Source: Flavobacterium sp. MC2016-06 (GTDB lineage: Bacteria > Bacteroidota > Bacteroidia > Flavobacteriales > Flavobacteriaceae). From it: a stretch of DNA of 64,000 nucleotides. Each line of letters opens with the position of its first letter. Position 1 is the stretch's first letter. The stretch spans positions 186,001 to 250,000 of the forward strand of contig NZ_WMID02000003.1 of assembly GCF_009711165.2 (NCBI RefSeq), in the 5' to 3' direction. The position numbers were made by a program, and so were the translations under genes. Shown here piece by piece: positions 1-64,000 of this stretch. The notes under the pieces are model-generated. The model did not search any database. It was given only the letters and a program-made list of their open reading frames with translations, and was not told the origin of the DNA.

Positions 1-419
1 TTTTATTAATAGCAATCTCAATAACAGGATTGTGCCTGACTTATTCTTATCAGTTTATGAAAGGATTTGCGTATGATTTCTTAGCGGTGATTCATGCAGT
101 AACCGTAATTATGTTTCTGATTTGGATTCCTTTTGGAAAATTCTTCCATATCATACAGCGACCAGCTCAAATTGGGGCTCATATTTATAAACAAGAAGGA
201 ATCAAGAAAGGAATGGCAGTCTGCCCGCACACAGGAGAAGAATTTGCAACCCAGCTTCATATAGACGATTTAAAAATTGTAACCAAACAATTAGGATTCG
301 ACTTTACTCACCAAGACGGAACATCTCACTTAGATTTAAGTCCAGAAGGAAAAAGATCTCGTCTAGCTCAAGCGCATTTAAAAGCAAGACAAGAAAGCGG
401 CGGAAGTTTATTTGGATAA
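1..419 (+). CDS. C-terminal part of a NarI-like cytochrome b membrane protein (truncated by window edge)
   Basis: The reading frame is open from the window edge (first full codon at base 3), so only the C-terminal ~138 residues are visible and no start can be assigned. It holds the end of one membrane segment and a second (AVIHAVTVIMFLIWIPF), then a soluble tail. Two histidines 18 residues apart, in AVIHAV and GKFFHII, match the spacing and context of heme-ligating histidines in the gamma subunit of respiratory nitrate reductase (NarI). I infer a b-type cytochrome giving quinol-derived electrons to the oxidoreductase that follows. The missing N-terminal part could be fused to something else, so whole-protein function is uncertain. 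It is the first visible gene of a plus-strand operon. Confidence 0.6.
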   Translation, partial: LLIAISITGLCLTYSYQFMKGFAYDFLAVIHAVTVIMFLIWIPFGKFFHIIQRPAQIGAHIYKQEGIKKGMAVCPHTGEEFATQLHIDDLKIVTKQLGFDFTHQDGTSHLDLSPEGKRSRLAQAHLKARQESGGSLFG

Positions 420-474
420 AATAAAAAGGGTTTCAGGTTTTCTTTGTTTCAGGTTTCAAGTTATACACAACGTA

Positions 475-571
475 AAAACCTGAAACCTGAAACCTGAAAC
501 CTGAAACCTGAAACCTGAAACCTGAAACCTGAAACCTGAAACCTGAAACCTGAAACTTGAAACCTGAAACA
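475..571. repeat. Tandem heptanucleotide repeat (GAAACCT)n
   Basis: Ten perfect GAAACCT units run from 482 to 551, followed by GAAACTT, GAAACCT and a partial unit. The array ends about ten bases before the ATG of the molybdopterin oxidoreductase. An inverted copy of the unit (TTTCAGG) lies upstream at 430-460, so the spacer can fold into a hairpin. The same unit recurs in several other spacers of this window. Confidence 0.9.
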
Positions 572-581
572 AAAAAATAAG

Positions 582-2798
582 ATGGCAAAATTACCAATAG
601 CACCAGAAAAAATAATTGAAGAATTTGGACCTCATTTAAATTATACGCCGCAAGATGGCTACGATGGAAGAGACGAACCAGATGAGGTTGTAAAAACACA
701 TTGCTGTTTCTGCGGTATGCAGTGCGGTATTCAATTATTAGTAAAAGAAAACAAAGTAGTAGGTTTTGAACCTTGGATGGAATTTCCTTTTAATGAAGGA
801 CGTTTGTGCCCGAAAGGAGTACAGCGTTATCTGCAGAACAATCATCCAGATCGTCTTTTACATCCATTAAAAAGAGTAGAAGGAAAAGGTTTTGAAAAAA
901 CATCGTGGGATGAAGCGATGGATAAAACAGTTTCTGAAATCAAAAGAATTCAAGAGAAATATGGGAATCATGCTTTTTCGATGCTTTCTGGCGTATCACT
1001 CACCAATGAAAAAAGTTACTTAGTAGGAAAGTTTGCCCGAGTAGCATTAAAAACCAGAAATCTAGATTACAACGGAAGACTCTGTATGGTAAGCGCCGGC
1101 GCTGGAAATAAAAAAGCATTTGGTTTAGATAGAGCTTCAAACAATTATTCAGATTTAGAATATGCCGAAGTAATTATTGTTACAGGTGCAAACATCAGTG
1201 AGACTTTTCCAACTTTAACCCATTGGATTTGGAAAGCCAGAGATCGTGGTGCAAAATTAATTGTTATAGATCCGAGAATGATTCCTTTGGCAAGAACTGC
1301 CGATATTCATTTGGATGTAAAACCCGGAACAGATTCTGCTTTATACGGCGCAATGCTGAAATATTTGGTAGATCACGATATGCTGGATCACGATTTTATA
1401 GACAATTATACCTCAGGTTTTCAGGAAACTTTAGATGCTGTAAAAGATTATACACTGGAATGGGCAGAAGAAATTACAGGAATTGATAAAGAAAAAATCA
1501 AAGTTGCAGCTGAATTATGGGGAAAAGCCAAAACAAGTTTCCTGCTTCATGCACGCGGAATCGAACATCATTCTAAAGGTGTTGATAATGTTTTAGGCTG
1601 TATCAATTTGGTTTTAGCAACTGGAAGAATCGGAAGACCGTATTGCGGTTACGGAACAATTACTGGACAAGGAAACGGGCAAGGCGGTCGAGAACACGGA
1701 CATAAATGCGATCAATTGCCTGGAAATCGTGATATTGAAAATCCGGAACACCGAAAATACATTTCGGATGTTTGGGGAATAAAGGAAGAAGATTTACCGC
1801 ATACTGGACTTACAGCGTATGAAATCATTGAAGCTATTCACAGAGGTGAAATAAAAGGATTGCTTTCGATTTGTTTTAATCCATTGGTTTCACTTCCAAA
1901 TAATAATTATGTACGTTCAGCACTCGAAAAATTAGAGTTTTATGTCTGCATTGATTTCTTTTTGAATGAAACGGCGCGTCATGCAGATATTATACTTGCT
2001 GGTTCTTTGCAGGAAGAAGAAGAAGGAACCACAACTTCTGCAGAAGGAAGAGTAATTAGAATTAGACAAGCGGTTACGCCACCGGGAGATGCAAGAACGG
2101 ATACTTCAATATTTTTAGAATTGGCTAAAAGACTGGGCGAAGAAGATAAATTTACGTATGAAAACAGTGAAGCCATTTTTAATGAACTTCGAGTTGCGTC
2201 AAAAGGTGGAACAGCAGATTATTTTGGAATATCCTATAAAAAAATCGAAGATAATATGGGGGTTTTTTGGCCATGTCCATCAGAAGATCATCCGGGAACA
2301 CCAAGATTATGGGAAGATAAAAAATTTAAAACGCCCGATGAAAAAGCGCATTTTAATCCAGCGCCGTATAAATTACCGGGCGAAGTTACCGATGAAGAAT
2401 ATCCAATTACGTTAACAACGGGTCGAGTTGTTTCGCAATATTTAAGCGGAACACAAACGCGTAGAATTGGTAAACTGGTAGATCAGTTTCCAGAACCAAT
2501 GGTCGAAATTCATCCAGAATTAGCGGCAAAATATGGTATCAAACAAAGAGAATTAGTAAGAGTTGCAACTCGAAGAGGCGAAGGAATTTTTCCGGCAAAT
2601 ATTGTGGAAACGATCCGAAAGGACACCGTTTTTATACCGTATCACTGGCCGGGGGCAAAATCAGCAAATCAGCTCACACCGGGAACTTTAGATCCAATTT
2701 CAAAAATACCGGAGTTTAAAGTATGTGCCTGCCTGCTAGATCCGTTAGGAAAAATTGCACCGCCGTCAAAAGAATCCGAAGCCTATGCAAGTGTTTAA
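582..2798 (+). CDS. Molybdopterin oxidoreductase, nitrate-reductase-like (NapA/NasA/DMSO reductase superfamily)
   Basis: This is a catalytic subunit binding bis-MGD molybdenum and one [4Fe-4S] cluster. The N-terminal cluster motif is C41-x2-C44-x3-C48 with C76 as fourth ligand, followed by the usual PKG. The probable Mo ligand is C168 in GRLCM, the same context as the cysteine of NapA and assimilatory nitrate reductases (RLCMxSA). The C-terminal molybdopterin-dinucleotide domain starts near residue 605 (ITLTTGRV). There is no Tat signal, so it should be cytoplasmic. The gene sits between a NarI-like protein and ferredoxin and Rieske genes, which suggests a quinol-linked complex. Nitrate is the likely substrate from context, but this is not proven: a second, clearly assimilatory nitrate reductase lies at 14718-18236. 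Confidence 0.85.
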
Positions 2799-2813
2799 TC
2801 TAAAGACAAATCT

Positions 2814-3383
2814 ATGAATATAACAAATTTTAATACCAACGAAGAGTTTTTTGTCGACTTGCAAAGATGCATCGGTTGTAAAGCCTGTGAAATGGCTTGT
2901 GCAGAATGTGAAACCAACGGGCAAGAATCGTTAATCAGTGTAAATTATGTCGATCGTTCTTCAACAATTCAAACTACAGTGCAGGTTTGCATGCATTGTG
3001 AAGACCCAGTATGTGCCAATGTATGCCCTGCCGATGCAATTTCGCAAGACGAGTTTGGCGTAGTTCATACCGCAAATACAGAACGTTGTATTGGCTGTTC
3101 AAACTGCGTAATGGCATGTCCGTTTGGAGTTCCTAAAAAAATGGAAGAATACGATTTGATGATGAAATGCACCATGTGTTACGACAGAACAAGTGTAGGT
3201 AAAAAACCAATGTGTGCAACTGTATGTCCAAGTGGAGCATTATTTTACGGAACAAGAGCCCAAATCGAAGAAATGAGACCAAACAGCACACCAGTAAATA
3301 CATTTATTTTTGGCAAAGAAGTAGTCAATACCAAAGTGAATATAATGATGCCAAAAGGCAGTAATGAATTAATAATATATTAA
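2814..3383 (+). CDS. Four-cluster [4Fe-4S] ferredoxin electron-transfer subunit (DmsB/NrfC-like)
   Basis: This 189-residue protein carries sixteen cysteines in four groups: [35 protein letters not shown] and CTMCYDRTS...CATVCP. That is the hallmark of the DmsB/NrfC/PhsB family, whose four [4Fe-4S] clusters wire a membrane quinol-oxidising subunit to a molybdopterin subunit. No signal peptide is visible, which fits a cytoplasmic location beside its partner. It begins 15 bases after the oxidoreductase stop, so the two are almost certainly cotranscribed and probably form one complex. The C-terminal ~45 residues after the last cluster have no motif I recognise. Confidence 0.9.
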
Positions 3384-3393
3384 ATCTACATCC

Positions 3394-3906
3394 ATGTCTA
3401 AAGAAGATAATTTAAATAAAAACTGGAAAAAAGATTTCCCCATAAAAAAACAAGAGTCAACTCAAGTCAGCCGACGTGATTTTGCTAAATTCTTAACTTT
3501 TGTTTCTGGCGGATTAATGGTAGGAAGTGGTTTTGTTGCTGCCAAAGCCTATTTACTGCCAAAAGAAGAAGTAGAAGGAGAACATTTTATTTGTAATAAA
3601 GAAGAAATTCCCGTAGGCGGAACAAGAGGTTTTGTTATAGAAGGAAGTACAATACCTTATATTTTGATTCATCTAGAAAGTGGTGATTTTAGAGCCTATG
3701 AACAAAAATGTACTCATTTATCCTGTTCCGTATTCTATAAACCCGGAACCGGAATTATACATTGTCCGTGTCACGAAGGATCTTTTGATGCTAATACAGG
3801 AGAAGTAATAGCCGGCCCGCCGCCGCGAGCACTGCCGCAATTAGAAGTATTTTTTAAAGAAAACAAAGTCTTTGTAAAAGCATTAGCAGTAAATAAAGAA
3901 AGTTAG
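3394..3906 (+). CDS. Tat-exported Rieske [2Fe-2S] protein
   Basis: The protein has 170 residues. Near residues 26-50 a twin-arginine signal (SRRDFAKFL) leads into a hydrophobic stretch, so it is likely exported by Tat and held by an uncleaved N-terminal anchor. The Rieske cluster motifs are CTHLSC and CPCHEGSF, giving two Cys and two His ligands plus the extra cysteine pair that forms the stabilising disulfide of the cytochrome bc-type Rieske class. It lies 10 bases after the ferredoxin gene. A Rieske protein together with a b-type cytochrome next to a molybdenum enzyme recalls the Rieske/cytochrome b arrangement described for haloarchaeal nitrate reductases; that comparison is an inference from gene content. 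Confidence 0.9.
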   Translation: MSKEDNLNKNWKKDFPIKKQESTQVSRRDFAKFLTFVSGGLMVGSGFVAAKAYLLPKEEVEGEHFICNKEEIPVGGTRGFVIEGSTIPYILIHLESGDFRAYEQKCTHLSCSVFYKPGTGIIHCPCHEGSFDANTGEVIAGPPPRALPQLEVFFKENKVFVKALAVNKES

Positions 3907-3927
3907 TATAAATTAAAATCAATTGTT

Positions 3928-4176
3928 ATGAGCACATTTAGAAAAAGCCAGAATAGTTCCAGTCCTAATAAATTGAATAACATACTTTCTACACTTATTT
4001 TTATTCTAATCTTAAATGTAAGTATTCAGATTTGGCTGTTGTATGTCTCTTTAAACAATGCATTAGAAAATAATAAAGAGATATTACTGCCATCTTTTAT
4101 TGCTTCTGCGGTTTTATTTTTTATTGGTTTTACATGGTTATATTATCTTCCGACAGGAAATTTTAAAAGGAAATGA
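3928..4176 (+). CDS. Small two-helix membrane protein of the quinol-oxidoreductase operon
   Basis: This 82-residue protein has two hydrophobic segments, roughly residues 18-43 (ILSTLIFILILNVSIQIWLL) and 54-75 (LPSFIASAVLFFIGFTWLYY), and charged ends. It starts 21 bases after the Rieske gene on the same strand. Its size and position are those of small membrane proteins (perhaps the DUF6755 type) found next to Rieske genes in Bacteroidota, though I am not sure of the family name. A structural or anchoring role in the complex is plausible. No catalytic or cofactor-binding residues are visible. Confidence 0.7.
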   Translation: MSTFRKSQNSSSPNKLNNILSTLIFILILNVSIQIWLLYVSLNNALENNKEILLPSFIASAVLFFIGFTWLYYLPTGNFKRK

Positions 4177-4267
4177 TTTTTTTATAAAAGCTATTTGATT
4201 CGTTTTTCTAGAAGTATTCAAAGAATTAAGCTTAAATTTATATTCTTTAAAAATTTTAGATTATTAA

Positions 4268-4299
4268 CACTTAAAACTAAGTAAAAATACTTATGTTTG
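4268..4299 (+). promoter_or_regulatory. Putative moeA promoter with weak NarL-type 7-2-7 site
   Basis: TATGTTTG at 4292-4299 fits the Bacteroidota minus-7 consensus TAnnTTTG and would start transcription about 30 bases before the moeA ATG. CACTTAA-AA-CTAAGTA at 4268-4283 is an imperfect inverted repeat centred 20 bp upstream of that element, the same distance as the stronger sites before narK and the nitrate reductase. Two further copies of the half-site (ATACTTAT 4287-4294 and ATAAGTAT 4302-4309) flank the minus-7 box. Confidence 0.5.
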
Positions 4300-4332
4300 T
4301 AATAAGTATTTTGCTTGTATAAAATAGCAGCC

Positions 4333-5505
4333 ATGATTCAAGTTGAAGAAGCCTTATTGATTATTGCAGAAAACAGTATCAAAATGCCATTGCAGAAAAT
4401 TTCAGTGAGCAAATCACTCGGATATGTTTTGGCCGAAACCGTGTATTCGCCAATTGCAATGCCTCCATTTCGTCAATCTGCCATGGATGGTTATGCCTTC
4501 ATTCACAGTGAAAGACATCAATATGATTTAGTAGGAAGTTCGCAGGCTGGAGATCATAGTAATATAAAATTAAAACCAAACGAAGCAGTCCGCATTTTTA
4601 CAGGAGCTTTTGTTCCCAATGATGCAGATACCGTTGTAATGCAGGAACACGTAATGGCCAACGATAAATCAATCTTGATCACCATTATGCCCGAACATGC
4701 AGCAAATGTGCGCAGTAAAGGAGAACAAATAAATCAAGAAGAGGTTGTATTTGATGCTAATACATTAATCACACCTGCTGCAATTGGATTTTTAGCTTGT
4801 TTAGGAATTACAGAAATTACCGTTTATAAAAAGCCAAAAGTGACCATTTTAGTAACTGGAAACGAATTAATAAAACCTGGAAAAAAATTAAAAAAAGGAA
4901 AGATTTACGAAAGCAATTCAGTTATGCTTCAAGCGGCGCTGCAGACTATCGGAATTAAAAAAACAAAAGTTTATAAAGTAGAAGATAATCTTAAAGCAAC
5001 AAAAAAAGCATTAAAAGAGATTCTTGCCAAGTATGATATTGTTTTAGTTTCTGGTGGAATATCAGTTGGAGATTATGATTTTGTAAAAGAAGCATTATTA
5101 GAAAATGGAGTAGAAGAGCTATTTTATAAAATCAATCAGAAACCTGGTAAACCAATGTTTTTTGGATCTAAAAAAGAAACGTTAATATTTGCTTTACCTG
5201 GAAATCCTGCGTCATCGCTTACCAATTTTTATGTTTACGTATATCCAGCAATCAGAAATAGAATGGGTTTTTCTGAAACACATCTGCCAAAAATGGTTCG
5301 AAAATTAAATGCAGCCGTAAGTAATTCGACTGGAAAAACATTGTTTTTAAAAGCCTTATATAATGAAACTCACGTTGAAGTTTTAGGAAGTCAGAGTTCA
5401 GCAATGCTCAATTCATTTGCAATAGCCAATAGTTTATTAATAATTCCAAATGATATAGAAAATCTAAAAAAAGGAGAATTAGTAACCTTGCTACCGATTA
5501 ATTAA
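4333..5505 (+). CDS. moeA: Molybdopterin molybdenumtransferase MoeA
   Basis: MoeA inserts molybdate into adenylylated molybdopterin, the last step of Mo-cofactor synthesis. Visible family marks are PPFRQSAMDGYA near the N terminus, the MoCF-binding segment VLVSGGISVGDYDFV and the GNPASS motif after it. I chose the ATG at 4333 (MIQVEEA), which gives about 390 residues, the normal length. A TTG 18 bases upstream is in frame but would add a non-family peptide. The 156-base spacer before it carries its own promoter-like and operator-like sequence, so it may be expressed separately from the oxidoreductase genes upstream. It supplies cofactor for both molybdenum enzymes of the window. Confidence 0.95.
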   Translation: MIQVEEALLIIAENSIKMPLQKISVSKSLGYVLAETVYSPIAMPPFRQSAMDGYAFIHSERHQYDLVGSSQAGDHSNIKLKPNEAVRIFTGAFVPNDADTVVMQEHVMANDKSILITIMPEHAANVRSKGEQINQEEVVFDANTLITPAAIGFLACLGITEITVYKKPKVTILVTGNELIKPGKKLKKGKIYESNSVMLQAALQTIGIKKTKVYKVEDNLKATKKALKEILAKYDIVLVSGGISVGDYDFVKEALLENGVEELFYKINQKPGKPMFFGSKKETLIFALPGNPASSLTNFYVYVYPAIRNRMGFSETHLPKMVRKLNAAVSNSTGKTLFLKALYNETHVEVLGSQSSAMLNSFAIANSLLIIPNDIENLKKGELVTLLPIN

Positions 5506-5522
5506 ATTGGAAAGTTTATTTT

Positions 5523-5638
5523 GTTTCAGGTTTCAAGTTTCAAGTTGTTGAAACGCATAGAACTTGAAACTTGAAACCTGAAACAAAGAAAACCTGAAAC
5601 AAAGAAAACCTGAAACAAAGAAAACCTGAAACAAAAAA
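5523..5638. repeat. Heptamer-type hairpin plus 16-bp tandem repeat
   Basis: A run of TTTCAGG/TTTCAAG units (5524-5546) is followed after a short loop by its inverted complement (5562-5584), which can form a long hairpin after moeA. Four copies of a 16-bp unit built from AAAACCTGAAACAAAG follow and end ten bases before the next ATG. It belongs to the same repeat family as the array at 475-571. Confidence 0.85.
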
Positions 5639-5647
5639 AAACAAAAA

Positions 5648-6394
5648 ATGAATTTACTTAGTTCAGAAAATATATTTTTATTCAGCATTGCATTAATTGT
5701 AATTGCATTTTTATATGCCAGTGTTGGTCATGGCGGCGCATCGGGTTATTTGGCTTTAATGTCAATATTTGCGTTTCCAATTGTAATCATGAAACCATCG
5801 GCTTTATTGTTGAATTTATTTGTTTCAAGTATCTCATTTTTGTTTTATTATCGAATGAATTATTTTAAGCCAAAGCTCTTTTATCCGTTTGCAATTGCAT
5901 CGATACCAGCAGCATTTATTGGCGGATTTATTACATTAGACAATACCATTTATAAAATTATTTTAGGAATTGTATTGGTTTTTGCAGCACTGAGATTATT
6001 CGGAATATTTAATTTTAAAGAAAAAGGGGAAGTAAAAATCAATCTTCCTTTTGCATTAGCCATAGGATTTGCAATTGGTTTATTGTCTGGAATGTTAGGG
6101 ATAGGCGGCGGAATTATTTTAAGTCCAATATTATTGTTTTTAGGATGGGCTTCGATCAAAGAATCTGCGGCAATTTCGAGTTTATTCATATTTGTAAATT
6201 CATTAGCAGGACTGATGGGATTCTTTTTAGGAGGAAAAACAATTCCGATGGATAGTTTTTATTTAGTGCCGATTGCAGTTGTAGGCGGTGTTTTGGGAGG
6301 ATATTATGGCAGCGGTTATTTTACAAACAAAGCTTTAAAAATAGTTTTAGGAACGGTGATTTTAATGGCAAGTATAAAATTGATTTTTCCTTAA
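5648..6394 (+). CDS. TauE/SafE family membrane permease
   Basis: The protein has 248 residues with about eight hydrophobic segments and two homologous halves. Each half opens with a glycine-rich helix start typical of TauE/SafE: ASVGHGGASGYLAL in the first and GLLSGMLGIGGGIILSP in the second. Members export or import small anions such as sulfite, sulfonates or other organic acids across the inner membrane. Placed between moeA and mobA, it could handle an oxyanion of this pathway, such as molybdate, sulfite or nitrite, but the sequence does not identify the substrate. Heptamer repeats precede it and a palindromic element follows it. Confidence 0.85.
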   Translation: MNLLSSENIFLFSIALIVIAFLYASVGHGGASGYLALMSIFAFPIVIMKPSALLLNLFVSSISFLFYYRMNYFKPKLFYPFAIASIPAAFIGGFITLDNTIYKIILGIVLVFAALRLFGIFNFKEKGEVKINLPFALAIGFAIGLLSGMLGIGGGIILSPILLFLGWASIKESAAISSLFIFVNSLAGLMGFFLGGKTIPMDSFYLVPIAVVGGVLGGYYGSGYFTNKALKIVLGTVILMASIKLIFP

Positions 6395-6406
6395 AATGAA
6401 ATTGCA

Positions 6407-6640
6407 TTGCGTGTCCCAAGGTTGAAACCTTGGGCTATGTTTGAAAGGTGAATGTAAAAGTAATGGTAAGAACATAACCAATGGTTTCAACGATTGGATT
6501 TGTAGAATTGGAGAAATGAATAAAAATGTTTGAAAAACAGCATACATTTTTCCATAGTTGAAACCTTGGGCAATTTTTATAAAAAAAGATAAAACGAATG
6601 TTATGCACATAGCCCAAGGTTTCAACCTTGGGAGACGCAA
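6407..6640. repeat. MITE-like palindromic element with ~34-bp terminal inverted repeats
   Basis: The left end (6407-6440) and right end (6606-6640) are near-perfect reverse complements built around CCCAAGGTTGAAACCTTGGG, itself a palindrome. The inside holds degenerate copies of the same core (AATGGTTTCAACGATT near 6480 and TAGTTGAAACCTTGGGCAAT near 6555). It carries no gene. A degenerate relative lies at 41321-41397. Confidence 0.8.
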
Positions 6641-6653
6641 ATATTCAGTTTTT

Positions 6654-6686
6654 TGAAACCTGAAACAAAGAAAACCTGAAACAAAA
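6654..6686. repeat. Short heptamer-family repeat before mobA
   Basis: Two copies of the TGAAACCTGAAACAAA type, identical to units at 5562-5638, fill the space up to the mobA start. Confidence 0.7.
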
Positions 6687-6692
6687 ATAATC

Positions 6693-7265
6693 ATGGAAAA
6701 GCTGACAGTATTTATTCTTTGTGGTGGAAAAAGCACTCGGATGCAGGCTGAGAAAGGTTTGGTTTTGTTTCAAAAGAAACCTTTTGTAGAACATATTATA
6801 CAAGCGATTCTTCCTATAACCGAAAAAATTAAGCTGATTACGGGAACCAAAGAATACGATTATTTACCGTATGAAAAAATACCAGATATTATTTCAGATA
6901 AAGGGCCTTTAGGTGGAATTTATACGGCATTGACGCATTCTGAAACCGAATTTAATTTGATTTTAAGCTGTGATATTCCACTAATTTCAACCGAATTATT
7001 ATCAGAATTAATTTTAAAACATAATGAAGAAGCCGGAGTTACAGTTTTTGCTTCGGAAAGTAAAGTGCATCCGTTAATCGGAATTTATTCTAAAAAACTG
7101 CTTCCGATAATAAAAGAAGCCATAGAAGCAGATGAACTAAAAATGATGGATTTATTGGCTAAAATGCCGCATCAGATTATCAATATAGAAGAAAATGAAA
7201 ATATTCATTTAAGTAATATTAATTCGATGGATGAATTAAACGACCTGAATATCAATTTAAGTTAA
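6693..7265 (+). CDS. mobA: Molybdenum cofactor guanylyltransferase MobA
   Basis: MobA attaches GMP to Mo-molybdopterin to give the MGD form used by the DMSO-reductase superfamily enzymes in this window. The N-terminal nucleotide-binding signature LCGGKSTRMQAEKG spans residues 9-22, the metal-binding CDIPL lies near residue 98, and 190 residues is the normal length. It starts six bases after the repeat block and ends six bases before the next gene. That tight packing with the SUMT, moaD and moeB genes indicates an operon. No MobB partner is visible, and MobB is dispensable in many bacteria. Confidence 0.95.
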   Translation: MEKLTVFILCGGKSTRMQAEKGLVLFQKKPFVEHIIQAILPITEKIKLITGTKEYDYLPYEKIPDIISDKGPLGGIYTALTHSETEFNLILSCDIPLISTELLSELILKHNEEAGVTVFASESKVHPLIGIYSKKLLPIIKEAIEADELKMMDLLAKMPHQIINIEENENIHLSNINSMDELNDLNINLS

Positions 7266-7270
7266 GCAGT

Positions 7271-8062
7271 ATGAAAACCTTGAAAACACCAAAATTAACA
7301 GTTGTAGGCGCAGGTCCTGGAGATGTTGAATTGATTACGCTTAAAGCGATAAAAGCGTTACAAAATGCCGATGTGGTTTTGTACGATGCTTTGGTTAACG
7401 AAGGATTATTACAATATGCAGCTCAGGCCGAGATTGTTTTTGTTGGAAAACGTTTGGGATGTCACGCATACACTCAAGATCAAATTAACGAATTGATTGT
7501 CTCGATGGCGAATCGCCACGGACATGTTGTACGCTTAAAAGGCGGGGATCCGTTTATTTTTGGAAGAGGAAGTGAGGAAATTGAATATGCCGTAAAATTT
7601 GGTTTAGAAGCCGATATGGTTCCCGGAATTTCATCTGCTTTAGGAGTTCCAGCTTCAGTCGGAATAAGTCTGACACAGCGTAAAGTAGCCGAAAGTTTTT
7701 GGGTAATTACGGGAACGACTTCGAATCATGAATTGTCAAAAGATGTTCTTCTAGCTTCAAAATCAAATGCAACAGTGGTTATTTTGATGGGAATGCATAA
7801 ATTAGACGAAATAATTACTATTTATAAAGAAAATAGAACAGACGATTTACCAATTGCAATTATTCAAAACGGGACAAAAAATACCGAGCAAAAAGTAGTT
7901 GGAACTATGAGTACAATTGCTAAATTGGTATCCGAAAAGAATATTTCATCTCCAGCCATTATTGTGATTGGAGAAGTGGTGAAAAATACGTCGAAACTAA
8001 CGTCTTATTTTCAAGAACATTTTGAAGATGAATTTATTTTTCAGAATTTAAATTTAGAATAA
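7271..8062 (+). CDS. cobA: Uroporphyrinogen-III C-methyltransferase (SUMT) for siroheme
   Basis: SUMT methylates uroporphyrinogen III twice to give precorrin-2, the precursor of the siroheme needed by the NirB nitrite reductase at 27815-30328. Family marks are VGAGPGDVELITLKA at the N terminus, YDALV, VVRLKGGDPFIFGRG and the VPGISSALGVPA segment. It is a stand-alone methyltransferase of 263 residues without the CysG dehydrogenase/chelatase domain, and no such partner gene is seen in the window. Its stop codon shares one base with the moaD start, so the two are translationally coupled. Its place among Mo-cofactor genes shows that cofactor supply for both reductases is grouped. Confidence 0.93.
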   Translation: MKTLKTPKLTVVGAGPGDVELITLKAIKALQNADVVLYDALVNEGLLQYAAQAEIVFVGKRLGCHAYTQDQINELIVSMANRHGHVVRLKGGDPFIFGRGSEEIEYAVKFGLEADMVPGISSALGVPASVGISLTQRKVAESFWVITGTTSNHELSKDVLLASKSNATVVILMGMHKLDEIITIYKENRTDDLPIAIIQNGTKNTEQKVVGTMSTIAKLVSEKNISSPAIIVIGEVVKNTSKLTSYFQEHFEDEFIFQNLNLE

Positions 8063-8298
8063 TGATCGAGATTAAATATTTTGGAGCTGTCGCTGAAAAA
8101 ACAAAATGCGCTTTCGAAAAAGTTTCTTTTTCTGAGATTTCACTGCAAGATTTATTGCAGGATTTAGAAGAAAAATACCAATTCGATTCGCTTGCTTTTA
8201 GTGTAGCGGTAAACCAAAAAATAATTCCAAAAGCAACAGATTATAAGTTAAATACAAATGATATTGTGGCTTTATTACCTCCTTTTGCAGGCGGTTAA
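8062..8298 (+). CDS. moaD: Molybdopterin synthase small subunit MoaD
   Basis: This is a 78-residue ubiquitin-fold sulfur carrier ending in the diagnostic PPFAGG. The C-terminal glycine is adenylylated by MoeB and converted to a thiocarboxylate that sulfurates the pterin. It overlaps the SUMT gene by one base and lies 11 bases before the moeB start, which fits a common transcript. Its partner MoaE is encoded at 9656-10087. Confidence 0.95.
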   Translation: MIEIKYFGAVAEKTKCAFEKVSFSEISLQDLLQDLEEKYQFDSLAFSVAVNQKIIPKATDYKLNTNDIVALLPPFAGG

Positions 8299-8309
8299 AA
8301 TTGATTTTT

Positions 8310-9374
8310 ATGAATGCATCAATGCGATATAACAGACAAACGATTCTTCCAGAAATCGGAGAAAACGGGCAGGATAAATTGGGTAAAGCCAAAGTTTTGG
8401 TCATTGGTGCCGGAGGTTTGGGCGCTGCTATTCTTCCGTATTTGGCTGCCGCTGGTGTTGGTGAAATCGGAATTGTTGATGATGATAGTATTGAAATTTC
8501 AAATCTGCAGAGACAAGTAATTTATAAAACCGAAGCTGTCGGAAAATACAAAGCTGACGAAGCGAAAGCAATGATTAACGAATTGAATCCTTTAGTAAAA
8601 GTCAATTCGATTACAGAAAAATTATCAGGAAATAATGCAATTCAATTATTTGAAAATTACGACATTATTGTTGATGGAACAGATAATTTAGCAGTAAAAT
8701 ATCTTATAAATGATGCTTGTATAGTTACAAATAAACCAATGGTTTACGGTTCTATTTTTAGATTTGAAGGCCAAGTTTCGGTTTTTAATTATCAAAATGG
8801 GCCAACTTACAGATGTTTATTTCCAGATGAAAATAGTCAGTCTGCAAATTGCAGAGATGCTGGAGTTATCGGAATTTCAGTTGGAATAATTGGAATGCTT
8901 CAAGCGAATGAAGTAATTAAAATGATTCTTGAAATTGGTGATGTTTTAAAAGGAAGAATATTAGTTTATAATGTTTTGAATAATGAACAGCAAAAATATG
9001 ATTTCGAAAAAAGCAGCGATTTTAAATTAGATAAAATTGCTTTTGAAGAAAAATATAAAACGAATGAAAATCAAGTTGAAGAGATTACGTTTGAAACAGT
9101 TTTAAGTCAAATAGACAATGAAGAAATTCTTTTTTTAGATGTTCGTAATCAAGATGAACTTCCAAAAATAACATTCAAAAATAACATTCAAATTCCATTG
9201 ATTCAATTAGAAAATGAGATCGAGAATTTGGATAAAAATAAAACAATTTACGTTTATTGTCAATCTGGAATTAGAAGTAAACTTGCAGTTGAATTGCTTC
9301 AGAAAAACAAATTCGATAATGTAAAAAGTATTGCTGGAGGTGCTTTGGCATTAATAGAAGAAATAAAAATATAG
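8310..9374 (+). CDS. moeB: MoeB/ThiF-type adenylyltransferase fused to a rhodanese domain
   Basis: The N-terminal ~240 residues are an E1-like enzyme that adenylylates MoaD: nucleotide-binding VIGAGGLGAAILPYLA, the RQVIYK segment and the DGTDNL motif. The family cysteine is in ANCRDAGVIG. The first of the usual zinc cysteines is replaced (TYRCLFP instead of CYRCLF), so the structural zinc site may be lost. The C-terminal ~110 residues are a rhodanese with the active cysteine in YCQSGIRS, which could supply persulfide sulfur. The start is placed at the ATG at 8310; TTG 8301 and ATG 8322 are alternatives. The fusion joins activation and sulfur transfer to MoaD. Confidence 0.9.
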   Translation: MNASMRYNRQTILPEIGENGQDKLGKAKVLVIGAGGLGAAILPYLAAAGVGEIGIVDDDSIEISNLQRQVIYKTEAVGKYKADEAKAMINELNPLVKVNSITEKLSGNNAIQLFENYDIIVDGTDNLAVKYLINDACIVTNKPMVYGSIFRFEGQVSVFNYQNGPTYRCLFPDENSQSANCRDAGVIGISVGIIGMLQANEVIKMILEIGDVLKGRILVYNVLNNEQQKYDFEKSSDFKLDKIAFEEKYKTNENQVEEITFETVLSQIDNEEILFLDVRNQDELPKITFKNNIQIPLIQLENEIENLDKNKTIYVYCQSGIRSKLAVELLQKNKFDNVKSIAGGALALIEEIKI

Positions 9375-9640
9375 CCACAGATTACACAGATTAAAAGGAT
9401 TAATCACTTTGGGTTAAAATTTTTGCCACGAATTACTCGAATTTCCACGAATTAAGTTTTTGAATATAAATTAGTGCTAATTAGTGTAATTCGTGGCAAA
9501 AAGAAAAATTCATTTAATCTGTGTAATCAGTGGCAAAAAAACACAAACCAACAATATAAAAATTAGTGCAAATTCGAGTAATTCGTGGCAAGAAAAAATC
9601 ATTTTAATCACTTTATCCCGATAGCTATCGGGAGTGGCAA
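9375..9640. repeat. Composite palindromic spacer between moeB and moaE
   Basis: Two nested repeat families are present. GCCACAGATTACACAG at the left pairs with an inverted CTGTGTAATCAGTGGC near 9519-9535, and GCCACGAATTACTCG near 9425 pairs with AATTCGTGGC copies near 9490 and 9585. A perfect 18-bp palindrome, TCCCGATAGCTATCGGGA, lies at 9616-9633. No gene was found. The spacer could act as transcript-processing hairpins. Confidence 0.8.
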
Positions 9641-9655
9641 AAAAAAATATAAATA

Positions 9656-10087
9656 ATGAGTAAAAATGTATTTGTAGAAGGACCAATTTCTCCAGAATTT
9701 ATTGCAGAATCTATTGCAAAACACCAATCAAAACATACGATTGGCGCGCACAATATTTTTCTGGGACAAGTTCGTGCAGACGTAATACACGAAAATACAG
9801 TTGCAGCAATTGATTATTCGGCTTACACCGATATGGCGAACGAAGCTTTGCATGTAATTAGAGAAAAGGCCTTTTCTAAATTTGATTTAATCTGTATGCA
9901 TATTTACCACAGTTTAGGCGTTGTAAAAGCGGGCGAAATTTGTTTGTTTGTATTTGTTTCGGCAACGCGCCGCAAACAGGTTTATGAAGCAACAGAAGCA
10001 ATTGTAAACTGGATAAAAACCGATGTGCCGATTTTTGGTAAAGAAATTTTTGAAAATGGAGCTTTCACCTGGAAGCAAAACACCTAA
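9656..10087 (+). CDS. moaE: Molybdopterin synthase catalytic subunit MoaE
   Basis: MoaE transfers sulfur from the MoaD thiocarboxylate to cyclic pyranopterin monophosphate. The protein has 143 residues, near the usual length. It shows the FLGQVRAD segment, the conserved YSAYTDMANE segment, HSLGVVKAGE and, near the C terminus, VPIFGKE with the conserved catalytic lysine. It lies three bases before the MoaC-MogA fusion gene, so the two are cotranscribed. The 281-base repeat-filled gap upstream separates it from moeB. Confidence 0.95.
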   Translation: MSKNVFVEGPISPEFIAESIAKHQSKHTIGAHNIFLGQVRADVIHENTVAAIDYSAYTDMANEALHVIREKAFSKFDLICMHIYHSLGVVKAGEICLFVFVSATRRKQVYEATEAIVNWIKTDVPIFGKEIFENGAFTWKQNT

Positions 10088-10090
10088 GAA

Positions 10091-11005
10091 ATGGTAGATA
10101 TTACGCATAAAATAAGTACGTTACGAACGGCAACGGCAACGGCAATTGTAAAAGTAAGCAAGCAGGAAACGATTGACGCTGTGGTTAATAATTTGGTTCC
10201 GAAAGGCAATGTTTTGGAAATGGCAAAAACAGCTGGATTATTTGCGGTAAAAAACACGCATTTATCAATCCCAGATTGTCACCCGCTTCCAATTGAATTT
10301 ACTTCGGTTGAATATAAAATTGAAGGTTTAACGATTCAGATTATCTTCAATGTAAAAACAGTTTATAAAACTGGCGTTGAGGTTGAAGCTATGCACGGCG
10401 CATCTATCGTGGCACTTACCATGTACGATATGTTGAAACCGATTGATAAAGAAATCGAGATTTCGACTATTAAATTAATCAATAAAGAAGGCGGAAAATC
10501 GTCTTTCAAAAATAAATTTCCAAACGTAATCAAAGCGGCAGTTTTTGTTTGTTCCGATTCGATTTTTGCAGGCGATAAAGAAGATCGTTCTGGAAAAATT
10601 ATTGTTGAAAAACTAACTTCTTACGGAGTAGAAACAGAACATTACGAAATTATTCCGGATGAAATTGATGTGATTCAGGAAAAAACTAAGGCTTTCGCCG
10701 AAGATCATCAGTTGGTTATTTTTACGGGCGGGACTGGTTTATCTCCAAGAGATGTTACGCCAGAAGCTTTGTCTCCGTTATTAGAAAGCAGAATTCCAGG
10801 AATAGAAGAAGCAATTCGCAATTACGGACAGCAAAGAATGCCGTACGCGATGTTGTCTAGAACAGTTGCAGGAACTTTGGGCAAAAGTTTAGTTTTGGCT
10901 TTGCCAGGTTCAACCAACGGAGCCAGAGAATCTATGGATGCAGTTTTTCCGCATTTATTGCACGTTTTTCATATTTTAAAAGGTAAAAATCATGATTCCC
11001 TCTAA
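10091..11005 (+). CDS. moaCB: Bifunctional MoaC-MogA fusion (cyclic pyranopterin synthase / molybdopterin adenylyltransferase)
   Basis: Two complete domains are joined. Residues ~1-150 are MoaC, with SIPDCHPLP, the GVEVEAMHGAS segment and the KEGGKS end; MoaC works with MoaA to make cyclic pyranopterin monophosphate. Residues ~155-304 are MoaB/MogA, with VCSDSIFAGDKEDRSG, the FTGGTGLSPRDVTPEA signature and ALPGSTNGARE; MogA activates molybdopterin with AMP before MoeA. The domains act at the first and next-to-last steps of the pathway. The gene overlaps moaA by 14 bases, which implies translational coupling. Such fusions are known in several bacteria. Confidence 0.95.
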   Translation: MVDITHKISTLRTATATAIVKVSKQETIDAVVNNLVPKGNVLEMAKTAGLFAVKNTHLSIPDCHPLPIEFTSVEYKIEGLTIQIIFNVKTVYKTGVEVEAMHGASIVALTMYDMLKPIDKEIEISTIKLINKEGGKSSFKNKFPNVIKAAVFVCSDSIFAGDKEDRSGKIIVEKLTSYGVETEHYEIIPDEIDVIQEKTKAFAEDHQLVIFTGGTGLSPRDVTPEALSPLLESRIPGIEEAIRNYGQQRMPYAMLSRTVAGTLGKSLVLALPGSTNGARESMDAVFPHLLHVFHILKGKNHDSL

Positions 11006-11999
11006 CACAATTTTGACGGATGATTTTGGGCGAAAACACAACTATTTGCGTATTTCGCTGTTAGAGAAATGCAATTTGCGTTGTACGTATTGCATGCCTG
11101 CTGACGGTATAACATTGTCTCCAAAAGCTAGTTTAATGACGGCCGATGAGATTTTTGCTATTGCCCAGACTTTCGTAGAAAATGGTGTTGACAAAATTAG
11201 ATTAACGGGCGGAGAACCGCTTTTGCGAAAAGACTTTCCAGAAATAATATCCAAATTAGCGACTTTAGAAACGTCACTTTCCATTACGACAAACGGAATT
11301 TTGATTGATCGCCATATTGACGTTTTAAAGCAATTTAAAGTCAGAAAAATCAATTTGAGTTTAGACACTTTGATTGCTTCTAAATTTCATACCATAACGC
11401 TTAGAAATCAGTTTGAAAAAGTTATTGATAATCTGCATTTACTTTTAAATAATGATTTTGAAGTAAAAGTAAATGTTGTTTTGATGAAAGGTTTTAATGA
11501 AAACGAAATCATCGATTTTATTAATCTTACGCAGTTTTTACCAATTTCAATTCGTTTTATTGAGTTTATGCCTTTTGCCGGAAACGAGTGGGACAGAAGC
11601 AAGATGGTTTCGCAAAACGAAATATTATCGCAAGTTCAAAATGTTTTTCCATTAGAGAATATTCAAAAATTAGAAGATGAAAAAAACTTCACGGCAAGAA
11701 CATTCAAAATAAAAGATTTTCAAGGGAATTTCGGAATTATAAGTTCAATTACAAATCCTTTTTGTGACGGTTGCAACAGAATCCGCTTGACGGCAAATGG
11801 AAAAATAAAAAATTGCCTTTTCTCAAATTCTGAAACTGATTTGTTGACTGCTTTTAGAAACGGAGAATCGATTACGGAGTTAATTTCAACTTCCATCAAA
11901 AACAAGAAAAAAGTGAGAGCGGGAATGGTTACGATTTCAGAAATGGATGATCCTGCTTTGCATTTTGATAATCGCAGTATGATTGCGATTGGGGGGTAA
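10992..11999 (+). CDS. moaA: GTP 3',8-cyclase MoaA (radical SAM)
   Basis: MoaA starts Mo-cofactor synthesis by rearranging GTP together with MoaC. The N-terminal radical-SAM cluster is CNLRCTYC and the substrate-binding C-terminal cluster is CDGCNRIRLTANGKIKNC. The protein ends in Gly-Gly (MIAIGG), the conserved MoaA tail needed for activity. At 335 residues it is full length. The ATG at 10992 overlaps the end of the moaCB gene. It is the last gene of the cofactor operon; a hairpin element and a bidirectional terminator follow. Confidence 0.96.
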   Translation: MIPSNTILTDDFGRKHNYLRISLLEKCNLRCTYCMPADGITLSPKASLMTADEIFAIAQTFVENGVDKIRLTGGEPLLRKDFPEIISKLATLETSLSITTNGILIDRHIDVLKQFKVRKINLSLDTLIASKFHTITLRNQFEKVIDNLHLLLNNDFEVKVNVVLMKGFNENEIIDFINLTQFLPISIRFIEFMPFAGNEWDRSKMVSQNEILSQVQNVFPLENIQKLEDEKNFTARTFKIKDFQGNFGIISSITNPFCDGCNRIRLTANGKIKNCLFSNSETDLLTAFRNGESITELISTSIKNKKKVRAGMVTISEMDDPALHFDNRSMIAIGG

Positions 12000-12024
12000 A
12001 TTTTTAGAGAATACCGCATTGTTT

Positions 12025-12110
12025 TGTCATTCTGAGGAACGAAGAATCTTCGCAAGAAACTCTACAAAGCGGATTTTGTAAACGAAGATTCTTCGTTCCT
12101 CAGAATGACA
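12025..12110. repeat. Palindromic element, GTCATTCTGAGGAACGAAG family
   Basis: The left arm (12025-12053) and right arm (12083-12110) are near-perfect inverted repeats around a ~30-base loop. Other copies in this window are at 14557-14642, and divergent ones with GAGCGAAG in place of GAGGAACGAAG lie at 24007-24264 and 24376-24404. No coding capacity is seen. It sits in the 3' spacer of moaA. Confidence 0.85.
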
Positions 12111-12157
12111 AGATTGCGTTTGCTTCGTTCCTCGCAAAGACAAATACGAAAATAAAA

Positions 12158-12190
12158 AAAAGGGCCTAACTCTATAAGTTAAACCCTTTT
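12158..12190. terminator. Bidirectional terminator between moaA and the Lys-rich gene
   Basis: AAAAGGG pairs with CCCTTTT, with an inner TAACT/AGTTA stem and CTATA loop. Runs of A before and T after allow it to act on both strands of the convergent genes. Confidence 0.7.
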
Positions 12191-12196
12191 TCTAAT

Positions 12197-12808
12197 CTAT
12201 TTTTTCTTTTTAGATTTTGCCTTTTTTTGAGACTTTACTTTCTTTTTGGCTATTTTTTTAGCTTTAGCTTTATCCTTCGCTTTTTTAGCTTTTTCTTTCT
12301 TTTTAGCTTTAGCTTTTTGTTTTGCTTTTTTAGCTTTCTCTTTCTTTTTATCGTTTTTAGCTTTTTCTTTTTTCTTTGCTAATTTCTTTTTTGCTTTCTC
12401 TTTCTCTTTTTCTTTGTCGCTCATTTTTTTCTTGTTTTTATCTTTTGATTTATCTTTAATAGCTTCTTCAGTAGTTGCAGCTGTTTCTTCGCTAGATTTA
12501 TTAGCTTCTACTCCGTTACTTGCAGGAGCAGCTGTTGTTTTAGGAGCAGTAACTTTTTTAACTGGAGCTTTTACTGCAGCAGTTTTTACAGTTGCTGGAG
12601 TTGTTTTAGCTGCTACAGGTTTTGCAGCGGCAGTTTTGACAGTTGCAGTTTTAGGTGCAGATTTTACAGCTGTAGTTTTCCTAACTGGTGTAGTGCTTGG
12701 CGCCTTTGGTGCAGGTGTTTCAGCTTTTTTTTCTGCTGGTGGCGTAACGCTATCTGTTTTAGGTAAATCAGGATTTTGCGGAGTGCTTTCTTCGGTTTTG
12801 TTTTCCAT
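12197..12808 (-). CDS. Lysine/alanine-rich histone H1-like protein
   Basis: The 203-residue protein has three zones: an acidic/polar N terminus, a central Ala/Pro/Thr/Lys stretch with repeated KTxxVK-type units, and a C-terminal ~80 residues made almost wholly of lysine and alanine with some glutamate (KKEKAKKAKDKAKAKK type). This resembles bacterial H1-like and AlgP-like DNA-binding tails; nucleoid binding is inferred from composition only. The start is ATG at 12808. A long plus-strand reading frame over the same bases is a mirror of the low-complexity codons. The gene is alone between terminators, convergent with moaA. Confidence 0.8.
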   Translation of the reverse strand: MENKTEESTPQNPDLPKTDSVTPPAEKKAETPAPKAPSTTPVRKTTAVKSAPKTATVKTAAAKPVAAKTTPATVKTAAVKAPVKKVTAPKTTAAPASNGVEANKSSEETAATTEEAIKDKSKDKNKKKMSDKEKEKEKAKKKLAKKKEKAKNDKKKEKAKKAKQKAKAKKKEKAKKAKDKAKAKKIAKKKVKSQKKAKSKKKK

Positions 12809-13040
12809 ATAAAATGTGCTTTAAATGAGTATGTTACTAGTAATGTAAACAAATTGTTAACTTACGGTTAAGTAAAGATAACTATAAAACAAACCCGCCA
12901 ATGTTAAGTTTTTTATTATTTTTTAGGATTAAATAATTGATTTTTAGTTGATTAAATTTTGTGTAAAATTTAAAAATTGAAATCTCTTAACAATTATATT
13001 TTGAAAATGAACTAAATTACTTTATAAAATAAAATGCAGC

Positions 13041-14471
13041 CTAGTTGGCTGCAATTTCTAAAATCTTAAAGTTACTTTTTGGAGCTTCACATAACGAGCA
13101 GCAATACGTTTCTGGTAAATTGGTAAACAAAAGACCTTTTGGAATGTTTTGGTCTTCGTCTCCATATTCTGGATTGTAAAGCGTTAAGCATTCTTGACAT
13201 TGATAAATATCTAAGAGAATTTTTTCTTTTTTCTGTGAATTTTCAGTAGTTTCTGGAACAGAGTTTCCAAGTTCTTCAAAGTATTTTCGACTCAATTCAA
13301 TTAAAATTGTTGGTAATTCCAGTTTGTCAATATCTTGTGAATGCACAATATATTCTCTCGTATTTGGATCAAAATTTTTCGCAAACAATACATTATAAGT
13401 ATCTCTAATTTTGATGGATTCCAGATCTTTTGGCAAATCATTCTTTTCGACAACAATGGAAGTAAAATAATGTCCGTCGCGATTATATTCGGAAATTCCA
13501 AAAGTTAGTCCGTACGTACTAATGTCGAATTGGTCTAAGGTTCTAACCAAGAAAGTCTTAAGGTTCAAAGCCCATTCCATTGCAACGGGCAAATGCCAGT
13601 TTAATTCTAAAAGAGAATGACGAACATTAATTCCTTTCTTGCCTAAGAATTTTTCCCATTCTAATTTTCTATCCTTCGGAATTCCTTTTACAATAAAGGA
13701 TTTCCAAGGCGTAATACATATTTTTCCGATTTTACAATCGAAACATAAATCACACATTTCTTTCAAGAAATCCAAATCGTACAAGTTATTTCTCCAATAC
13801 AAACCCAGCCAATATTGATCGATTCCCATTCGATTCATACCTTCGTAATAAGGAAAAGGATAAAACGGAACGTTTAATGGTTTATCAATTGTTCGATTAT
13901 TAGTGTCTAAAGCTTCGCTGACTAAACTAAAAATCAAGTCAATTCCAATCGATTCTTCCGCTGTAATTTTTTCAATTTCATAAGAAAATTGAGAAATATC
14001 CCAACTGTAGATTAAAACAGGATAAAGTTCCATACGTTCCCATTTTGGAAGTCGGATGTATAAAAACCAATAATCTTCGTGTTCTGAAGCTATAAAATTA
14101 AGATGTCCTGTAAACAGCGGAACCAATTGTTGCTTAGGATCTGTAATGTTAACTTTGAGTTTTGGCTGTTCTTTAAACTGTTCTAAAATGTATAGAAATT
14201 TGTTTCCGGTAAGCCAATTCGTATTTCTAAAAATATCTGTAGAAACATAAGAGGAAACAATATTATTTCCGCTTTTTTGATCTGGATAAACAAAATGATG
14301 TTTCCCAAATTCTTCTTTATGAAATGAATTTAATCCATTCGGAAAAATAATATCCTGTCTTGAACCAAAAGAAATAGAATCTAATCCCTGATCCATTGCA
14401 ATATTAACAACCTCACGAAGTTCCCCTGGCGAAATAACGCCTCCTTTTACTATTAATCTTGTTAGTTCCAT
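13041..14471 (-). CDS. Sulfite/nitrite-reductase-like protein fused to a C-terminal rubredoxin
   Basis: The first ~80 residues (GVISPGELREVVNIAMDQGLD) resemble the ferredoxin-like half-domain of sulfite/nitrite reductases. Near residues 237-260 a four-cysteine stretch, CDLCFDCKIGKIC, runs into ITPWKSFIVKG, a segment also reminiscent of that family (compare CobG). The usual siroheme-cluster spacing Cx5C...Cx3C is not evident, so catalysis is doubtful. Residues ~420-465 form a rubredoxin with CQEC and CSLC pairs for one iron. It lies downstream of the nitrate reductase on the same strand, with a 246-base repeat-filled gap. I infer an electron-transfer partner of nitrate/nitrite reduction. Full length is 476 residues. 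Confidence 0.75.
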   Translation of the reverse strand: MELTRLIVKGGVISPGELREVVNIAMDQGLDSISFGSRQDIIFPNGLNSFHKEEFGKHHFVYPDQKSGNNIVSSYVSTDIFRNTNWLTGNKFLYILEQFKEQPKLKVNITDPKQQLVPLFTGHLNFIASEHEDYWFLYIRLPKWERMELYPVLIYSWDISQFSYEIEKITAEESIGIDLIFSLVSEALDTNNRTIDKPLNVPFYPFPYYEGMNRMGIDQYWLGLYWRNNLYDLDFLKEMCDLCFDCKIGKICITPWKSFIVKGIPKDRKLEWEKFLGKKGINVRHSLLELNWHLPVAMEWALNLKTFLVRTLDQFDISTYGLTFGISEYNRDGHYFTSIVVEKNDLPKDLESIKIRDTYNVLFAKNFDPNTREYIVHSQDIDKLELPTILIELSRKYFEELGNSVPETTENSQKKEKILLDIYQCQECLTLYNPEYGDEDQNIPKGLLFTNLPETYCCSLCEAPKSNFKILEIAAN

Positions 14472-14481
14472 TTTTTCTTTT

Positions 14482-14711
14482 TGTTTCAGGTTTTCTTTGT
14501 TTCAGGTTTCAAGTTTTTTTGTTTCAGGTTTCAAGTTTCAAGTTTTCTCGCAATCTTGTCATTCTGAGGAACGAAGAATCTTCGTTTGCTGAATCCGTAT
14601 TGTGGAGCTTCTTATGAGGATTCTTCGTTCCTCAGAATGACAAATCTTGCGTTTGTTTCAGGTTTCAAGTTCTTCACGTTCCAACAACTTGAAACCTGAA
14701 ACCTGAAACAA
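14482..14711. repeat. Composite repeat block: heptamers around a palindromic element
   Basis: TTTCAGG/TTTCAAG heptamer runs (14482-14546 and, inverted, 14655-14711) flank a GTCATTCTGAGGAACGAAG element at 14557-14642, itself with inverted ends. The block fills the gap between the nitrate reductase and the rubredoxin fusion gene. Confidence 0.8.
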
Positions 14712-14717
14712 AAAAAA

Positions 14718-17700
14718 CTAAACCTTACATTTCGCCAAAATCTCTTTAACCTCGGTTTTACAACTTCCACAGCCTAAACCAGCTCCAGTATTTTTACATA
14801 AATCGGTGAAATTATTGACACCGCTTTTTATAGTTTCTTCAATGTTTCCGGCGCCAACCTGACTGCAGGAACAAACTAATTTTCCTAAAACAGGTTTGGC
14901 ATTCGAACTTCCTCTTAACAATGAATTTCGTTTGTCTGATAATTCGATTTTACTTTCGATCATCGTTTTAAATTCGGCAAACTCATTTTTGTCGCCCATT
15001 AAAATAGCTCCGACCAACAAATCATTTTTAACAATGCATTTTTTGTAATAGCGTTGTTTCAAATCGGTAAAAACAATTTCTTCATAAGAATCATCATTTT
15101 CGGGAATTTCAATATCGCCAATGCTGCAAAGGTTTATATCTTCTAATTTTAGAATATTCATCAAAATAGAACCTTTGTAATAACTGCTGATATCTCCAGC
15201 TAAAAAGTTAGCCAGAATATCGGCTTGTTCTTCGGCAGCAGAAGTGATTCCGAAAAGTTTGCCTCCGAATTCTGCAATTTCTCCAATCGCAAAAATATCT
15301 GGATTTGACGATTGTAAATACTGATTTACTTTTACACCGCGTCCGCAGGCAAGTCCTGTTTCGCGCGCAATTTCAATATTCGGAATTGTTCCAATCGTAT
15401 AAACAATGGCATTTGCTGTGATAATTCGGCCACTTTTTAAAGCGATTTCAATTTCGTTTGGATTATCAGTTTCAAAAACGGTGCTCACTTCATTATCAAA
15501 ATAAATTTGAATATCACGAAGCTGTACTTCTTCGGCTAATAATTTACTCGAAATTCTATCCAACTGGCGTTCCATTAAACGAGAAGCACGTTGTACAATT
15601 GTTGTTTTGACTTTTTTATGTTTTAAAGCTGCAGCCAATTCTAAACCTAATAATCCGCCGCCAATAATCACAACATGCTGTTCTTCTGGAGGTAAATTGG
15701 TATTGTCAAGATGTTTTTTTAAACGATCTGCATCTTCTTTTCTTCTAACGGTAAATCGGCCGGGAAGATGCAATTGCGCATTTTCTGGTACAAACGGACG
15801 GCTTCCTGTTGCTAAAATCAAAGAATCGAAAGTATGCGTTTCGCCAAGACTGTCTGTAATTGTTTTTTGCTCCGCATCTACTTTATCGATTGCCACGCCG
15901 GCTTTCATTGTGATGTTGAGTTTATTCAACGTTTCACCATCTTTTACTTTTAGTAATTGTTCCCACGTAAATTCTCCCGTCATATATTCGGGAAGTAAAA
16001 CACGATTGTAAAACGGATTTATTTCATTCGAAAAAACAATAATTTCATCGGTTGAATTGAATTCGCGATAGTTTTGAATAAATCGGAATGAAGCTGCTCC
16101 GGCGCCAACAATTGCAATTTTTTGAAATGGTTTTACATATTTTTTTATTGAAACGGTAGTGTATTTAAAATCAGGTTCTTTAGAGATTGGATCAACAACC
16201 GTATTCGTCAAATTGTTGGTTCTATTCAAATCATTTTCAAGTTGTTTTCCCCAGTGCATCGGTAAAAAAAGAACTTTTTCTTTGATAGAGTCTGTAACTT
16301 TTGCTTTTACTCGAACTTCTCCATTTTTGCTCGAAACCATTATGATTTCGCCGTTTTTTATATCATTCTTAAAAGCATCAATGGGATTTATTTCTAAAAC
16401 AGGACTTGGTGTATGCGTTAATAAACGCGACACTTTTCCTGTTTTGGTCATCGTATGCCATTGATCGCGAACCCTTCCTGTAGTTAGAATAAAAGGAAAT
16501 TCGGGAGTGGGTTGTTCCGAAGTATTTTCAATAGCCGTTGGTAAATTGAAAATTGCTTTTTGCGATGGCGTATAAAACTTTTTATCAGTAAAAAGGCGAG
16601 GAGTTCCCGGATGTCCGTAATCTGGAACTGGCCATTGAAAAGTTCCTTCGGTTTTTAGTCGATGATAATTTAAAAATGAAATATCAATGTTTGTATTTTT
16701 TGTTAAAGCGCAGTGCTCTTTATAAATTTCTTCGGCATTGTTAAAATTGAATCCGTTGAAATTCATTTTTTTAGCAAAGCGAATTAAAATTTCGATGTCT
16801 GGAAGTGCTTCGCCTGGCGCATTAATTCCTTTCGGTAAATAAGAAATACGACGCTCCGAATTGGTCATCGTTCCTTCTTTTTCCAGCCAGCCTGCAGCAG
16901 GAAGCAAAAGATCGGCAAATTTAGCCGTATCAGCATTATGCGAAATATCTTGAACCACTACAAATTTGGCTTTTTGCAATGCTTTTTCAATTCGGCGGGA
17001 ATCGGGTAAACTCACTAACGGATTGGTGCAGATAATCCAAACGGCTTTCATTTTTCCAGATTCTAAAGCTTCAAACATTTCTGTAGCAGTAAGACCGGGT
17101 TTATCAGAAATAGAATCAACGCCCCAAAAATCGGCAACTTCTTTGCGATGTTCAGGGTTTGCAATGTCTTTGTGCGCGGCCAATAAAGTTGCCATTCCGC
17201 CAACTTCGCGTCCGCCCATTGCGTTGGGTTGTCCCGTTAAAGAAAATGGTCCAGAACCGGGTTTTCCAACTTGTCCGGTTAATAATGATAAGTTTAATAA
17301 AGCGGTGTTTTTATCAACGCCAACGGCACTTTGGTTTAATCCCATTGCCCAAAGCGAAATAAATCCTTTTGCTTTTCCGATAATGTCGGCGGCTAATTTT
17401 ATATCGTTTACCGAAATTCCGCAAAGTTTTGAAGCTTTTTCGAATGAAGTACTTAAAACTAAGTCTTTATATTGTTTGAAATTTTCGGCATTATTTTTTA
17501 CGAAATCATGATCTACGTAACCTTTTTCGATGATACGTTTGGCAATGGCATGATACAGAATAATATCTGAACCCGGAATAATCTGCAAATGTAAATCGGC
17601 GAAAGCTGCCGTATCGGTTCGCCTTGGATCAATACAAATGATTTTTATTTTTGGATTTTTTTCTTTGTGTTTTTCGATTCTTCGAAATAAAATGGGATGA

Positions 17701-18236
17701 CACCAAGCCGGATTTGCACCTGTAATCAAAAAAGTATCTGCCAATTCGATATCATCGTAAGCAATTGGAACAGAATCTTCTCCAAATGTTTTTTTATAAC
17801 CTACAACGGCAGAACTCATACAAAGTCTGGAGTTGGTATCGATATTATTTGTTTTTAGAAAACCTTTTACGAGTTTGTTTACTAAGTAATATTCCTCAGT
17901 CAAACATTGTCCTGAAATATAAAATCCAACGCTGTCTGGCCCGTGTTTTTTTATGATGGAGGTAAAAACAGCTGCAGCGCGGTCTAAAGCGGTGTCCCAG
18001 CTTACACGTTGCAACGGATAAGATTTGCTCCCGCGCATTTCCGGATATAAAATTCTATCTGAAGTATCGTTGACTACGTAATGCAGATTCATTCCTTTAG
18101 AACACAACATTCCTTTATTGACAGGATGATCTTTATCGCCCGTAACCATCACACCGTTTTTAGCATCATTGGTTACAATAATACCGCAGCCAACGCCACA
18201 ATATGAACAGGTAGTTTTGATTTTGGTATTTTGCAT
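14718..18236 (-). CDS. nasC: Assimilatory nitrate reductase fused to NAD(P)H reductase and BFD domains (NasC-NasB type)
   Basis: A single 1172-residue polypeptide carries a complete electron path. Residues 1-~690 are the molybdopterin catalytic part: [4Fe-4S] motif CSYCGVGC near the N terminus and Mo-ligand cysteine in SRLCMSSAVVGYKKTFG, typical of NasA/NarB. From about residue 702 an FAD/NAD(P)H oxidoreductase follows (IAIVGAGAASF, ILATGSRPFVP, VVIIGGGLLGLELA), like NirB or NasB. From about 1115 there is a BFD-type [2Fe-2S] domain with CSCSQ and CGSC. It should reduce cytoplasmic nitrate to nitrite with NAD(P)H, without a separate electron subunit. The promoter carries the best NarL-type site of the window. 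Confidence 0.93.
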   Translation of the reverse strand: MQNTKIKTTCSYCGVGCGIIVTNDAKNGVMVTGDKDHPVNKGMLCSKGMNLHYVVNDTSDRILYPEMRGSKSYPLQRVSWDTALDRAAAVFTSIIKKHGPDSVGFYISGQCLTEEYYLVNKLVKGFLKTNNIDTNSRLCMSSAVVGYKKTFGEDSVPIAYDDIELADTFLITGANPAWCHPILFRRIEKHKEKNPKIKIICIDPRRTDTAAFADLHLQIIPGSDIILYHAIAKRIIEKGYVDHDFVKNNAENFKQYKDLVLSTSFEKASKLCGISVNDIKLAADIIGKAKGFISLWAMGLNQSAVGVDKNTALLNLSLLTGQVGKPGSGPFSLTGQPNAMGGREVGGMATLLAAHKDIANPEHRKEVADFWGVDSISDKPGLTATEMFEALESGKMKAVWIICTNPLVSLPDSRRIEKALQKAKFVVVQDISHNADTAKFADLLLPAAGWLEKEGTMTNSERRISYLPKGINAPGEALPDIEILIRFAKKMNFNGFNFNNAEEIYKEHCALTKNTNIDISFLNYHRLKTEGTFQWPVPDYGHPGTPRLFTDKKFYTPSQKAIFNLPTAIENTSEQPTPEFPFILTTGRVRDQWHTMTKTGKVSRLLTHTPSPVLEINPIDAFKNDIKNGEIIMVSSKNGEVRVKAKVTDSIKEKVLFLPMHWGKQLENDLNRTNNLTNTVVDPISKEPDFKYTTVSIKKYVKPFQKIAIVGAGAASFRFIQNYREFNSTDEIIVFSNEINPFYNRVLLPEYMTGEFTWEQLLKVKDGETLNKLNITMKAGVAIDKVDAEQKTITDSLGETHTFDSLILATGSRPFVPENAQLHLPGRFTVRRKEDADRLKKHLDNTNLPPEEQHVVIIGGGLLGLELAAALKHKKVKTTIVQRASRLMERQLDRISSKLLAEEVQLRDIQIYFDNEVSTVFETDNPNEIEIALKSGRIITANAIVYTIGTIPNIEIARETGLACGRGVKVNQYLQSSNPDIFAIGEIAEFGGKLFGITSAAEEQADILANFLAGDISSYYKGSILMNILKLEDINLCSIGDIEIPENDDSYEEIVFTDLKQRYYKKCIVKNDLLVGAILMGDKNEFAEFKTMIESKIELSDKRNSLLRGSSNAKPVLGKLVCSCSQVGAGNIEETIKSGVNNFTDLCKNTGAGLGCGSCKTEVKEILAKCKV

Positions 18237-18261
18237 TACTTGTTTGTTTTAGTAGTATAAT

Positions 18262-18279
18262 GTGATTTACTTAAATCAC
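18262..18279 (-). promoter_or_regulatory. Inverted repeat in the nitrate reductase leader
   Basis: GTGATTT-N4-AAATCAC is a perfect 7-bp inverted repeat with a 4-base gap, 26 bases before the nitrate reductase ATG and downstream of the predicted transcription start. It could be an operator or a leader RNA hairpin with loop AAGT. Confidence 0.5.
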
Positions 18280-18294
18280 GTATTTTAACTTAAA

Positions 18295-18327
18295 CAAAAA
18301 TAAGTATTTTTACGTATAAATACGTAA
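18295..18327 (-). promoter_or_regulatory. Nitrate reductase promoter with perfect 7-2-7 inverted repeat
   Basis: On the minus strand TATTTTTG (18295-18302) matches TAnnTTTG. TTACGTAT-AA-ATACGTAA at 18310-18327 is a perfect 8-2-8 inverted repeat centred 20 bp upstream of that box. A further half-site ATAAGTAT lies at 18300-18307. The geometry is that of NarL/NarP sites, and related sites precede narK and nirB. Confidence 0.7.
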
Positions 18328-18367
18328 TTTTCGGAATTTATTTTTAAGTGAATATTAAATAAATGGG

Positions 18368-18739
18368 TTAATCTGCTCCGGTAAATTCTGTTTTACCATT
18401 GATAATATCAATTTCAGCATAATTATGTTTTCCAATAACAACGTGTAACTTGTCTTTATTAAGTCTTATATATCTTATTTTAGGTTTTCCAACCTTAGGT
18501 TTGCCACAAACAGAAACAACATTTGTCTGCCAGATAATTGTATTGTTTTTATAAGCTGATATTGTTTCTAAATCTTTCTCAACGTAATAAATAATTTTGC
18601 AGTATTCAATTCCTCTTTTTGGAGTTGTTATGAAATTTAATTCTAAGTTTTTAGATACTAATTCAATATTATATTTTTGAGCAAATGCAGATTGTACTAA
18701 AATGAAAGTGAGGATAATTGCTTTAAGAATCTTTTTCAT
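18368..18739 (-). CDS. Small secreted protein of unknown function, copy A
   Basis: This 123-residue protein has a clear Sec signal peptide (KAIILTFILVQSAFA, cleavage before QKY). It has no domain I recognise. It is a close paralogue of the protein at 19619-19984: both share the signal-end AQKYN, a KRGIxxxxIIYYVExDLxTISAYK segment, WQTNVxSxCGKPK and the C-terminal GKHNxAEIDIxNG block. The repeated beta-strand-like pattern could be one or two blades of a propeller-type fold, but that is a guess. It follows the YwqK-like gene by six bases and is divergently oriented from nothing nearby; it may be cotranscribed with that gene. Confidence 0.75.
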   Translation of the reverse strand: MKKILKAIILTFILVQSAFAQKYNIELVSKNLELNFITTPKRGIEYCKIIYYVEKDLETISAYKNNTIIWQTNVVSVCGKPKVGKPKIRYIRLNKDKLHVVIGKHNYAEIDIINGKTEFTGAD

Positions 18740-18745
18740 GATTAG

Positions 18746-19258
18746 TTATTTGATTTTCTTTCCATTTTCATAAATAGAGTTTATTTCTTCCCCTTTTTTT
18801 GATAAGCAAAATTCTTTTCCATTTTTCTTTCCGTCTTTATACTCACAGCTGAATGTTAATTTACCATTAGAAAAAAATTCTTCGTTTATTTTGTTTCCAT
18901 TTTCATCAAAGTAAATAGTAGAATCGACAGTGCCATCAAAATCTAAACGATCTGTTTTTTTCTTTTTAAAATATTCATGATCGTAATAATACGTTTTTCT
19001 GCTGGGAATTCCTTTTGCACTTTTATTGTAGTATTCGGTTGCGAGGATTATATAACCATCTTTATAGTCTTTCTTTGCCAATAAAATATTATTTGTCCAT
19101 CTTCGAAATTCTATTGAACCTGTAAAGATGGAATCATTAGCTGTTTTATAAATAAGGCCATCTTTTTGGTAAATTTCTTCCGGCGTAAACACTTTGTTTT
19201 CTTGTGAAAAACATTGAATACTTATGAATAAAAAAAGGAATGATAATTTATGAAGCAT
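18746..19258 (-). CDS. Secreted protein with YwqK/MORN-like repeats
   Basis: This 170-residue protein has a Sec signal peptide (LSFLFLFISIQCFS). The mature part shows repeated Tyr/Gly strands such as TIYFDENGNKINEEFFSNGKL and CEYKDGKKNGKEF, the pattern of MORN-like or YwqK-type repeats that are widespread in Bacteroidota. No catalytic residues are seen and its role is unknown. It sits six bases upstream of the small secreted protein copy A and downstream of a terminator that ends the porin remnant, so these two genes probably form their own short transcript. Confidence 0.7.
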   Translation of the reverse strand: MLHKLSFLFLFISIQCFSQENKVFTPEEIYQKDGLIYKTANDSIFTGSIEFRRWTNNILLAKKDYKDGYIILATEYYNKSAKGIPSRKTYYYDHEYFKKKKTDRLDFDGTVDSTIYFDENGNKINEEFFSNGKLTFSCEYKDGKKNGKEFCLSKKGEEINSIYENGKKIK

Positions 19259-19390
19259 GAATTAAATTTTGATTAAAAGTTATCAGTTTTTAAAATCTAT
19301 AACTCATTTTATATTGAATATTGAAATGTTTTTTGGTAAATCAAATGTACTTAAATCAGAAACTTAAAAAACGTTTGTTTCAATAAAAAA

Positions 19391-19418
19391 AATCTCTTTT
19401 GAATAAACAAAAGAGATT
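19391..19418 (-). terminator. Rho-independent terminator after the porin remnant
   Basis: A 10-bp perfect stem (AATCTCTTTT / AAAAGAGATT) with an 8-base loop is followed on the minus strand by a run of T. It sits where the intact porin gene also has a terminator. Confidence 0.8.
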
Positions 19419-19437
19419 ACATAGTAACTGTATTTTA

Positions 19438-19592
19438 TTTTTTAAAACTAAATATTCTAGGATTTACATTTATCAAAAACCCAATACCAGTTATTGGAAT
19501 ATCCAGCATCTCTGGCTTTTAGAAATTCTAAAGTTTTTGTTCCAAACATTTGAGAATAATCGAGGCTTAAAATGATATCTTCATCCTTAAAT
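19438..19592 (-). pseudogene. C-terminal remnant of the alginate-export-type porin
   Basis: Translation of the minus strand gives FKDEDIILSLDYSQMFG, then TLEFLKARDAGYSNNWYW, and in a shifted frame NVNPRIFSFKK followed by a stop. These match the last ~52 residues of the intact porin at 20121-21380 (YSQMFGSETLEFLKSGDAG ... NPRIFSWKK). One frameshift near 19478 separates the two parts and nothing upstream of the matching end survives. It is therefore a decayed, 5'-truncated duplicate. A terminator follows, as in the parent. Confidence 0.85.
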
Positions 19593-19618
19593 TGCTTTCT
19601 TGTTAAACGGTATTAATC

Positions 19619-19984
19619 TTAACCAACAAGCGTTGTATTGCCATTAAGAATATCAATTTCTGCAAAATTGTGTTTTCCCATGACAATAAGGAGTTTGTTT
19701 GAGTTGTATCCTATATATCTAATTTCAGGTTCTCCGAGTTTTGGTTTTCCACAAGCTGAAATTACATTTGTCTGCCATTGCAATTTGCTTCTTTTGTAGG
19801 CAGATATTGTTTGTAAATCATTTTCAACATAATAAATAATGTTGTTTTTTTTAATTCCTCTTTTTTGCGTTTTTGAAAAATTTATTTCTGAGTTTTGAGA
19901 AATTAAGGCATCATTGTATTTTTGAGCGATACCTGTTTGCGTCACCATAAAGGTTAACATTGATAGTTTTAAAAATTGCTTCAT
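19619..19984 (-). CDS. Small secreted protein of unknown function, copy B
   Basis: This is a paralogue of the protein at 18368-18739, of similar length, with a signal peptide (LSMLTFMVTQTGIA) and the same conserved blocks (KRGIKK, NIIYYVENDLQTISAYKR, WQTNVISACGKPKLG, GKHNFAEIDILNGN). The start is placed at ATG 19984 (MKQFLKL), which gives a normal signal peptide; a longer in-frame start at 20017 would put charged residues ahead of it. It lies between the intact porin and the porin remnant, so the porin/small-gene pair seems to have been duplicated together. Function is unknown. Confidence 0.7.
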   Translation of the reverse strand: MKQFLKLSMLTFMVTQTGIAQKYNDALISQNSEINFSKTQKRGIKKNNIIYYVENDLQTISAYKRSKLQWQTNVISACGKPKLGEPEIRYIGYNSNKLLIVMGKHNFAEIDILNGNTTLVG

Positions 19985-20064
19985 TTGGATAGAATTGGGG
20001 GTTCTTAATCGGTTCAAATATAATTATTTAAAGGATATAATATGGTTTTTATAAATAAAAAAAA

Positions 20065-20092
20065 TACCCTTTTACTATTTAGGAAAAGGGTA
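20065..20092 (-). terminator. Terminator after the porin gene
   Basis: TACCCTTTT and AAAAGGGTA form a 9-bp stem around a 10-base loop, followed on the minus strand by a T run. Confidence 0.85.
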
Positions 20093-20120
20093 AAATATTG
20101 AAGTTAATTTTAAAGAAAAA

Positions 20121-21380
20121 CTATTTTTTCCAGCTAAAAATTCTAGGATTCACAGAAATCATTAACCAAGCCCAATTGTTGGTATGTCCGGCATCTCCAG
20201 ATTTTAGAAATTCTAAAGTTTCAGAGCCAAACATTTGCGAATAACCGCCAGTTAAAACAATATCTTTTTTGAATTTATAAGCAGTTGTAAAGTCAACTTC
20301 AGTTCCTAAATAAGAATCTAGTGTTTCATTAACAGGTGTAACTACTTTATTTGGCGCATAAAACAAATGCGGTATTAAAGCAAACTGCCATTTGTTTACA
20401 TTGTAATTCAGTTTCAAGAATGCATCTTGTAAACCCACACTATTTTGGTGATTACCCACATAAAAATAATCCATATAGCCATTAAAAGCGTGATTGGTTC
20501 CAAAAATAGGGTTGAATGATTTGATTACAGTGCTTCCGTCGTTCATGTCTTTTCCAGATAAGAATTCGTAGCCTAAACCAATTTTGAAATTTTCTGTTGC
20601 AAAATAACCTAAGTTAGCTCCTGCATACCAAGCGCTTACCTGCTTATCAGTACTTTTTCCAGTCTGTCCGTAAAAGGCCAAATCACTGTCGATTTTCTTT
20701 GTTTTGTAGGTAAGGTAAGTTCCAAATGTTTGCTTGTAATCGACTAGTAATTTTGTAGCAGCATTTGCGTATTCATAACCAGTGTTGAGTACTAATAAAC
20801 TAGCATTTAGATTACTTATAGAAGTATGATACCAAGCAAATTGCATGGTTTTGTAATTGGTAACGGTGTACGGAGTTTGAACCAAATTTTCGGCATTTGA
20901 GTTGTAAGCTCCTCCCAAATCTAACTGATGATTTTTTGGATTGAAGGTCACCAAAACCGCATCATGACTTTGTCCTTGCTGCAGCCAGTCTATTTCTCCC
21001 ATAATACGCTGATTGTCGTACGACAGGACTTGTCTTCCTAATCTTGCGCTCCATTTTTCTGAAATGTCATATTGTGCCCAAGCTTCAAAAACAGCAATTC
21101 CGTTTTTATCTGCTGTAGTGTTGGTTGGAACATCTCCCCAAGTTCTAACGTTTTGAAGCGTTAGTTTTACTTTTAATAAATCTTGTTTATAATCAAAATT
21201 TAATCGGGAACGTTGTGTAATTTGTGATGTACCTTCTTGTCCATAAGGAAGCAGTGTTTTATAGCCATTACGGAATTCATAACGAGGTCTAAGTTGAAGA
21301 TTTACATCTAATTCCTGAGCCTGAAGCCCAAAACTTGTAATTCCAATTATAAGTATGAGAATTTTTGTTAGTTTTTTCAT
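20121..21380 (-). CDS. Outer-membrane porin, alginate export family
   Basis: The protein has 419 residues with a signal peptide (ILILIIGITSFGLQAQE). The body shows the alternating pattern of a large outer-membrane beta barrel (RPRYEFRNGY, QRSRLNFDYK, SARLGRQVLSYDNQRIMGEIDW). The RLGRQ...YDNQR...DWLQQGQSHDA block fits the alginate-export (AlgE-like) porin family, and the end (PRIFSWKK) lacks the canonical terminal aromatic residue. It lies 89 bases downstream of narK on the same strand and is probably cotranscribed with it. In that setting it may let nitrate or other anions cross the outer membrane; true alginate export is unlikely. Confidence 0.8.
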   Translation of the reverse strand: MKKLTKILILIIGITSFGLQAQELDVNLQLRPRYEFRNGYKTLLPYGQEGTSQITQRSRLNFDYKQDLLKVKLTLQNVRTWGDVPTNTTADKNGIAVFEAWAQYDISEKWSARLGRQVLSYDNQRIMGEIDWLQQGQSHDAVLVTFNPKNHQLDLGGAYNSNAENLVQTPYTVTNYKTMQFAWYHTSISNLNASLLVLNTGYEYANAATKLLVDYKQTFGTYLTYKTKKIDSDLAFYGQTGKSTDKQVSAWYAGANLGYFATENFKIGLGYEFLSGKDMNDGSTVIKSFNPIFGTNHAFNGYMDYFYVGNHQNSVGLQDAFLKLNYNVNKWQFALIPHLFYAPNKVVTPVNETLDSYLGTEVDFTTAYKFKKDIVLTGGYSQMFGSETLEFLKSGDAGHTNNWAWLMISVNPRIFSWKK

Positions 21381-21469
21381 AAGTGATTTGTTTAAATAAA
21401 GTGTGAATTTAAAAGAGAAAATAAATTTATTTTGTGATAAAAATCATACAGTTTAATCTTTCTTAAATT

Positions 21470-22948
21470 TTATTGTCTATCAATCACTTTTGCTAAAACA
21501 GGTTGTTTTTCATTCATAATTTTGGTGATGGTATAATGCATCCAAATCAAACAAATAGAAGAAAAAACTAAGATGAAAATCCATGAACTAGACCAGATTC
21601 CGGTTGCAGTTAAAAGATATCCAAAGATAATTGGTCCGAAGAAACCGCCCAATCCGCCAATCATTCCAACCATACCGCCAACAACACCAACTTCTGTTGG
21701 GAAATATTCTGGTATATGTTTGTAAACAGCTGCTTTTCCAATTCCCCAAGAAATTCCGATTAGAATTACTAGAACTAAGAAAACCCACATATTGGCATCA
21801 AACTTAATTACGGTAATTCCTTTGGCAAGAAGTTCTTTTTTCTTTACAGTTTGGTTTTGTGCTACAACAACTTGCTGCCAAGATGTTTTGGTTGGAAAAA
21901 TGGCATTATCTGCATCGTTTTCTTTTTTCTGTGCTACAGCAAAATCGGTTTCTCCAATCTTTATTTTATCGTTTGAAACAGAAGTAATAGTTCCTTTTTT
22001 TGTTGCCAAAACGCCTGGACCTGTAGTTGTGATTTCCATTTTCGGAATCATCAATAAAGCACTTAAAATTACTGAAGAGCTTAAAACCCAATACATAACT
22101 TTTCTAGCGCCAAATTTGTCTGATAAATAACCTCCAAAAGCTCTAATAACCCCAGAAGGAAGACTAAAAAGCGTTGCAAATAAACCGCCCATTACTAAGC
22201 TAGTTTGGTAAACATTCATAAAGTTTGGTAAAAGCCATTGCGAATACGCTACAAAACATCCAAAAACTAAGAAGTAATAAGCTCCAAATCTCCAAACTCT
22301 AGCAGATTTTAAAGACTCTAACATTTGAGAAACTGTTTTAGTTTGGTTTTCTATTTTTTTATTTTTAGCAAAAATTAAAAAGGCTACTCCAATAACAAGT
22401 AACGAAACGGCATAAATTACCGGAAGTATTTTCCAGCCATTTTGAGGATCTTCTATAGAAAAATGATTTAATAAGGAAGGTGCAAGAAAGGTAGTAATTG
22501 CGGCGCCGGCATTTCCCATTCCGAAAATTCCCAAAGCGCGTCCCTGCCATTCTTTTGGATACCAGATTGAAGTATAACCAATTCCAACCGCAAAGCTTGT
22601 TCCTACCATTCCGAAAAAGAAACTTAATAAGGCAAACATAAAAAAGCTGTCGGCGTAAGGAAGTAAAAAAAGCGGAATAGAGCAGAGAAGGAGTAAAAGT
22701 GAAAAGACGTATTTACCGCCAAATTTATCGGTTAAGATTCCGATTGGTAAACGCATAATCGAACCCGTCAAAATTGGAATTCCCAATAACCAGCCAACTT
22801 GTACAACGCTCCAATGGAAAATACCATTATCGACTAAAAAAGTAACTAATACACCATTTAAGGTCCAACACGCAAAACATACGGTAAAGGCCAAAGTATT
22901 CAAGAATAGAATCTTGTGTGATTGTGATAAAGAGTTTGTATTTTTCAT
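21470..22948 (-). CDS. narK: Nitrate/nitrite transporter NarK (MFS) with an inserted soluble domain
   Basis: An MFS permease of 492 residues. The nitrate signature helices are GMGNAGAAITTF (about 143-154) and GMVGMIGGLGGFFGP in the second half. Between helices of the second half, about residues 303-388, there is an insertion absent from ordinary NarK proteins. Its sequence (KKGTITSVSNDKIKIG ... VVVAQNQTVKKKELLAKGI) looks like a small barrel-sandwich or biotinyl/lipoyl-like beta domain. It should import nitrate and/or exchange it for nitrite. The promoter carries a NarL-type 7-2-7 site, and the porin follows as the probable second gene. Confidence 0.93.
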   Translation of the reverse strand: MKNTNSLSQSHKILFLNTLAFTVCFACWTLNGVLVTFLVDNGIFHWSVVQVGWLLGIPILTGSIMRLPIGILTDKFGGKYVFSLLLLLCSIPLFLLPYADSFFMFALLSFFFGMVGTSFAVGIGYTSIWYPKEWQGRALGIFGMGNAGAAITTFLAPSLLNHFSIEDPQNGWKILPVIYAVSLLVIGVAFLIFAKNKKIENQTKTVSQMLESLKSARVWRFGAYYFLVFGCFVAYSQWLLPNFMNVYQTSLVMGGLFATLFSLPSGVIRAFGGYLSDKFGARKVMYWVLSSSVILSALLMIPKMEITTTGPGVLATKKGTITSVSNDKIKIGETDFAVAQKKENDADNAIFPTKTSWQQVVVAQNQTVKKKELLAKGITVIKFDANMWVFLVLVILIGISWGIGKAAVYKHIPEYFPTEVGVVGGMVGMIGGLGGFFGPIIFGYLLTATGIWSSSWIFILVFSSICLIWMHYTITKIMNEKQPVLAKVIDRQ

Positions 22949-22968
22949 AGTACCTAGATTTGTTTTGT

Positions 22969-23001
22969 CAAATGTAAGTACTTATAAGTATTAATACGTA
23001 T
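22969..23001 (-). promoter_or_regulatory. narK promoter with 7-2-7 inverted repeat
   Basis: TACATTTG on the minus strand (22969-22976) fits TAnnTTTG. ATAAGTAT-TA-ATACGTAT (22984-23001) is an 8-2-8 repeat with one mismatched pair, centred 20 bp upstream, as at the nitrate reductase. Another half-site TAAGTAT lies at 23010-23016. Confidence 0.7.
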
Positions 23002-23114
23002 TTTTTAATTAAGTATTTTTATCTAGTTAGAGCGATTTGTCAACATCACAAAATTGATTCTCTATTTTACTAAAACACTATTTTTTAAGGCTGATTTTTA
23101 TCTTTTAGTTAGAT

Positions 23115-23768
23115 TTATAAAAGAGAATATTCAGTTGCTTTGTTAGAAAGTTCCATTAAATTCTTCACTTTCAGCTTTTTCATTAAATTAAAACGATGAA
23201 CTTCGGCAGTTCTTTTGCTAATATCTAAAGCTTCGGCGATTTCTTTGTTTCCTTTTCCAGATAATAAAAGCGTTAGAATTTCTTTTTCTCTTTTAGTAAT
23301 CATCATTTCTTCGCCCAAGTTTTGTTTTGGCTCTAAAGAAGTATTGGTCAGTTGACTGATTAATATCGAAGAAATATCGCCGCTGAAGTATTTTCCACCA
23401 GCAGAAACAATATGCAGCGCTTTTAAAAATTCTTCTTTGCTTGAGCCTTTAAGTAAGTATCCGTCAGCACCTGCTTTAATAGATTTTAATACGTATTCTT
23501 CAGATTCGTGCATAGAAAGCATAATGATTTTTACAGCATTATTTTCGCTTCTAAGTTTTTCTACTACTTCTATACCTGTTAAGTGCGGCATACGAATATC
23601 TACTATAAGTAAATCGGGTTTGTTTGCGGCAACAACTTCCAGTGCATCAGCTCCATCAATAGCTTCGCCTACAACCTCAATGTTTGCTTCGTTTTCTAGT
23701 AAAGATTTTATGCCATCTCTTACAAATACATGATCGTCTGCTAGAACTACTCGAATTATATTGCTCAT
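23115..23768 (-). CDS. NarL/NreC-type response regulator
   Basis: This 217-residue regulator has an N-terminal receiver with the acidic pair in LADDH, the phospho-acceptor aspartate in LLIVDIRMPHLTG (about D54) and the conserved lysine in LLKGSSKEE. The C-terminal LuxR/NarL helix-turn-helix spans about residues 150-212 (TKREKEILTLLLSGKGNKEIAEAL, then KRTAEVHRFNLMKKL). It lies between narK and the NarX-like kinase, all on the minus strand. Its own upstream region has two copies of the half-site found before narK, nirB and the nitrate reductase, so I infer that it controls these genes and perhaps itself. Confidence 0.92.
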   Translation of the reverse strand: MSNIIRVVLADDHVFVRDGIKSLLENEANIEVVGEAIDGADALEVVAANKPDLLIVDIRMPHLTGIEVVEKLRSENNAVKIIMLSMHESEEYVLKSIKAGADGYLLKGSSKEEFLKALHIVSAGGKYFSGDISSILISQLTNTSLEPKQNLGEEMMITKREKEILTLLLSGKGNKEIAEALDISKRTAEVHRFNLMKKLKVKNLMELSNKATEYSLL

Positions 23769-23795
23769 CGTTTACTTAATTTTGATTCTGAAATT

Positions 23796-23836
23796 TTACG
23801 TATTTTACTCTATAAAGAAGATGCTAAGATACGTAT
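23796..23836 (-). promoter_or_regulatory. Two NarL-type half-sites upstream of the response regulator
   Basis: TTACGTAT at 23796-23803 and ATACGTAT at 23829-23836 match the half-site of the nitrate reductase operator but lie 33 bases apart, not as a 7-2-7 pair. No clear TAnnTTTG box is visible. Autoregulation is possible. Confidence 0.4.
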
Positions 23837-23849
23837 TTCTTTAAAAATA

Positions 23850-24513
23850 AATTCCAAATTTTTAAAATTCCAAATTCCAACTTAAAAAGGAGTTTGTTTC
23901 AGGTTTCAGGTTTCAAGTTTCAGGTTTCAAGTTTCAGGTTTCAAGTTTCAGGTTTCAAGTTTCAGGTTTCAAGTTTCAGGTTTCTGCTAAATGTTTAACA
24001 CAATATTGTCATTCTGAGCGAAGCCGAAGAATCTTCACAAACAGCTCGACAATTAAAATTATCCAATCTTTGAGGAATCGCTTGTACGATTTCTCCTTGT
24101 GTAGGAATTGACAATATTGTGGTAAATATTGTATTTCGTTACTATAGTTAGACGTACTGCAGTGCGTCTCTACGGAATAAATTGCGGAATAAATTGTGGA
24201 ATTTTTTTATGGAATTTTATTATAGAGCTGCTTGCGAAGATTCTTCGACTTCGCTCAGAATGACAAGATTGTTGTAAATAAAAAATGCGGTTACTTTAGT
24301 TAGACGCACTGGAGTGCGTCTCTACGGAATAAATTATGGAATTTTGTTGCGGAATTTTATTATGGAGCTGCTTGTGAAGATTCTTCGGCTTCGCTCAGAA
24401 TGACAATATTGTGGTAAACATTTAGTGAAAACCTGAAGCCTGAAACTTGAAACCAGAAACCTGAAACAAACTCCTTTTTAAGTTGGAATTTGGAATTTAA
24501 AAAATTGGAATTT
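23850..24513. repeat. Large nested inverted-repeat block between regulator and kinase genes
   Basis: The outer ends (23850-23905 and 24455-24513) are ~55-bp inverted repeats (AATTCCAACTTAAAAAGGAG and its complement). Inside are TTTCAGG/TTTCAAG heptamers (23895-23985, inverted 24430-24470), GTCATTCTGAGCGAAG-type palindromes (24007-24055, 24235-24264, 24376-24404) and two copies of a GTTAGACG...GTGCGTCTCTACGGAATAAATT unit (24148-24182, 24300-24334). No gene is supported in these 660 bases. Confidence 0.85.
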
Positions 24514-24519
24514 CCTTCT

Positions 24520-26325
24520 CTATATCGGGATATTAAAAGTAATTCTAGTTCCTTCACCAACAATAGATTTGAAGAAAACGCGGCCGTTTATGTATTGAAT
24601 TCTTTCTTTCATAAACAACAATCCCATTCCAGATTCACTGTTTCGTTTTTTATCGACCGATGTAATGTCAAAACCTTTTCCGTTATCATCAACAATAATA
24701 CTTAGTAAAGTAGGACTGTGCGAAAGCTGGACAATAATATGCGATGATTCGGCATATTTTATGGCGTTATTAATCGCTTCTTGCGTAAGGCGGTAAATAT
24801 TGATTTCGATTAAAGAATCTAAACGCTGTTCAAAATCGGTTTTGTTGTAAAAAAGAATTTCTTTCCCGGTTAGTTTAGAAAGTTCCTGCGTCAATTTTGA
24901 AAGTGACGAAACAATACCATGATCGCTCAATTCTGGAGGCATTAAGTTGAAAGTTGCTGTGCGGACTCCTTTTATAATATCGAGAGAAAGTTTCTTTAAA
25001 TATTCAATTTTCTGAGCCGATTTTTCTCTGTCGTCCAGATTAATACTTTCTAAACTAAATTTTAAACCCGTCAACATTTGCCCGATTCCGTCGTGAATTT
25101 CTTTAGCAATTCGGTTTTGTTCGTTTTCCTGATTTTCAACAATTTTACTCGAAATTACTTTTTGCTGATTGATTTTTTCGGTACTGTTTTCAATATTTAA
25201 TCGTTCAACTTCTCGCTGTGCTTTTTTACGTTCGGTAATATTAAAACAAACAATTAAAAGTTCAAGTTCGTTTTTTTTAATCGTTACTGGAAACATCGAT
25301 AAATCTAACCATATATTTTGACCTTGCGGATTTGCGATATTAATTTCGCCTTGCCAGCTGCTTCTATGTTTCTCAAAAATAAGACGATCGATATTGATCT
25401 GCTGTTTTTCATCAGTCGTTAAAACCTGAGAAAAAGTCTTGTTAGATGAAAATTTGGTATAATTTAAGAGCTTAGCAAATTTTTCTCCAATATGAATAAT
25501 AGAACCATCGGGTGCAATACGTGCATAAAGCAATGTGTTTTCCATTGCATAATTAAGCGACTTTAATTCTTTTACAGAGTTTTCTTTTATTTCGCTGATA
25601 ATTTCGGTATCGTATGCTAATTTTAAAGCTTTCTTTTCAGATGAAAGAAGCTTTGCAATTAAGCGTTCTATTTTTTTATTCGTAGGTTTGAAAATGAATA
25701 AAAACTCGAGAAGTAAAACCAGAAGTGTAAAACCAAAAATTAGATATTCGGTTTTGCGTTGCTGCGTTACTTTTTCATGAGCTTCTATATCATATTGACT
25801 CACAATTTGATTCATTTTAGAAAGAAAAACACTTTCGTTTTTTAAAATAATCTGTACTAGTTTTTGATTATTTGTAGTACTGTTTTTCTGTTTTAAATTT
25901 GAAAGATATAAATCAACCGATGCTGCAATAGCATTAAAACTAGGTTTTATTTCAGTGTATAATTTAGCCAGTGTTTCGCTTTTTTCTTTAGGGAAAACCA
26001 AGCTGTCATTGCCATTTTCCAGTGCGTTTTGATTGGTTTCCCAAGTTGTAAGAACCTTTTTTAAATGCGAGATTTCGGGATTTTGAGTAGTGTCTGCAAC
26101 ATAGTTTAAGATCAAAACTTCTTTTACAATTTTCTGGCTCAGCATTCTTTGTTTACCCGAAAAATTGATGATTTTAGAATCGCTTAATTGCTGCTTTAAG
26201 TTGTATTGAATTAAAACCTGACTTAAAATAATGGTTATAGCAATTGTCCAGAGTGCAAAAAAATACAGACGGCGTAAATTTTTGAATGTAATTTTATCTG
26301 CAGCTTCTTGATTGCTTTTTTTCAT
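24520..26325 (-). CDS. NarX-like sensor histidine kinase with PilJ/NarX-type sensory domain
   Basis: The order of parts in 601 residues is: transmembrane helix 1 (about 20-42), a predicted helical periplasmic domain, transmembrane helix 2 (about 190-212), a PAS-type domain (about 270-370), a HisKA_3 dimerisation domain with the phospho-accepting histidine near 411 (AKEIHDGIGQ) and a C-terminal ATPase (INNAIKYAES, GKGFD, SGMGLLFMKERI). Directly after helix 1, residues 48-64 (SDSKIINFSGKQRMLSQ) match the nitrate-binding P-box of NarX/NarQ, including the Arg of the RM pair. I infer nitrate or nitrite sensing. Its partner is the regulator at 23115-23768. Confidence 0.9.
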   Translation of the reverse strand: MKKSNQEAADKITFKNLRRLYFFALWTIAITIILSQVLIQYNLKQQLSDSKIINFSGKQRMLSQKIVKEVLILNYVADTTQNPEISHLKKVLTTWETNQNALENGNDSLVFPKEKSETLAKLYTEIKPSFNAIAASVDLYLSNLKQKNSTTNNQKLVQIILKNESVFLSKMNQIVSQYDIEAHEKVTQQRKTEYLIFGFTLLVLLLEFLFIFKPTNKKIERLIAKLLSSEKKALKLAYDTEIISEIKENSVKELKSLNYAMENTLLYARIAPDGSIIHIGEKFAKLLNYTKFSSNKTFSQVLTTDEKQQINIDRLIFEKHRSSWQGEINIANPQGQNIWLDLSMFPVTIKKNELELLIVCFNITERKKAQREVERLNIENSTEKINQQKVISSKIVENQENEQNRIAKEIHDGIGQMLTGLKFSLESINLDDREKSAQKIEYLKKLSLDIIKGVRTATFNLMPPELSDHGIVSSLSKLTQELSKLTGKEILFYNKTDFEQRLDSLIEINIYRLTQEAINNAIKYAESSHIIVQLSHSPTLLSIIVDDNGKGFDITSVDKKRNSESGMGLLFMKERIQYINGRVFFKSIVGEGTRITFNIPI

Positions 26326-26391
26326 TCGAAGATAATATTTGTCTTTTTTCAGGAAAATGAAATTCGCTTTTGGCTCCTTTCATATATTAGA

Positions 26392-26976
26392 TTACAATCC
26401 TAAAGAAGCTTTTATTAAGTTTAAGTTTTCTTCAGAATAATTAATTTTCAAGGCTTCTTGATGTCCTTTGTCAGACATTTTATCCCAGGTTTTTTTGATT
26501 ATATTTTTCAGCTTTTCTTCATCGTGTTTGTGTACAAACGGATCAAGATAATACTCTAAAAATACTAGACAAATTACGTCTTCAAGTAATTGAGTTTCTG
26601 CATCTTTTTTAAGTAATTTTTTTTCAATTAAAAAAGAAACACGATCTGTAAAATCTTGATTGTAACCTGCTTTTTCTAAAATTGCAGCAGTAGTTTCGGC
26701 ATGAAATTTTTTCAAATCTCCTCGCCATTTCAGATATCCAACACGATCCATCGGGTACGATTCGCGCGCTACTTTCCATCGGCAGATATGCTGTGCTTTT
26801 GAGGCAATCTGAACTTCTTCAGAAGCTTCTGGTTCAAACTGCATCAGCTTTTCGTACATCCTGTTAGAATACAATAATTCTTTTGGATATTCAGTATTTT
26901 GGTCTGTTTCGATGTTCGGATCTTGTGCATTTTCTGCATCAATCCATTCGCTTGCTTTTTGAAAAGGTGTATTCAT
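26392..26976 (-). CDS. DUF4202 family protein
   Basis: A soluble protein of 194 residues matching the DUF4202 pattern: LLYSNRMYEKL, ASKAQHICRW, YPMDRVGYLKWRGDLKKFHA, EDVICLVFLEYY and KTWDKMSDKGHQEAL. The ordered histidines and acidic residues (QHICRW, FHAE, EDV) look like those of a diverged HD-type metal-dependent domain, but no activity is known to me. It lies 66 bases upstream of the kinase start, on the same strand, and downstream of nirD, so it belongs to the nitrite gene cluster. The function can only be tied to nitrite or sulfite assimilation by context. Confidence 0.85.
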   Translation of the reverse strand: MNTPFQKASEWIDAENAQDPNIETDQNTEYPKELLYSNRMYEKLMQFEPEASEEVQIASKAQHICRWKVARESYPMDRVGYLKWRGDLKKFHAETTAAILEKAGYNQDFTDRVSFLIEKKLLKKDAETQLLEDVICLVFLEYYLDPFVHKHDEEKLKNIIKKTWDKMSDKGHQEALKINYSEENLNLIKASLGL

Positions 26977-27024
26977 TTTTTTGGTTGAGATAATAGATTT
27001 TCAAAGATACTCAAATAAGTTTTT

Positions 27025-27136
27025 TATCGCCACGAATTTCACGAATCTACACGAATTAAATTAGTGAAATTGGTGAAATTCGTGGCGATAAATAAGCTTT
27101 TTTTGGTAAATCCGTTTAATCTGTGAAATCTGTGGC
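27025..27136. repeat. Palindromic spacer, GCCACGAATTTCAC family
   Basis: TATCGCCACGAATTTCAC (27025-27042) pairs perfectly with its complement at 27073-27090. A related ATCTGTGAAATCTGTGGCA half follows at 27118-27136. It sits between nirD and the DUF4202 gene. Confidence 0.85.
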
Positions 27137-27143
27137 ATATAAA

Positions 27144-27521
27144 TTAATCTAAAAAACCAACAAATACTTCATCTTCAATCACCTTAATTGGATAGGTTGC
27201 AATTTTATAATCGTCACCATTTAGGTTAGAACCGTCAACAAGAGAGAAGGTTTTTTTATGCATCGGGCAGGCAATTTTCGGAATATCATCCGCTGATCCT
27301 GTCATTCCTCTTGATAAAACCATTTCCATTTTGTGCGGACAAGCGTTTTGGCAGGCGTACCATTCGTTGCGGCGTGTAAAATTAAAAATCGCAATTTGTT
27401 TGTTTTTGTATTTAATGCAGCCGCCGCGGTTAGTAGGGAAGTCACTTACATTTCCAGCTTTAAACCATATTTTGGCTTCGTTCGGGTGTACGGTTTCGTA
27501 TTGATTTAAAATTTCTTCCAT
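27144..27521 (-). CDS. nirD: Nitrite reductase small subunit NirD (Rieske-type)
   Basis: A 125-residue Rieske-fold protein with both ligand pairs, CPHK and CPMHKKTF, so it should bind a [2Fe-2S] cluster (many NirD proteins of enterobacteria have lost it). It is the small partner of NirB and helps pass electrons from NADH to the siroheme centre. It lies 293 bases downstream of nirB on the same strand, and a palindromic repeat (27663-27793) fills most of this gap. Residues around CIKYKNKQIAIFNF and YACQNACPHKMEM fit the NirD family. Location is cytoplasmic. Confidence 0.93.
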   Translation of the reverse strand: MEEILNQYETVHPNEAKIWFKAGNVSDFPTNRGGCIKYKNKQIAIFNFTRRNEWYACQNACPHKMEMVLSRGMTGSADDIPKIACPMHKKTFSLVDGSNLNGDDYKIATYPIKVIEDEVFVGFLD

Positions 27522-27662
27522 TTGAATGTATTTTTAGGTCCTGTTTCTTATCCCTCCTTTTTACAATCAAGAGAGTTGATGGCGCAGTAAAAAAGAGGGT
27601 AAGAAGGACAGCAAACGTTAATGATATTTTTTTCTTTTTTTTGGAGCTTTATTTTCTTTTTT

Positions 27663-27793
27663 AACACATAGGAACATAGGTTTTTTTATTTTAAAAGTGA
27701 ATAGAAAGAAACCCGTTTCCTCACATAGCTATGTGTATATATGCAAGTGAAACGCCTCTTTTGAGCAACTAAATTCTATGTGTCTATGTGTTT
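27663..27793. repeat. Palindromic element, ACACATAGGAACATAG family
   Basis: AACACATAGGAACATAG (27663-27679) is repeated as an imperfect inverted copy, CTATGTGTCTATGTGTT, at the right end. The ends flank ~95 bases containing a second small palindrome (ACATAGCTATGT, 27723-27734). It lies in the nirB-nirD gap and has no gene. Confidence 0.7.
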
Positions 27794-27814
27794 AATTTTT
27801 TTATTAAGTGAGAT

Positions 27815-30328
27815 TTAAGACCAAGATTTTGGCATTTTTTGATCTCTTAACGGAACAAAGACTGCGTTATCATCTTTATCATCAGAATTTATAAAGTGGT
27901 TGAAACGTTTCAATAATCTTGGTTTTTCTAGTACTTGTTTCCATTCACATTCAAAAGTATCGACCAAAGTTGCCATTTCAGCTTCAAGCGTTTCACAGAT
28001 TCCTAAACTGTCTTCGATGATAACTTCTTTCAAATATTCTAAACCACCGTCTAATTTTTCCAACCAAGTCGAAGTTCTAATTAGCGGACCAGCTGTACGG
28101 ATGTAATACATTAAAAAGCGATCCATATATTTGATAACCGTTGCTTTGTCTATTTTTTCTGCCAATAAAACGGCGTGTTTTGGATTTGCACCACCATTTC
28201 CAGCGATGTATAAATTCCATCCGCCTTCAACAGCAATTAATCCGAAATCTTTGCCGCGTGCTTCTGCGCATTCGCGAATGCAGGCTGAAACACCGCCTTT
28301 TAATTTGTGTGGAGAACGAATTCCTTTATATCTGTTTTCAAGTTCGATTGCAAATCCGGCGCTGTCGTCCATTCCGTAACGGCACCAAGCATTTCCAACA
28401 CAGCTTTTTACGGCACGAAGTGATTTTCCGTAAGCGTGACCACTTTCAAAACCATTATCAATTAAGATTTTCCAGATTTTTGGTAAATCACTCAAATGCG
28501 CTCCGAATAAATCGACACGTTGTGCGCCCGTAATTTTAGTATATAAATCAAATTGTTTGGCAACTTCTCCAATGACGATTAATTTCTCGGCAGTAATTTC
28601 ACCACCGGCGACTCTTGGCACAACAGAATAGGTTCCGTTTCTTTGAATATTAGCTAAAAATCGATCGTTTGTATCTTGCGTTGTTATGTGTTTATTTGCT
28701 GTATCATTATAAATACTAGAAAAAATGGAAGCAACTACAGGTTTACAAACTTCGCAGCCATCTCCTTTACCGTGATGATCAATTACATCATAGAAATTTT
28801 CATATTTATTGATTTTTACTAAGTCAAATAATTCTTGACGTGTATAGCTAAAATGCTCGCAGATAACTTCTTTTACTTCTTTTCCTAATGATTTTTGAGT
28901 TGCTTTAACCAAATCAGAAACCATTGGTTTACATCCTCCACAGCCAGAAGTTGCTTTGGTTGCTTTGACAACATCTGAAAAAGTTGCACAGCTTTCGTCT
29001 AAAATTTTACAGCAGATTGTGCCTTTAGTTACATTTTCGCAAGAACAAATAACGGCTGTGTCTGGCAGATCCATAACGCTTCCTAAAGAAGAACCTTCAG
29101 AACCGTCGCGTGAACCTAAAATTAGATCTTCTGGATTTTTAGGCAAAGCCATTGCATTGCTGTAAATCTGAAAAAGTGAATTGTAATCACTAGAATCTCC
29201 AACTAAAATACCTCCAAGTAAAGTTTTGGAATCTTTTGTAACGTTGATTCTTTTGTAAACACCGCTCAATTTATTCTCGTAAATGATCGCAGTAACATTT
29301 TCATTTTCGACAAAAGGATCACCAAAACTCGCAACTTCAACACCAATTAATTTTAATTGTGTAGACATATCGATGGTTTCTCTCATGGTTTTAGTACCAT
29401 TTAAGATTTGCTCGGCAGCAACATCAGCCATTTCGTAACCTGGAGCAACAAGTCCGTAAATGTTTTGATTGTAAAGCGCTGCTTCGCCTATAGCAAAAAT
29501 AGAAGGATCTGATGTTTGCATCTGATTGTTTACCACAATTCCGCCTCTTAAACCGACGTCAAGTCCTGAAACTCGAGCTAATTCGTCGCGAGGTTTAATT
29601 CCGGCAGAAATAACCAGCATGTCAACTTTTAACAATTCTTCGTTTGCAAACATCATTCCCGTTATGCATGTTTCTCCGTCAATATATTGCGTTGCTTTGT
29701 TAAGATGAATTCCAATATTTAGTTCTTCTATTTTAGATTGTAACATGTCACTCGCGCCTTTGTCCAGCTGTCTTGGCATTAATCTTGGCGCAAATTCTAC
29801 TACATGTGGATTTAAACCTAAATCGCGAACGGCTTTTGCTGCTTCAAGACCTAATAGTCCTCCGCCCAAAACGGCTGCTTCTGTAGCGCCTTTTTGTTTT
29901 ATTTTTTTGGCGTAAGCCATAATTGCATCTAGATCTTCGATGGTACGATATACAAAAACACCTTCTTTTTCTACACCATCAATTGGCGGAACAAAGGCAG
30001 ACGATCCAGTTGCTAGAACTAAGTAGTCGTACGTATGTGTTTTTTCTAGATGTGTATGTATTGTTTTTTCACCTCGATTAATATCAGTAATTAATTCAGA
30101 AGTATTTAAAGTAATATTGTTTTCTGCATACCACTGACTTGTTGATAATGAAAGATCGTCAGCTGTTTTACCTCCAAAGTATTCACTTAAGTGAACTCTG
30201 TCATAAGCACGTCTTGGCTCTTCGCCAAATACGGTAATTTGATACTTTTCCTGTCCTGATTTTGCAATGAATTTTTCGCAAAATTTATAACCTACCATTC
30301 CGTTTCCAACTACTATTACTTTAATCAT
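27815..30328 (-). CDS. nirB: NADH-dependent nitrite reductase large subunit NirB
   Basis: The full-length enzyme (837 residues) reduces nitrite to ammonium with six electrons. The N-terminal FAD/NADH domain shows VVGNGMVGYKFCE, LVLATGSSAFVPP and AVLGGGLLGLEAA. Two BFD-type cysteine domains follow (CSCENV...CGGC and CEHF...CEVC). The siroheme/[4Fe-4S] part has the ferredoxin-like half-domain (TGAQRVDLFG) and the cluster ligands CVGNAWC and CIREC. Siroheme comes from the SUMT gene at 7271. The promoter has the same NarL-type inverted repeat as narK and the nitrate reductase. Spacing to nirD is unusually wide because of a repeat. Confidence 0.96.
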   Translation of the reverse strand: MIKVIVVGNGMVGYKFCEKFIAKSGQEKYQITVFGEEPRRAYDRVHLSEYFGGKTADDLSLSTSQWYAENNITLNTSELITDINRGEKTIHTHLEKTHTYDYLVLATGSSAFVPPIDGVEKEGVFVYRTIEDLDAIMAYAKKIKQKGATEAAVLGGGLLGLEAAKAVRDLGLNPHVVEFAPRLMPRQLDKGASDMLQSKIEELNIGIHLNKATQYIDGETCITGMMFANEELLKVDMLVISAGIKPRDELARVSGLDVGLRGGIVVNNQMQTSDPSIFAIGEAALYNQNIYGLVAPGYEMADVAAEQILNGTKTMRETIDMSTQLKLIGVEVASFGDPFVENENVTAIIYENKLSGVYKRINVTKDSKTLLGGILVGDSSDYNSLFQIYSNAMALPKNPEDLILGSRDGSEGSSLGSVMDLPDTAVICSCENVTKGTICCKILDESCATFSDVVKATKATSGCGGCKPMVSDLVKATQKSLGKEVKEVICEHFSYTRQELFDLVKINKYENFYDVIDHHGKGDGCEVCKPVVASIFSSIYNDTANKHITTQDTNDRFLANIQRNGTYSVVPRVAGGEITAEKLIVIGEVAKQFDLYTKITGAQRVDLFGAHLSDLPKIWKILIDNGFESGHAYGKSLRAVKSCVGNAWCRYGMDDSAGFAIELENRYKGIRSPHKLKGGVSACIRECAEARGKDFGLIAVEGGWNLYIAGNGGANPKHAVLLAEKIDKATVIKYMDRFLMYYIRTAGPLIRTSTWLEKLDGGLEYLKEVIIEDSLGICETLEAEMATLVDTFECEWKQVLEKPRLLKRFNHFINSDDKDDNAVFVPLRDQKMPKSWS

Positions 30329-30340
30329 GATTTCTTTAAT

Positions 30341-30389
30341 TAAGTATTACTACGCAAATATAAGTATTTATACTTATTAAAATACGTAA
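30341..30389 (-). promoter_or_regulatory. nirB promoter region with perfect 8-2-8 inverted repeat and extra half-sites
   Basis: ATAAGTAT-TT-ATACTTAT at 30360-30377 is a perfect inverted repeat. Half-sites TAAGTAT (30341-30347) and ATACGTAA (30382-30389) flank it, and another ATAAGTAT lies at 30427-30434. TATATTTG on the minus strand (30355-30362) fits TAnnTTTG; the repeat is centred 10 bp upstream of it, one helical turn closer than at narK. Confidence 0.65.
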
Positions 30390-30512
30390 TTTTTTTGTTT
30401 TTTTGTTGAAAATATAACCGTTCTAAATAAGTATTTTATCGTAGTCTTTTGTTTATAAGGGTTTCAGACTGTTTTTGAAGAATAGAAATTTTTAAAAATG
30501 TATTATTTTTCT

Positions 30513-30520
30513 TAAATTTG
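30513..30520 (+). promoter_or_regulatory. Possible minus-7 element of the COG3650/META gene
   Basis: TAAATTTG fits TAnnTTTG and lies 86 bases before the ATG at 30606. No convincing minus-33 element is seen. Confidence 0.35.
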
Positions 30521-30605
30521 AGATAGTTCTTTAGTAAGCGATAGAAAAATTACATAGATTAAGTTGACTTTTAACTTAGTTTTTCATGAACTAAATTTTA
30601 ATCAA

Positions 30606-31370
30606 ATGAAAAAAAAACTTTTATTATGTGTCTTAACATTGCTGATGTTAAGCTGTAAATCAACTGTAAATCAAAGTTCTGATAAAAAGGAAACTGCTTT
30701 AGCAGGAAATTCTGAAGAAGAAGATATGACTGTTTATTTTAAAGGTGCTGGAAATGAACCATCTTGGGGATTGAAAATAGGGAAGGAGAAAACAGTTTTT
30801 ACATCGACGATTGGCGGATTGGAATCATTGACTTTTGATTCTGTTGAACCTATTAAAGCGATGGATGCTAATGTTAAGATGTATAAAGTAAAAAATACAA
30901 ACGTATCGGCAACGATTACTATTCAGCAGCTCGATTGTCAGGATTCTAAGTCTGGAGCAATTTCTCCATATTCTGTAAAAGTCGAAATGAAGAATAAAAC
31001 CTTAAGTGGATGTGGTAAATATATTACTGATTACCGCTTGCATGATATTTGGGTTTTGGAAGAATTAAACGGCTTTAAAGTTTTTGCTTCCGATTTTCAA
31101 AAAGAAATGCCTAGAATAGAAATTCATGCCGCAGAAAATAGATTTATGGGATTTGGAGGCTGTAATTCTATAAATGGAAGTATTTTTTATGAGAAAGATC
31201 TTTTAAGATTTACTAATGTTGTTTCGACTCTTATGGCTTGTGCTCCGGGAAATAAAGAAAGTGAATTTGTAAAAGCCTTGCAAAGTACAACGACTTATTC
31301 TATTGGTGATAATAGACTTACATTATCAAATCCCTCGGGTAAGTTATTGGTCTTTAAGAAAGTCGATTAA
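30606..31370 (+). CDS. Lipoprotein with COG3650-like and META (HslJ-like) domains
   Basis: The start is ATG 30606 (MKKKLLLCVLTLLMLSCKS), which gives a lipoprotein signal with lipobox LMLSC; a TTG 42 bases upstream would spoil the signal. The mature protein has two domains. First comes a segment with FKGAGNEPSWGLKIG and a cysteine-bearing C-terminal strand (QQLDCQDSKSG ... LSGCGKYI), like the COG3650 family. A META domain follows (WVLEELNGFKVFA, GFGGCNSINGSIF, MACAPGNKESEFVKAL). META proteins of this type (HslJ) are envelope or stress proteins of uncertain biochemistry. The next gene carries a related META domain, suggesting duplication. Confidence 0.85.
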   Translation: MKKKLLLCVLTLLMLSCKSTVNQSSDKKETALAGNSEEEDMTVYFKGAGNEPSWGLKIGKEKTVFTSTIGGLESLTFDSVEPIKAMDANVKMYKVKNTNVSATITIQQLDCQDSKSGAISPYSVKVEMKNKTLSGCGKYITDYRLHDIWVLEELNGFKVFASDFQKEMPRIEIHAAENRFMGFGGCNSINGSIFYEKDLLRFTNVVSTLMACAPGNKESEFVKALQSTTTYSIGDNRLTLSNPSGKLLVFKKVD

Positions 31371-31442
31371 GTTCAGATTATAATATGTCTTATAATGGTT
31401 TAAATATGACTTATAGTATATATTAATGGTATAGCGATAAAA

Positions 31443-31450
31443 TACTTTTG
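31443..31450 (+). promoter_or_regulatory. Minus-7 element of the second META gene
   Basis: TACTTTTG fits TAnnTTTG and would place the transcript start about 23 bases before the ATG at 31480. Confidence 0.5.
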
Positions 31451-31479
31451 TAAAATAAAACTTATATTATTTATTTTAC

Positions 31480-31914
31480 ATGAAAAAGATTTTAATGTTA
31501 TTTATTGCTGTATCATTGTTTTACAGCTGTAAATCAAGTAAAGCTACTAATTCTGTGGCTTCGACAAATGAAAGTACAATTGAAAAGAAATTACAACACA
31601 CCTGGATTTTAGAAAATTTAAACGGAAAAGTAATCACTGACAAAGATTTTTCAACTGCTCCAAAAATTGAAATGACTTCGTCAAATTTTTCTGGTTCAAC
31701 AGGATGTAACGGTATTAAAGGAAACTTGTTGGCTAAAGATGCTGGTAAACTTCAGTTTATGAACCTTACTTCTGAAACTAAAAAATGTGAAGCAAAAAAA
31801 GAAGCTGAATTTTTACAGTTATTAAAAACAACTTCTAGTTATTCTATTGAGAATAATAAGCTTTATCTTTCTAATCAGTTTGGACTGACAATGTCTTTCA
31901 AAAAAGGTAACTAA
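31480..31914 (+). CDS. META-domain (HslJ-like) lipoprotein
   Basis: A 144-residue protein with a lipoprotein signal (LMLFIAVSLFYSCKS, lipobox cysteine near residue 18) and one META domain (TWILENLNGKVITDKDF, GSTGCNGIKGNLL, TKKCEAKKEAEFLQLL, YSIENNKLYLSN). It is homologous to the C-terminal domain of the preceding protein but lacks that protein's first domain. It has its own promoter-like box and a strong terminator, so it is probably transcribed alone. It should be anchored in the envelope; its biochemical role is not known. Confidence 0.88.
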   Translation: MKKILMLFIAVSLFYSCKSSKATNSVASTNESTIEKKLQHTWILENLNGKVITDKDFSTAPKIEMTSSNFSGSTGCNGIKGNLLAKDAGKLQFMNLTSETKKCEAKKEAEFLQLLKTTSSYSIENNKLYLSNQFGLTMSFKKGN

Positions 31915-31945
31915 ATTAAAAGGTTAGTTAAAAAAAATTGTAATA

Positions 31946-31971
31946 AAAATGGGATAGTAATATCCCATTTT
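31946..31971. terminator. Bidirectional terminator
   Basis: AAAATGGGATA and TATCCCATTTT form an 11-bp perfect stem with a GTAA loop, flanked by A and T runs, between convergent genes. Confidence 0.9.
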
Positions 31972-32002
31972 TTGTTTTTATATAATTTGTTCTGTATGAG
32001 AA

Positions 32003-33283
32003 TTATTCCAACTCTTCGGGTTTTTCCTCCTCTTCCTCTTCAATAAAATCAAGTTCTAACGCTCTTACAGTCTGTACAGCATTTCCGGCTATACCGCGAA
32101 TTGATCCGTACATTCCTAAAGTATTATGAACTACTTTTTCGATTTGTTTTTCGCGTTGTTTCCAGATTCGCTGCATCGCTCTTTTCTCAGAATCCAGATC
32201 ACTTTGCATTTGTGTAAAACCTTCTACAATACCTTCTACTTGTAAACGAAATTCGTTGCTTGTTAAAAAATCATACAACATCGACATTTTATCGCCTTTG
32301 TTTTCCTGTGCCTGAACAGCGTGACTTACTTGTATTAGGGACTGACGTAAAACAGCGCTTAAGCCTTTAAATTCTTCGTATGTGCAAATCCAGATTCCGT
32401 CGCGCATTCCCATTCTGTCCATTCCGGCTGGCATGACTTCGGTAACTAAAACACCAATATTGGCTTTTTTAGTTCTAATATCATTTTTAAATTTCTCGAT
32501 CCAAGCGGGTTGAAAAGCTTTCGTACGTTTACTTTCGTAGTAAATAGAACCGCAGTTTTGCAATTCACGAGTATTAACAATCTGAAGACAATCGGCACCG
32601 TTTGCACCTTTTTTAACTTCGTCGATACTATCAAGCGGAAAATTATTGGCCAGCCATTCTTCAATCGCTAATTCCATAACTTCACCTTGCAATTGCATAG
32701 AACCTTGTTCTTGTTTGCGTTTCATTTCCTCAATCAGTTTTTTCTGATCGTCAGATTGCTTTTGGTATTCTTTTATTTTTAACTCGTTTTTTTCTTCTTC
32801 TTGTTTCCTGATTTTGTCTCTTTCAAGTAGTAAAGTTGCATTGAGCTGCTTTTGAGATTCAGCTTCGATGGCTTCTTTCATTTCCAGTTTTTCACGCTGT
32901 AATTTGGCAATTTCACCTTGCATTTTATTAAGCTCCCGAATTTTTTCCGATTTTTCAGAAAGTTCTTTTTCCATTAAAAGCAAACGATCTTTATTTTCTT
33001 CGTCAAGTTTGATTTTTACTTTTTCGGTGATTTCTTTTTCGGCTGTTTTTTTCTCGCGCTCCAAACGTTCTGCAAAAAGTTCGTTTTCTTGTTTCTTTTT
33101 AGCTTCAAATTCTAATTTGGCTTTTTCAAACTGCTCGTTTTTAAGCTCTAATTCTTTGGTTTGAGCATTTGCTTTTTGTTGATATTCTTTACGAATGCTG
33201 TCTTCTAATTGATGTTTTAGAATATCATTTACATCGATTGTTGTGCCGCAATTTGGACACAGAATTGAAGATTGTTCAGCCAT
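32003..33283 (-). CDS. DUF2130 family coiled-coil protein
   Basis: A 426-residue protein. The N terminus has a CPNCG half zinc-ribbon. Residues ~30-210 are a long charged coiled coil (repeated K/E/Q heptads). The C-terminal ~200 residues are the DUF2130 domain (GEVMELAIEEWLANNFPLD, VKKGANGADCLQIV, YYESKRTKAFQPAWIEKF, GVLVTEVMPAGM). The E..E-K pattern of that domain recalls RmuC-like or restriction-endonuclease-like folds, which is an inference. It ends in an acidic tail. It is monocistronic, convergent with the META gene, and its upstream spacer holds a palindromic repeat. Function is unknown. Confidence 0.85.
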   Translation of the reverse strand: MAEQSSILCPNCGTTIDVNDILKHQLEDSIRKEYQQKANAQTKELELKNEQFEKAKLEFEAKKKQENELFAERLEREKKTAEKEITEKVKIKLDEENKDRLLLMEKELSEKSEKIRELNKMQGEIAKLQREKLEMKEAIEAESQKQLNATLLLERDKIRKQEEEKNELKIKEYQKQSDDQKKLIEEMKRKQEQGSMQLQGEVMELAIEEWLANNFPLDSIDEVKKGANGADCLQIVNTRELQNCGSIYYESKRTKAFQPAWIEKFKNDIRTKKANIGVLVTEVMPAGMDRMGMRDGIWICTYEEFKGLSAVLRQSLIQVSHAVQAQENKGDKMSMLYDFLTSNEFRLQVEGIVEGFTQMQSDLDSEKRAMQRIWKQREKQIEKVVHNTLGMYGSIRGIAGNAVQTVRALELDFIEEEEEEKPEELE

Positions 33284-33340
33284 TTTTGTTGATTTTTTTG
33301 TGTAGAATTATAATTTGCTAAGGTATTTAAAAGTTGAGGC

Positions 33341-33497
33341 TTTTGCCACGAATTTCACGAATTTTCACGAATTACATTGTGTTAATTTTTTTATATCTGT
33401 TTTAATAGAATGCAATTTAAAAGACTTTTTCTACTAATTTTTACGGATTTCCATCGCTTCAAATTTAATTCGTGAAAATTCGTGAAATTCGTGGCAA
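33341..33497. repeat. Palindromic spacer, GCCACGAATTTCACG family
   Basis: GCCACGAATTTCACGAATTT (33343 on) is the reverse complement of the end at 33466-33496, flanking about 85 bases of unique AT-rich sequence. No gene. Confidence 0.85.
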
Positions 33498-33499
33498 AA

Positions 33500-34384
33500 T
33501 TATTTTTTAGAGAAATTGAATAGAAAATCAACGGCAGCTTTTGTAATTTCAGAATCATCTTCCTTTGAAGTTATTAAAGAAACATCCGTAAAGAGATTTA
33601 CTTTTTTTAATTCTATAAAATCAATTTCCGGATCGTGATTGTTTTTGGCAATATTCGACGGAACAATAGAAATTCCCAAACCATTTTTAACCAATTGTAC
33701 TATAGAATTTATATTGTTTGATTCGTGAACGACTTTTGGTGCAAAGCCATAAAATGCACAAAGTTCTAATAAAGTTTCGTAATAATGTGGCGCATAATCT
33801 TTATTGAAAAAAACAAAGGTTTCGTCTTTCAAATTTGTAATTTCATCTTCTGATTTTATATTTATTTGAGCTTTATTATAAACCAACGAAAATCCATCTT
33901 TAAACCACAATTGCGATTTTATTTTTGGAGATTTTATAGGAGATCGAATAATTCCTAAATCAATTTTACCTTGTTCTAAAGCCTGAATTTGTTTGGTTGT
34001 AGAAACTTCAAAAAGTTTGAAATTTACGTAAGGAAATTGCGCTTTAAGATATTTTATAAGTCCTGAAATTTCTGAAGAATAAATAGAACTTATGTACGCA
34101 ATTCTGAATTCGCCAGAAACATTCTCGGCAATTTTCTTTGTTTTCGAAGTAATATGTTCCAAATTTTGGAAAAGTTCTCTTATTTCTTTTTCGAAATATT
34201 TTCCAGCTTCTGTAAGCTCCACTTTTTTATTGTTTCTAATGAATAAACGTGCTCCGATTTCCGTTTCTAATTCGATGATTTGACGGCTTAACGGTGGCTG
34301 TGAAATAAAAAGTTTCTCAGAAGCTTTGGTGAAGTTTAATTCTTCGGCTACAGCCAAAAAATATTTTAAGTGACGTAATTCCAT
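33500..34384 (-). CDS. LysR family transcriptional regulator
   Basis: A 294-residue LysR-type regulator. The winged helix-turn-helix is at residues 1-60 (HLKYFLAVAEELNFTKASEK, SQPPLSRQIIELE, RNNKKVELTEAG). The rest is the periplasmic-binding-like effector domain (FRIAYISSIYSSEISG, ALEQGKIDLGIIR, NGLGISIVPSNIA). The effector is unknown. The divergent methyltransferase gene at 34584 shares its upstream region, which is the classical arrangement for a LysR target, though a palindromic repeat also sits there. The monooxygenase/quinone reductase pair further on could also be under its control. Confidence 0.93.
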   Translation of the reverse strand: MELRHLKYFLAVAEELNFTKASEKLFISQPPLSRQIIELETEIGARLFIRNNKKVELTEAGKYFEKEIRELFQNLEHITSKTKKIAENVSGEFRIAYISSIYSSEISGLIKYLKAQFPYVNFKLFEVSTTKQIQALEQGKIDLGIIRSPIKSPKIKSQLWFKDGFSLVYNKAQINIKSEDEITNLKDETFVFFNKDYAPHYYETLLELCAFYGFAPKVVHESNNINSIVQLVKNGLGISIVPSNIAKNNHDPEIDFIELKKVNLFTDVSLITSKEDDSEITKAAVDFLFNFSKK

Positions 34385-34461
34385 AAATACCTATTAAGTA
34401 TTGATAATTGATAAAATTAGTATTTTTGAAGTATATATTAAAAGTATAGTTTTGAAAAAAA

Positions 34462-34566
34462 ATGTTTCACGCAGATTTGCACAGATTTAAGCGAATTAAC
34501 GCAGATTTTTAAATTTAAAATAATCATTTAAAATCTGCTTAAATCCTTTTAAATCTGCGTGAAACA
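34462..34566. repeat. Palindromic spacer, CACGCAGATTTGCACAG family
   Basis: TTTCACGCAGATTTGCACAG at the left and CTTTTAAATCTGCGTGAAA at the right are inverted, with GATTTAAGCG/CGCTTAAATC-like inner parts. It separates the LysR and methyltransferase genes. Confidence 0.8.
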
Positions 34567-34583
34567 AATAAAAAACAAAATCC

Positions 34584-35291
34584 ATGAAAAAATCAACTAC
34601 TGAAGAAATTAGAGAACGTTTTGATAATGATGTCGAAAGATTCTCGAATCTAGAAACGGGGCAAGTCGCAACAATCGACGCAACCATTTCTTTAGAATTA
34701 ATTACAGAAGCTTCAAAACGTATTGTTCCGAATGCCAAAAATGTTTTAGATGTGGGTTGTGGCGCTGGAAATTATACTTTGAAAATGCTTTCTAAAGTGC
34801 CAAATTTAAACGCGACTTTGGTTGATTTTAGTCAGCCGATGTTGGATAAAGCTTTTGAAAGAGTTTCTGCTGCAACCAACGGAACTGTAGAAATCTTCCA
34901 TGGCGATATTCGAGAAGTTGCTTTGTCTGAAAATCATTTTGATATTATCTTGGCTGGAGCTGTTTTGCATCATTTACGTGATGATGAAGATTGGGAAACG
35001 ACTTTTGAGAAATTATTCAAATTATTAAAACCCGGTGGTTGTTTAATGATTTCGGACTTGATTACGCAAGATACAGAATTGTTAAACGAATATACTTGGC
35101 AGCGTTACGGTGATTATTTGGAAGGAATAGGAGGAGCGGAGTACCGCCAAAAAGTATTGGATTATGTGGAGAAAGAAGATTCGCCAAGATCCATGAATTA
35201 TCAATTGGATTTGATGAAGAGAGTTGGTTTCAGTAAAGTAGAAATTTTACACAAGAATATGTGTTTTGGTGCTTTTGGAGGGATTAAATAA
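34584..35291 (+). CDS. Class I SAM-dependent methyltransferase
   Basis: A 235-residue protein with a Rossmann-type methyltransferase core. Motif I is VLDVGCGAGNYTLKML (about 52-67), followed by the acidic residue of VDFSQPML, HGDIREV, and motif IV ILAGAVLHHLRDDEDW; KLLKPGGCLMISD completes the family pattern. It resembles small-molecule methyltransferases, but nothing in the sequence identifies the substrate. The ATG at 34584 follows the palindromic spacer. It is divergent from the LysR gene and probably regulated by it. Confidence 0.88.
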   Translation: MKKSTTEEIRERFDNDVERFSNLETGQVATIDATISLELITEASKRIVPNAKNVLDVGCGAGNYTLKMLSKVPNLNATLVDFSQPMLDKAFERVSAATNGTVEIFHGDIREVALSENHFDIILAGAVLHHLRDDEDWETTFEKLFKLLKPGGCLMISDLITQDTELLNEYTWQRYGDYLEGIGGAEYRQKVLDYVEKEDSPRSMNYQLDLMKRVGFSKVEILHKNMCFGAFGGIK

Positions 35292-35298
35292 TTTTTTT

Positions 35299-35394
35299 TT
35301 GCCACGAATTACACGAATTTTCACGAATTCAATTCTATCTTTTTAAATTTTGAGATAAAAAATTAGTGGAAATTAGTGTAATTCGTGGCAAAAA
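35299..35394. repeat. Palindromic spacer, GCCACGAATTACACG family
   Basis: TTTGCCACGAATTACACGAA and TAGTGTAATTCGTGGCAAA are inverted ends around ~40 bases. It lies between two convergent genes and may terminate both. Confidence 0.85.
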
Positions 35395-35397
35395 AAA

Positions 35398-35676
35398 CTA
35401 TAAAATCTGTGCAGTTTTATAAACCTGAACTGGAGCTGCTAACAAACTTTCGCTTTTAGAAATAAAATCAACTAAATAAGGTTGGCTGTTGTGTAAATCA
35501 AGTCCGATTTGATCTTTCCATTCTTCCCAGATTATGAAAACATTTTCTGTTGTATGCAAATCATAACGAATGCATGCCGCTTCTTTTCTGGTTTCTGTAA
35601 CCAGATGCGTAATTATATTTTGAACCTCTATAAGGTTTTCTGGTTTGCTTTTTATAATAGCTGTAATTGAGATCAT
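35398..35676 (-). CDS. Antibiotic biosynthesis monooxygenase (ABM) domain protein
   Basis: A 92-residue single-domain ABM protein (ISITAIIKSKPENLIEVQNI, TRKEAACIRYDLHTT, VFIIWEEWKDQIGLDLHNSQPYL). Such small cofactor-free proteins act as quinol or quinone-type monooxygenases (YgiN-like) or related detoxifying enzymes. It starts two bases after the flavin quinone reductase gene on the same strand. This YgiN-MdaB style pairing is known from E. coli and suggests a quinone redox cycle. Catalytic residues cannot be assigned from sequence alone. Confidence 0.85.
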   Translation of the reverse strand: MISITAIIKSKPENLIEVQNIITHLVTETRKEAACIRYDLHTTENVFIIWEEWKDQIGLDLHNSQPYLVDFISKSESLLAAPVQVYKTAQIL

Positions 35677-35678
35677 GA

Positions 35679-36284
35679 TTATAAGTTTTTAAATGTTTCT
35701 TCTAAATGTTTGGTGTAATCTTCTTTAAAGATAACAATATTTTCTGCGGTTGCGCCTTTTTCAACATCATGAAAATGAAAGCTTTCTAGTTTTTCCATTC
35801 CTGTAAATTTGTTCATTTTATGAAAACCGAACATTGCACCGTTATCAACAGAAGTTTCTTCGAAGAATTCTCCTGGTAAAGTAAAAGCAGTTTTTGGAGC
35901 ATTCCAACTTGTGGTTAACATGTATTTACGACCGTGCAAAAGCCCGCCAGTTCCGTAATTGATGTCTGGATTTACACGGCTTCTACCATCGCTTTTGTAA
36001 ATTCCGTTGTTGTGGCCTTGTGTAAAAACATCGTCAATATATTTTTTGAATTTGTTTGGTAATTGAAACCACCAAACTGGTGTATGGTAGATAATTAAAT
36101 CTGCCCAAGCGAATTTGTCTACTTCTTCCTGCAAATCGATTTCACTTTCGATATGCGTTGTCTTTATTTCGTAATCATTACTTTTTGAAAGAAAATCAAC
36201 AGTCCAATCTTGAACCGTTTGATTGAATTTTCCTCCTGAATGAGCAAATTTTTGCCCGCCGTTTATTATAAATATTTTTTTCAT
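35679..36284 (-). CDS. mdaB: NAD(P)H:quinone oxidoreductase, MdaB-like flavoprotein
   Basis: A 201-residue flavodoxin-fold reductase (IFIINGGQKFAHSGG, ADLIIYHTPVWWFQLPNKFK, YIDDVFTQGHNNGIY, GRKYMLTTSWNAP) of the MdaB/NQO type, which reduces quinones by two electrons with NAD(P)H. It sits two bases upstream of the ABM gene and forms a transcription unit with it. The family motif YHTPVWWFQLP is typical of MdaB. The spacer before it holds a palindromic repeat. The gene name is based on family likeness. Confidence 0.85.
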   Translation of the reverse strand: MKKIFIINGGQKFAHSGGKFNQTVQDWTVDFLSKSNDYEIKTTHIESEIDLQEEVDKFAWADLIIYHTPVWWFQLPNKFKKYIDDVFTQGHNNGIYKSDGRSRVNPDINYGTGGLLHGRKYMLTTSWNAPKTAFTLPGEFFEETSVDNGAMFGFHKMNKFTGMEKLESFHFHDVEKGATAENIVIFKEDYTKHLEETFKNL

Positions 36285-36353
36285 TGTTTATTTCTTTTGA
36301 ATATGAGTTTTGTTTGAGGGATAGAAGCCAATGTCACTAACTGAAGTGATTTT

Positions 36354-36426
36354 TTCACGCAGATTCTGCAGATTTGGCAGATTTTTTTATTCTTTTTCCG
36401 CTAAAATCTGCGAAATCTGCGTGAGA
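36354..36426. repeat. Palindromic spacer, CACGCAGATTCTGCAGATT family
   Basis: TTCACGCAGATTCTGCAGAT and ATCTGCGAAATCTGCGTGA are inverted ends of a 73-base hairpin. It belongs to the same family as 34462-34566. Confidence 0.85.
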
Positions 36427-36470
36427 CTTTTTTAAAATAATCCCTAACTTAATGATACTCAAATTGTTTT

Positions 36471-37457
36471 TTATTTTATTTTTGAAATTGCTTGATTAAT
36501 GAACTCTAATTCTGAATTATTTAAATCAAAATTCATTGCTTTTGCGTTTGAGATTGCTTGTTCGGCATTTCTTGCGCCTGCCAAAACAATTGTAATTCCT
36601 TTTTGTAAAGTTGTCCAACGCAAAACTAATTGTGCTAAACTTGCTTCTTTCTCGTGTGCTAAAGAACTTAATTCTTCGACTAAAGTTTTTACTTTTTGAA
36701 GATCAAACTGTCCAAAATATCCATTTCTATGATCATTTTCTTTTAGTTTACTGTCTGTAAAATATTTCCCTGTTAATAAACCTCTTTCCATTGGGCTGTA
36801 AGCGATGATTCCGATGTTTTCTTTTATAGTTAGTGGAATTAAATCGGCTTCTATTTTTCGATTCAACATGCTGTATGAAACTTGATTTGATGCTAATTGA
36901 ATTGTTTTTTGTGCTTCTTGTACTTGCGAAACACTGTAATTACAAACTCCGGCAGCTCTTATTTTTCCTTGTTTGATTAGTAAATCCATTGTTTCCATCG
37001 TTTCCTGAATTGGAGTAGTGGAGTCTGGCCAGTGAATTTGTAGTAAATCTATATAATCGGTTTTTAGTCTTTTTAGACTTTCTTCGACTTCTTTAATTAT
37101 GTTTTCTTTTGAAGCGAATTTGTAAACTGGTATTTTTTTTCCGTTGTCATCGGCGTCGAAGAAAAAATCTCCTTTTCCGTTATTACTTCCGTCCCAAACT
37201 AAACCAAATTTAGAGAGGATTTGCACTTTTGATCGGTCTTGCGATTTTAGTGCTTCACCAATCATTTCTTCGCTTAAACCAAATCCGTAAAAAGGAGCAG
37301 TGTCTAAAGTGGTTACGCCATTGTCAATTGAAGCATGGATGGAGTCGATTGAATCTTTCTTTTCGTTGCCGCCCCACATGTTGCCGCCAATTGCAAATGC
37401 GCCGTATGTAATGGCTGATAATTCGAGTTCGGTGTTACCTAGTTTTCTATATTCCAT
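36471..37457 (-). CDS. Aldo/keto reductase
   Basis: A 328-residue TIM-barrel NADPH reductase of the AKR superfamily. The catalytic set is visible: Asp and Tyr in LDTAPFYGFG, Lys in ILSKFG and His in LLQIHWPD. The cofactor end is VLAGARNAEQAISNAKAM. It resembles YajO/Gcy-like bacterial AKRs acting on sugars or small aldehydes. It is divergent from the AraC gene, so it is the obvious target of that regulator. On the minus strand TAATTTTG (37492-37499) fits a minus-7 box 35 bases before its ATG. Confidence 0.92.
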   Translation of the reverse strand: MEYRKLGNTELELSAITYGAFAIGGNMWGGNEKKDSIDSIHASIDNGVTTLDTAPFYGFGLSEEMIGEALKSQDRSKVQILSKFGLVWDGSNNGKGDFFFDADDNGKKIPVYKFASKENIIKEVEESLKRLKTDYIDLLQIHWPDSTTPIQETMETMDLLIKQGKIRAAGVCNYSVSQVQEAQKTIQLASNQVSYSMLNRKIEADLIPLTIKENIGIIAYSPMERGLLTGKYFTDSKLKENDHRNGYFGQFDLQKVKTLVEELSSLAHEKEASLAQLVLRWTTLQKGITIVLAGARNAEQAISNAKAMNFDLNNSELEFINQAISKIK

Positions 37458-37491
37458 AACGTTGTGTTTTTGTGCTTAAATAATTATGGAG

Positions 37492-37499
37492 CAAAATTA
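37492..37499 (-). promoter_or_regulatory. Minus-7 element of the aldo/keto reductase gene
   Basis: TAATTTTG on the minus strand fits TAnnTTTG, 35 bases upstream of the ATG. Confidence 0.45.
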
Positions 37500-37520
37500 T
37501 ACCATTTTTAAGACTTATAA

Positions 37521-37553
37521 TTTGTATATATTTGTCTTTTTTAGGTATATTTG
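37521..37553 (+). promoter_or_regulatory. AraC gene promoter (TTTG minus-33 and TATATTTG minus-7)
   Basis: TTTG at 37521-37524 and TATATTTG at 37546-37553 are spaced 21 bp apart and fit the Bacteroidota promoter pattern. The start site would be about 20 bases before the ATG at 37578. Confidence 0.55.
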
Positions 37554-37577
37554 CAACTTCAAATAAATACACAGAAA

Positions 37578-38423
37578 ATGAAAAAAGAAAATTTATACGA
37601 GCCTTTTACGGTTTCTTTTGAAACTTTGGATGAATATCCAGATGTTGGAGATCGTCATAATTTCTTTGAACTGGTTTATATTTTAGGAGGAACGGGTTCG
37701 CAATGCATTAACAAAAATGTTTTTACTTACGATGCTGGACATATGTTTTTATTGACGCCTGAAGATTGTCATAATTTTACCATTGAGACCAAAACAACGT
37801 TTTTCTTTTTGAGATTTAATGATATTTATTTGAAGAATTCGAGTCTGCAGAATGAAAATATTCAGCGATTGGAGTATATTCTTCAGAATGCTAATCATCA
37901 GCCGGGTTGTATTTTAAAATTGGATTCAGATAAAGGTCTAGTGAAAGTAATGGTTGAATCGATTATTCGTGAACATGAAAATAAAGATGTTTATAATCGC
38001 GAATTGATTCAGCAATTGGTAAATACACTTATTATTATCGTGGCTCGAAATATTGCGAAGTATCTTCCGGAGCAGGTAAATATTGGCACTGAGGCTAAAG
38101 CAATGGATATTCTGCAATATATTCAGAACAATATTTATTATCCTGAAAAAATTAAAGCGGAATATTTAAGTGAGTATTTCGGAATTTCTAATACGTATTT
38201 GGGACGTTATTTTAAGAAACATGCCAACGAAACGATGCAGCAATACATTAGCAATTATAAAACGAAATTAATTGAACATCGTTTGCAATTCAGCGAAAAA
38301 CGTATCAACGAAATTGCTTTTGAATTTGGTTTTACGGATGAAAGCCACTTTAATAAATTCTTTAAAAAACAAAGAGGGAATAGTCCTTCGGAGTTTAGAA
38401 AAACGATTCGGATTAGTGCTTAA
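37578..38423 (+). CDS. AraC family transcriptional regulator
   Basis: A regulator of ~281 residues with an N-terminal cupin-type sensing domain (HNFFELVYILGGTGSQCINK, GHMFLLTPEDCHNFT) and a C-terminal double helix-turn-helix (LSEYFGISNTYLGRYFKKHA, RINEIAFEFGFTDESHFNKFFKKQRGNSPSEFRK). The start at ATG 37578 is chosen because the alternative TTG at 37551 overlaps the minus-7 box. The aldo/keto reductase gene is divergent and shares the control region. The inducer is unknown. A palindromic repeat follows the stop codon. Confidence 0.93.
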   Translation: MKKENLYEPFTVSFETLDEYPDVGDRHNFFELVYILGGTGSQCINKNVFTYDAGHMFLLTPEDCHNFTIETKTTFFFLRFNDIYLKNSSLQNENIQRLEYILQNANHQPGCILKLDSDKGLVKVMVESIIREHENKDVYNRELIQQLVNTLIIIVARNIAKYLPEQVNIGTEAKAMDILQYIQNNIYYPEKIKAEYLSEYFGISNTYLGRYFKKHANETMQQYISNYKTKLIEHRLQFSEKRINEIAFEFGFTDESHFNKFFKKQRGNSPSEFRKTIRISA

Positions 38424-38430
38424 ATATTTT

Positions 38431-38582
38431 TGCCACAGATTAAAAGATTAAAAAGGATTTTTTAATTTGCGATAAAAGTGGTGAGAAATAGCATTATTAC
38501 TTAAAATTTGCACGCCGATGACGCGGATTTAAATCGATTTACACATATTTAAAATCTTTTTTAATCTTTTAATCTGTGGCAA
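38431..38582. repeat. Palindromic spacer, GCCACAGATTAAAAG family
   Basis: TGCCACAGATTAAAAGATT at the left and AATCTTTTAATCTGTGGCA at the right are exact inverted ends. The middle carries a CACGCCGATGACGCGGATTT unit. No gene. It lies between convergent genes. Confidence 0.85.
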
Positions 38583-38588
38583 TAAAAC

Positions 38589-39350
38589 TTAAATAATCCT
38601 CTTAATCACACGTAATTTATGTGTATGTTTATTTATTTCAGGATTGTAGATACCTGTATGGTCTAAACGATCGATGCGGACTTTTCCACTTGCGTGAATG
38701 ATGTAATTGTTGTCCATAATTATTCCGACGTGAGTGATGTTTCCTTCTTCATTGTCAAAAAAGGCTAGATCGCCTGGTTCACATTCTTCGATAAAACTTA
38801 ATGGTTCGCCTTCAAGAGCTTGTTGTGAAGCGTCTCGGTGTATCTTGTAACCGTTAAGTTTGTAAACCATTTGTGTAAAACCCGAACAGTCGATTCCGAA
38901 AGGTGTTTTTCCGCCCCAAAGATAGGGTGCGTTCAGGTACATAAAAGCGGTGTTGATTAAATTGCTTTTAGGTTTTATGCCACTGGTTTTTGTGCCTTCA
39001 AAATCAAAATTTGAGGTATTGATTTCGCTGTTATTCAAAAAAGATAACGAGGCTCCAAGCGGAATGGGTAATAATAAATTATCTGTTGAAGTGATGTAAT
39101 CAATTAAATCTGCATTTAATATAATAGCTTCACTGCTTAATTGCTTATAATTTGCTTCTGAGATTACTTGATATTGTTTAGAATCTACCCAGCCGACATA
39201 ATCATCAAACTGAATTTTTATTCGAGCCCATTGATTTTGGCGTTCTAATATTTCGATGTGTTCGCCAAACAAAAGTTGTGTAACGATTTCACTTCTGTCA
39301 CTTGGTTCAGATCGAACGGGTACTATGGCAAGATTGCAAATTCCGAACAT
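38589..39350 (-). CDS. NlpC/P60 cysteine peptidase with SH3 domain
   Basis: A 253-residue protein. Residues ~1-65 form a bacterial SH3 domain (VPVRSEPSDRSEIVTQLLFG, WVDSKQY). Residues ~125-253 form an NlpC/P60 (C40) hydrolase: APYLWGGKTPFGIDCSGF with the catalytic Cys near 153, HVGIIM with the catalytic His and a third His in IIHASG. These enzymes cleave peptidoglycan stem peptides. No signal peptide is visible, so it may act on imported muropeptides in the cytoplasm, or may need another export route. It is followed by the thiolase gene upstream on the same strand. Confidence 0.92.
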   Translation of the reverse strand: MFGICNLAIVPVRSEPSDRSEIVTQLLFGEHIEILERQNQWARIKIQFDDYVGWVDSKQYQVISEANYKQLSSEAIILNADLIDYITSTDNLLLPIPLGASLSFLNNSEINTSNFDFEGTKTSGIKPKSNLINTAFMYLNAPYLWGGKTPFGIDCSGFTQMVYKLNGYKIHRDASQQALEGEPLSFIEECEPGDLAFFDNEEGNITHVGIIMDNNYIIHASGKVRIDRLDHTGIYNPEINKHTHKLRVIKRII

Positions 39351-39418
39351 TTAAGGTAATTTATAAGTTTAAAATTAGGAGCTATTTACTAACGAAATAA
39401 CTCCTAAAATAGTATTTT

Positions 39419-40597
39419 TTAAGCTCTTTCGATAACAATTGCCGAAGCACCACCACCGCCATTACAAATAGCAGCTGCACCAATTTTGGCATTGTTTTGT
39501 TCTAAAACATTTAGTAAAGTTACAACGATTCTTGCTCCAGAACAACCAAGCGGATGTCCTAATGAAACAGCACCTCCATTTACGTTTACTTTGTCGCTGT
39601 CTAAACCAAGAATTTTTGAATTGGCGATGCCAACTACAGAAAAAGCTTCGTTGAATTCGAAATAATCAACATCGTTTATGTCTACTCCAGATTTGTATAA
39701 AGCTTTTGGTAATGCTTTTGCTGGGCTTGTAGTGAACCATTTTGGTTCTTGTGCAGCGTCTGCATATCCTTTTATGTAAGCAAGAGGTTTTAATCCTAAT
39801 GCAATTGCTTTTTCTTCAGACATTAAAATTACAGCAGCTGCTCCATCATTAATTGTTGAGGCATTTGCAGCAGTAACAGTTCCATCTTTTGTAAAAACAG
39901 CACTTAGCGATGGTATTTTATCCAGTTTTACATTGGTATATTCTTCATCTTTAGAAACTATAATAGGTTCGCCGCGTCTTTGAGGTACTTCTACAGGAAC
40001 AATTTCGTTGTCAAATTTTCCAGCATCCCAAGCTTTTGCGCTTCTTTCGTAAGATTGAATCGCAAAATTGTCTTGATCTTCACGGCTGATTTTATATTCA
40101 GAGGCACATAAGTCAGCGCAAACTCCCATTGCGTTGTTGTCGTAAGCATCTGTCAAACCATCTTTTTGCATTCCGTCTAACATTGTTGCAGGACCAAATT
40201 TGTTTCCAGCACGCATTTGTACGTAATGTGGAATTAAACTCATGTTTTCCATTCCTCCAGCTACAACAATTTCGGCATCTCCGTTGGCAATTGCCTGTGC
40301 ACCAAACATTATAGATTTCATTCCAGAGGCACAAACTTTGTTTACTGTAGTACAAATAACGCTATCAGATAAGCCTGCAAAAAGTGCTGCTTGGCGTGCA
40401 GGAGCTTGTCCAACGCCTGCCTGTATTACGTTGCCCATAAAAACTTCATCAACTAGTTTTGGGTCTAGGTTAATTTTTTCTAGTGCTCCTTTTATAGCGG
40501 CAGCGCCTAATTTTGGTGCGGGTACGGTAGATAACCCTCCCATGAAACTTCCGATAGGTGTTCTAACGGCAGAAACGATAACAACTCTTTTGTTCAT
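39419..40597 (-). CDS. Acetyl-CoA C-acetyltransferase (thiolase)
   Basis: A 392-residue thiolase that condenses two acetyl-CoA or cleaves acetoacetyl-CoA. The nucleophilic Cys is C89 in VNKVCASGMKS. The NEAFSVVG loop, the catalytic His in GHPLGCSGARI and the second Cys in CNGGGGASA are all present. The N terminus (VVIVSAVRTPIGSFMGG) is typical. It precedes the NlpC/P60 gene on the same strand with 68 bases between. A housekeeping role in fatty-acid or mevalonate-type metabolism is likely; no regulatory element stands out upstream. Confidence 0.95.
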   Translation of the reverse strand: MNKRVVIVSAVRTPIGSFMGGLSTVPAPKLGAAAIKGALEKINLDPKLVDEVFMGNVIQAGVGQAPARQAALFAGLSDSVICTTVNKVCASGMKSIMFGAQAIANGDAEIVVAGGMENMSLIPHYVQMRAGNKFGPATMLDGMQKDGLTDAYDNNAMGVCADLCASEYKISREDQDNFAIQSYERSAKAWDAGKFDNEIVPVEVPQRRGEPIIVSKDEEYTNVKLDKIPSLSAVFTKDGTVTAANASTINDGAAAVILMSEEKAIALGLKPLAYIKGYADAAQEPKWFTTSPAKALPKALYKSGVDINDVDYFEFNEAFSVVGIANSKILGLDSDKVNVNGGAVSLGHPLGCSGARIVVTLLNVLEQNNAKIGAAAICNGGGGASAIVIERA

Positions 40598-40773
40598 TTT
40601 CTGTGTGATAATAGTTAATCTAGCAAATTTAATCTTTATTTAAACAAATTCAAATTTTGTATCAATTGGATTGGATTTTAAATTAAGATGAAATTTTTAT
40701 TAATTCTATTCGTTTGATTGTGAACTGTTTTAAAAAAAAGATTGAAAAAAGTTAAAAAAAAGCGCAAAAATAG

Positions 40774-40804
40774 TTGTGAGATATGGAATGTTGTCTTACA
40801 TTTG
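40774..40804 (+). promoter_or_regulatory. Promoter of the tRNA operon
   Basis: TTG at 40774-40776 and TACATTTG at 40797-40804 with a 20-bp spacer fit the Bacteroidota promoter consensus, 33 bases before the first tRNA. Confidence 0.7.
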
Positions 40805-40836
40805 CAACCGCAAAACAGAACACGTTTCTTGAGCTT

Positions 40837-40920
40837 GGAGAGGTGCCAGAGCGGTAATGGAGCAGATTGCTAATCTGTCGACGGGTAACCGTCGCCAGGG
40901 TTCGAGTCCCTGTCTCTCCG
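40837..40920 (+). tRNA. tRNA-Ser (anticodon GCT)
   Basis: A class II tRNA of 84 bases with acceptor GGAGAGG pairing with TCTCTCC, anticodon loop TTGCTAA (GCT at 40869-40871), a long variable arm (CGACGGGTAACCGTCG) and GGTTCGAGTCC T arm. CCA is not encoded. Confidence 0.97.
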
Positions 40921-40937
40921 CTTATAATTTTTGCCTT

Positions 40938-41012
40938 CGGGGTGTAGCGTAGCCCGGTTATCGCGCCTGCTTTGGGAGCAGGAGGCCGCAGGTTCGAATC
41001 CTGCCACCCCGA
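40938..41012 (+). tRNA. tRNA-Pro (anticodon TGG)
   Basis: A 75-base cloverleaf with acceptor CGGGGTG / CACCCCG, anticodon arm CCTGC-TTTGGGA-GCAGG (TGG at 40973-40975) and T arm GCAGGTTCGAATCCTGC. It is 17 bases after tRNA-Ser. Confidence 0.97.
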
Positions 41013-41032
41013 CATAAAGTTTTAAAACAAAT

Positions 41033-41106
<74 letters not shown>

Positions 41107-41108
41107 CG

Positions 41109-41134
41109 AAAAGCCACTCAATTGAGTGGCTTTT
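41109..41134 (+). terminator. Terminator of the tRNA operon
   Basis: AAAAGCCACTCA and TGAGTGGCTTTT form a perfect stem around a tiny loop, followed by more T residues. Confidence 0.93.
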
Positions 41135-41320
41135 TTGTTTTATACAATACTATGATTAATCATTTTTGGGATCAGTTGCAAAAGTTGGGGATTATGCAAA
41201 AAGATTGGATAATCTGAATAAGAAAAAATCTATATTTCTAACTCCTCTAAATTGCGATCTAAATGCTTTTATTGAGCCAAGAATAAAATTTGGTATAGAT
41301 ACTACACAATCTACTTCAAA

Positions 41321-41397
41321 CATAGTCAATGGTTTCAACCATTGGAGCGCAATGTATAATGACAATACATATCTCAAGGTTGAAACCTTGGGCAATA
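41321..41397. repeat. Degenerate palindromic element related to 6407-6640
   Basis: Bases 41135-41639 hold no supported gene. Within them CATAGTCAATGGTTTCAACC and CTCAAGGTTGAAACCTTGGG match the core of the element at 6407-6640. The copy lacks the full terminal inverted repeats and looks decayed. A 120-codon open frame across it has no domain and is not called. Confidence 0.65.
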
Positions 41398-41639
41398 TTC
41401 TGAAATTTTGTTTTAATTTTAGAGTATCCCGATTTTTAATGAGTTATGTTTTAAAGTTCATTTCTTTGTACGTTAGATTTGTAAATTTAAGCTGTGTGCA
41501 AGAAAGTTTCTCTATATTAGCTAAATAAAAAACAATATTCTTTATGATATAAAATCCTCTAAAATGGGATAGATTTAAATCATTTATATTGCTATAAACA
41601 AATTTTGAACATCCTAAAAACAGCATCTTCAATAGAAAA

Positions 41640-42461
41640 ATGAGTAGAGAAAATTGGACTGACGAGAAATTATTATTTAAGCTTATAAATAATAAGTCAG
41701 ATAAATCTCGTTGGGATAATATTAGTGTTTTAAGAAAACGCCCTAGTGAAGAATTATTCACAAAGTGTGTAGAGCTAACAAAATCAGAAGATCCGAAAAT
41801 TAGAAGTATTGGAATTGAAATTTTAGCTCAATTAGGTTTATCTCCAAGGCCTTTTTCTAAGCAAACTTTAAAACTCTATTTTGACTTATTAAATATTGAA
41901 AATTCTCCTCAAGTTTTAATGTCATTGTTGTATTCAATTGGGCACAATAACGATAAACTCACTAAAGTTCAAATTGAAAAACTTTGTTCGTTTATTTACA
42001 ACGACAATAAACTTGTAAAAGAAGGTCTGGTTTTTTCTTTACTTGGAATTGATAATTTAAAAGCAATCGAAACTTTAATAAAACTCTCGACGGATAAAAT
42101 AAGTAACATAAGAAATTGGGCAACATTTGGAATTGGAACTCAAATAGAAGTAGACAATGAAAACATTAGAGAGGCTTTGTGGAACAGGGTTAACGATAAA
42201 TATCAAGAAACAAAACTTGAAGCGATTGTTGGTTTAGCAAAACGAAAAGACAATCGAGTAATTGAAATAATAAAACGTGAAATTCTAGATGGTGAATATG
42301 GAACTTTACTTTTTGAAGCCATTATTGAAACAGAAGACAAGATTTTTTTACCATTACTGCAGCAAAATTTAAAATTAATAAAAGACGATATTAGTATAAA
42401 TTCTGAATGGATAAAAGATTTGGAAAAATGTATTAGTGAATTAAGTAAATTGGCAAGTTAA
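41640..42461 (+). CDS. HEAT-repeat protein
   Basis: A soluble 273-residue protein without signal peptide. Paired helices repeat through its length with HEAT-type patterns (SEDPKIRSIGIEILAQLG, LVKEGLVFSLLGIDNLKAIETLIKL, SNIRNWATFGIG, ETKLEAIVGLAKRKDNRVIEII). Such alpha-solenoids bind other proteins; no catalytic residues are seen. It is the first gene of an AT-rich run of small unrelated genes separated by a shared intergenic sequence. In Bacteroidota, HEAT proteins of this size also occur as immunity-like or accessory genes, but I cannot assign a role. Confidence 0.75.
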   Translation: MSRENWTDEKLLFKLINNKSDKSRWDNISVLRKRPSEELFTKCVELTKSEDPKIRSIGIEILAQLGLSPRPFSKQTLKLYFDLLNIENSPQVLMSLLYSIGHNNDKLTKVQIEKLCSFIYNDNKLVKEGLVFSLLGIDNLKAIETLIKLSTDKISNIRNWATFGIGTQIEVDNENIREALWNRVNDKYQETKLEAIVGLAKRKDNRVIEIIKREILDGEYGTLLFEAIIETEDKIFLPLLQQNLKLIKDDISINSEWIKDLEKCISELSKLAS

Positions 42462-42488
42462 AAAAGAATGATCATATAATATTCTTTT
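42462..42488 (+). terminator. Possible terminator after the HEAT gene
   Basis: AAAAGAAT and ATTCTTTT form an 8-bp stem with an 11-base loop directly after the stop codon; the following T run is short. Confidence 0.4.
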
Positions 42489-42520
42489 GACGAGATTGGG
42501 GTTTTAGGTTGAATTTGAAG
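42485..42520 (+). repeat. Cassette-border repeat, copy 1
   Basis: TTTTGACGAGATTGGGG followed by TTTTAGGTTGAATTTGAAG. The core GAnnAGATTnnnnTTTTAG recurs three more times, each time just after a gene of this cluster. Confidence 0.6.
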
Positions 42521-42534
42521 ATAATTTTATACTT

Positions 42535-43143
42535 ATGAAATACATAATAACTATTTTATTCTTTATAATATTTAATAATTTAGAAGCACAATCTTCGGAA
42601 TTGATAAACATCGAAAAATACTTAACTAAAGATTGGAAAGAATCTTTTAAGAATTTTGAAATTAAAGATTTTATTAAAGTTGATAGTATTGCTGAATTTC
42701 AAAACTTTGAAAAACAAAACTTTAAGCAATTAGAAAAATTTGTATCGCTTTACAATCCAATTTTAACTTACAATGATCAAAAAGATAAGTTCGTAGATAT
42801 TTATAGTTATCAACTTAATCTGGAAAAGAAAAACGGAAAATATTATGCTTTAATAGACGTTGGACAAGCAATATATTTATGTGATATGAAAACGAAATAT
42901 TGGCAGAGAATTTTTTTCGGCGAGTATACACACGTAATTGACGATGTAATTTGGATTGATGAAAATAAATTTATCCTTATTGGAACTGAAAAAGACGAAA
43001 GCGACAAAAGCTCTCCTATTATCTATCTAGGAAACATAAAAAATAAGAACTTTGAAATTTTCATCAATAAAAATAAAAAATGTTTTCAAATTAATACGAC
43101 TTATAAGTCTAAAAAGTTAAATGCAATAACTATTGAAAATTAA
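42535..43143 (+). CDS. Secreted protein of unknown function
   Basis: A 202-residue protein with a Sec signal peptide (ITILFFIIFNNLEAQ, cleavage near residue 19). The mature part has no domain I recognise. It has many Lys, Asn and Tyr residues and strand-like stretches such as YALIDVGQAIYLCDMKTKYW and KFILIGTEKDES, which could be a beta-rich fold. The stop codon lies seven bases before the ATG of the next lipoprotein gene, so the two genes are probably one unit. Codon use is strongly AT-biased, like its neighbours in this cluster. Confidence 0.7.
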   Translation: MKYIITILFFIIFNNLEAQSSELINIEKYLTKDWKESFKNFEIKDFIKVDSIAEFQNFEKQNFKQLEKFVSLYNPILTYNDQKDKFVDIYSYQLNLEKKNGKYYALIDVGQAIYLCDMKTKYWQRIFFGEYTHVIDDVIWIDENKFILIGTEKDESDKSSPIIYLGNIKNKNFEIFINKNKKCFQINTTYKSKKLNAITIEN

Positions 43144-43150
43144 AATACTG

Positions 43151-43633
43151 ATGAAAAGAAAAACAACAGAATCATTAAAAATTTATTCATTAATTGTTTT
43201 ATCAATTTTTCTTGTTGTTAGCTGCAAAAATAGAAATGAAAAAAGTATTAAAAATGAATGGTTAATTGGAAAATGGATCGTTACTAATTCTGATTTTCTT
43301 CCGTTTGAACATATTTCATTTTGCGAAAATCTAAATATAAATTCAATTTTTGAATTTTCAGAGGATGGAATTTTGAAAGTGTATAATTCAAATAAAGAAA
43401 AGAAAAATTGCAACGATGCTCAAAGCTATCATGTTGAAGATAATAAAATTGTGATTTTAGAATACGATATGCTTTTTGAATATGAAATAATATCAAAATC
43501 ACAAAAAGAATTAATATTGAGAGTTAAACATTTTCCAAGCAGTATGTATAACAACAATATTAAATTTTCAGAAAAAGATTTTAATAATGTTAGAAAAAAT
43601 GGATTTAAAATATATTTATCAAAAGTGAATTAA
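43151..43633 (+). CDS. Small lipoprotein of unknown function
   Basis: The start is set at ATG 43151 (MKRKTTESLKIY), giving a lipoprotein signal with lipobox VVSC; an in-frame TTG at 43133 inside the previous gene is less likely. The mature ~130 residues (WLIGKWIVTNSDFLPFEHISF, SIFEFSEDGILKVYNS, DNKIVILEYDMLFEYEI) resemble the lipocalin-like beta fold of small Bacteroidota lipoproteins, with GKW and FxxDG strand marks. Function is unknown. It follows the secreted protein gene by seven bases. Confidence 0.72.
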   Translation: MKRKTTESLKIYSLIVLSIFLVVSCKNRNEKSIKNEWLIGKWIVTNSDFLPFEHISFCENLNINSIFEFSEDGILKVYNSNKEKKNCNDAQSYHVEDNKIVILEYDMLFEYEIISKSQKELILRVKHFPSSMYNNNIKFSEKDFNNVRKNGFKIYLSKVN

Positions 43634-43713
43634 AAACCTTTGAAGAAAATTATAGTGAGTATTGGAGTGGTTGGAGATTTTTTCTTTTGCCTTAAAAAAA
43701 AATTCGAAGATTT

Positions 43714-43758
43714 GTTTGATTAGATTTACATTTTAGACTGAATTTGAAGGTGGTTTTG
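43714..43758 (+). repeat. Cassette-border repeat, copy 2
   Basis: GTTTGATTAGATTTACATTT, then TAGACTGAATTTGAAGG and TGGTTTTGTA. It aligns with copy 1 over about 45 bases, including GAATTTGAAG. Confidence 0.6.
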
Positions 43759-43856
43759 TATTTGGGAAATTTGTGTGTAATGAATAAAATTTACATATTT
43801 AATCTGTAAACTATACAAAATCAATATTTTATTCGATATTAAAAACAAAAATAAAA

Positions 43857-44648
43857 ATGAAAACAAGATTATTAATAATACTATTGACTTTTAGTTTAAA
43901 TACCTGTGTTTTTGGACAAACTGATTATTTTTTAGGAAAAAGAACATATTGTGAAATGCCATCAGATAGTGAGACTAAAAAACTATTTGACTTGGGTATG
44001 GATTGTATTAAACAAAATCTTTATATCGGAGCAGCGAATATAATTTTCCAAGATATAATAAAAAAGGATAAAAGTTTTTGTGACGCATATTTTCTTGCAG
44101 GTTATACATTTCGTTTGAGCAATATGAATAAAGAAGCTGTAATTATGTACTACATTGCAGATAGTTTATCCCAAAATAAATCAATTGAATTTAAACAAAA
44201 TTTAGCAACTACAAGTATACTAGTTGGTAAAATAGATTTATCAAGAAAAAAATTTAAAGAAATTACAACATTTTTTCCTGAAAATCCTGAAGGATATTAT
44301 GGAATTGCACTTACAAGTACTATTATTGGTGATTTTGATTATGGATTAGAAAATATCAATATTGCAGAAAATAAATTTAAAGAAGAAAATAAAGATACTC
44401 AGTTTTTGAAAGCTATTTTACTTACATTGAATAAAAAACATAAAGAGGCAATCGAGTACTATGAAAAAGTGCAGTCAAAATTTTCAAAAGATGATAATTT
44501 TAATGGTAATTATGCATTAAGTCTTTATGAAGTTGGAATTGCAACAAATGATGACAAAATGCAAAAGAAAGCAACAAAACATTATGAGAAAGTAAAAGAC
44601 AAAAGCGGATTGACAGAATATATAAAATCTAAATTTGAAAAAACATAA
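43857..44648 (+). CDS. Secreted TPR-repeat protein
   Basis: A 263-residue protein with a signal peptide (LLIILLTFSLNTCVFGQ). The mature part carries tandem TPR-like helical pairs (CDAYFLAGYTFRLSNMNKEAVIMYYIA, ATTSILVGKIDLSRKKF style, GYYGIALTSTIIGDFDYGLENI, LLTLNKKHKEAIEYYEKV). It is expected in the periplasm as a protein-protein contact module. No partner can be named. It is one of five unrelated small genes in this AT-rich cluster; the same spacer sequence follows it. Confidence 0.78.
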   Translation: MKTRLLIILLTFSLNTCVFGQTDYFLGKRTYCEMPSDSETKKLFDLGMDCIKQNLYIGAANIIFQDIIKKDKSFCDAYFLAGYTFRLSNMNKEAVIMYYIADSLSQNKSIEFKQNLATTSILVGKIDLSRKKFKEITTFFPENPEGYYGIALTSTIIGDFDYGLENINIAENKFKEENKDTQFLKAILLTLNKKHKEAIEYYEKVQSKFSKDDNFNGNYALSLYEVGIATNDDKMQKKATKHYEKVKDKSGLTEYIKSKFEKT

Positions 44649-44663
44649 ACATCAGTTAACAGC

Positions 44664-44699
44664 TGTTTGACAAGATTAGGCTTTTAGACAAATAAACAG
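44664..44699 (+). repeat. Cassette-border repeat, copy 3
   Basis: CTGTTTGACAAGATTAGG followed by CTTTTAGACAAATAAACAG. The ends CTGTTTG and CAAATAAACAG can pair with a one-base bulge, and CAGTTAACAGCTG lies just before. Confidence 0.6.
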
Positions 44700-44725
44700 A
44701 ACGTAACCAGCAAATTTTGAAAAAA

Positions 44726-45154
44726 ATGAGTACTATCAAAAAAAATCTCGTTATTTTTTTTCTCATTGGAGTAGTTATTCCATATTCTTTCGGGCAAGGC
44801 AAGTCTGTCGATCGAGACAATCATAAAACTATTTCTAAAAAAGAATTTGACAGGTTAGTAGATTCTTCAATTGAGTTGCTTAAAACAAAAAAACTTAATT
44901 TAATTAATGATTCTCAACACATACAAATCATGATGTGTTTGAATACTATTGCTGTTTCAGGAAACAAATTTCTGGCAAGCAGGTGTCAAAAATTAACAGC
45001 TTTAGAAAAAAGTACAAATTACGGAACTCGTTTGGGAAAGGAAATTTATAAAGACTGGGTTCCTAATAGAGGAATGGGGTTTTATTTTCCAAAAATCAGA
45101 ATGGAATTATACGGAACTCCTGCAATATATGCTTGGTATAGTGTTAAAGAATAA
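44726..45154 (+). CDS. Secreted protein of unknown function
   Basis: The start is set at ATG 44726; a TTG nine bases upstream is in frame. The 142-residue protein has a Sec signal peptide (LVIFFLIGVVIPYSFGQ). The mature part is helical at first (SKKEFDRLVDSSIELLKTKKL) and then has two cysteines 42 residues apart (IMMCLNT and ASRCQKL lie close to one another). The sequence ends with an aromatic segment (PNRGMGFYFPKIRMELYGTP). I do not recognise the family. It is the last gene before the fourth copy of the cluster's intergenic repeat. Confidence 0.65.
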   Translation: MSTIKKNLVIFFLIGVVIPYSFGQGKSVDRDNHKTISKKEFDRLVDSSIELLKTKKLNLINDSQHIQIMMCLNTIAVSGNKFLASRCQKLTALEKSTNYGTRLGKEIYKDWVPNRGMGFYFPKIRMELYGTPAIYAWYSVKE

Positions 45155-45169
45155 ACTGCTGCTATTATC

Positions 45170-45206
45170 CACATGGCTAGATTAAGGTTTTAAGCTTGCT
45201 TAAAAG
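45170..45206 (+). repeat. Cassette-border repeat, copy 4
   Basis: CACATGGCTAGATTAAGG followed by TTTTAAGCTTGCTTAAAAG. It aligns with the other copies at the AGATT...TTTTA core. Confidence 0.55.
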
Positions 45207-45331
45207 ATTCTCTTATGTTAGATTTTGAGAAAAGTTTAACCAAAAAAAACATTTCCCATTTTTAAAATATGCGATAAATCACTCAAAACTCTTAAATCTT
45301 CAAGTAAAAAAAAATATATTATCTACAAAGA

Positions 45332-45339
45332 TATTTTTG
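45332..45339 (+). promoter_or_regulatory. Possible minus-7 element of the sigma factor gene
   Basis: Bases 45155-45482 contain no gene. Beyond the repeat copy 4, TATTTTTG here fits TAnnTTTG, about 150 bases before the sigma factor ATG. The rest is featureless AT-rich sequence. Confidence 0.3.
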
Positions 45340-45482
45340 TAAACATCTAATTTTTAAGTAATTAAGTCGATTGTGACTTGTTGATAGTTTGAAATGGTTA
45401 GTTAGATCGGTTTTTGCATCTTTTGGTTTTTAACATAAAAAATGTTTAATATTGCTTTTTTGATTCTCAACTCCTTTAATTA

Positions 45483-46052
45483 ATGTCTGGTTATAGCAAA
45501 TATGCTGATGATATTTTATTGAATCTTCTCAAGGAAGATGATCAATTGGCGTTTACAGAAATTTTTGAGAGATATTCTAAAATACTGATCAATCATGCCT
45601 ACAAAATGCTTGGTAGCAGAGATGAAGCAAACGATGTTGTCCAGGAAGTTTTTTTATCAATCTGGAACAAACGCTACGAACTCACGGTTACCGGATCTCT
45701 TTCGTCTTACTTATACAAAGCAACAAAAAACAGAATCCTAAATCATATCGCCCACGAAAAAGTGGTTTCGCGTTATGCTGATTCCATTTCAAATTTTATC
45801 GAAAATGTTTATGTTTTAGCAGATTCTAAAATTCGAGAAGAAGAATTAGAAGCAATTATTGCCAAAGAAATTGCTTTACTTCCAGAAAAAATGCGCGAAG
45901 TTTTTCTTTTAAGAAAAGTAGAAGAACTGTCATACGAAGAAATCGCACTTCAATTAAATATTACAGATAAAACAGCCAAACAGCAAGTATATAATTCGCT
46001 AAAAATATTACGAGAAAAACTAAAGTCTTTACTGCATGTTTTTATCTGGTAA
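45483..46052 (+). CDS. ECF sigma factor, FecI-like
   Basis: A 189-residue sigma-70 family factor with region 2 (AFTEIFERYSKILINHAYKMLGSRDEANDVVQEVF) and region 4 (LPEKMREVFLLRKVEELSYEEIALQLNITDKTAKQQV). It belongs to the Bacteroidota group paired with FecR anti-sigma factors and SusC transporters. The FecR gene follows 195 bases downstream, then SusC with an STN domain, the arrangement of a cell-surface signalling system. It should direct transcription of the downstream transporter genes when the substrate is bound at the outer membrane. Confidence 0.93.
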   Translation: MSGYSKYADDILLNLLKEDDQLAFTEIFERYSKILINHAYKMLGSRDEANDVVQEVFLSIWNKRYELTVTGSLSSYLYKATKNRILNHIAHEKVVSRYADSISNFIENVYVLADSKIREEELEAIIAKEIALLPEKMREVFLLRKVEELSYEEIALQLNITDKTAKQQVYNSLKILREKLKSLLHVFIW

Positions 46053-46247
46053 ATTATAATAATGCTTTTTGTTAATTTTCGTACTAAAATCTACTCATAA
46101 CATCCTCATTGATAAACAATAAATAACATTGTTTCGGATTTGTTAATGATATAATAATATTTTTTTAATTTTTTTTCGTTTTTGTCTATGACGAAAACCA
46201 TTTATAACTGTCTTACTTAAAACAGGACAAAATTTCGTGTTGTAATT

Positions 46248-47390
46248 ATGAATGAATCTGAAATCTTAGCGTTGCTGCAAAAATACCAAGAAGGTACTTT
46301 ATCTCTAGAAGATAAGGACAAACTAGATGCGTGGTATTTGTACAAAGCTTCTAATAGCAATTTACAGCTCAACGAGTATGAACTGGAAGATAGTTACGAA
46401 TTGCTAAAGTCAAAATTGCCTTTACAGGAAGAAGAAAAAGTTAGAAGTCTTTGGCCTCGTATTGCAGCGGCAGCTTCAATTGCTTTGTTATTAGGTGCAG
46501 GAATATTTTATTTTAATAAACCAGCAAAACAACAGGTTATTCAGGTTGCTGTAAAACAACAGGAAATTGCTCCCGGAGGAAATAGAGGAATTTTAACGCT
46601 CTCGAACGGAAAACAAATTATTCTGGCAGATATTTCAGCTACAGATACAATTGCCAAAGAAGGTAAAAAAGAAGAAGTTACGATTCAGATTGGTGCAAAT
46701 GGCGTTATTACGTATATCGTAAATCCAGATGCCGATGCTCCAAAAGAGGATGCTAATTCATTCAATACGCTTTCGACACCAACGGGCGGGCAATACAATA
46801 TTGTTTTGGCAGATGGAACCAAAGTTTATTTAAATGCAGTTTCGTCTATAAAATATCCAACTCAGTTTAATGGCGATCAACGTGTCGTAGAGTTAGATGG
46901 AGAAGCGTATTTTGAAGTAGCCAAAAATAAAAATAAACCCTTTATAGTAAAATCAGGCGATCAAGATATTGAAGTTCTTGGAACTCATTTTAACGTTCAC
47001 GCTTATGATAATGAATCGGTTGTAAAAACTACTTTATTAGAAGGAAGTGTAGCGGTTACGTATAAAAATCAAAAAGCAATTTTAAAACCCGGACAGCAAT
47101 CTAATGTATCGAATAGCTTTGATAAAATTAAAATTAGAGAAGTTGATACAGAAGCTGCGATTGCTTGGAAAAATGGACGTTTTAAATTTGATAATGCCGA
47201 CTTAAAAACGGTAATGAGACAATTGGAACGCTGGTACGGAATAAAAGTTGAATATCGCGGCGATGTTTCGGATGTTAGATTTAACGGAGGTACGTTTATG
47301 AATAAAAATTTGTCTGAAGTATTAAAGGTACTTGAGCTTAGTAATATAAAATTTAAGGTTGAAGGAAAAACGATTATTGTCTATCCCTGA
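46248..47390 (+). CDS. FecR family anti-sigma factor
   Basis: A 380-residue protein with one transmembrane helix (about 70-88, RIAAAASIALLLGAGIFYF). The cytoplasmic N-terminal part (ESEILALLQKYQEGTLSLED) should bind the sigma factor. The periplasmic part has the FecR domain (FNTLSTPTGGQYNIVLADGT, LNAVSSIKYP, EVLGTHFNVHAY) and a C-terminal DUF4974-like STN-related domain (FDNADLKTVMRQLERWYGIK). It senses the state of the TonB-dependent transporter through that transporter's N-terminal domain. Gene order sigma-FecR-SusC is the usual one. Confidence 0.94.
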   Translation: MNESEILALLQKYQEGTLSLEDKDKLDAWYLYKASNSNLQLNEYELEDSYELLKSKLPLQEEEKVRSLWPRIAAAASIALLLGAGIFYFNKPAKQQVIQVAVKQQEIAPGGNRGILTLSNGKQIILADISATDTIAKEGKKEEVTIQIGANGVITYIVNPDADAPKEDANSFNTLSTPTGGQYNIVLADGTKVYLNAVSSIKYPTQFNGDQRVVELDGEAYFEVAKNKNKPFIVKSGDQDIEVLGTHFNVHAYDNESVVKTTLLEGSVAVTYKNQKAILKPGQQSNVSNSFDKIKIREVDTEAAIAWKNGRFKFDNADLKTVMRQLERWYGIKVEYRGDVSDVRFNGGTFMNKNLSEVLKVLELSNIKFKVEGKTIIVYP

Positions 47391-47523
47391 TTTTAAATTT
47401 ACCCGATTATATTGATCCTATAAACTAAAAAACCAGAAGCAGTTGCGATGCCTCTGGTTGTTAAAAAGTCTATAGCCAATATAAGTTGTTCACCATTGTT
47501 TAACTATAACCAAATGTAAATGT

Positions 47524-50500
47524 ATGAAATTTAATTTACAACCAAAAAAACCTTACAAAAAACTCGGAAAAAAGATTTCGGGATTTAATTTCTCTAGTAA
47601 TTTATGGGTATTTAGTGTGCTGTTTATGCTGTTTTGCAGTTATACAAGTCAAGCACAAAATATTACCATTAATTTTAAAGATGTGCCACTAGAAAAAGCT
47701 TTGAAAGAAGTGGCAAAACAAGCCAATTACGAAGTTTTTTATACGCAGAAACTGCTGAAAGATTCAAAACCCGTAACCATTAATGTGAAGAATTCAACTT
47801 TAAAAGAAACGCTGAATTTAATTTTTAATGATCAAAATTTAAAGTACACCATTACTAACCAAACAATTGTAGTAACGGCTGCAAAGGAGGAGAACTTGGG
47901 AAACGGATTAATCGACATCAAGGGAAAAGTATTAAACAATAAAAATCAGCCCTTTCCTGGAGTAAGTGTCTATATTGCGGGCACAAACAGACATAGCGTA
48001 ACCGATTTTGACGGAAGCTTTTCTTTTGAAAAAGTAGCATCAGATGCCATTATCGAATGTTCGGGATTGACTATTGAAAAAAAATCTTTCAGTATTGGCG
48101 GACGTACTCAATTAACGCTTATCGTTGAAGATAAAGTCTCTATAATGGGAGAAATTGTTGTAACAGGTTACCAGACTGTTGCAAGAAGCCATTCTACAGG
48201 AGCCATTGTTAAGATTGATGAAAAGACCTTAAATGAAAATGTTAATACTAATTTATTGAGTGCATTAGAAGGCCGTGTGGCTGGTTTAATGTTTCAAAAA
48301 AATGTTACTGGATCTGCAGCAGATAAGCCAATATTACGCGGTATGGGTACGTTTTCTAGTACAGTTGGCTACAGTCCGCTTATCGTAATTGACGGTTTGC
48401 CAACAGAATTGACGCTGGATCAGATTAACCCTTATGATATTGAAAGTGTAAACGTGCTTAAAGATGCAGCAGCAGCTTCTATTTATGGTTCAAGAGCAGC
48501 AAACGGTATTATTGTTTTAATGACTAAAAAAGGAAGCGGTAGTTTAAAAGTAAGTTTCAATTCTGATTTGTTTATTTCTACAAAGCCAAATCTACGAGAT
48601 ATGAACTTTGCTTCTACTAGTGATATGATAGATTTGGAACAAGCTGTATACAATAGAGAGCGAGCAAGATATGCTGATACTGCTACTATGTTTAGCAGTT
48701 ATGGAGATATTGGAAGCAGCAGTATGAAATATTACAGCCCTCTTTATCAGCTTAACAGAAATTTGGAAGAAGGAAAAATTGACAATACAACATACGACAC
48801 TACTATTGCGCAATGGAGAAAGAACGACTACAATAAAGATTATCGCGATAATGTATGGCAAAATGAATTAAGACAGCGTTATAATGTTTCGTTTTCGGGT
48901 AGTACCAGCAAACAAAATACGTATGTTTCATTTAATTACGACCAGTCAAAAAATCGTATTGTAAACAACGACAGCCGCGCATTTAATCTTTACGCAAAAA
49001 CTAGTTTTCAGGTAAACAGCTGGTTAAATGCTACAATTGGATTAAATGGAACTTATAATAACGCAGATGTTACCGATAGTGATTTTGGTAATTATGATAT
49101 CCAAAAAAGATACGAGCGTATTACCGATGATAATGGAAATCGTGTACAATCAGCATTTGTAGGTATTAGTGATGGTTTTACAGGCAGTGGCGTTATTAAT
49201 CCAGCAGTAGCAGAAAAATTAGCAGCTTTAAGTGGTTTTAAACCCGTAACTTTTAATGTTTTAGATGCACTTCAGGAAGGGATTACACACCAGAACTCAT
49301 TAAATTTAAGAGCTTTTGGAAACATACGTGCCAAGATCTGGAATGGTTTAAGTGCCAGCACACAATTTCAATACGAAACAACTAGAAATGACAACGATCA
49401 ATACTATGACGTTAACTCGTATAAAATGCGTTATGCTATTAATGCTTTAACTGGATATGTTCCTGCTACTAATACCTATACCTATATAGATGGTTTCTCT
49501 ACAGGAGGTAGATACAAACAATCTAGCAGTAAGGTAAGCGACTATACTTTAAGAAATCAATTGGATTATAATCATGATTTTGACGGAGGTAAACATTCTA
49601 TTAATGCTTTGGCAGGTTTTGAAATGCGCGAAACGTATCTTCCAAGAAATATCGAACAGTTAAGATACGGCTATGATCCAGTTACACTTACATCAGCTGT
49701 ACTTAACAACCTTGCGCTTAGCCAGACTGGAGTTGCGAGTTATATCTCTGGAAGTAACCGAACTTTAGCAGCTGGATCAAAAACACAGACAGAAATTTTA
49801 CATCGTTATTTTTCGATGTTTAGTACCTTAGGTTATACCTTTTTATCTAAATATAACGTAACGGGAAGTTATAGAGTAGATAGAGCAGATTTGTTTGGAG
49901 TAGATCCTAAGTATAAAAACCGTCCTTTGTGGTCTGTAGGTTTAGGATGGAATGTAAGCGACGAAAACTTTATGAAAGACATAGACTGGGTAAGTGCGCT
50001 TAAAGTTAGAGCAACTTATGGTATAAATGGAAATATAGACCAGAATACATCACCATACATAACGGCTACAAGAAAAAACGATAACTTATATACCTCTCTA
50101 CAATACATAAATATTACGGCACAGCCAAATCCTATGTTAAGATGGGAAAAAACACAGACTACTAATTTTGGTATCGATTACAGCTTGTTTAGAAGCTTGT
50201 TAAGAGGTAGTATTGATGTTTATAATAAATACAGCAGCGATTTATTAGCTACAACCGATTTAGACCCTACAGTTGGTGCAACGAGCAGAAAAATTAATGC
50301 AGGTGCATTGTTAAACAGAGGAGTAGAATTTACTGTTGGTTCTGACTGGTACAATCATGGAAATTTCCGTATTGGTTCTAATGTAGTTTTTGGATTCAAC
50401 AGAACTTCTGTTGAAGAAGTTACCAGAGCACAATCGCTTGCTTCGGTTTATGTGAGTTCACCTATAGATTACTTTTTAGAAGGTCAGGGATATAATAGTT

Positions 50501-51159
50501 TGTATGCTTACAAATATGGAGGAACTGTTAACGGATATCCTTATGTTTTAGATGAAAATGGAAATCCGTCGATCACTTTTGATGCAAATGGAAAACCTAT
50601 ATCAACCAGTGTAAAAACTATTACAAATCCTGATGCTTTAGTAAACATGGGAAGTTTAACACCAACTTATACAGGTTCGTTATCACAACGATTTTCTTAT
50701 GAAGGATTTGACTTAAATTTCTTGTTTGTTTTCTCAGGAGGAAATGTAATGCGTAAAGAAGTACTTGATATGAGTTCTGATGCAGTAAATCTTAGTAGTA
50801 TTTCAGATCGTTACACCGATACCAATCAAAATGGGAATACACGTTTATATGTAGACTTAGACGAAAGCGTTAGAAATTATGCAGGAACAATCAGCAGTCA
50901 ATGGAGAAATTCGGACGTAAATGTTGTAAAAGGAGATTACATCAAGCTTAGAAACGTTTCATTGGGCTATAATTTACCAAAAACATTTTCCAATAAGATT
51001 AAAATGGCATCGGCTAAATTTACTTTTCAAGTAAATAACCTTTGGTATTGGAGTGCTGCTGGAAATCATATTGATCCAGAAGTTTATTCGGCTAATTCTG
51101 GTACTCGTAATTTACCATTGCCTAAAACGTACTTATTTGGTTTAAATCTAACTCTTTAA
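47524..51159 (+). CDS. SusC/RagA TonB-linked outer-membrane transporter with STN signalling domain
   Basis: A 1211-residue protein. After a long signal region (LWVFSVLFMLFCSYTSQAQ) comes an STN domain (INFKDVPLEKALKEVAKQAN, about 48-120), then a carboxypeptidase-regulatory-like domain (IDIKGKVLNNKNQPFPGVSV), the plug (ALEGRVAGLMFQKN, VLKDAAAASIYGSRAANGII) and a beta barrel ending in LFGLNLTL. STN domains mark transporters that also signal to FecR. It imports a large ligand with its lipoprotein partner SusD. The missing glycoside hydrolase genes and the metalloprotease downstream suggest a peptide or metal-peptide substrate, which is inference. Confidence 0.95.
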   Translation: MKFNLQPKKPYKKLGKKISGFNFSSNLWVFSVLFMLFCSYTSQAQNITINFKDVPLEKALKEVAKQANYEVFYTQKLLKDSKPVTINVKNSTLKETLNLIFNDQNLKYTITNQTIVVTAAKEENLGNGLIDIKGKVLNNKNQPFPGVSVYIAGTNRHSVTDFDGSFSFEKVASDAIIECSGLTIEKKSFSIGGRTQLTLIVEDKVSIMGEIVVTGYQTVARSHSTGAIVKIDEKTLNENVNTNLLSALEGRVAGLMFQKNVTGSAADKPILRGMGTFSSTVGYSPLIVIDGLPTELTLDQINPYDIESVNVLKDAAAASIYGSRAANGIIVLMTKKGSGSLKVSFNSDLFISTKPNLRDMNFASTSDMIDLEQAVYNRERARYADTATMFSSYGDIGSSSMKYYSPLYQLNRNLEEGKIDNTTYDTTIAQWRKNDYNKDYRDNVWQNELRQRYNVSFSGSTSKQNTYVSFNYDQSKNRIVNNDSRAFNLYAKTSFQVNSWLNATIGLNGTYNNADVTDSDFGNYDIQKRYERITDDNGNRVQSAFVGISDGFTGSGVINPAVAEKLAALSGFKPVTFNVLDALQEGITHQNSLNLRAFGNIRAKIWNGLSASTQFQYETTRNDNDQYYDVNSYKMRYAINALTGYVPATNTYTYIDGFSTGGRYKQSSSKVSDYTLRNQLDYNHDFDGGKHSINALAGFEMRETYLPRNIEQLRYGYDPVTLTSAVLNNLALSQTGVASYISGSNRTLAAGSKTQTEILHRYFSMFSTLGYTFLSKYNVTGSYRVDRADLFGVDPKYKNRPLWSVGLGWNVSDENFMKDIDWVSALKVRATYGINGNIDQNTSPYITATRKNDNLYTSLQYINITAQPNPMLRWEKTQTTNFGIDYSLFRSLLRGSIDVYNKYSSDLLATTDLDPTVGATSRKINAGALLNRGVEFTVGSDWYNHGNFRIGSNVVFGFNRTSVEEVTRAQSLASVYVSSPIDYFLEGQGYNSLYAYKYGGTVNGYPYVLDENGNPSITFDANGKPISTSVKTITNPDALVNMGSLTPTYTGSLSQRFSYEGFDLNFLFVFSGGNVMRKEVLDMSSDAVNLSSISDRYTDTNQNGNTRLYVDLDESVRNYAGTISSQWRNSDVNVVKGDYIKLRNVSLGYNLPKTFSNKIKMASAKFTFQVNNLWYWSAAGNHIDPEVYSANSGTRNLPLPKTYLFGLNLTL

Positions 51160-51164
51160 AAAAA

Positions 51165-52589
51165 ATGAAACATATATATATAACACTGCTGGCGCTGTTG
51201 ATGTTTACTGCATCATCTTGCGAAAATTACACCGATATTACACCTAAAGGAGCTTTAGTTATCGAAACAGCCGATCAATTTCATCAAATGGTATCGCTGC
51301 CAAACAGAGCTTATCCAATTAATAACTTTCAGTATTTGGTAGACGATCAATGGATGAAAGAAGCAAACGTGATTGGAAAAACGCCAAACATCGATATTAT
51401 TAATTTTACTTTTGATGAAACTACAGATAGAGTTGCTTTAATGACAGGTTCGAGCTTTTACAATCAAGCTTACGCTTATATTAACAGATGGAATACTATT
51501 ATTTCATTAGTTGATGATAGTAAAGGAGATGAAGCAACAAAACTATTAGCAAAAGCAGAAGCTAAAATTTACAGAGCATACGATCACTTTTTGTTAGTAA
51601 ACACGTATGCAAAAGCGTATGATCCAGCAACTGCAGCTACCGATGGAGGTATTTGTATCATGGATAAATTTGATTTAGAAGCAGAGCCGTCAAAATCTAC
51701 TGTAGCTCAGGTTTACGACTTTATTCAAAAAGACATAGAAGATGCATTACCGTATCTTCAAGAAAAACCACTTGATGTTTATCATCCGTCACTAGCATTT
51801 GCTTATGCATTTAAAGCCAAAGTTCATTTGTTTAAACGTGAAATTGCAAGCGCAGAAGCAGCATCACAAAAGTCACTAACCTATAACAAACAAATATTTG
51901 ATATGGTAGCGTATAATACGCAGGGAGGACCAACTGTACTTGCTGTACCAGCCGCAAATAATGTAGAAATATTAAGCTATATGTACATGACAGGTTATAA
52001 CGAAATGACTTTTGGTTACAGCTATATTATAAGCCCAGAATTGAGAACTTTATTTGGAACAAATGATGCACGTTTTAATTTATTCTTTAATACTACAAGC
52101 ACAACAAATCTAGATCAAGGTTCAAATACAGCATATTGGGGAATCGCCTATACCAAGTATTTTTATTCTACAGTTGGAATGAAAACAACAGAAGTGTATT
52201 TGATGCTTGCCGAATGTTATGCGAGAGAAGATAAATATACGGAGGCAGTTGACATTTTAAATCAATTAAGAGCAAAACGTATTTTATCGGGTACCGTAAA
52301 TTTAGCAGTTCCAGCGACGAGAAAAGAAACGATGGCACTTGTTATCAACGAACGCAGAAGAGAATTACTTTTTGGTTTTAATCGCTTTTTTGATCTTAAG
52401 AGATTAAACAATGAAGCTGATTATGCAAAGACTGTTACAAGATTATTTCCACTTGTAAATAAAACGGTTGCACAAAAAACGTATACTTTACAACCAGATT
52501 CAAGATTATACATTGTACCGTTTCCTTTAACAGCTTTGACAAAAAATCCAAAACTTACTTTAAATACAAACGAAACAGTTCCGTTTTAA
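51165..52589 (+). CDS. SusD/RagB family outer-membrane lipoprotein
   Basis: A 474-residue protein, the ligand-binding lid of the SusC transporter, starting five bases after the susC stop. The signal ends in a lipobox (LLMFTASSCEN). The body has SusD-type TPR helices (AKAEAKIYRAYDHFLLVNTYAKAY, FIQKDIEDALPYL) and the C-terminal family block (TEVYLMLAECYAREDKYTEAVDILNQLRAKR, ALVINERRRELLFGFNRFFDLKRLN). It is anchored on the cell surface. Substrate cannot be read from sequence. Confidence 0.94.
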   Translation: MKHIYITLLALLMFTASSCENYTDITPKGALVIETADQFHQMVSLPNRAYPINNFQYLVDDQWMKEANVIGKTPNIDIINFTFDETTDRVALMTGSSFYNQAYAYINRWNTIISLVDDSKGDEATKLLAKAEAKIYRAYDHFLLVNTYAKAYDPATAATDGGICIMDKFDLEAEPSKSTVAQVYDFIQKDIEDALPYLQEKPLDVYHPSLAFAYAFKAKVHLFKREIASAEAASQKSLTYNKQIFDMVAYNTQGGPTVLAVPAANNVEILSYMYMTGYNEMTFGYSYIISPELRTLFGTNDARFNLFFNTTSTTNLDQGSNTAYWGIAYTKYFYSTVGMKTTEVYLMLAECYAREDKYTEAVDILNQLRAKRILSGTVNLAVPATRKETMALVINERRRELLFGFNRFFDLKRLNNEADYAKTVTRLFPLVNKTVAQKTYTLQPDSRLYIVPFPLTALTKNPKLTLNTNETVPF

Positions 52590-52594
52590 TTCTG

Positions 52595-55036
52595 ATGAAG
52601 AAATTATTTATATTACTAACCATGCTGACTGTTTTGCAGCAGCATGGTTTTGCTCAAACTCAAGAAAAAAAAGCAGATAGTACTAATGCCCAGCCAAAAG
52701 GTGGTTTACAACCTTATGAAAAGGTAATTAAAGAAAATGCTAAAACCAAATCAGGTCTTTTTACGGTTAGTCAGGTCGATACTAAATATTACTTTCAAAT
52801 TCCAGACAGTTTATTTAATCGATATATGATTGTAGTAACCCGATATCTTTCTACTCCTGAAGGTTTGGGAAGTTTTGGTGGTGAAAAAGCCAACGAGCAG
52901 ACTATTTATTTTGAGAAAGGAGCTAACAATACCGTTTTTTTAAGATCATTACAATACAAGCAAGATGTACGTAATGCAGATTCAATGCTAGCAAAAGCAT
53001 TAGCAAGCAGTAACGAAAATCCTATTGTGGCGGCTTTTCCCATAAAAACAATCAATCCAGCAACGGGAAATGTTGTTATTGAAGTAACAGATGTTTTCAA
53101 GAAAGAAAATCCGATGTTCTCTATTGCAAATCAGGAGAAAACAGAAAGAAAACTAACTTCTCTTGCAGATGATAAATCTTTTATAGAAACAATAGATACT
53201 TATCCAATTAACGTTGAGGTAAAAACAACAAAAACGTACACAAACGCTACAGCAAGCAGCGGAACGGTAACACTGCGGTTGAATACCTCAATTGTACTGC
53301 TGCCAAAAACACCAATGCGCAAACGTTTTGCAGATGAAAGAGTTGGTTTTTTTGCTAATAAATATGTTTTATTTGATGATGATGAACAACGTGCGCAAGC
53401 GAAGTACATTATTCAACGTTATCGTCTAGAACCTAAAGACAAAGACATCAAGAAATATGAAAGCGGACAATTGGTTGAACCCAAAAAACAAATCGTTTAC
53501 TACATTGATCCAGCTACGCCAAAAAAATGGAGACCTTATTTAATTGCAGGAATCAACGATTGGCAGAAAGCTTTTGAAGCAGCGGGTTTTAAAAATGCGA
53601 TTGTTGGTAAAGAATGGCCGGAAAATGATCCAACGATGAGTTTAGAAGATGCTAGATATTCTGTAGTACGATATTATGCTTCTGAAACGCCAAATGCTTA
53701 CGGACCGCGAGTGAGCGACCCAAGAAGCGGCGAAATCATAGAAAGTCATGTTGGATGGTATCATAATGTGATGAAATTAGTACAAAGATGGTACATGATT
53801 CAAGCGGGACCTTTAGATCCTAGAGCTAGAAAAATGCATCTGGATGATGAATTAATGGGACAGTTAATACGTTTTGTTTCTTCTCATGAAATCGGACATA
53901 CTATTGGTTTACGTCACAATATGGGAGCCAGCAGTGCAACTCCGGTAGAAAAACTAAGAGATAAAAAATGGGTTGAAGCAAACGGACATACCGTTTCTAT
54001 AATGGATTATGCACGTTTTAATTATGTGGCACAGCCAGAAGACAATATTAGTCCAGAAGGTATTTATCCGCGTATCGGAATGTACGACAAATGGGCTCTT
54101 AAGTGGGGTTACAGCTATTTTCCAAAAGCAAAAGATGAATTTGAAGAAGAAAAAATACTAAGTAAACTGACTACTGATAGCTTGTCTGTTAATCCTAAAT
54201 TGTGGTTTGGAGGCGAAGGAAAAGAAGAAGATCCACGCAGCCAGACAGAAGATCTTGGTGACGATGCAGTTCTTGCCAGCGATTATGGTATTAAAAATTT
54301 AAAGCGCGTAGTGCCAAACCTTATTACTTGGACGTATCAGCCTGACGATGCTTACGATAATTTAGCAGATATGCACAAAGCAGTTGTAAAACAATATGGT
54401 TTGTATTTATATCATGTATTAAAATATATTGGTAATAACTATGTAACTAAAAGAACAGTTGATGAAAAAGGTTTAGTATACCAGCCAGTTCCTAAAGCAA
54501 AAGTAAAAGCAGCTATTGGTTATGTAGGAAGACAATTGTTTGTGGCTCCTCTTTGGATGTATCCGAAGGAAATTGATCAGCTTATTTCTTTAAAAACAGA
54601 AGATCAAATATCAGATCAGCAGAATCAAGTATTAAATATGCTTTTAAGTTCTGGAATGCTTTACAACATCAGCCTAAAAGCAATGCAGTTTGAAGGTGCT
54701 TATACAGTACCAGAATTTTTAAACGATTTACAGCAAACAGTATGGGTGAAATTTAGCGGTGACGAAAAATTAGATTTTTATAGAAGAGGTTTAGAGCGCA
54801 GTTATATTGATAAATTAAACATGCTTTTATTACCTAAAGAAGTAGAACCAGGTAAAGCTTTAACTGCAGCACAGCGCAGTGATATAAGATTGTATGGCAA
54901 ACAGCATATTTTAAAATTAAGAACTGATATTACAAAACTGATGAGCACAGAAACAGGACTTAATAAAGAACATTATGAAAGTCTTTTGACAGAAATAGAC
55001 AAAATCATCAATAAAATAGATAAGACTTCGATATGA
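52595..55036 (+). CDS. Zinc-dependent metalloprotease (DUF5117/DUF4953 type)
   Basis: An 813-residue protein with signal peptide (ILLTMLTVLQQHGFAQ). The zincin motif is HEIGHTIGLRH at residues 431-441, with catalytic E432 and three His ligands as in the metzincin-like DUF4953 family; the N-terminal part is DUF5117-like (FQIPDSLFNRYMIVVTRYLS, GGEKANEQTIYFEKG). The protein is predicted to be exported, in the periplasm or on the surface. It starts five bases after susD and overlaps the next gene by four bases, so it belongs to the same operon and probably cleaves the imported or bound peptide ligand. Confidence 0.92.
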   Translation: MKKLFILLTMLTVLQQHGFAQTQEKKADSTNAQPKGGLQPYEKVIKENAKTKSGLFTVSQVDTKYYFQIPDSLFNRYMIVVTRYLSTPEGLGSFGGEKANEQTIYFEKGANNTVFLRSLQYKQDVRNADSMLAKALASSNENPIVAAFPIKTINPATGNVVIEVTDVFKKENPMFSIANQEKTERKLTSLADDKSFIETIDTYPINVEVKTTKTYTNATASSGTVTLRLNTSIVLLPKTPMRKRFADERVGFFANKYVLFDDDEQRAQAKYIIQRYRLEPKDKDIKKYESGQLVEPKKQIVYYIDPATPKKWRPYLIAGINDWQKAFEAAGFKNAIVGKEWPENDPTMSLEDARYSVVRYYASETPNAYGPRVSDPRSGEIIESHVGWYHNVMKLVQRWYMIQAGPLDPRARKMHLDDELMGQLIRFVSSHEIGHTIGLRHNMGASSATPVEKLRDKKWVEANGHTVSIMDYARFNYVAQPEDNISPEGIYPRIGMYDKWALKWGYSYFPKAKDEFEEEKILSKLTTDSLSVNPKLWFGGEGKEEDPRSQTEDLGDDAVLASDYGIKNLKRVVPNLITWTYQPDDAYDNLADMHKAVVKQYGLYLYHVLKYIGNNYVTKRTVDEKGLVYQPVPKAKVKAAIGYVGRQLFVAPLWMYPKEIDQLISLKTEDQISDQQNQVLNMLLSSGMLYNISLKAMQFEGAYTVPEFLNDLQQTVWVKFSGDEKLDFYRRGLERSYIDKLNMLLLPKEVEPGKALTAAQRSDIRLYGKQHILKLRTDITKLMSTETGLNKEHYESLLTEIDKIINKIDKTSI

Positions 55037-55554
55037 AAAAAGTATTAGTTATCGCATTAATCTGCCTAAGCACTTTGGCGCATGCACAGTTAACATCAAA
55101 AGAAGAAGTTACTCCAGAATTAGTAGAAAAACGCGAAGCACAAAAAAAGGAAATCACAAAGAATTATTTGGCTTTAAAAGACAATTTGATCCTTTCTGAT
55201 AGTTTGGCAGTTGTTACCAATGCAAAAGCATTAGAGAATTCACTAAAGAATTTCAGATTTAAAAAGTTAAGTCTTGAACAAATGAACGAGGCAACGACAA
55301 AAAGAAAAGAAATTATAGCGTTAACAGCTGAAATTACGGCAACTAAAAACATCAATAAACAGCGTAAGATTTTTGAAACGCTTTCTATTAAGTTTTGGGA
55401 TTTGGCTGGAAAATTTAAAGCAGCAGATGCGACATTACATTTACAAATGTGCCCCATGACCAGTGCGGTTTGGGTAAGTGACAGCAAGGAAATCAAGAAT
55501 CCTTACTATCCAAAAAATATGCTGACTTGCGGTTTAGTAAAAGCAAGTCTATAA
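55033..55554 (+). CDS. Secreted DUF3347-like protein
   Basis: A 173-residue protein with a signal peptide (VLVIALICLSTLAHAQ). It shows the DUF3347 pattern: KNYLALKDNLILSDSLAVVTNAKALENSL in the first half and, at the end, LQMCPMTSAVWVSDSKEIKNPYYPKNMLTCG, with the paired CPM and MLTCG marks. DUF3347 domains often accompany heavy-metal (copper) efflux proteins, so metal binding through Cys and Met is plausible. The start overlaps the protease stop (ATGA), so translation is coupled. It ends the operon and a hairpin follows. Confidence 0.82.
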   Translation: MKKVLVIALICLSTLAHAQLTSKEEVTPELVEKREAQKKEITKNYLALKDNLILSDSLAVVTNAKALENSLKNFRFKKLSLEQMNEATTKRKEIIALTAEITATKNINKQRKIFETLSIKFWDLAGKFKAADATLHLQMCPMTSAVWVSDSKEIKNPYYPKNMLTCGLVKASL

Positions 55555-55577
55555 AGATTGAATTAGTTTAGTTTGAT

Positions 55578-55608
55578 AAATACGGTGTTCTGAAAAGGAG
55601 CCGTATTT
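55578..55608. terminator. Terminator between convergent operons
   Basis: AAATACGG and CCGTATTT form an 8-bp stem with a 15-base loop, followed by TGTCTTTT. It lies between the DUF3347 gene and the LytTR regulator gene. Confidence 0.7.
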
Positions 55609-55631
55609 GTCTTTTACACTAATTTGCGTAT

Positions 55632-56357
55632 TTAGTCTAAAGAATTTTCAGAAAGGAATTTCATAAACGGAACTTTATATTGCTCTGAAACCGTGATACG
55701 CTGTTTGTTAATTACAATCTGGCTTCGTTCTATAACTTCAACATTTTTTAAAGAAACAATAAACGAACGGTGCACGCGCATAAATTTGTCTGCGGGTAAT
55801 TCTTCTTCCATCGTTTTTAAACTCATCAAAGTAAGAATCGGCTGAGGTTCGTTTTTAATCCAGATTTTAATATAATCCTTTAGACCTTCAAAATATAAAA
55901 CCGAATCGAGCTGTATTTTGAGCTGTTTGTATCCAGATTTTACATAGATAAACTCCATTTGATCCGTCTTTTCTTTTTTAGCTTTTTTAGTCATTGTAAA
56001 CCAATCTCTGGCTTTATTGACCGCAGTAAAAAATTCGGTATAATCAAACGGTTTTAGTAAATAATCTATCGCTTCGGCTTTTAAACCTTCCAATGCATAT
56101 TGATCAAAAGCAGTGGTAAAAATAATTCGAGTCGATTTCGGAATTAGTTTTGCCAGTTCTAAACCCGTTAAATCAGGCATCTGAATGTCTAGAAAAATCA
56201 AATCAACACGCTCTTCATTCAAAAAATCCAAAGCCTCAATAGCATTGTTGCATTTTTTTAGAAGCTGCAAAAAAGGAGTTTTATTCACATAATTTTCAAC
56301 CAAGTTCAAAGCCATTGGTTCGTCATCTACAATTAAACACGTTATTTTATCAGACAT
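55632..56357 (-). CDS. LytTR response regulator
   Basis: A 241-residue regulator: receiver domain with the phospho-acceptor in LIFLDIQMPDLTGLEL (about D55) and a C-terminal LytTR DNA-binding domain (FIYVKSGYKQLKIQLDSVLYFEGLKDYIKI, KFMRVHRSFIVSLKNVEVIER, VSEQYKVPF). It lies 12 bases after the kinase gene and is the last gene of the efflux operon. The pair should sense an envelope signal and set expression of the pump. The LytTR family binds direct repeats upstream of target genes; none is called here. Confidence 0.94.
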   Translation of the reverse strand: MSDKITCLIVDDEPMALNLVENYVNKTPFLQLLKKCNNAIEALDFLNEERVDLIFLDIQMPDLTGLELAKLIPKSTRIIFTTAFDQYALEGLKAEAIDYLLKPFDYTEFFTAVNKARDWFTMTKKAKKEKTDQMEFIYVKSGYKQLKIQLDSVLYFEGLKDYIKIWIKNEPQPILTLMSLKTMEEELPADKFMRVHRSFIVSLKNVEVIERSQIVINKQRITVSEQYKVPFMKFLSENSLD

Positions 56358-56369
56358 GATGATTGGTTT

Positions 56370-57410
56370 TTAAATTTCTAAAATCAGATTTACGATAAAA
56401 AAATGATCTTCTACAACAGTCGTAAACTCATATTTTCCAGGATATAATAATTCCAGTCTTTTCTTCATATTTTGCAAACCGATGCCAGAACCGCTTTTGT
56501 CGCTGTCTGTTTTAGGAAAATTATGATTTTTTATGTTGAATGAAATGCGGTTTTCATCCACATTCATTTTAAAAATAATTTCGGTTTCCTGACTTGTAGA
56601 AACGCCGTGTTTGAAAGCATTTTCTATTAATGAAATAAACAAAAGAGGCGCAACTTGAAGATCGGTTTTTAAAACAGGAAAATCATATTCAATTTTAGTA
56701 TTTTCTGTAAATCGCAGTTTCATCAACTCAATATAATTCGTAATAAATTGAATTTCATTAGATAAACTCACCTTTTCATCATTGGTTTGATACAATAAAT
56801 AACGCATCAATTTGCTTAAACTATGAATGGTTTGTTTGGCCTGTTCCGGCGAAATATCGACCAAAGAATAAATGTTATTTAAAGAATTAAAAAAGAAATG
56901 AGGCTGTAATTGATACTTTAAATGCTGCAGCTCCGATTCTAATTTAATCGTAACCGCTTCTTTGCGTTCAACCTCAGTTTTAATCCATCGTTCTGTAGTT
57001 TTTACGGCAATTGAAAAAACTACAGGAACGGTGAATAAGATGATATCAATATAAATAAATAAACTTCTTGAAGGTCTAAACGGATCTTCTTTCCCATTAT
57101 GCGGCACCATGTGGTTTTGGAAAAAAAAGTCTTTAAAAGATTGATTTGCCCAAATAAAAAGGGAAATCAATACGGCATTAATCAAAACATACCAAATGAT
57201 TTTTTTGGAAAACAGGAAACGCTCAATAAGTACAAAATAGTTGCTGTAAAAAATAACAGCGTACAAAAATAAAGGAATCCAAGAAAAAAAGATTACGGTT
57301 TGTATCGCTTGATTCTGTCCAGAAGACAATAAATAAGGCAGCATAAACAATACCAACCAAACCATTAAATGCAAAATTCCGATCAGTACTTTATTCTTTA
57401 TAAAATTCAT
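56370..57410 (-). CDS. LytS-type sensor histidine kinase
   Basis: A 346-residue kinase with four transmembrane helices in the first ~150 residues, then the His_kinase domain (LQHLKYQLQPHFFFNSLNNIYSLVD, the phospho-acceptor His in QPHFFFN) and an ATPase (FISLIENAFKHGVS, GSGIGLQNMKKRLELLY). No extracytoplasmic sensory domain is seen, so it may sense the membrane itself. It is the partner of the LytTR regulator and follows the permease gene by 12 bases. The kinase starting at 62960 has the same architecture. Confidence 0.93.
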   Translation of the reverse strand: MNFIKNKVLIGILHLMVWLVLFMLPYLLSSGQNQAIQTVIFFSWIPLFLYAVIFYSNYFVLIERFLFSKKIIWYVLINAVLISLFIWANQSFKDFFFQNHMVPHNGKEDPFRPSRSLFIYIDIILFTVPVVFSIAVKTTERWIKTEVERKEAVTIKLESELQHLKYQLQPHFFFNSLNNIYSLVDISPEQAKQTIHSLSKLMRYLLYQTNDEKVSLSNEIQFITNYIELMKLRFTENTKIEYDFPVLKTDLQVAPLLFISLIENAFKHGVSTSQETEIIFKMNVDENRISFNIKNHNFPKTDSDKSGSGIGLQNMKKRLELLYPGKYEFTTVVEDHFFIVNLILEI

Positions 57411-57422
57411 TTCTGTTTTGTT

Positions 57423-58640
57423 TTATTCATAACGCAATGCGGTAATTGGATCTAAAGACGACGCTTTTTTTGCAGGATACCATCCAAAAAAGATTCCTGT
57501 TACGGCACATACTAAAAACGAAATAACAATAGAATAACTTGTTACCGCTGTAGGCCAATGCAGTACTTTTTCGATAAAAAGAGTTGCTCCTAATCCCAAA
57601 GATACACCAATTATTCCGCCAGTAATACTAATCATAATGGCTTCAATTAGAAATTGCATTAAAATATCAGAATCTTTTCCGCCAACGGCCAAACGAAGTC
57701 CAATTTCTCTCGTTCTTTCTTTTACCGAAACATACATGATATTCATAATACCAATGCCGCCTACTAATAAAGAAATACTCGCAATTGCCACTAATAATAT
57801 CGTAAGCATTTGGCTGGTAGAACTAAAAGTTGCAATCATTTCTTCCATCGAAAAAACATTAAAATCATCTTCTTTATCGCCTGTAATTTTATGACGTTCT
57901 CTTAAAATCTGGCTCACTTCATCAACTGCCTGCTGTGATTTTTCTTCACTTATAGAAGAAGCAATAACAGAACCTAAATAATCTTGAGCGAGAATACGTT
58001 TTTGTACCGTTGTGTAAGGCGATAAAATAACATCGTCTTGATCTTGTCCAAAAGTACTTTCTCCTTTTTTCTCTAATACACCAATTACTTTAAACGGAAT
58101 ACTGTTAAAACGAATCATTTTACCAATCGGATCTTCATTCGGAAACAAATTAGTAACGACAGTCTGCCCAATTACGGCAACTTTTGCAGCCGTTTTAATC
58201 TCTTGATCGGTAAAAATGCTGCCACTTTTTACTTCCCAGACTTTGATTTTTAAATATTCTGGTGTTACACCATAAATAGAAGTCGGCCAGTTGTGCGCAC
58301 CGTAAATAGATTGTCCGCTTCCGTTTACCAAAGGAGAAACTGCCGAAAGCATTTTAGTCTGCGATTTTAAAGCTTGATAATCTCCCAAAGTCAAAGTCTG
58401 CATTGCAGTTGGGTCCATACGAACGCCGCCGCGCATGTCTGCTCCGGGACGAATCGTAATCATATTAGAACCCATACTCGAAATTTTAGTTTTAATACTT
58501 TCTTTGGAGCCTTCTCCAATGGCAAGCATTGCAATTACAGAAGCTACACCAATAATAATTCCGAGCATCGTAAGCAAGGTTCGAACCTTATTTAGAATAA
58601 TGGCTCTCCAAGCGATCTTAAATAAATTTAGAATTCTCAT
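57423..58640 (-). CDS. ABC transporter permease, MacB-type
   Basis: A 405-residue permease. Its N-terminal helix (LTMLGIIIGVASVIAMLAIGEGSKESI) is followed by a MacB periplasmic domain (residues ~40-270) and three C-terminal FtsX-type helices (LLVAIASISLLVGGIGIMNIMYVSVKERTREIGLR). It works with the ATPase encoded three bases upstream and the MacA and TolC proteins to form a tripartite pump that moves substrates out of the periplasm. Substrates of MacAB pumps include macrolides, toxins and peptides; this one's is unknown. Confidence 0.94.
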   Translation of the reverse strand: MRILNLFKIAWRAIILNKVRTLLTMLGIIIGVASVIAMLAIGEGSKESIKTKISSMGSNMITIRPGADMRGGVRMDPTAMQTLTLGDYQALKSQTKMLSAVSPLVNGSGQSIYGAHNWPTSIYGVTPEYLKIKVWEVKSGSIFTDQEIKTAAKVAVIGQTVVTNLFPNEDPIGKMIRFNSIPFKVIGVLEKKGESTFGQDQDDVILSPYTTVQKRILAQDYLGSVIASSISEEKSQQAVDEVSQILRERHKITGDKEDDFNVFSMEEMIATFSSTSQMLTILLVAIASISLLVGGIGIMNIMYVSVKERTREIGLRLAVGGKDSDILMQFLIEAIMISITGGIIGVSLGLGATLFIEKVLHWPTAVTSYSIVISFLVCAVTGIFFGWYPAKKASSLDPITALRYE

Positions 58641-58642
58641 AA

Positions 58643-59386
58643 TTATTCTTCTTCTTTTCCCAGCGCCGCCAAAGCATTAGCAGCAGAGAGAATATTAGTA
58701 TTAGGACTATCTTTTATAATATGTCCGTCTTTAAGGATTATAGTACGACTGCTAAAAGTGGCAATGTCAGGTTCGTGCGTTACAAAAACAATCGTTTTTC
58801 CTTGTTTGTTCAGCTCTTGAAACAAAGCCATAATTTCATAAGAAGTTCTAGTATCTAGATTTCCTGTAGCTTCATCGGCCAAAATAACCACGGGATTATT
58901 GACTAACGATCTAGCAATTGCAACACGCTGCTGCTGACCGCCAGAAAGCTGTGCCGGCGTATGATGCAGTCTATTACTAAGATTTACTTTTTCAAGAGAT
59001 TCTAATGCAAGTGCTTCCATTTCATCAGCGTCGTATTTAGTATTGTACATCAAAGGCAGTTTTACATTTTCGATTGCCGATGTTTTGGGCAGTAAATTAT
59101 AAGATTGAAAAATAAAACCTATTTTTTCATTTCTAATTTTAGCCAAATCTTTTTTAGATTGTTGTTTTACCGCTACGTTATCAATATCATAAACTCCCGA
59201 AGTGGGCTGGTCTAAACATCCTAAAATATTTAATAAGCTGCTTTTTCCAGAACCGCTGGAACCCATTATGGTTACAAATTCTCCTTCTTCTATCGTAAAT
59301 GAAACTCCTTTTAAAGCATGAATGGTTTCTTCTCCCATTACAAAAGAGCGCTTTAAATCTTCTATTTTTATAATCGTTTTAGCCAT
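58643..59386 (-). CDS. ABC transporter ATP-binding protein, MacB-type
   Basis: A 247-residue ATPase with Walker A (GSSGSGKSSLLN), ABC signature (LSGGQQQRVAIARSL), Walker B (PVVILADEATGNLD) and switch His (FVTHEPD). It is the LolD/MacB N-domain type. It is separated from the permease gene by two bases and from the MacA gene by two bases, all on the minus strand, so the pump is one operon. In classical MacB the ATPase and permease are one chain; here they are split. Confidence 0.96.
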   Translation of the reverse strand: MAKTIIKIEDLKRSFVMGEETIHALKGVSFTIEEGEFVTIMGSSGSGKSSLLNILGCLDQPTSGVYDIDNVAVKQQSKKDLAKIRNEKIGFIFQSYNLLPKTSAIENVKLPLMYNTKYDADEMEALALESLEKVNLSNRLHHTPAQLSGGQQQRVAIARSLVNNPVVILADEATGNLDTRTSYEIMALFQELNKQGKTIVFVTHEPDIATFSSRTIILKDGHIIKDSPNTNILSAANALAALGKEEE

Positions 59387-59388
59387 TT

Positions 59389-60597
59389 TTATTTCTTTTT
59401 TCCTGGAGGTTTTGGCATAAAAGGACTATCATTATTTCCTGCTTCTGCCACAACTTCGTCTTTAGTTGCTTGTTTAAGACCGTATACTAATTCATCGCCT
59501 TCGTTTAAACCGCTTAAAACCGCCACATTAATTCCGTCACTTGTACCTAAAATAATTGTTTTTGGACTAATGTTTTTTCCGTTAAGCACCCAAACCTGAG
59601 CTTCGTTTTTAGTTTTATTTTCTTGTAATGGAACAGCTTTAAGATTATTCTGTTTTTGATACGTCGCTAAAGCTTTAGCATCTGGCTCAAAATTGGCCGC
59701 TTTAGCTTCTATAGTCAGCACATTTTTTAGTTCTAAAGTATAGATCGAAATTGTCGCTGTAAGTCCGGGTTTTAATTTTAAATCAGGATTATCCGCTTTA
59801 ATAACTACCGTATACGTTACCACATTTGAAGTTGTTGTTGCGTTAAGTCTTACCTGCGTAATCACACCTTGAAATTCTTCACCTTGATACGCATCTACTG
59901 TAAAAGTTACGCGTTGTCCTTCCTTAACCTGTCCAATATCCGCTTCATCAACATTAGCTTCAACCTGCATTTCTGTCAAATCTTTTGCAATAGTAAATAG
60001 AGTAGGAGTGCTGTAACTTGCTGCTACTGTTTGTCCTTCATCTACAGCTTTAGACAATATAACACCGTCTATTGGCGAATAAATAGTCGCATAACTTAAA
60101 TTGGTTTGTGCTTTTTGCAAATCAGACAAACGCTGTACAACAGTACTTTTGGCATTATTTAAATTGTAAAGAGCTTCATCATAATCAGATCGGCTGATTA
60201 CTTTGCTGTCAAACAACGTTTTTTGTCTGTCAAAAATGCGCTGTAAATAGTTTTTCTCATTCAAAGCACTTTCATACAAAGCTTTTGCCTGAACTAAAGC
60301 GGCTTGCAGATTGGTTTTGTCTAATTCAGCAATAAGCTGTCCTTTTTTAACCACCGTATTATAATCTACATATATTTTTTCTACAACTCCAGAAACCTGA
60401 GTTCCTACTTCTACTTCTTTTACAGGTTGTATCGTTCCAGTCGCCGTTACCGTAGTTTTAATGTCTGCAATTTTAGCTTTAAGGGATTCCGCTTTTACAG
60501 GAACTTCATTAGTTCCTGACGAAAAAGAGCAGTAAATCGCTATTACTATAAAAGCTAAACTAATCGCTCCTACAATCTTGTTCTTTTTATTTTTCAT
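59389..60597 (-). CDS. Efflux periplasmic adaptor, MacA/HlyD-type
   Basis: A 402-residue protein with an N-terminal membrane anchor (IVGAISLAFIVIAIYCSFSSG), a barrel-sandwich hybrid half (VEVGTQVSGVVEKIYVDYNT, KKGQLIAELD), a coiled-coil hairpin (ALYESALNEKNYLQRIFDRQ, SKVISRSDYDEALYNLNNAKST), the second half (YSPIDGVILSKAVDEGQTV) and beta-barrel domains (VTFTVDAYQGEEFQGVITQV). It links the inner-membrane permease with the TolC channel. It lies two bases upstream of the ATPase gene and six downstream of the TolC gene. Confidence 0.95.
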   Translation of the reverse strand: MKNKKNKIVGAISLAFIVIAIYCSFSSGTNEVPVKAESLKAKIADIKTTVTATGTIQPVKEVEVGTQVSGVVEKIYVDYNTVVKKGQLIAELDKTNLQAALVQAKALYESALNEKNYLQRIFDRQKTLFDSKVISRSDYDEALYNLNNAKSTVVQRLSDLQKAQTNLSYATIYSPIDGVILSKAVDEGQTVAASYSTPTLFTIAKDLTEMQVEANVDEADIGQVKEGQRVTFTVDAYQGEEFQGVITQVRLNATTTSNVVTYTVVIKADNPDLKLKPGLTATISIYTLELKNVLTIEAKAANFEPDAKALATYQKQNNLKAVPLQENKTKNEAQVWVLNGKNISPKTIILGTSDGINVAVLSGLNEGDELVYGLKQATKDEVVAEAGNNDSPFMPKPPGKKK

Positions 60598-60603
60598 TGT
60601 CTT

Positions 60604-61926
60604 TTAGATTTTAATTTCGTTTCCTTGATAAAAGGCTAATAATTGAGTGTATAATATTTTAAGATATTTTGCTTGTATAAAATTTTGAGCCGTATTGGTA
60701 TACGTATTTTGACTAATAACTAAATCTGTAGTACTCAAAGCGCCTAACTCATATTTCTTTTGTGCCAGCGAATATGATTCTTCTGCAGCCTCTTTTGCAG
60801 ATTGCGCAGACACAAGCTGTTCGCTCGAAGCCGTAGCATTTTCCCAAGCTGTTTGAATTTTTTTATACAAATCTTTTTGAGCAGTCTGCAAATCAATTTG
60901 AGCCTTATCAATGCTTATTTTAGCATTTTGAACCTGTGCTTTAGTTTGGTTTCTATTAAAAATAGGCACACTTAAAGACAAACCTACACGCTGATTAAAG
61001 TTTAAGTTTAATTGATCTGAAAAACTTAAATCCTGCGTATTGGTGTAACCAGAACCTAAACTTCCAGAAAGAGATAAGGTTGGTAAATAACCGCCTTTTG
61101 CGATATCTAATTCTTTTTGAGAAACCGCTACATTTAATTGTGACGCTTTGATTTCGGGCATTTTAGAAATAGCAGTATTGTAAACCTCAATTTTATTCGG
61201 AATAACTTCTGCTGCATTACTTTCTAGCGGAATGGCAATTTCAAAATCCTGATCTGGACCTAATTCTAACAATTGTTTTAAAATTAAAACCTGTTTGGTA
61301 AGGTCATTTTGAGCCGCAATAAGATTGTATTTGTTAGTTGCAGCCTGCGAAAGTGCATCGGTATAATCTTTTCGGGCTACCGTTCCAGCATCCAATCTTA
61401 ATTTGGCTCTTTGTACTTCTTTTTCGCTCGCTTTCAGATTGTTTTCGGCAACGTTAATTCCTTCTTTATTGTATAAAATTTGGATATAAGCCTCGGTAAT
61501 ACTTAAGATTACATTGTTTTGCGCTTCTTCAACAAACATCGAATTTTGATCTACCAATAATTTATTCTGCTTGATTTGATTAGAAATTGTACTTCCTTGA
61601 TACAAAGTCACCGCAGAGCTGATTCCTAAACTTGTAGAATTTACTTTCTGGCTTACATAATCACTGGTAATGGGATCGATGGAATTTCCAAAAGATAAAT
61701 TTTGCGAAGCAGAACCGTTTAAATTGGGTAATCTTGACGATTTAGATTGTTCGTAATTTACAGATGCCGCATCTTTGCTCAATGCTGCCGTTTTTATGCT
61801 GATGTTTTTTTCTTTAGCATAAGCAAAACAATCTTCAAGAGTCCATTGCTTTTTTACATCCTGAGTTCCCTGTCCAAAGCTTGACAATGAACATACTAGG
61901 AGACTTATTATTACAGCTATTTTCAT
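60604..61926 (-). CDS. TolC family outer-membrane efflux channel
   Basis: A 440-residue protein with a signal peptide (IAVIISLLVCSLSSFGQ) and two homologous halves of alpha-helical hairpins typical of TolC (WTLEDCFAYAKEKNISIKTAAL, NVILSITEAYIQILYNKEGINVAENNLKASEKEVQRAKLRL, RVGLSLSVPIFNRNQTKAQVQNAK, SYSLAQKKYELGALSTTDLVISQN). It is the first gene of the efflux operon; the two-component pair is the last. The ~200-base gap upstream separates it from the LprI-like gene. No promoter is called there. Confidence 0.95.
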   Translation of the reverse strand: MKIAVIISLLVCSLSSFGQGTQDVKKQWTLEDCFAYAKEKNISIKTAALSKDAASVNYEQSKSSRLPNLNGSASQNLSFGNSIDPITSDYVSQKVNSTSLGISSAVTLYQGSTISNQIKQNKLLVDQNSMFVEEAQNNVILSITEAYIQILYNKEGINVAENNLKASEKEVQRAKLRLDAGTVARKDYTDALSQAATNKYNLIAAQNDLTKQVLILKQLLELGPDQDFEIAIPLESNAAEVIPNKIEVYNTAISKMPEIKASQLNVAVSQKELDIAKGGYLPTLSLSGSLGSGYTNTQDLSFSDQLNLNFNQRVGLSLSVPIFNRNQTKAQVQNAKISIDKAQIDLQTAQKDLYKKIQTAWENATASSEQLVSAQSAKEAAEESYSLAQKKYELGALSTTDLVISQNTYTNTAQNFIQAKYLKILYTQLLAFYQGNEIKI

Positions 61927-62132
61927 TTGATACTATTTTAATTAGGATCAAAATTCAGAACAACGGTCCAATTATTATAGCGAAATAGATAGAAGCACTT
62001 TCAAAATAGATAGGAAGTGCTTTTATATAGATGAGATTTTTAAAAAGAATGCCTTTCTGTAGAAGTGTAGAAAAGGCAAAGTCCCTTTAACTTAGCATGC
62101 AGTGTATGTTTGAAAGGTAAAGTTCTTATTTA

Positions 62133-62681
62133 TTACTGTTTAATAATACGATTATAGTAATGAAAAATTTCAATTGTTCTATCTGTAACTAATCCACAAT
62201 AAGCCCCAGATCTTGCATTTGACTGCATTGAACCTCCGCCAGAATATTCATCATCAGACATTACTGAGGCAAAATTAGATTCAGTATCTCTAAAAACAAG
62301 CCAGGCTCTTTGCGTTTTTATTAATGCTTTTTTATCTTCAGGTAGAAGTAATTTCATAAGCTTATTGTAATACTTGTTCAATAATTGATCGTACAAAACG
62401 GTCAATTCGTTAACAGAATTACTCATACCCGCAGTTGAATAATCAATATGGATTCGTTTAGCTGTTATTCGCTCAATTCTAAAAGTGTCAACAGCAAATT
62501 CTATTTCCTTTGTATTGAAGTTTTGTTTTAAAAGGCTTTTTTTAAATTTCGGAATTTGAAGTTCTACTTCTGCTTTTATTTTTTTCAAAATTTCAGGAGT
62601 TATTTCTTTAGGATTATCGTTTTGTGCAAAAGTGATATTTCCTAAAAAACAAAAAAGAATCAATACAATAAAATGTTTCAT
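62133..62681 (-). CDS. Secreted LprI-like (DUF1311) protein
   Basis: A 182-residue protein with a signal peptide (FIVLILFCFLGNITFAQ). The C-terminal ~90 residues match the DUF1311/LprI fold (LYDQLLNKYYNKLMKLLLPEDKKALIKTQRAWLVFRDTESN, SGAYCGLVTDRTIEIFHYY), with the RAWLxFRD core. Family members include lysozyme inhibitors, but this is known only for some. It lies 206 bases upstream of the TolC gene on the same strand and may be transcribed alone. Confidence 0.88.
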   Translation of the reverse strand: MKHFIVLILFCFLGNITFAQNDNPKEITPEILKKIKAEVELQIPKFKKSLLKQNFNTKEIEFAVDTFRIERITAKRIHIDYSTAGMSNSVNELTVLYDQLLNKYYNKLMKLLLPEDKKALIKTQRAWLVFRDTESNFASVMSDDEYSGGGSMQSNARSGAYCGLVTDRTIEIFHYYNRIIKQ

Positions 62682-62959
62682 ATAATTTTAGTTTTCTAAA
62701 GTTTGCAGCGAATTTGTTTACAGCAGTTATAAAATGAGTTGAATCTTGAATTTTGAAGGTTTAATTTATACCTTTAAATATTCTTTTATAAAGAGCTAAT
62801 ATACTTTAATATTTTACAAGAATTATAGTTCAAACGAGTGGTTTTTATAGTTTTTAATAAGCTCGTTTTTTAGATAAAGAGTAAATGGCTAAAACATTAA
62901 AAGAATTAATTTCTATTCATTTTTTGTACAAGATTCATTAATAATCCTATTTTTGAATA

Positions 62960-64000
62960 ATGAACTATATCCTGAAAAAAAATATTTATTTTTACGGAAT
63001 GCACTTTTGCCTGTGCTTTGTGTTTCTGTTTTTGCCGTATGCGTTTACTTCTACAGGTAGTATTTTCAATCTGCCGGACTTAGCAAGAAACCCGCATGAT
63101 AGAATTTACTTTTTTATTTATTTTTTATTACTTGTCTTTTTCTATTTCAACTATTATGGTCTAATTCCTAAGTTTTATTTTAAAAAGAAATATTTTCTGT
63201 ATGTAGTTATTTTGATTTTCTTTCTTTTATTTTTTCTCTGGATCTCAACTGTTTTTGATACACCAGATAAAAATTTTCTAGATTTCAGACCACTTCGTCA
63301 TTCATTTCCTAGAGAAGGCATTCATCCTCCAGAACCGGGTGAGTTTCCACCTTTACAAGATTCAGTGCCTCACAGGATGAGACCACCGTTATATGGCCCG
63401 GCACATTTAGGAGGACCGCCTATACAATACAGTCATACCATTTTAGTTTTTATAATAGGAGCTATATCTAGTTTATTTATTGCCATAAAAACACGTCTGC
63501 AAAAAGTAGAAGATGATAAAATGAAATCAGAATTGTCTTTTTTGAAAGCACAAATCAACCCACATTTTTTATTCAATACCTTAAATAGTATTTATGCATT
63601 AGCTTTAAAAAAAGACGATCAAACTGCCGATGCAGTTGTACAATTATCAGAATTGATGAGGTATATAATTTCTAATGCCAATGAAGATGTAATTGCTTTA
63701 GACAAAGAAATTAATTATATCAGCAATTATATTCAGCTTCAAAAAACACGATTAGGAAATACCATAATGCTCGATTACACGTTTGAAGGTGATACAAGTG
63801 GAAAAATGATTACACCGCTTATTTTAATTTCCTTTATCGAGAATGCATTTAAACACGGTGTAAACCCTAATGAAAGTTCTAAAATTTTTATTCGAATCAA
63901 TATTGATGAAGATTATCTAACCTTATTTGTTTCCAACAATAAAGTAAAATCTATTCAAGTAGAAAGTGGTATTGGTTTACAGAATACTATAGAAAGACTG
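62960..64000 (+). CDS. LytS-type sensor histidine kinase (runs off window end)
   Basis: The frame opens at ATG 62960 and stays open to the last base, 347 codons so far. The N-terminal ~190 residues have four hydrophobic segments with a Pro/His-rich loop between the last two (HPPEPGEFPPL, RMRPPLYGPAHLGGPP). The His_kinase domain (LSFLKAQINPHFLFNTLNSIYALAL) and the start of the ATPase domain (LISFIENAFKHGVN, SGIGLQNTIERL) follow. It is like the kinase at 56370-57410 but divergently transcribed from LprI and the efflux operon. A LytTR partner is expected just beyond the edge. Confidence 0.92.
   Translation, partial: MNYILKKNIYFYGMHFCLCFVFLFLPYAFTSTGSIFNLPDLARNPHDRIYFFIYFLLLVFFYFNYYGLIPKFYFKKKYFLYVVILIFFLLFFLWISTVFDTPDKNFLDFRPLRHSFPREGIHPPEPGEFPPLQDSVPHRMRPPLYGPAHLGGPPIQYSHTILVFIIGAISSLFIAIKTRLQKVEDDKMKSELSFLKAQINPHFLFNTLNSIYALALKKDDQTADAVVQLSELMRYIISNANEDVIALDKEINYISNYIQLQKTRLGNTIMLDYTFEGDTSGKMITPLILISFIENAFKHGVNPNESSKIFIRINIDEDYLTLFVSNNKVKSIQVESGIGLQNTIERL

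Follow-up and report, generated by a model that had tools for sequence, protein, structure and literature searches.

The nitrate genes of Flavobacterium sp. MC2016-06 raise the question of which operator they share and which regulator reads it. The window, meaning the whole stretch of DNA that was analysed, comprises 64,000 nt of a 6.17-Mb genome. The original prediction held that a sensor–regulator pair encoded in the cluster controls these genes through a NarL-type 7-2-7 operator. The best reading, with a probability of about 0.85, is that the genes belong to a nitrate-assimilation regulon of Flavobacteria that is run by this kinase–response regulator pair through a TAMGTA-N4-TACKTA operator. 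The comparison covered a family draw of 199 genomes (46 with nirB and 153 without), an order sample of 296 genomes, a phylum sample outside the order with 11 nirB loci, and a genus set of 80 loci. The family counts (composite, NirB, kinase, response regulator, Crp/Fnr ortholog and nirB promoters) are based on hand-transcribed genome lists.

Genes and hexamer arrays of the window

The predicted targets on the minus strand are nirB, narK and a nitrate reductase gene. The nitrite reductase large subunit gene nirB (27815..30328) scores above the cut-offs of TIGR02374 and NF011565. The narK-like MFS transporter gene (21470..22948) has TIGR00886 as its best model, below its cut-off. The assimilatory-type, nasC-like nitrate reductase (14718..18236) combines a molybdopterin enzyme with a pyridine-nucleotide oxidoreductase and a BFD domain in one fusion protein; its match to the NasC model is outscored by the formate dehydrogenase model, and both are below their own cut-offs. 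An annotation search added moeA (4333..5505, plus strand), encoding molybdopterin molybdotransferase, a target that the original prediction had missed. The remaining genes of the cluster are also on the minus strand: nirD for the nitrite reductase small subunit (27144..27521, above the TIGR02378 cut-off), a gene for a DUF4202 protein, assigned by family match, between nirD and the kinase gene (26392..26976), a 601-residue sensor kinase (24520..26325), and a 217-residue response regulator with a receiver and a LuxR/GerE helix-turn-helix domain (23115..23768), which is the predicted binder on the basis of domain and structure matches. A LysR gene is also found in the window (33500-34384).

The inverted repeats proposed upstream of the nitrate reductase, narK and nirB are present at their predicted positions, and the predicted pattern TA[AC]GTAT-N2-ATAC[GT]TA matches the window at 18311, 22985 and 30361 and nowhere else. 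The palindromes are portions of arrays of the hexamer TA[A/C]GTA / TAC[G/T]TA, which recurs in 10-bp steps. The available passages of PMC9723704 give the sigma-A -7 box of Flavobacterium as TAnnTTTG, and the TTTG end of the sites coincides with this box; unlike in a plain -7 box, the TA doubles as the end of the gene-proximal hexamer, which gives TAMGTA-N4-TACKTA-NN-TTTG in this window. This sequence is termed the exact composite, and TAMGTA-N4-TACKTA its 16-bp core. The predicted centre-to-centre distances of 20, 20 and 10 bp to the boxes (18295-18302, 22969-22976 and 30355-30362) proved correct by hand arithmetic, because the hexamers recur every 10 bp and the last one shares its TA with the box.

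The nitrate reductase composite (TACGTA-AAAA-TACTTA-TT-TTTG, 18295..18316, minus strand) has 0 mismatches and is part of an array of three hexamers at 18301, 18311 and 18321 with a 10-bp period (18301..18326), which contains the repeat originally placed at 18310-18327. The composite scan found one mismatch in the narK composite (TACTTA-TAAG-TACTTA-CA-TTTG, 22969..22990, minus strand), and the hexamer scan found an array of three hexamers at 22975, 22985 and 22995, again with a 10-bp period (22975..23000), plus two more hexamers, one at 23010 and one, which overlaps, at 22979. The third hexamer of these two arrays had been overlooked, as had the promoter of the same type at moeA, whose composite is exact (TAAGTA-AAAA-TACTTA-TG-TTTG, 4278..4299, plus strand). 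The nirB composite is also exact (TAAGTA-TAAA-TACTTA-TA-TTTG, 30355..30376, minus strand), with promoter hexamers at 30341, 30361, 30371 and 30383 and a degenerate TACGCA at 30351 (30341..30388). Upstream of the response regulator gene, hexamers at 23773, 23797 and 23830 (23773..23835) form a predicted autoregulatory site with spacings of 24 and 33 rather than 10.

Promoter action and the type of regulator

The regulator probably binds TAMGTA hexamers every 10 bp, with TAMGTA-N4-TACKTA as the minimal site, and the 10-bp period would line the hexamers up along the same side of the helix. In this window the promoter-proximal hexamer extends into the -7 box at four genes (nirB, narK, moeA and the nitrate reductase gene), and it does so at nirB throughout the family, so the regulator would work inside the core promoter. 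It is most likely an activator that replaces a missing -33 element. TTG at the -33 spacing precedes nirB in 4 of 46 promoters against 3.6 expected by chance; a conserved -33 TTG was thus rejected, and the lack of an excess suits an activator-dependent promoter at nirB, the only gene compared. It is possible, though less likely, that the same regulator is a repressor: bound over the -7 box, it would shut out RNA polymerase until nitrate lifts the block. A position between -17 and -7 is more usual for repressor sites, the proximal nirB hexamer overlaps the TTTG box (G in the last position in 42/46), and more hexamers are found within 20–21 bp downstream in many genera. Besides the lack of a -33 TTG, what argues for activation is that a nitrate sensor would be expected to switch nitrate assimilation on.

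There are some discrepancies regarding the class of the regulator and of its site. The NarL consensus is TACYYMT-N2-AKRRGTA, and TACGTAT-AA-ATACGTA fits it at 12 of 14 positions when compared by hand. NarL is also the best solved-structure match of the full-length response regulator. In the DNA-binding domain alone, EsrB (51.6 bits) and the FixJ of 1x3u (44.4 bits) outscore NarL (35.9 bits), which in turn scores above the FixJ of 5xso (34.1 bits). The recognition helix SKRTAEVHRFNLMKKL (residues 184-199; 23172..23219, minus strand), located by alignment, is identical to that of the 1x3u FixJ and of EsrB at 10/16 positions and to that of NarL at 5/16. The asymmetric inverted pairs always read TAAGTA...TACTTA, whereas the NarL order TACTTA...TAAGTA never occurs; TACTTA-N4-TAAGTA was found 0 times among the asymmetric pairs with 10-bp spacing at the nirB promoters examined. 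The 7-2-7 reading was rejected on this half-site order, the conserved unit being a hexamer with a 10-bp period, and a canonical NarL/NarP operator as originally proposed is improbable.

The half-site order and the recognition helix appear more FixJ-like than NarL-like. The passages available from PMC4999443 give the FixJ site at fixK as TAAGTAATTTCCCTTA, one class of selected sites as GTAMGTAG and a second as GTAGTTTCCC, and state that the sites have no consensus in common. The flavobacterial sites have the layout TAAGTA-N4-NNCTTA with a TAMGTA half-site, FixJ itself having no single consensus. The system resembles FixLJ-FixK of rhizobia in the TAMGTA hexamer, the 16-bp layout, the half-site order, partly in the recognition helix (10/16 positions of the 1x3u FixJ), and in a Crp/Fnr-type regulator gene among the targets. 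It differs in that the right half of the FixJ site in that source, CCCTTA, matches TACKTA at 4/6 positions, the flavobacterial kinase has a PilJ domain and the circuit has nitrate genes as its targets, with the operator joined to the Bacteroidetes -7 box. The kinase FixL carries an oxygen-sensing haem PAS domain.

The composite precedes the gene of an FNR-like regulator in 17 genomes of other genera (17 genera), and orthologs of this regulator (E below 1e-80) are found in 34/46 genomes with nirB against 0/153 without. An inverted repeat of 16 bp would suit the dimer of a Crp/Fnr regulator, which would then be autoregulated; that the FNR-like protein reads the site is nevertheless very improbable. 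The 12 nirB-bearing genomes without the ortholog retain the nirB composite, exactly in 10 and with one mismatch in 2, and this binder was rejected since the site is independent of its presence in 12/12 genomes. The genome of the window is also without an FNR-like ortholog. Additionally, a single Crp/Fnr dimer does not match the phased three-hexamer arrays, and the TAMGTA half-site is unlike TTGAT or TGTGA, the half-sites of Crp/Fnr proteins.

Occurrence and conservation of the operator

The exact composite occurs 3 times in the 6.17-Mb genome, every time in the window (nirB, nitrate reductase and moeA), against 1 match of the reversed control. The window holds 9 matches with at most 2 mismatches to the palindrome pattern, compared with 1.25 ± 0.93 in 100 shuffles (maximum 4). 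A looser 16-mer pattern, TAMGTANNNNTAMKTA, was scanned genome-wide with the reversed pattern as control, and gave 15 forward and 12 reverse matches against 16 and 13; the composite with at most 2 mismatches gave 19 + 22 against 29 + 35. Genome-wide enrichment by count was therefore rejected for both, the control being equally or more frequent. The location of the TAMGTANNNNTAMKTA matches is not random, as 7 of the 15 forward places are inside the window and 6 of these are at 18301-30376; one of the six, 30020, falls within nirB. The originally predicted pattern fits just three places (both strands) among the 27 strand-wise matches, those at 18311, 22985 and 30361. Other TAMGTANNNNTAMKTA places of the genome are in or near genes without an evident nitrate link, and a composite with 1 mismatch at C6:124179 adjoins a long ORF that likewise has none. 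Another 1-mismatch composite is found at the modE-like gene (C21:98684).

In the family draw the composite was found at 100 places, spread over 49/199 genomes; the reversed control matched 8 times, a number counted by eye from the table. The exact composite is present in 43/46 genomes with nirB and in 6/153 without (Fisher p 2e-33, a nominal value because the genomes are related). At the nirB promoters the 16-bp core is exact in 46/46, the composite is exact in 38/46, and every promoter is within 2 mismatches of the composite, with shuffles never below 3; pairwise identity is 0.82 in the site and 0.39–0.40 in the flanks (45 promoters). The response regulator promoter carries the exact core in 26/46 genomes (0 in shuffles) and is off by at least 2 mismatches in 14/46.

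NirB, the kinase and the response regulator are found in an identical set of 46/199 family genomes, and the order tables place NirB and the kinase in the same 23/296 genomes. Outside the order, the hexamer pair was found at nirB in 2 of the 11 loci: 2/2 with a response regulator ortholog of more than 50% identity in the fetched stretch, and 0 of the 9 without a close ortholog there. Both of these orthologs carry the helix RT-E-HRFN. In one genome of this comparison (G698) the hexamers of the pair are spaced 11 bp. These results uphold the claim of a shared operator, predictable from sequence and most likely under the control of the pair, with the hexamer array in place of the NarL form.

The number of upstream regions in the genus set, each including the window, varies by gene because rows were dropped for identity below 60%, a gene on the other strand, a start after residue 12, or less than 100 bp upstream. 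The nirB composite is exact in 78/80; the failing row is L086, whose sole nirB match lies downstream. At the nitrate reductase (59 regions) the core is exact in 59, and the composite is exact in 42, with 1 mismatch in 5 and 3–4 mismatches in 12. At narK (73 regions) the core is exact in 72 and the composite in 3, with 1 mismatch in 20, 2 in 47 and 3 in 3; most Flavobacterium thus keep the hexamer pair at narK without its fusion to TTTG. Among 17 moeA orthologs (4/25 rows yielded no ORF under the filter used) the core is exact in 16, and the composite is exact in 4, with 1 mismatch in 11 and 3 mismatches in 2. None of 60 further composite places fetched from other genomes precedes moeA, so it is supported as a target within the genus only. 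Upstream of the response regulator gene, hexamers are found in 74 of 74 regions, with a spacing of 24 in 63 and 33 in 60, not 10. In the 6 genomes with a split cluster, a count that leaves out L080 (locus ends at a contig end) and L086 (regulator in place), the regulator ortholog (92–94%) is located elsewhere, and in 5/6 it neighbours narK, a 10-bp pair separating the two. The predicted target set is wider than originally proposed and takes in moeA, the response regulator gene, a modE-like gene as a candidate and, elsewhere, the FNR-like regulator gene. Chance, or the composition of AT-rich promoter DNA, could be argued from the 74 hexamers in the window and from loose-form genome counts at or below the control; this reading has a negligible probability given site-specific conservation over ~45 genera and the absence of the exact core, in the same loci, upstream of nirD (79), DUF4202 (80), the porin (39) and the kinase (81).

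The proposed circuit and its nitrate sensor

The conserved composite is most likely a nitrate control element common to many flavobacterial genera and read by the co-encoded nitrate-sensing pair. We infer that the membrane kinase senses nitrate with its PilJ-type domain and phosphorylates the NarL/FixJ-family response regulator, which would control its own gene by feedback and would drive, in a large number of relatives, the FNR-like protein as a second-tier regulator. A broader proposal, offered tentatively at somewhat less than even odds, is that this is a third wiring, in which a NarX-type sensor is combined with a FixJ-type regulator that recognises helically phased hexamers fused with the -7 box and activates within the core promoter. 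Its targets would be its own gene, the uptake and reduction of nitrate, the synthesis of the molybdenum cofactor (in Flavobacterium), and an FNR-like regulator as in FixJ-fixK. In some lineages the sensor would have shed its nitrate domain, with the other parts retained. A search of the literature limited to open-licence PMC articles found no paper on an operator for Bacteroidota nitrate genes. With the motif, nitrate regulons can be predicted throughout a large bacterial family of the environment, and a class of kinases recognised from sequence is linked to the genes that it probably controls. It also presents a case in which putative regulator sites lie within a sigma-A promoter of atypical form, testable in Flavobacterium johnsoniae, so that an unstudied control circuit can now be tested directly.

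The pair resembles NarX-NarL and NarQ-NarP of E. coli in its nitrate-type periplasmic sensor, HisKA_3 kinase, NarL-family regulator and nitrate targets. It differs from them in a kinase with PAS and without HAMP or GAF, in the helix and half-site order, and in its assimilatory-type genes. Pfam identified PilJ, PAS, HisKA_3 and HATPase in the kinase and found no HAMP or GAF; the PAS domain is PAS_9. Bacteroidetes and Flavobacteriales kinases that likewise lack HAMP and GAF and carry PAS are reported in the accessible parts of PMC8199190, and these share the domain layout and the nitrate gene neighbourhood. Unlike the present analysis, the abstract, section 6 and other passages of that paper do not describe the operator or regulon. 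The periplasmic domain is PF13675 (PilJ/NarX-type) and includes an N-box, INFSGKQRMLSQ (residues 53-64; 26134..26169, minus strand), a predicted nitrate-binding segment that departs from the PMC6381276 consensus at a single residue, with S in place of A. Among 105 kinases the strict N-box consensus is found in 11, the form with A or S in 94, and other variants in 5, and the domain is missing in 6. The nirB operator is kept in all five readable cases among the six kinase orthologs without PilJ.

Proposed operator layout in the nitrate cluster

The cluster encodes NirB, NirD, a DUF4202 protein, a sensor kinase (24520-26325), a response regulator of the receiver-GerE type (23115-23768), a narK-like transporter, an alginate-export-like porin, and a fused nitrate reductase of the assimilatory type. 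The moeA gene lies about 14 kb from the cluster on the opposite strand, and its accompanying genes look like molybdenum cofactor synthesis. The inverted repeats of the form TA[AC]GTAT-N2-ATAC[GT]TA that the original prediction placed before nitrate reductase (18310-18327), narK (22984-23001), and nirB (30360-30377) are all present. This exact pattern matches only these three places in the window, and the genome-wide listing of the looser pattern TAMGTANNNNTAMKTA contains no additional place that fits it. Viewed jointly, the repeats form arrays of the hexamers TA[AC]GTA and TAC[GT]TA with a step of 10 bp, located at 18301, 18311, and 18321 for nitrate reductase, at 22975, 22985, and 22995 for narK, and at 30361 and 30371, as well as 30341, for nirB, where 30351 holds a degenerate copy. 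The final TA of the gene-proximal hexamer also belongs to a box of the form TAnnTTTG, which is the -7 consensus for sigma-A in Flavobacterium (PMC9723704). This sharing gives a composite, TAMGTA-N4-TACKTA-NN-TTTG, whose layout explains the repeat-to-box distances of 20, 20, and 10 bp reported at first.

The exact composite occurs three times in the 6.17-Mb genome, always inside the window, at nitrate reductase, nirB, and moeA (4278-4299). With one mismatch allowed, narK joins the list, as do a modE-like gene on a different contig, position 124179 of contig C6 (C6:124179), which has no evident nitrate link, and opposite-strand readings; at two or fewer mismatches genome-wide the control is commoner (19 + 22 places vs 29 + 35 in the control). 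Counted over the whole genome, the loose 16-mer shows no enrichment, with 15 forward and 12 reverse places vs 16 and 13 in the control. The argument is therefore one of location: the window holds 7 of the 15 forward places, 6 of them within 18301-30376, including 30020 inside nirB.

Several other features were observed in this genome. A tandem array of GTTTCAAGTTTCAG (23896-23984, 6.4 copies) lies between the regulator and kinase genes, and similar units are found at 14483-14547 and 24429-24467. Downstream of the nitrate reductase gene, 13041-14471 encodes a nitrite/sulfite reductase ferredoxin half domain with a C-terminal rubredoxin domain. Just before the moeA operator, 582-2798 encodes another molybdopterin oxidoreductase, the second in the window; after it come an iron-sulfur protein and, as judged by eye, a possible Rieske protein. 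At another place (L013, 1501-1522), TACGTA-N4-TACGTATACGTA stands ahead of a gene that looks like sdhC.

Conservation in the genus and the family

For the genus, 80 kinase relatives were kept, all of which come from Flavobacterium or carry the label Flavobacteriaceae or [Flexibacter]; 73 of them have 82-89% identity. Upstream regions were excluded when the match was below 60% identity, on the other strand, or began after residue 12, or when less than 100 bp was available upstream. The 16-mer core, TAMGTA-N4-TACKTA, is exact upstream of nirB (79/80), narK (72/73), and nitrate reductase (59/59), and never exact upstream of nirD (0/79), the DUF4202 gene (0/80), the porin (0/39), the kinase (0/81), or the regulator (0/74). 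The composite is less even than the core, being exact in 78/80 nirB, 42/59 nitrate reductase, and 3/73 narK regions; at narK it has one mismatch in 20, two in 47, and three in 3. All 74 regulator upstream regions contain hexamers, at a spacing of 24 in 63 and of 33 in 60. Among moeA orthologs (at least 64% identity) the core is exact in 16 of 17, and the composite is exact in 4 and one mismatch away in 11; of eight more distant moeA matches, the four evaluated all lack the core. In six genomes (L020, L024, L027, L029, L040, and L075) other genes come after the kinase gene. The regulator ortholog (92-94%) is then elsewhere, and in five of the six it adjoins narK with a 10-bp hexamer pair between them. 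In another Flavobacterium (G010:C11:710941-711630), an FNR-like relative, with one TAA inside the match, lies near the nitrate reductase operator.

The family draw comprised 199 genomes from 198 genera. The exact composite was found at 100 places in 49 of these genomes vs 8 reversed-control matches, as counted by eye from the table. NirB, the kinase, and the regulator ortholog each occur in the same 46 genomes, and the composite is present in 43 of these vs 6 of the 153 genomes without NirB. In 38 genomes the composite is upstream of nirB at a distance of up to 200 bp. All 46 nirB promoters have an exact core and 0, 1, or 2 composite mismatches in 38, 7, and 1 cases, respectively, with shuffles never below 3, but because the genomes are related these are not 46 independent events. 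Pairwise identity (n = 45) is 0.82 for the site vs 0.39-0.40 for the two flanking stretches, and all 184 cells of the 4-bp spacer hold A or T. Many genera carry one more hexamer near the start codon, in most cases TACGTA, at about 20-21 bp downstream from the proximal hexamer.

The next gene was read at 60 further composite places that were fetched. It is a narK/MFS-like gene at 19 places, a nitrate reductase gene at 7, and a porin-like gene at 2; an FNR-like Crp/Fnr regulator follows 17 places (L188, L191, L192, L196, L203, L206, L207, L211, L214, L215, L226, L229, L235, L238, L241, L242, and L243), and moeA follows none. Since 17 of the 19 narK/MFS-like genes are at 22-27% identity, they are regarded as putative nitrate transporters. 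A binding protein of the NMT1_2 type follows 2 places and is read as NrtA-like. The remaining 13 comprise six in genomes without NirB, two opposite-strand readings of counted sites, and five more. In two genera (L212 and L233) the gene after an exact composite encodes an outer-membrane porin of the BBP2 type; other leftover places are L219, L223, and L232.

Candidate regulator and mode of control

The kinase has PilJ, PAS, HisKA_3, and HATPase domains, and its INFSGKQRMLSQ segment differs at one residue from the N-box consensus of nitrate-binding PilJ domains, [IVL]-[ND]-x-A-G-x-Q-R-M-L-[ST]-Q (PMC6381276). Of 105 kinases, 94 have an N-box with A or S at the deviating place and five have another variant. 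Six orthologs of 446-491 residues (L120, L121, L122, L251, L252, and L253) lack the PilJ domain and have only PAS and kinase domains in Pfam; the operator at nirB is still present in the five of these genomes where it is readable. Bacteroidetes kinases of the same layout near nitrate genes have been described (PMC8199190), and the treatment of these kinases there names no operator. No study of a Bacteroidota nitrate operator was found in a search of open-licence PMC papers.

The regulator of the window fits as the predicted binder of the composite. Its recognition helix is nearly invariant, being identical in 82 of 90 orthologs, 73 of the 90 from the 80 Flavobacterium loci. In its own promoter (family, n = 46) the core is exact in 26 (shuffles, 0) and has at least two mismatches in 14. 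NirB occurs in 25 of 335 genomes of the phylum draw, 11 of them outside the order. In two of these 11, the fetched stretch encodes a regulator ortholog with more than 50% identity, and each shows a hexamer pair at nirB: genome G713 has an exact core, and genome G698 has TACGTA-N5-TACGTA-TT-TTTG in GC-rich DNA. The other nine nirB loci show no hexamer pair, and their core mismatches are within the shuffle range; two have a distant regulator (38-42%) with another helix and seven have none in the fetched stretch.

The overlap of the operator with the -7 box would suit a repressor. Activation is favoured, because a nitrate sensor should turn nitrate assimilation on. In the 46 nirB promoters, the one set measured, a TTG at -33 spacing occurs in 4 vs 3.6 expected by chance, and this lack of an excess would suit an activator-dependent promoter.

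Asymmetric inverted pairs at 10-bp spacing have the order TAAGTA...TACTTA and never the reverse, TACTTA...TAAGTA, which is that of the NarL consensus; eight direct TACTTA pairs are found at narK. With the NarL order absent at this spacing and the recognition helix matching NarL at 5/16, the NarL-type 7-2-7 site of the original prediction is not supported in that form. The order TAAGTA...TACTTA is shared with FixJ sites, for which selection gave two classes, GTAMGTAG among them, TAAGTAATTTCCCTTA is the fixK site, and a common consensus is stated to be lacking (PMC4999443). The helix matches both FixJ and EsrB at 10/16. The DNA-binding domain scores 51.6 bits with EsrB, 44.4 with FixJ (1x3u), 35.9 with NarL, and 34.1 with a second FixJ (5xso); the best structure match of the full-length regulator is NarL. 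On balance, the operator resembles FixJ sites more than NarL sites in how it would function.

Orthologs of the FNR-like regulator are present in 34 of 46 genomes with NirB vs 0 of 153 without. This regulator was rejected as the binder, since all 12 nirB genomes that lack it keep the composite (10 exact, 2 with one mismatch), and for this reason it looks like a target. The proteins at its 17 loci have C-x2-C-x4-C at the N-terminal end and one more cysteine ahead of KKGQQF; these may form an Fe-S switch. Crp/Fnr proteins from a bioreactor are described in PMC8510549, where the text on them does not name the composite motif. Two nirB genomes from other families, with no kinase-regulator pair in the fetched stretch, have a Crp/Fnr-family gene about 1 kb or less from nirB (L376, 5262-5954; L378, 16731-17411), which may represent a more ancient regulator of the same set of genes.
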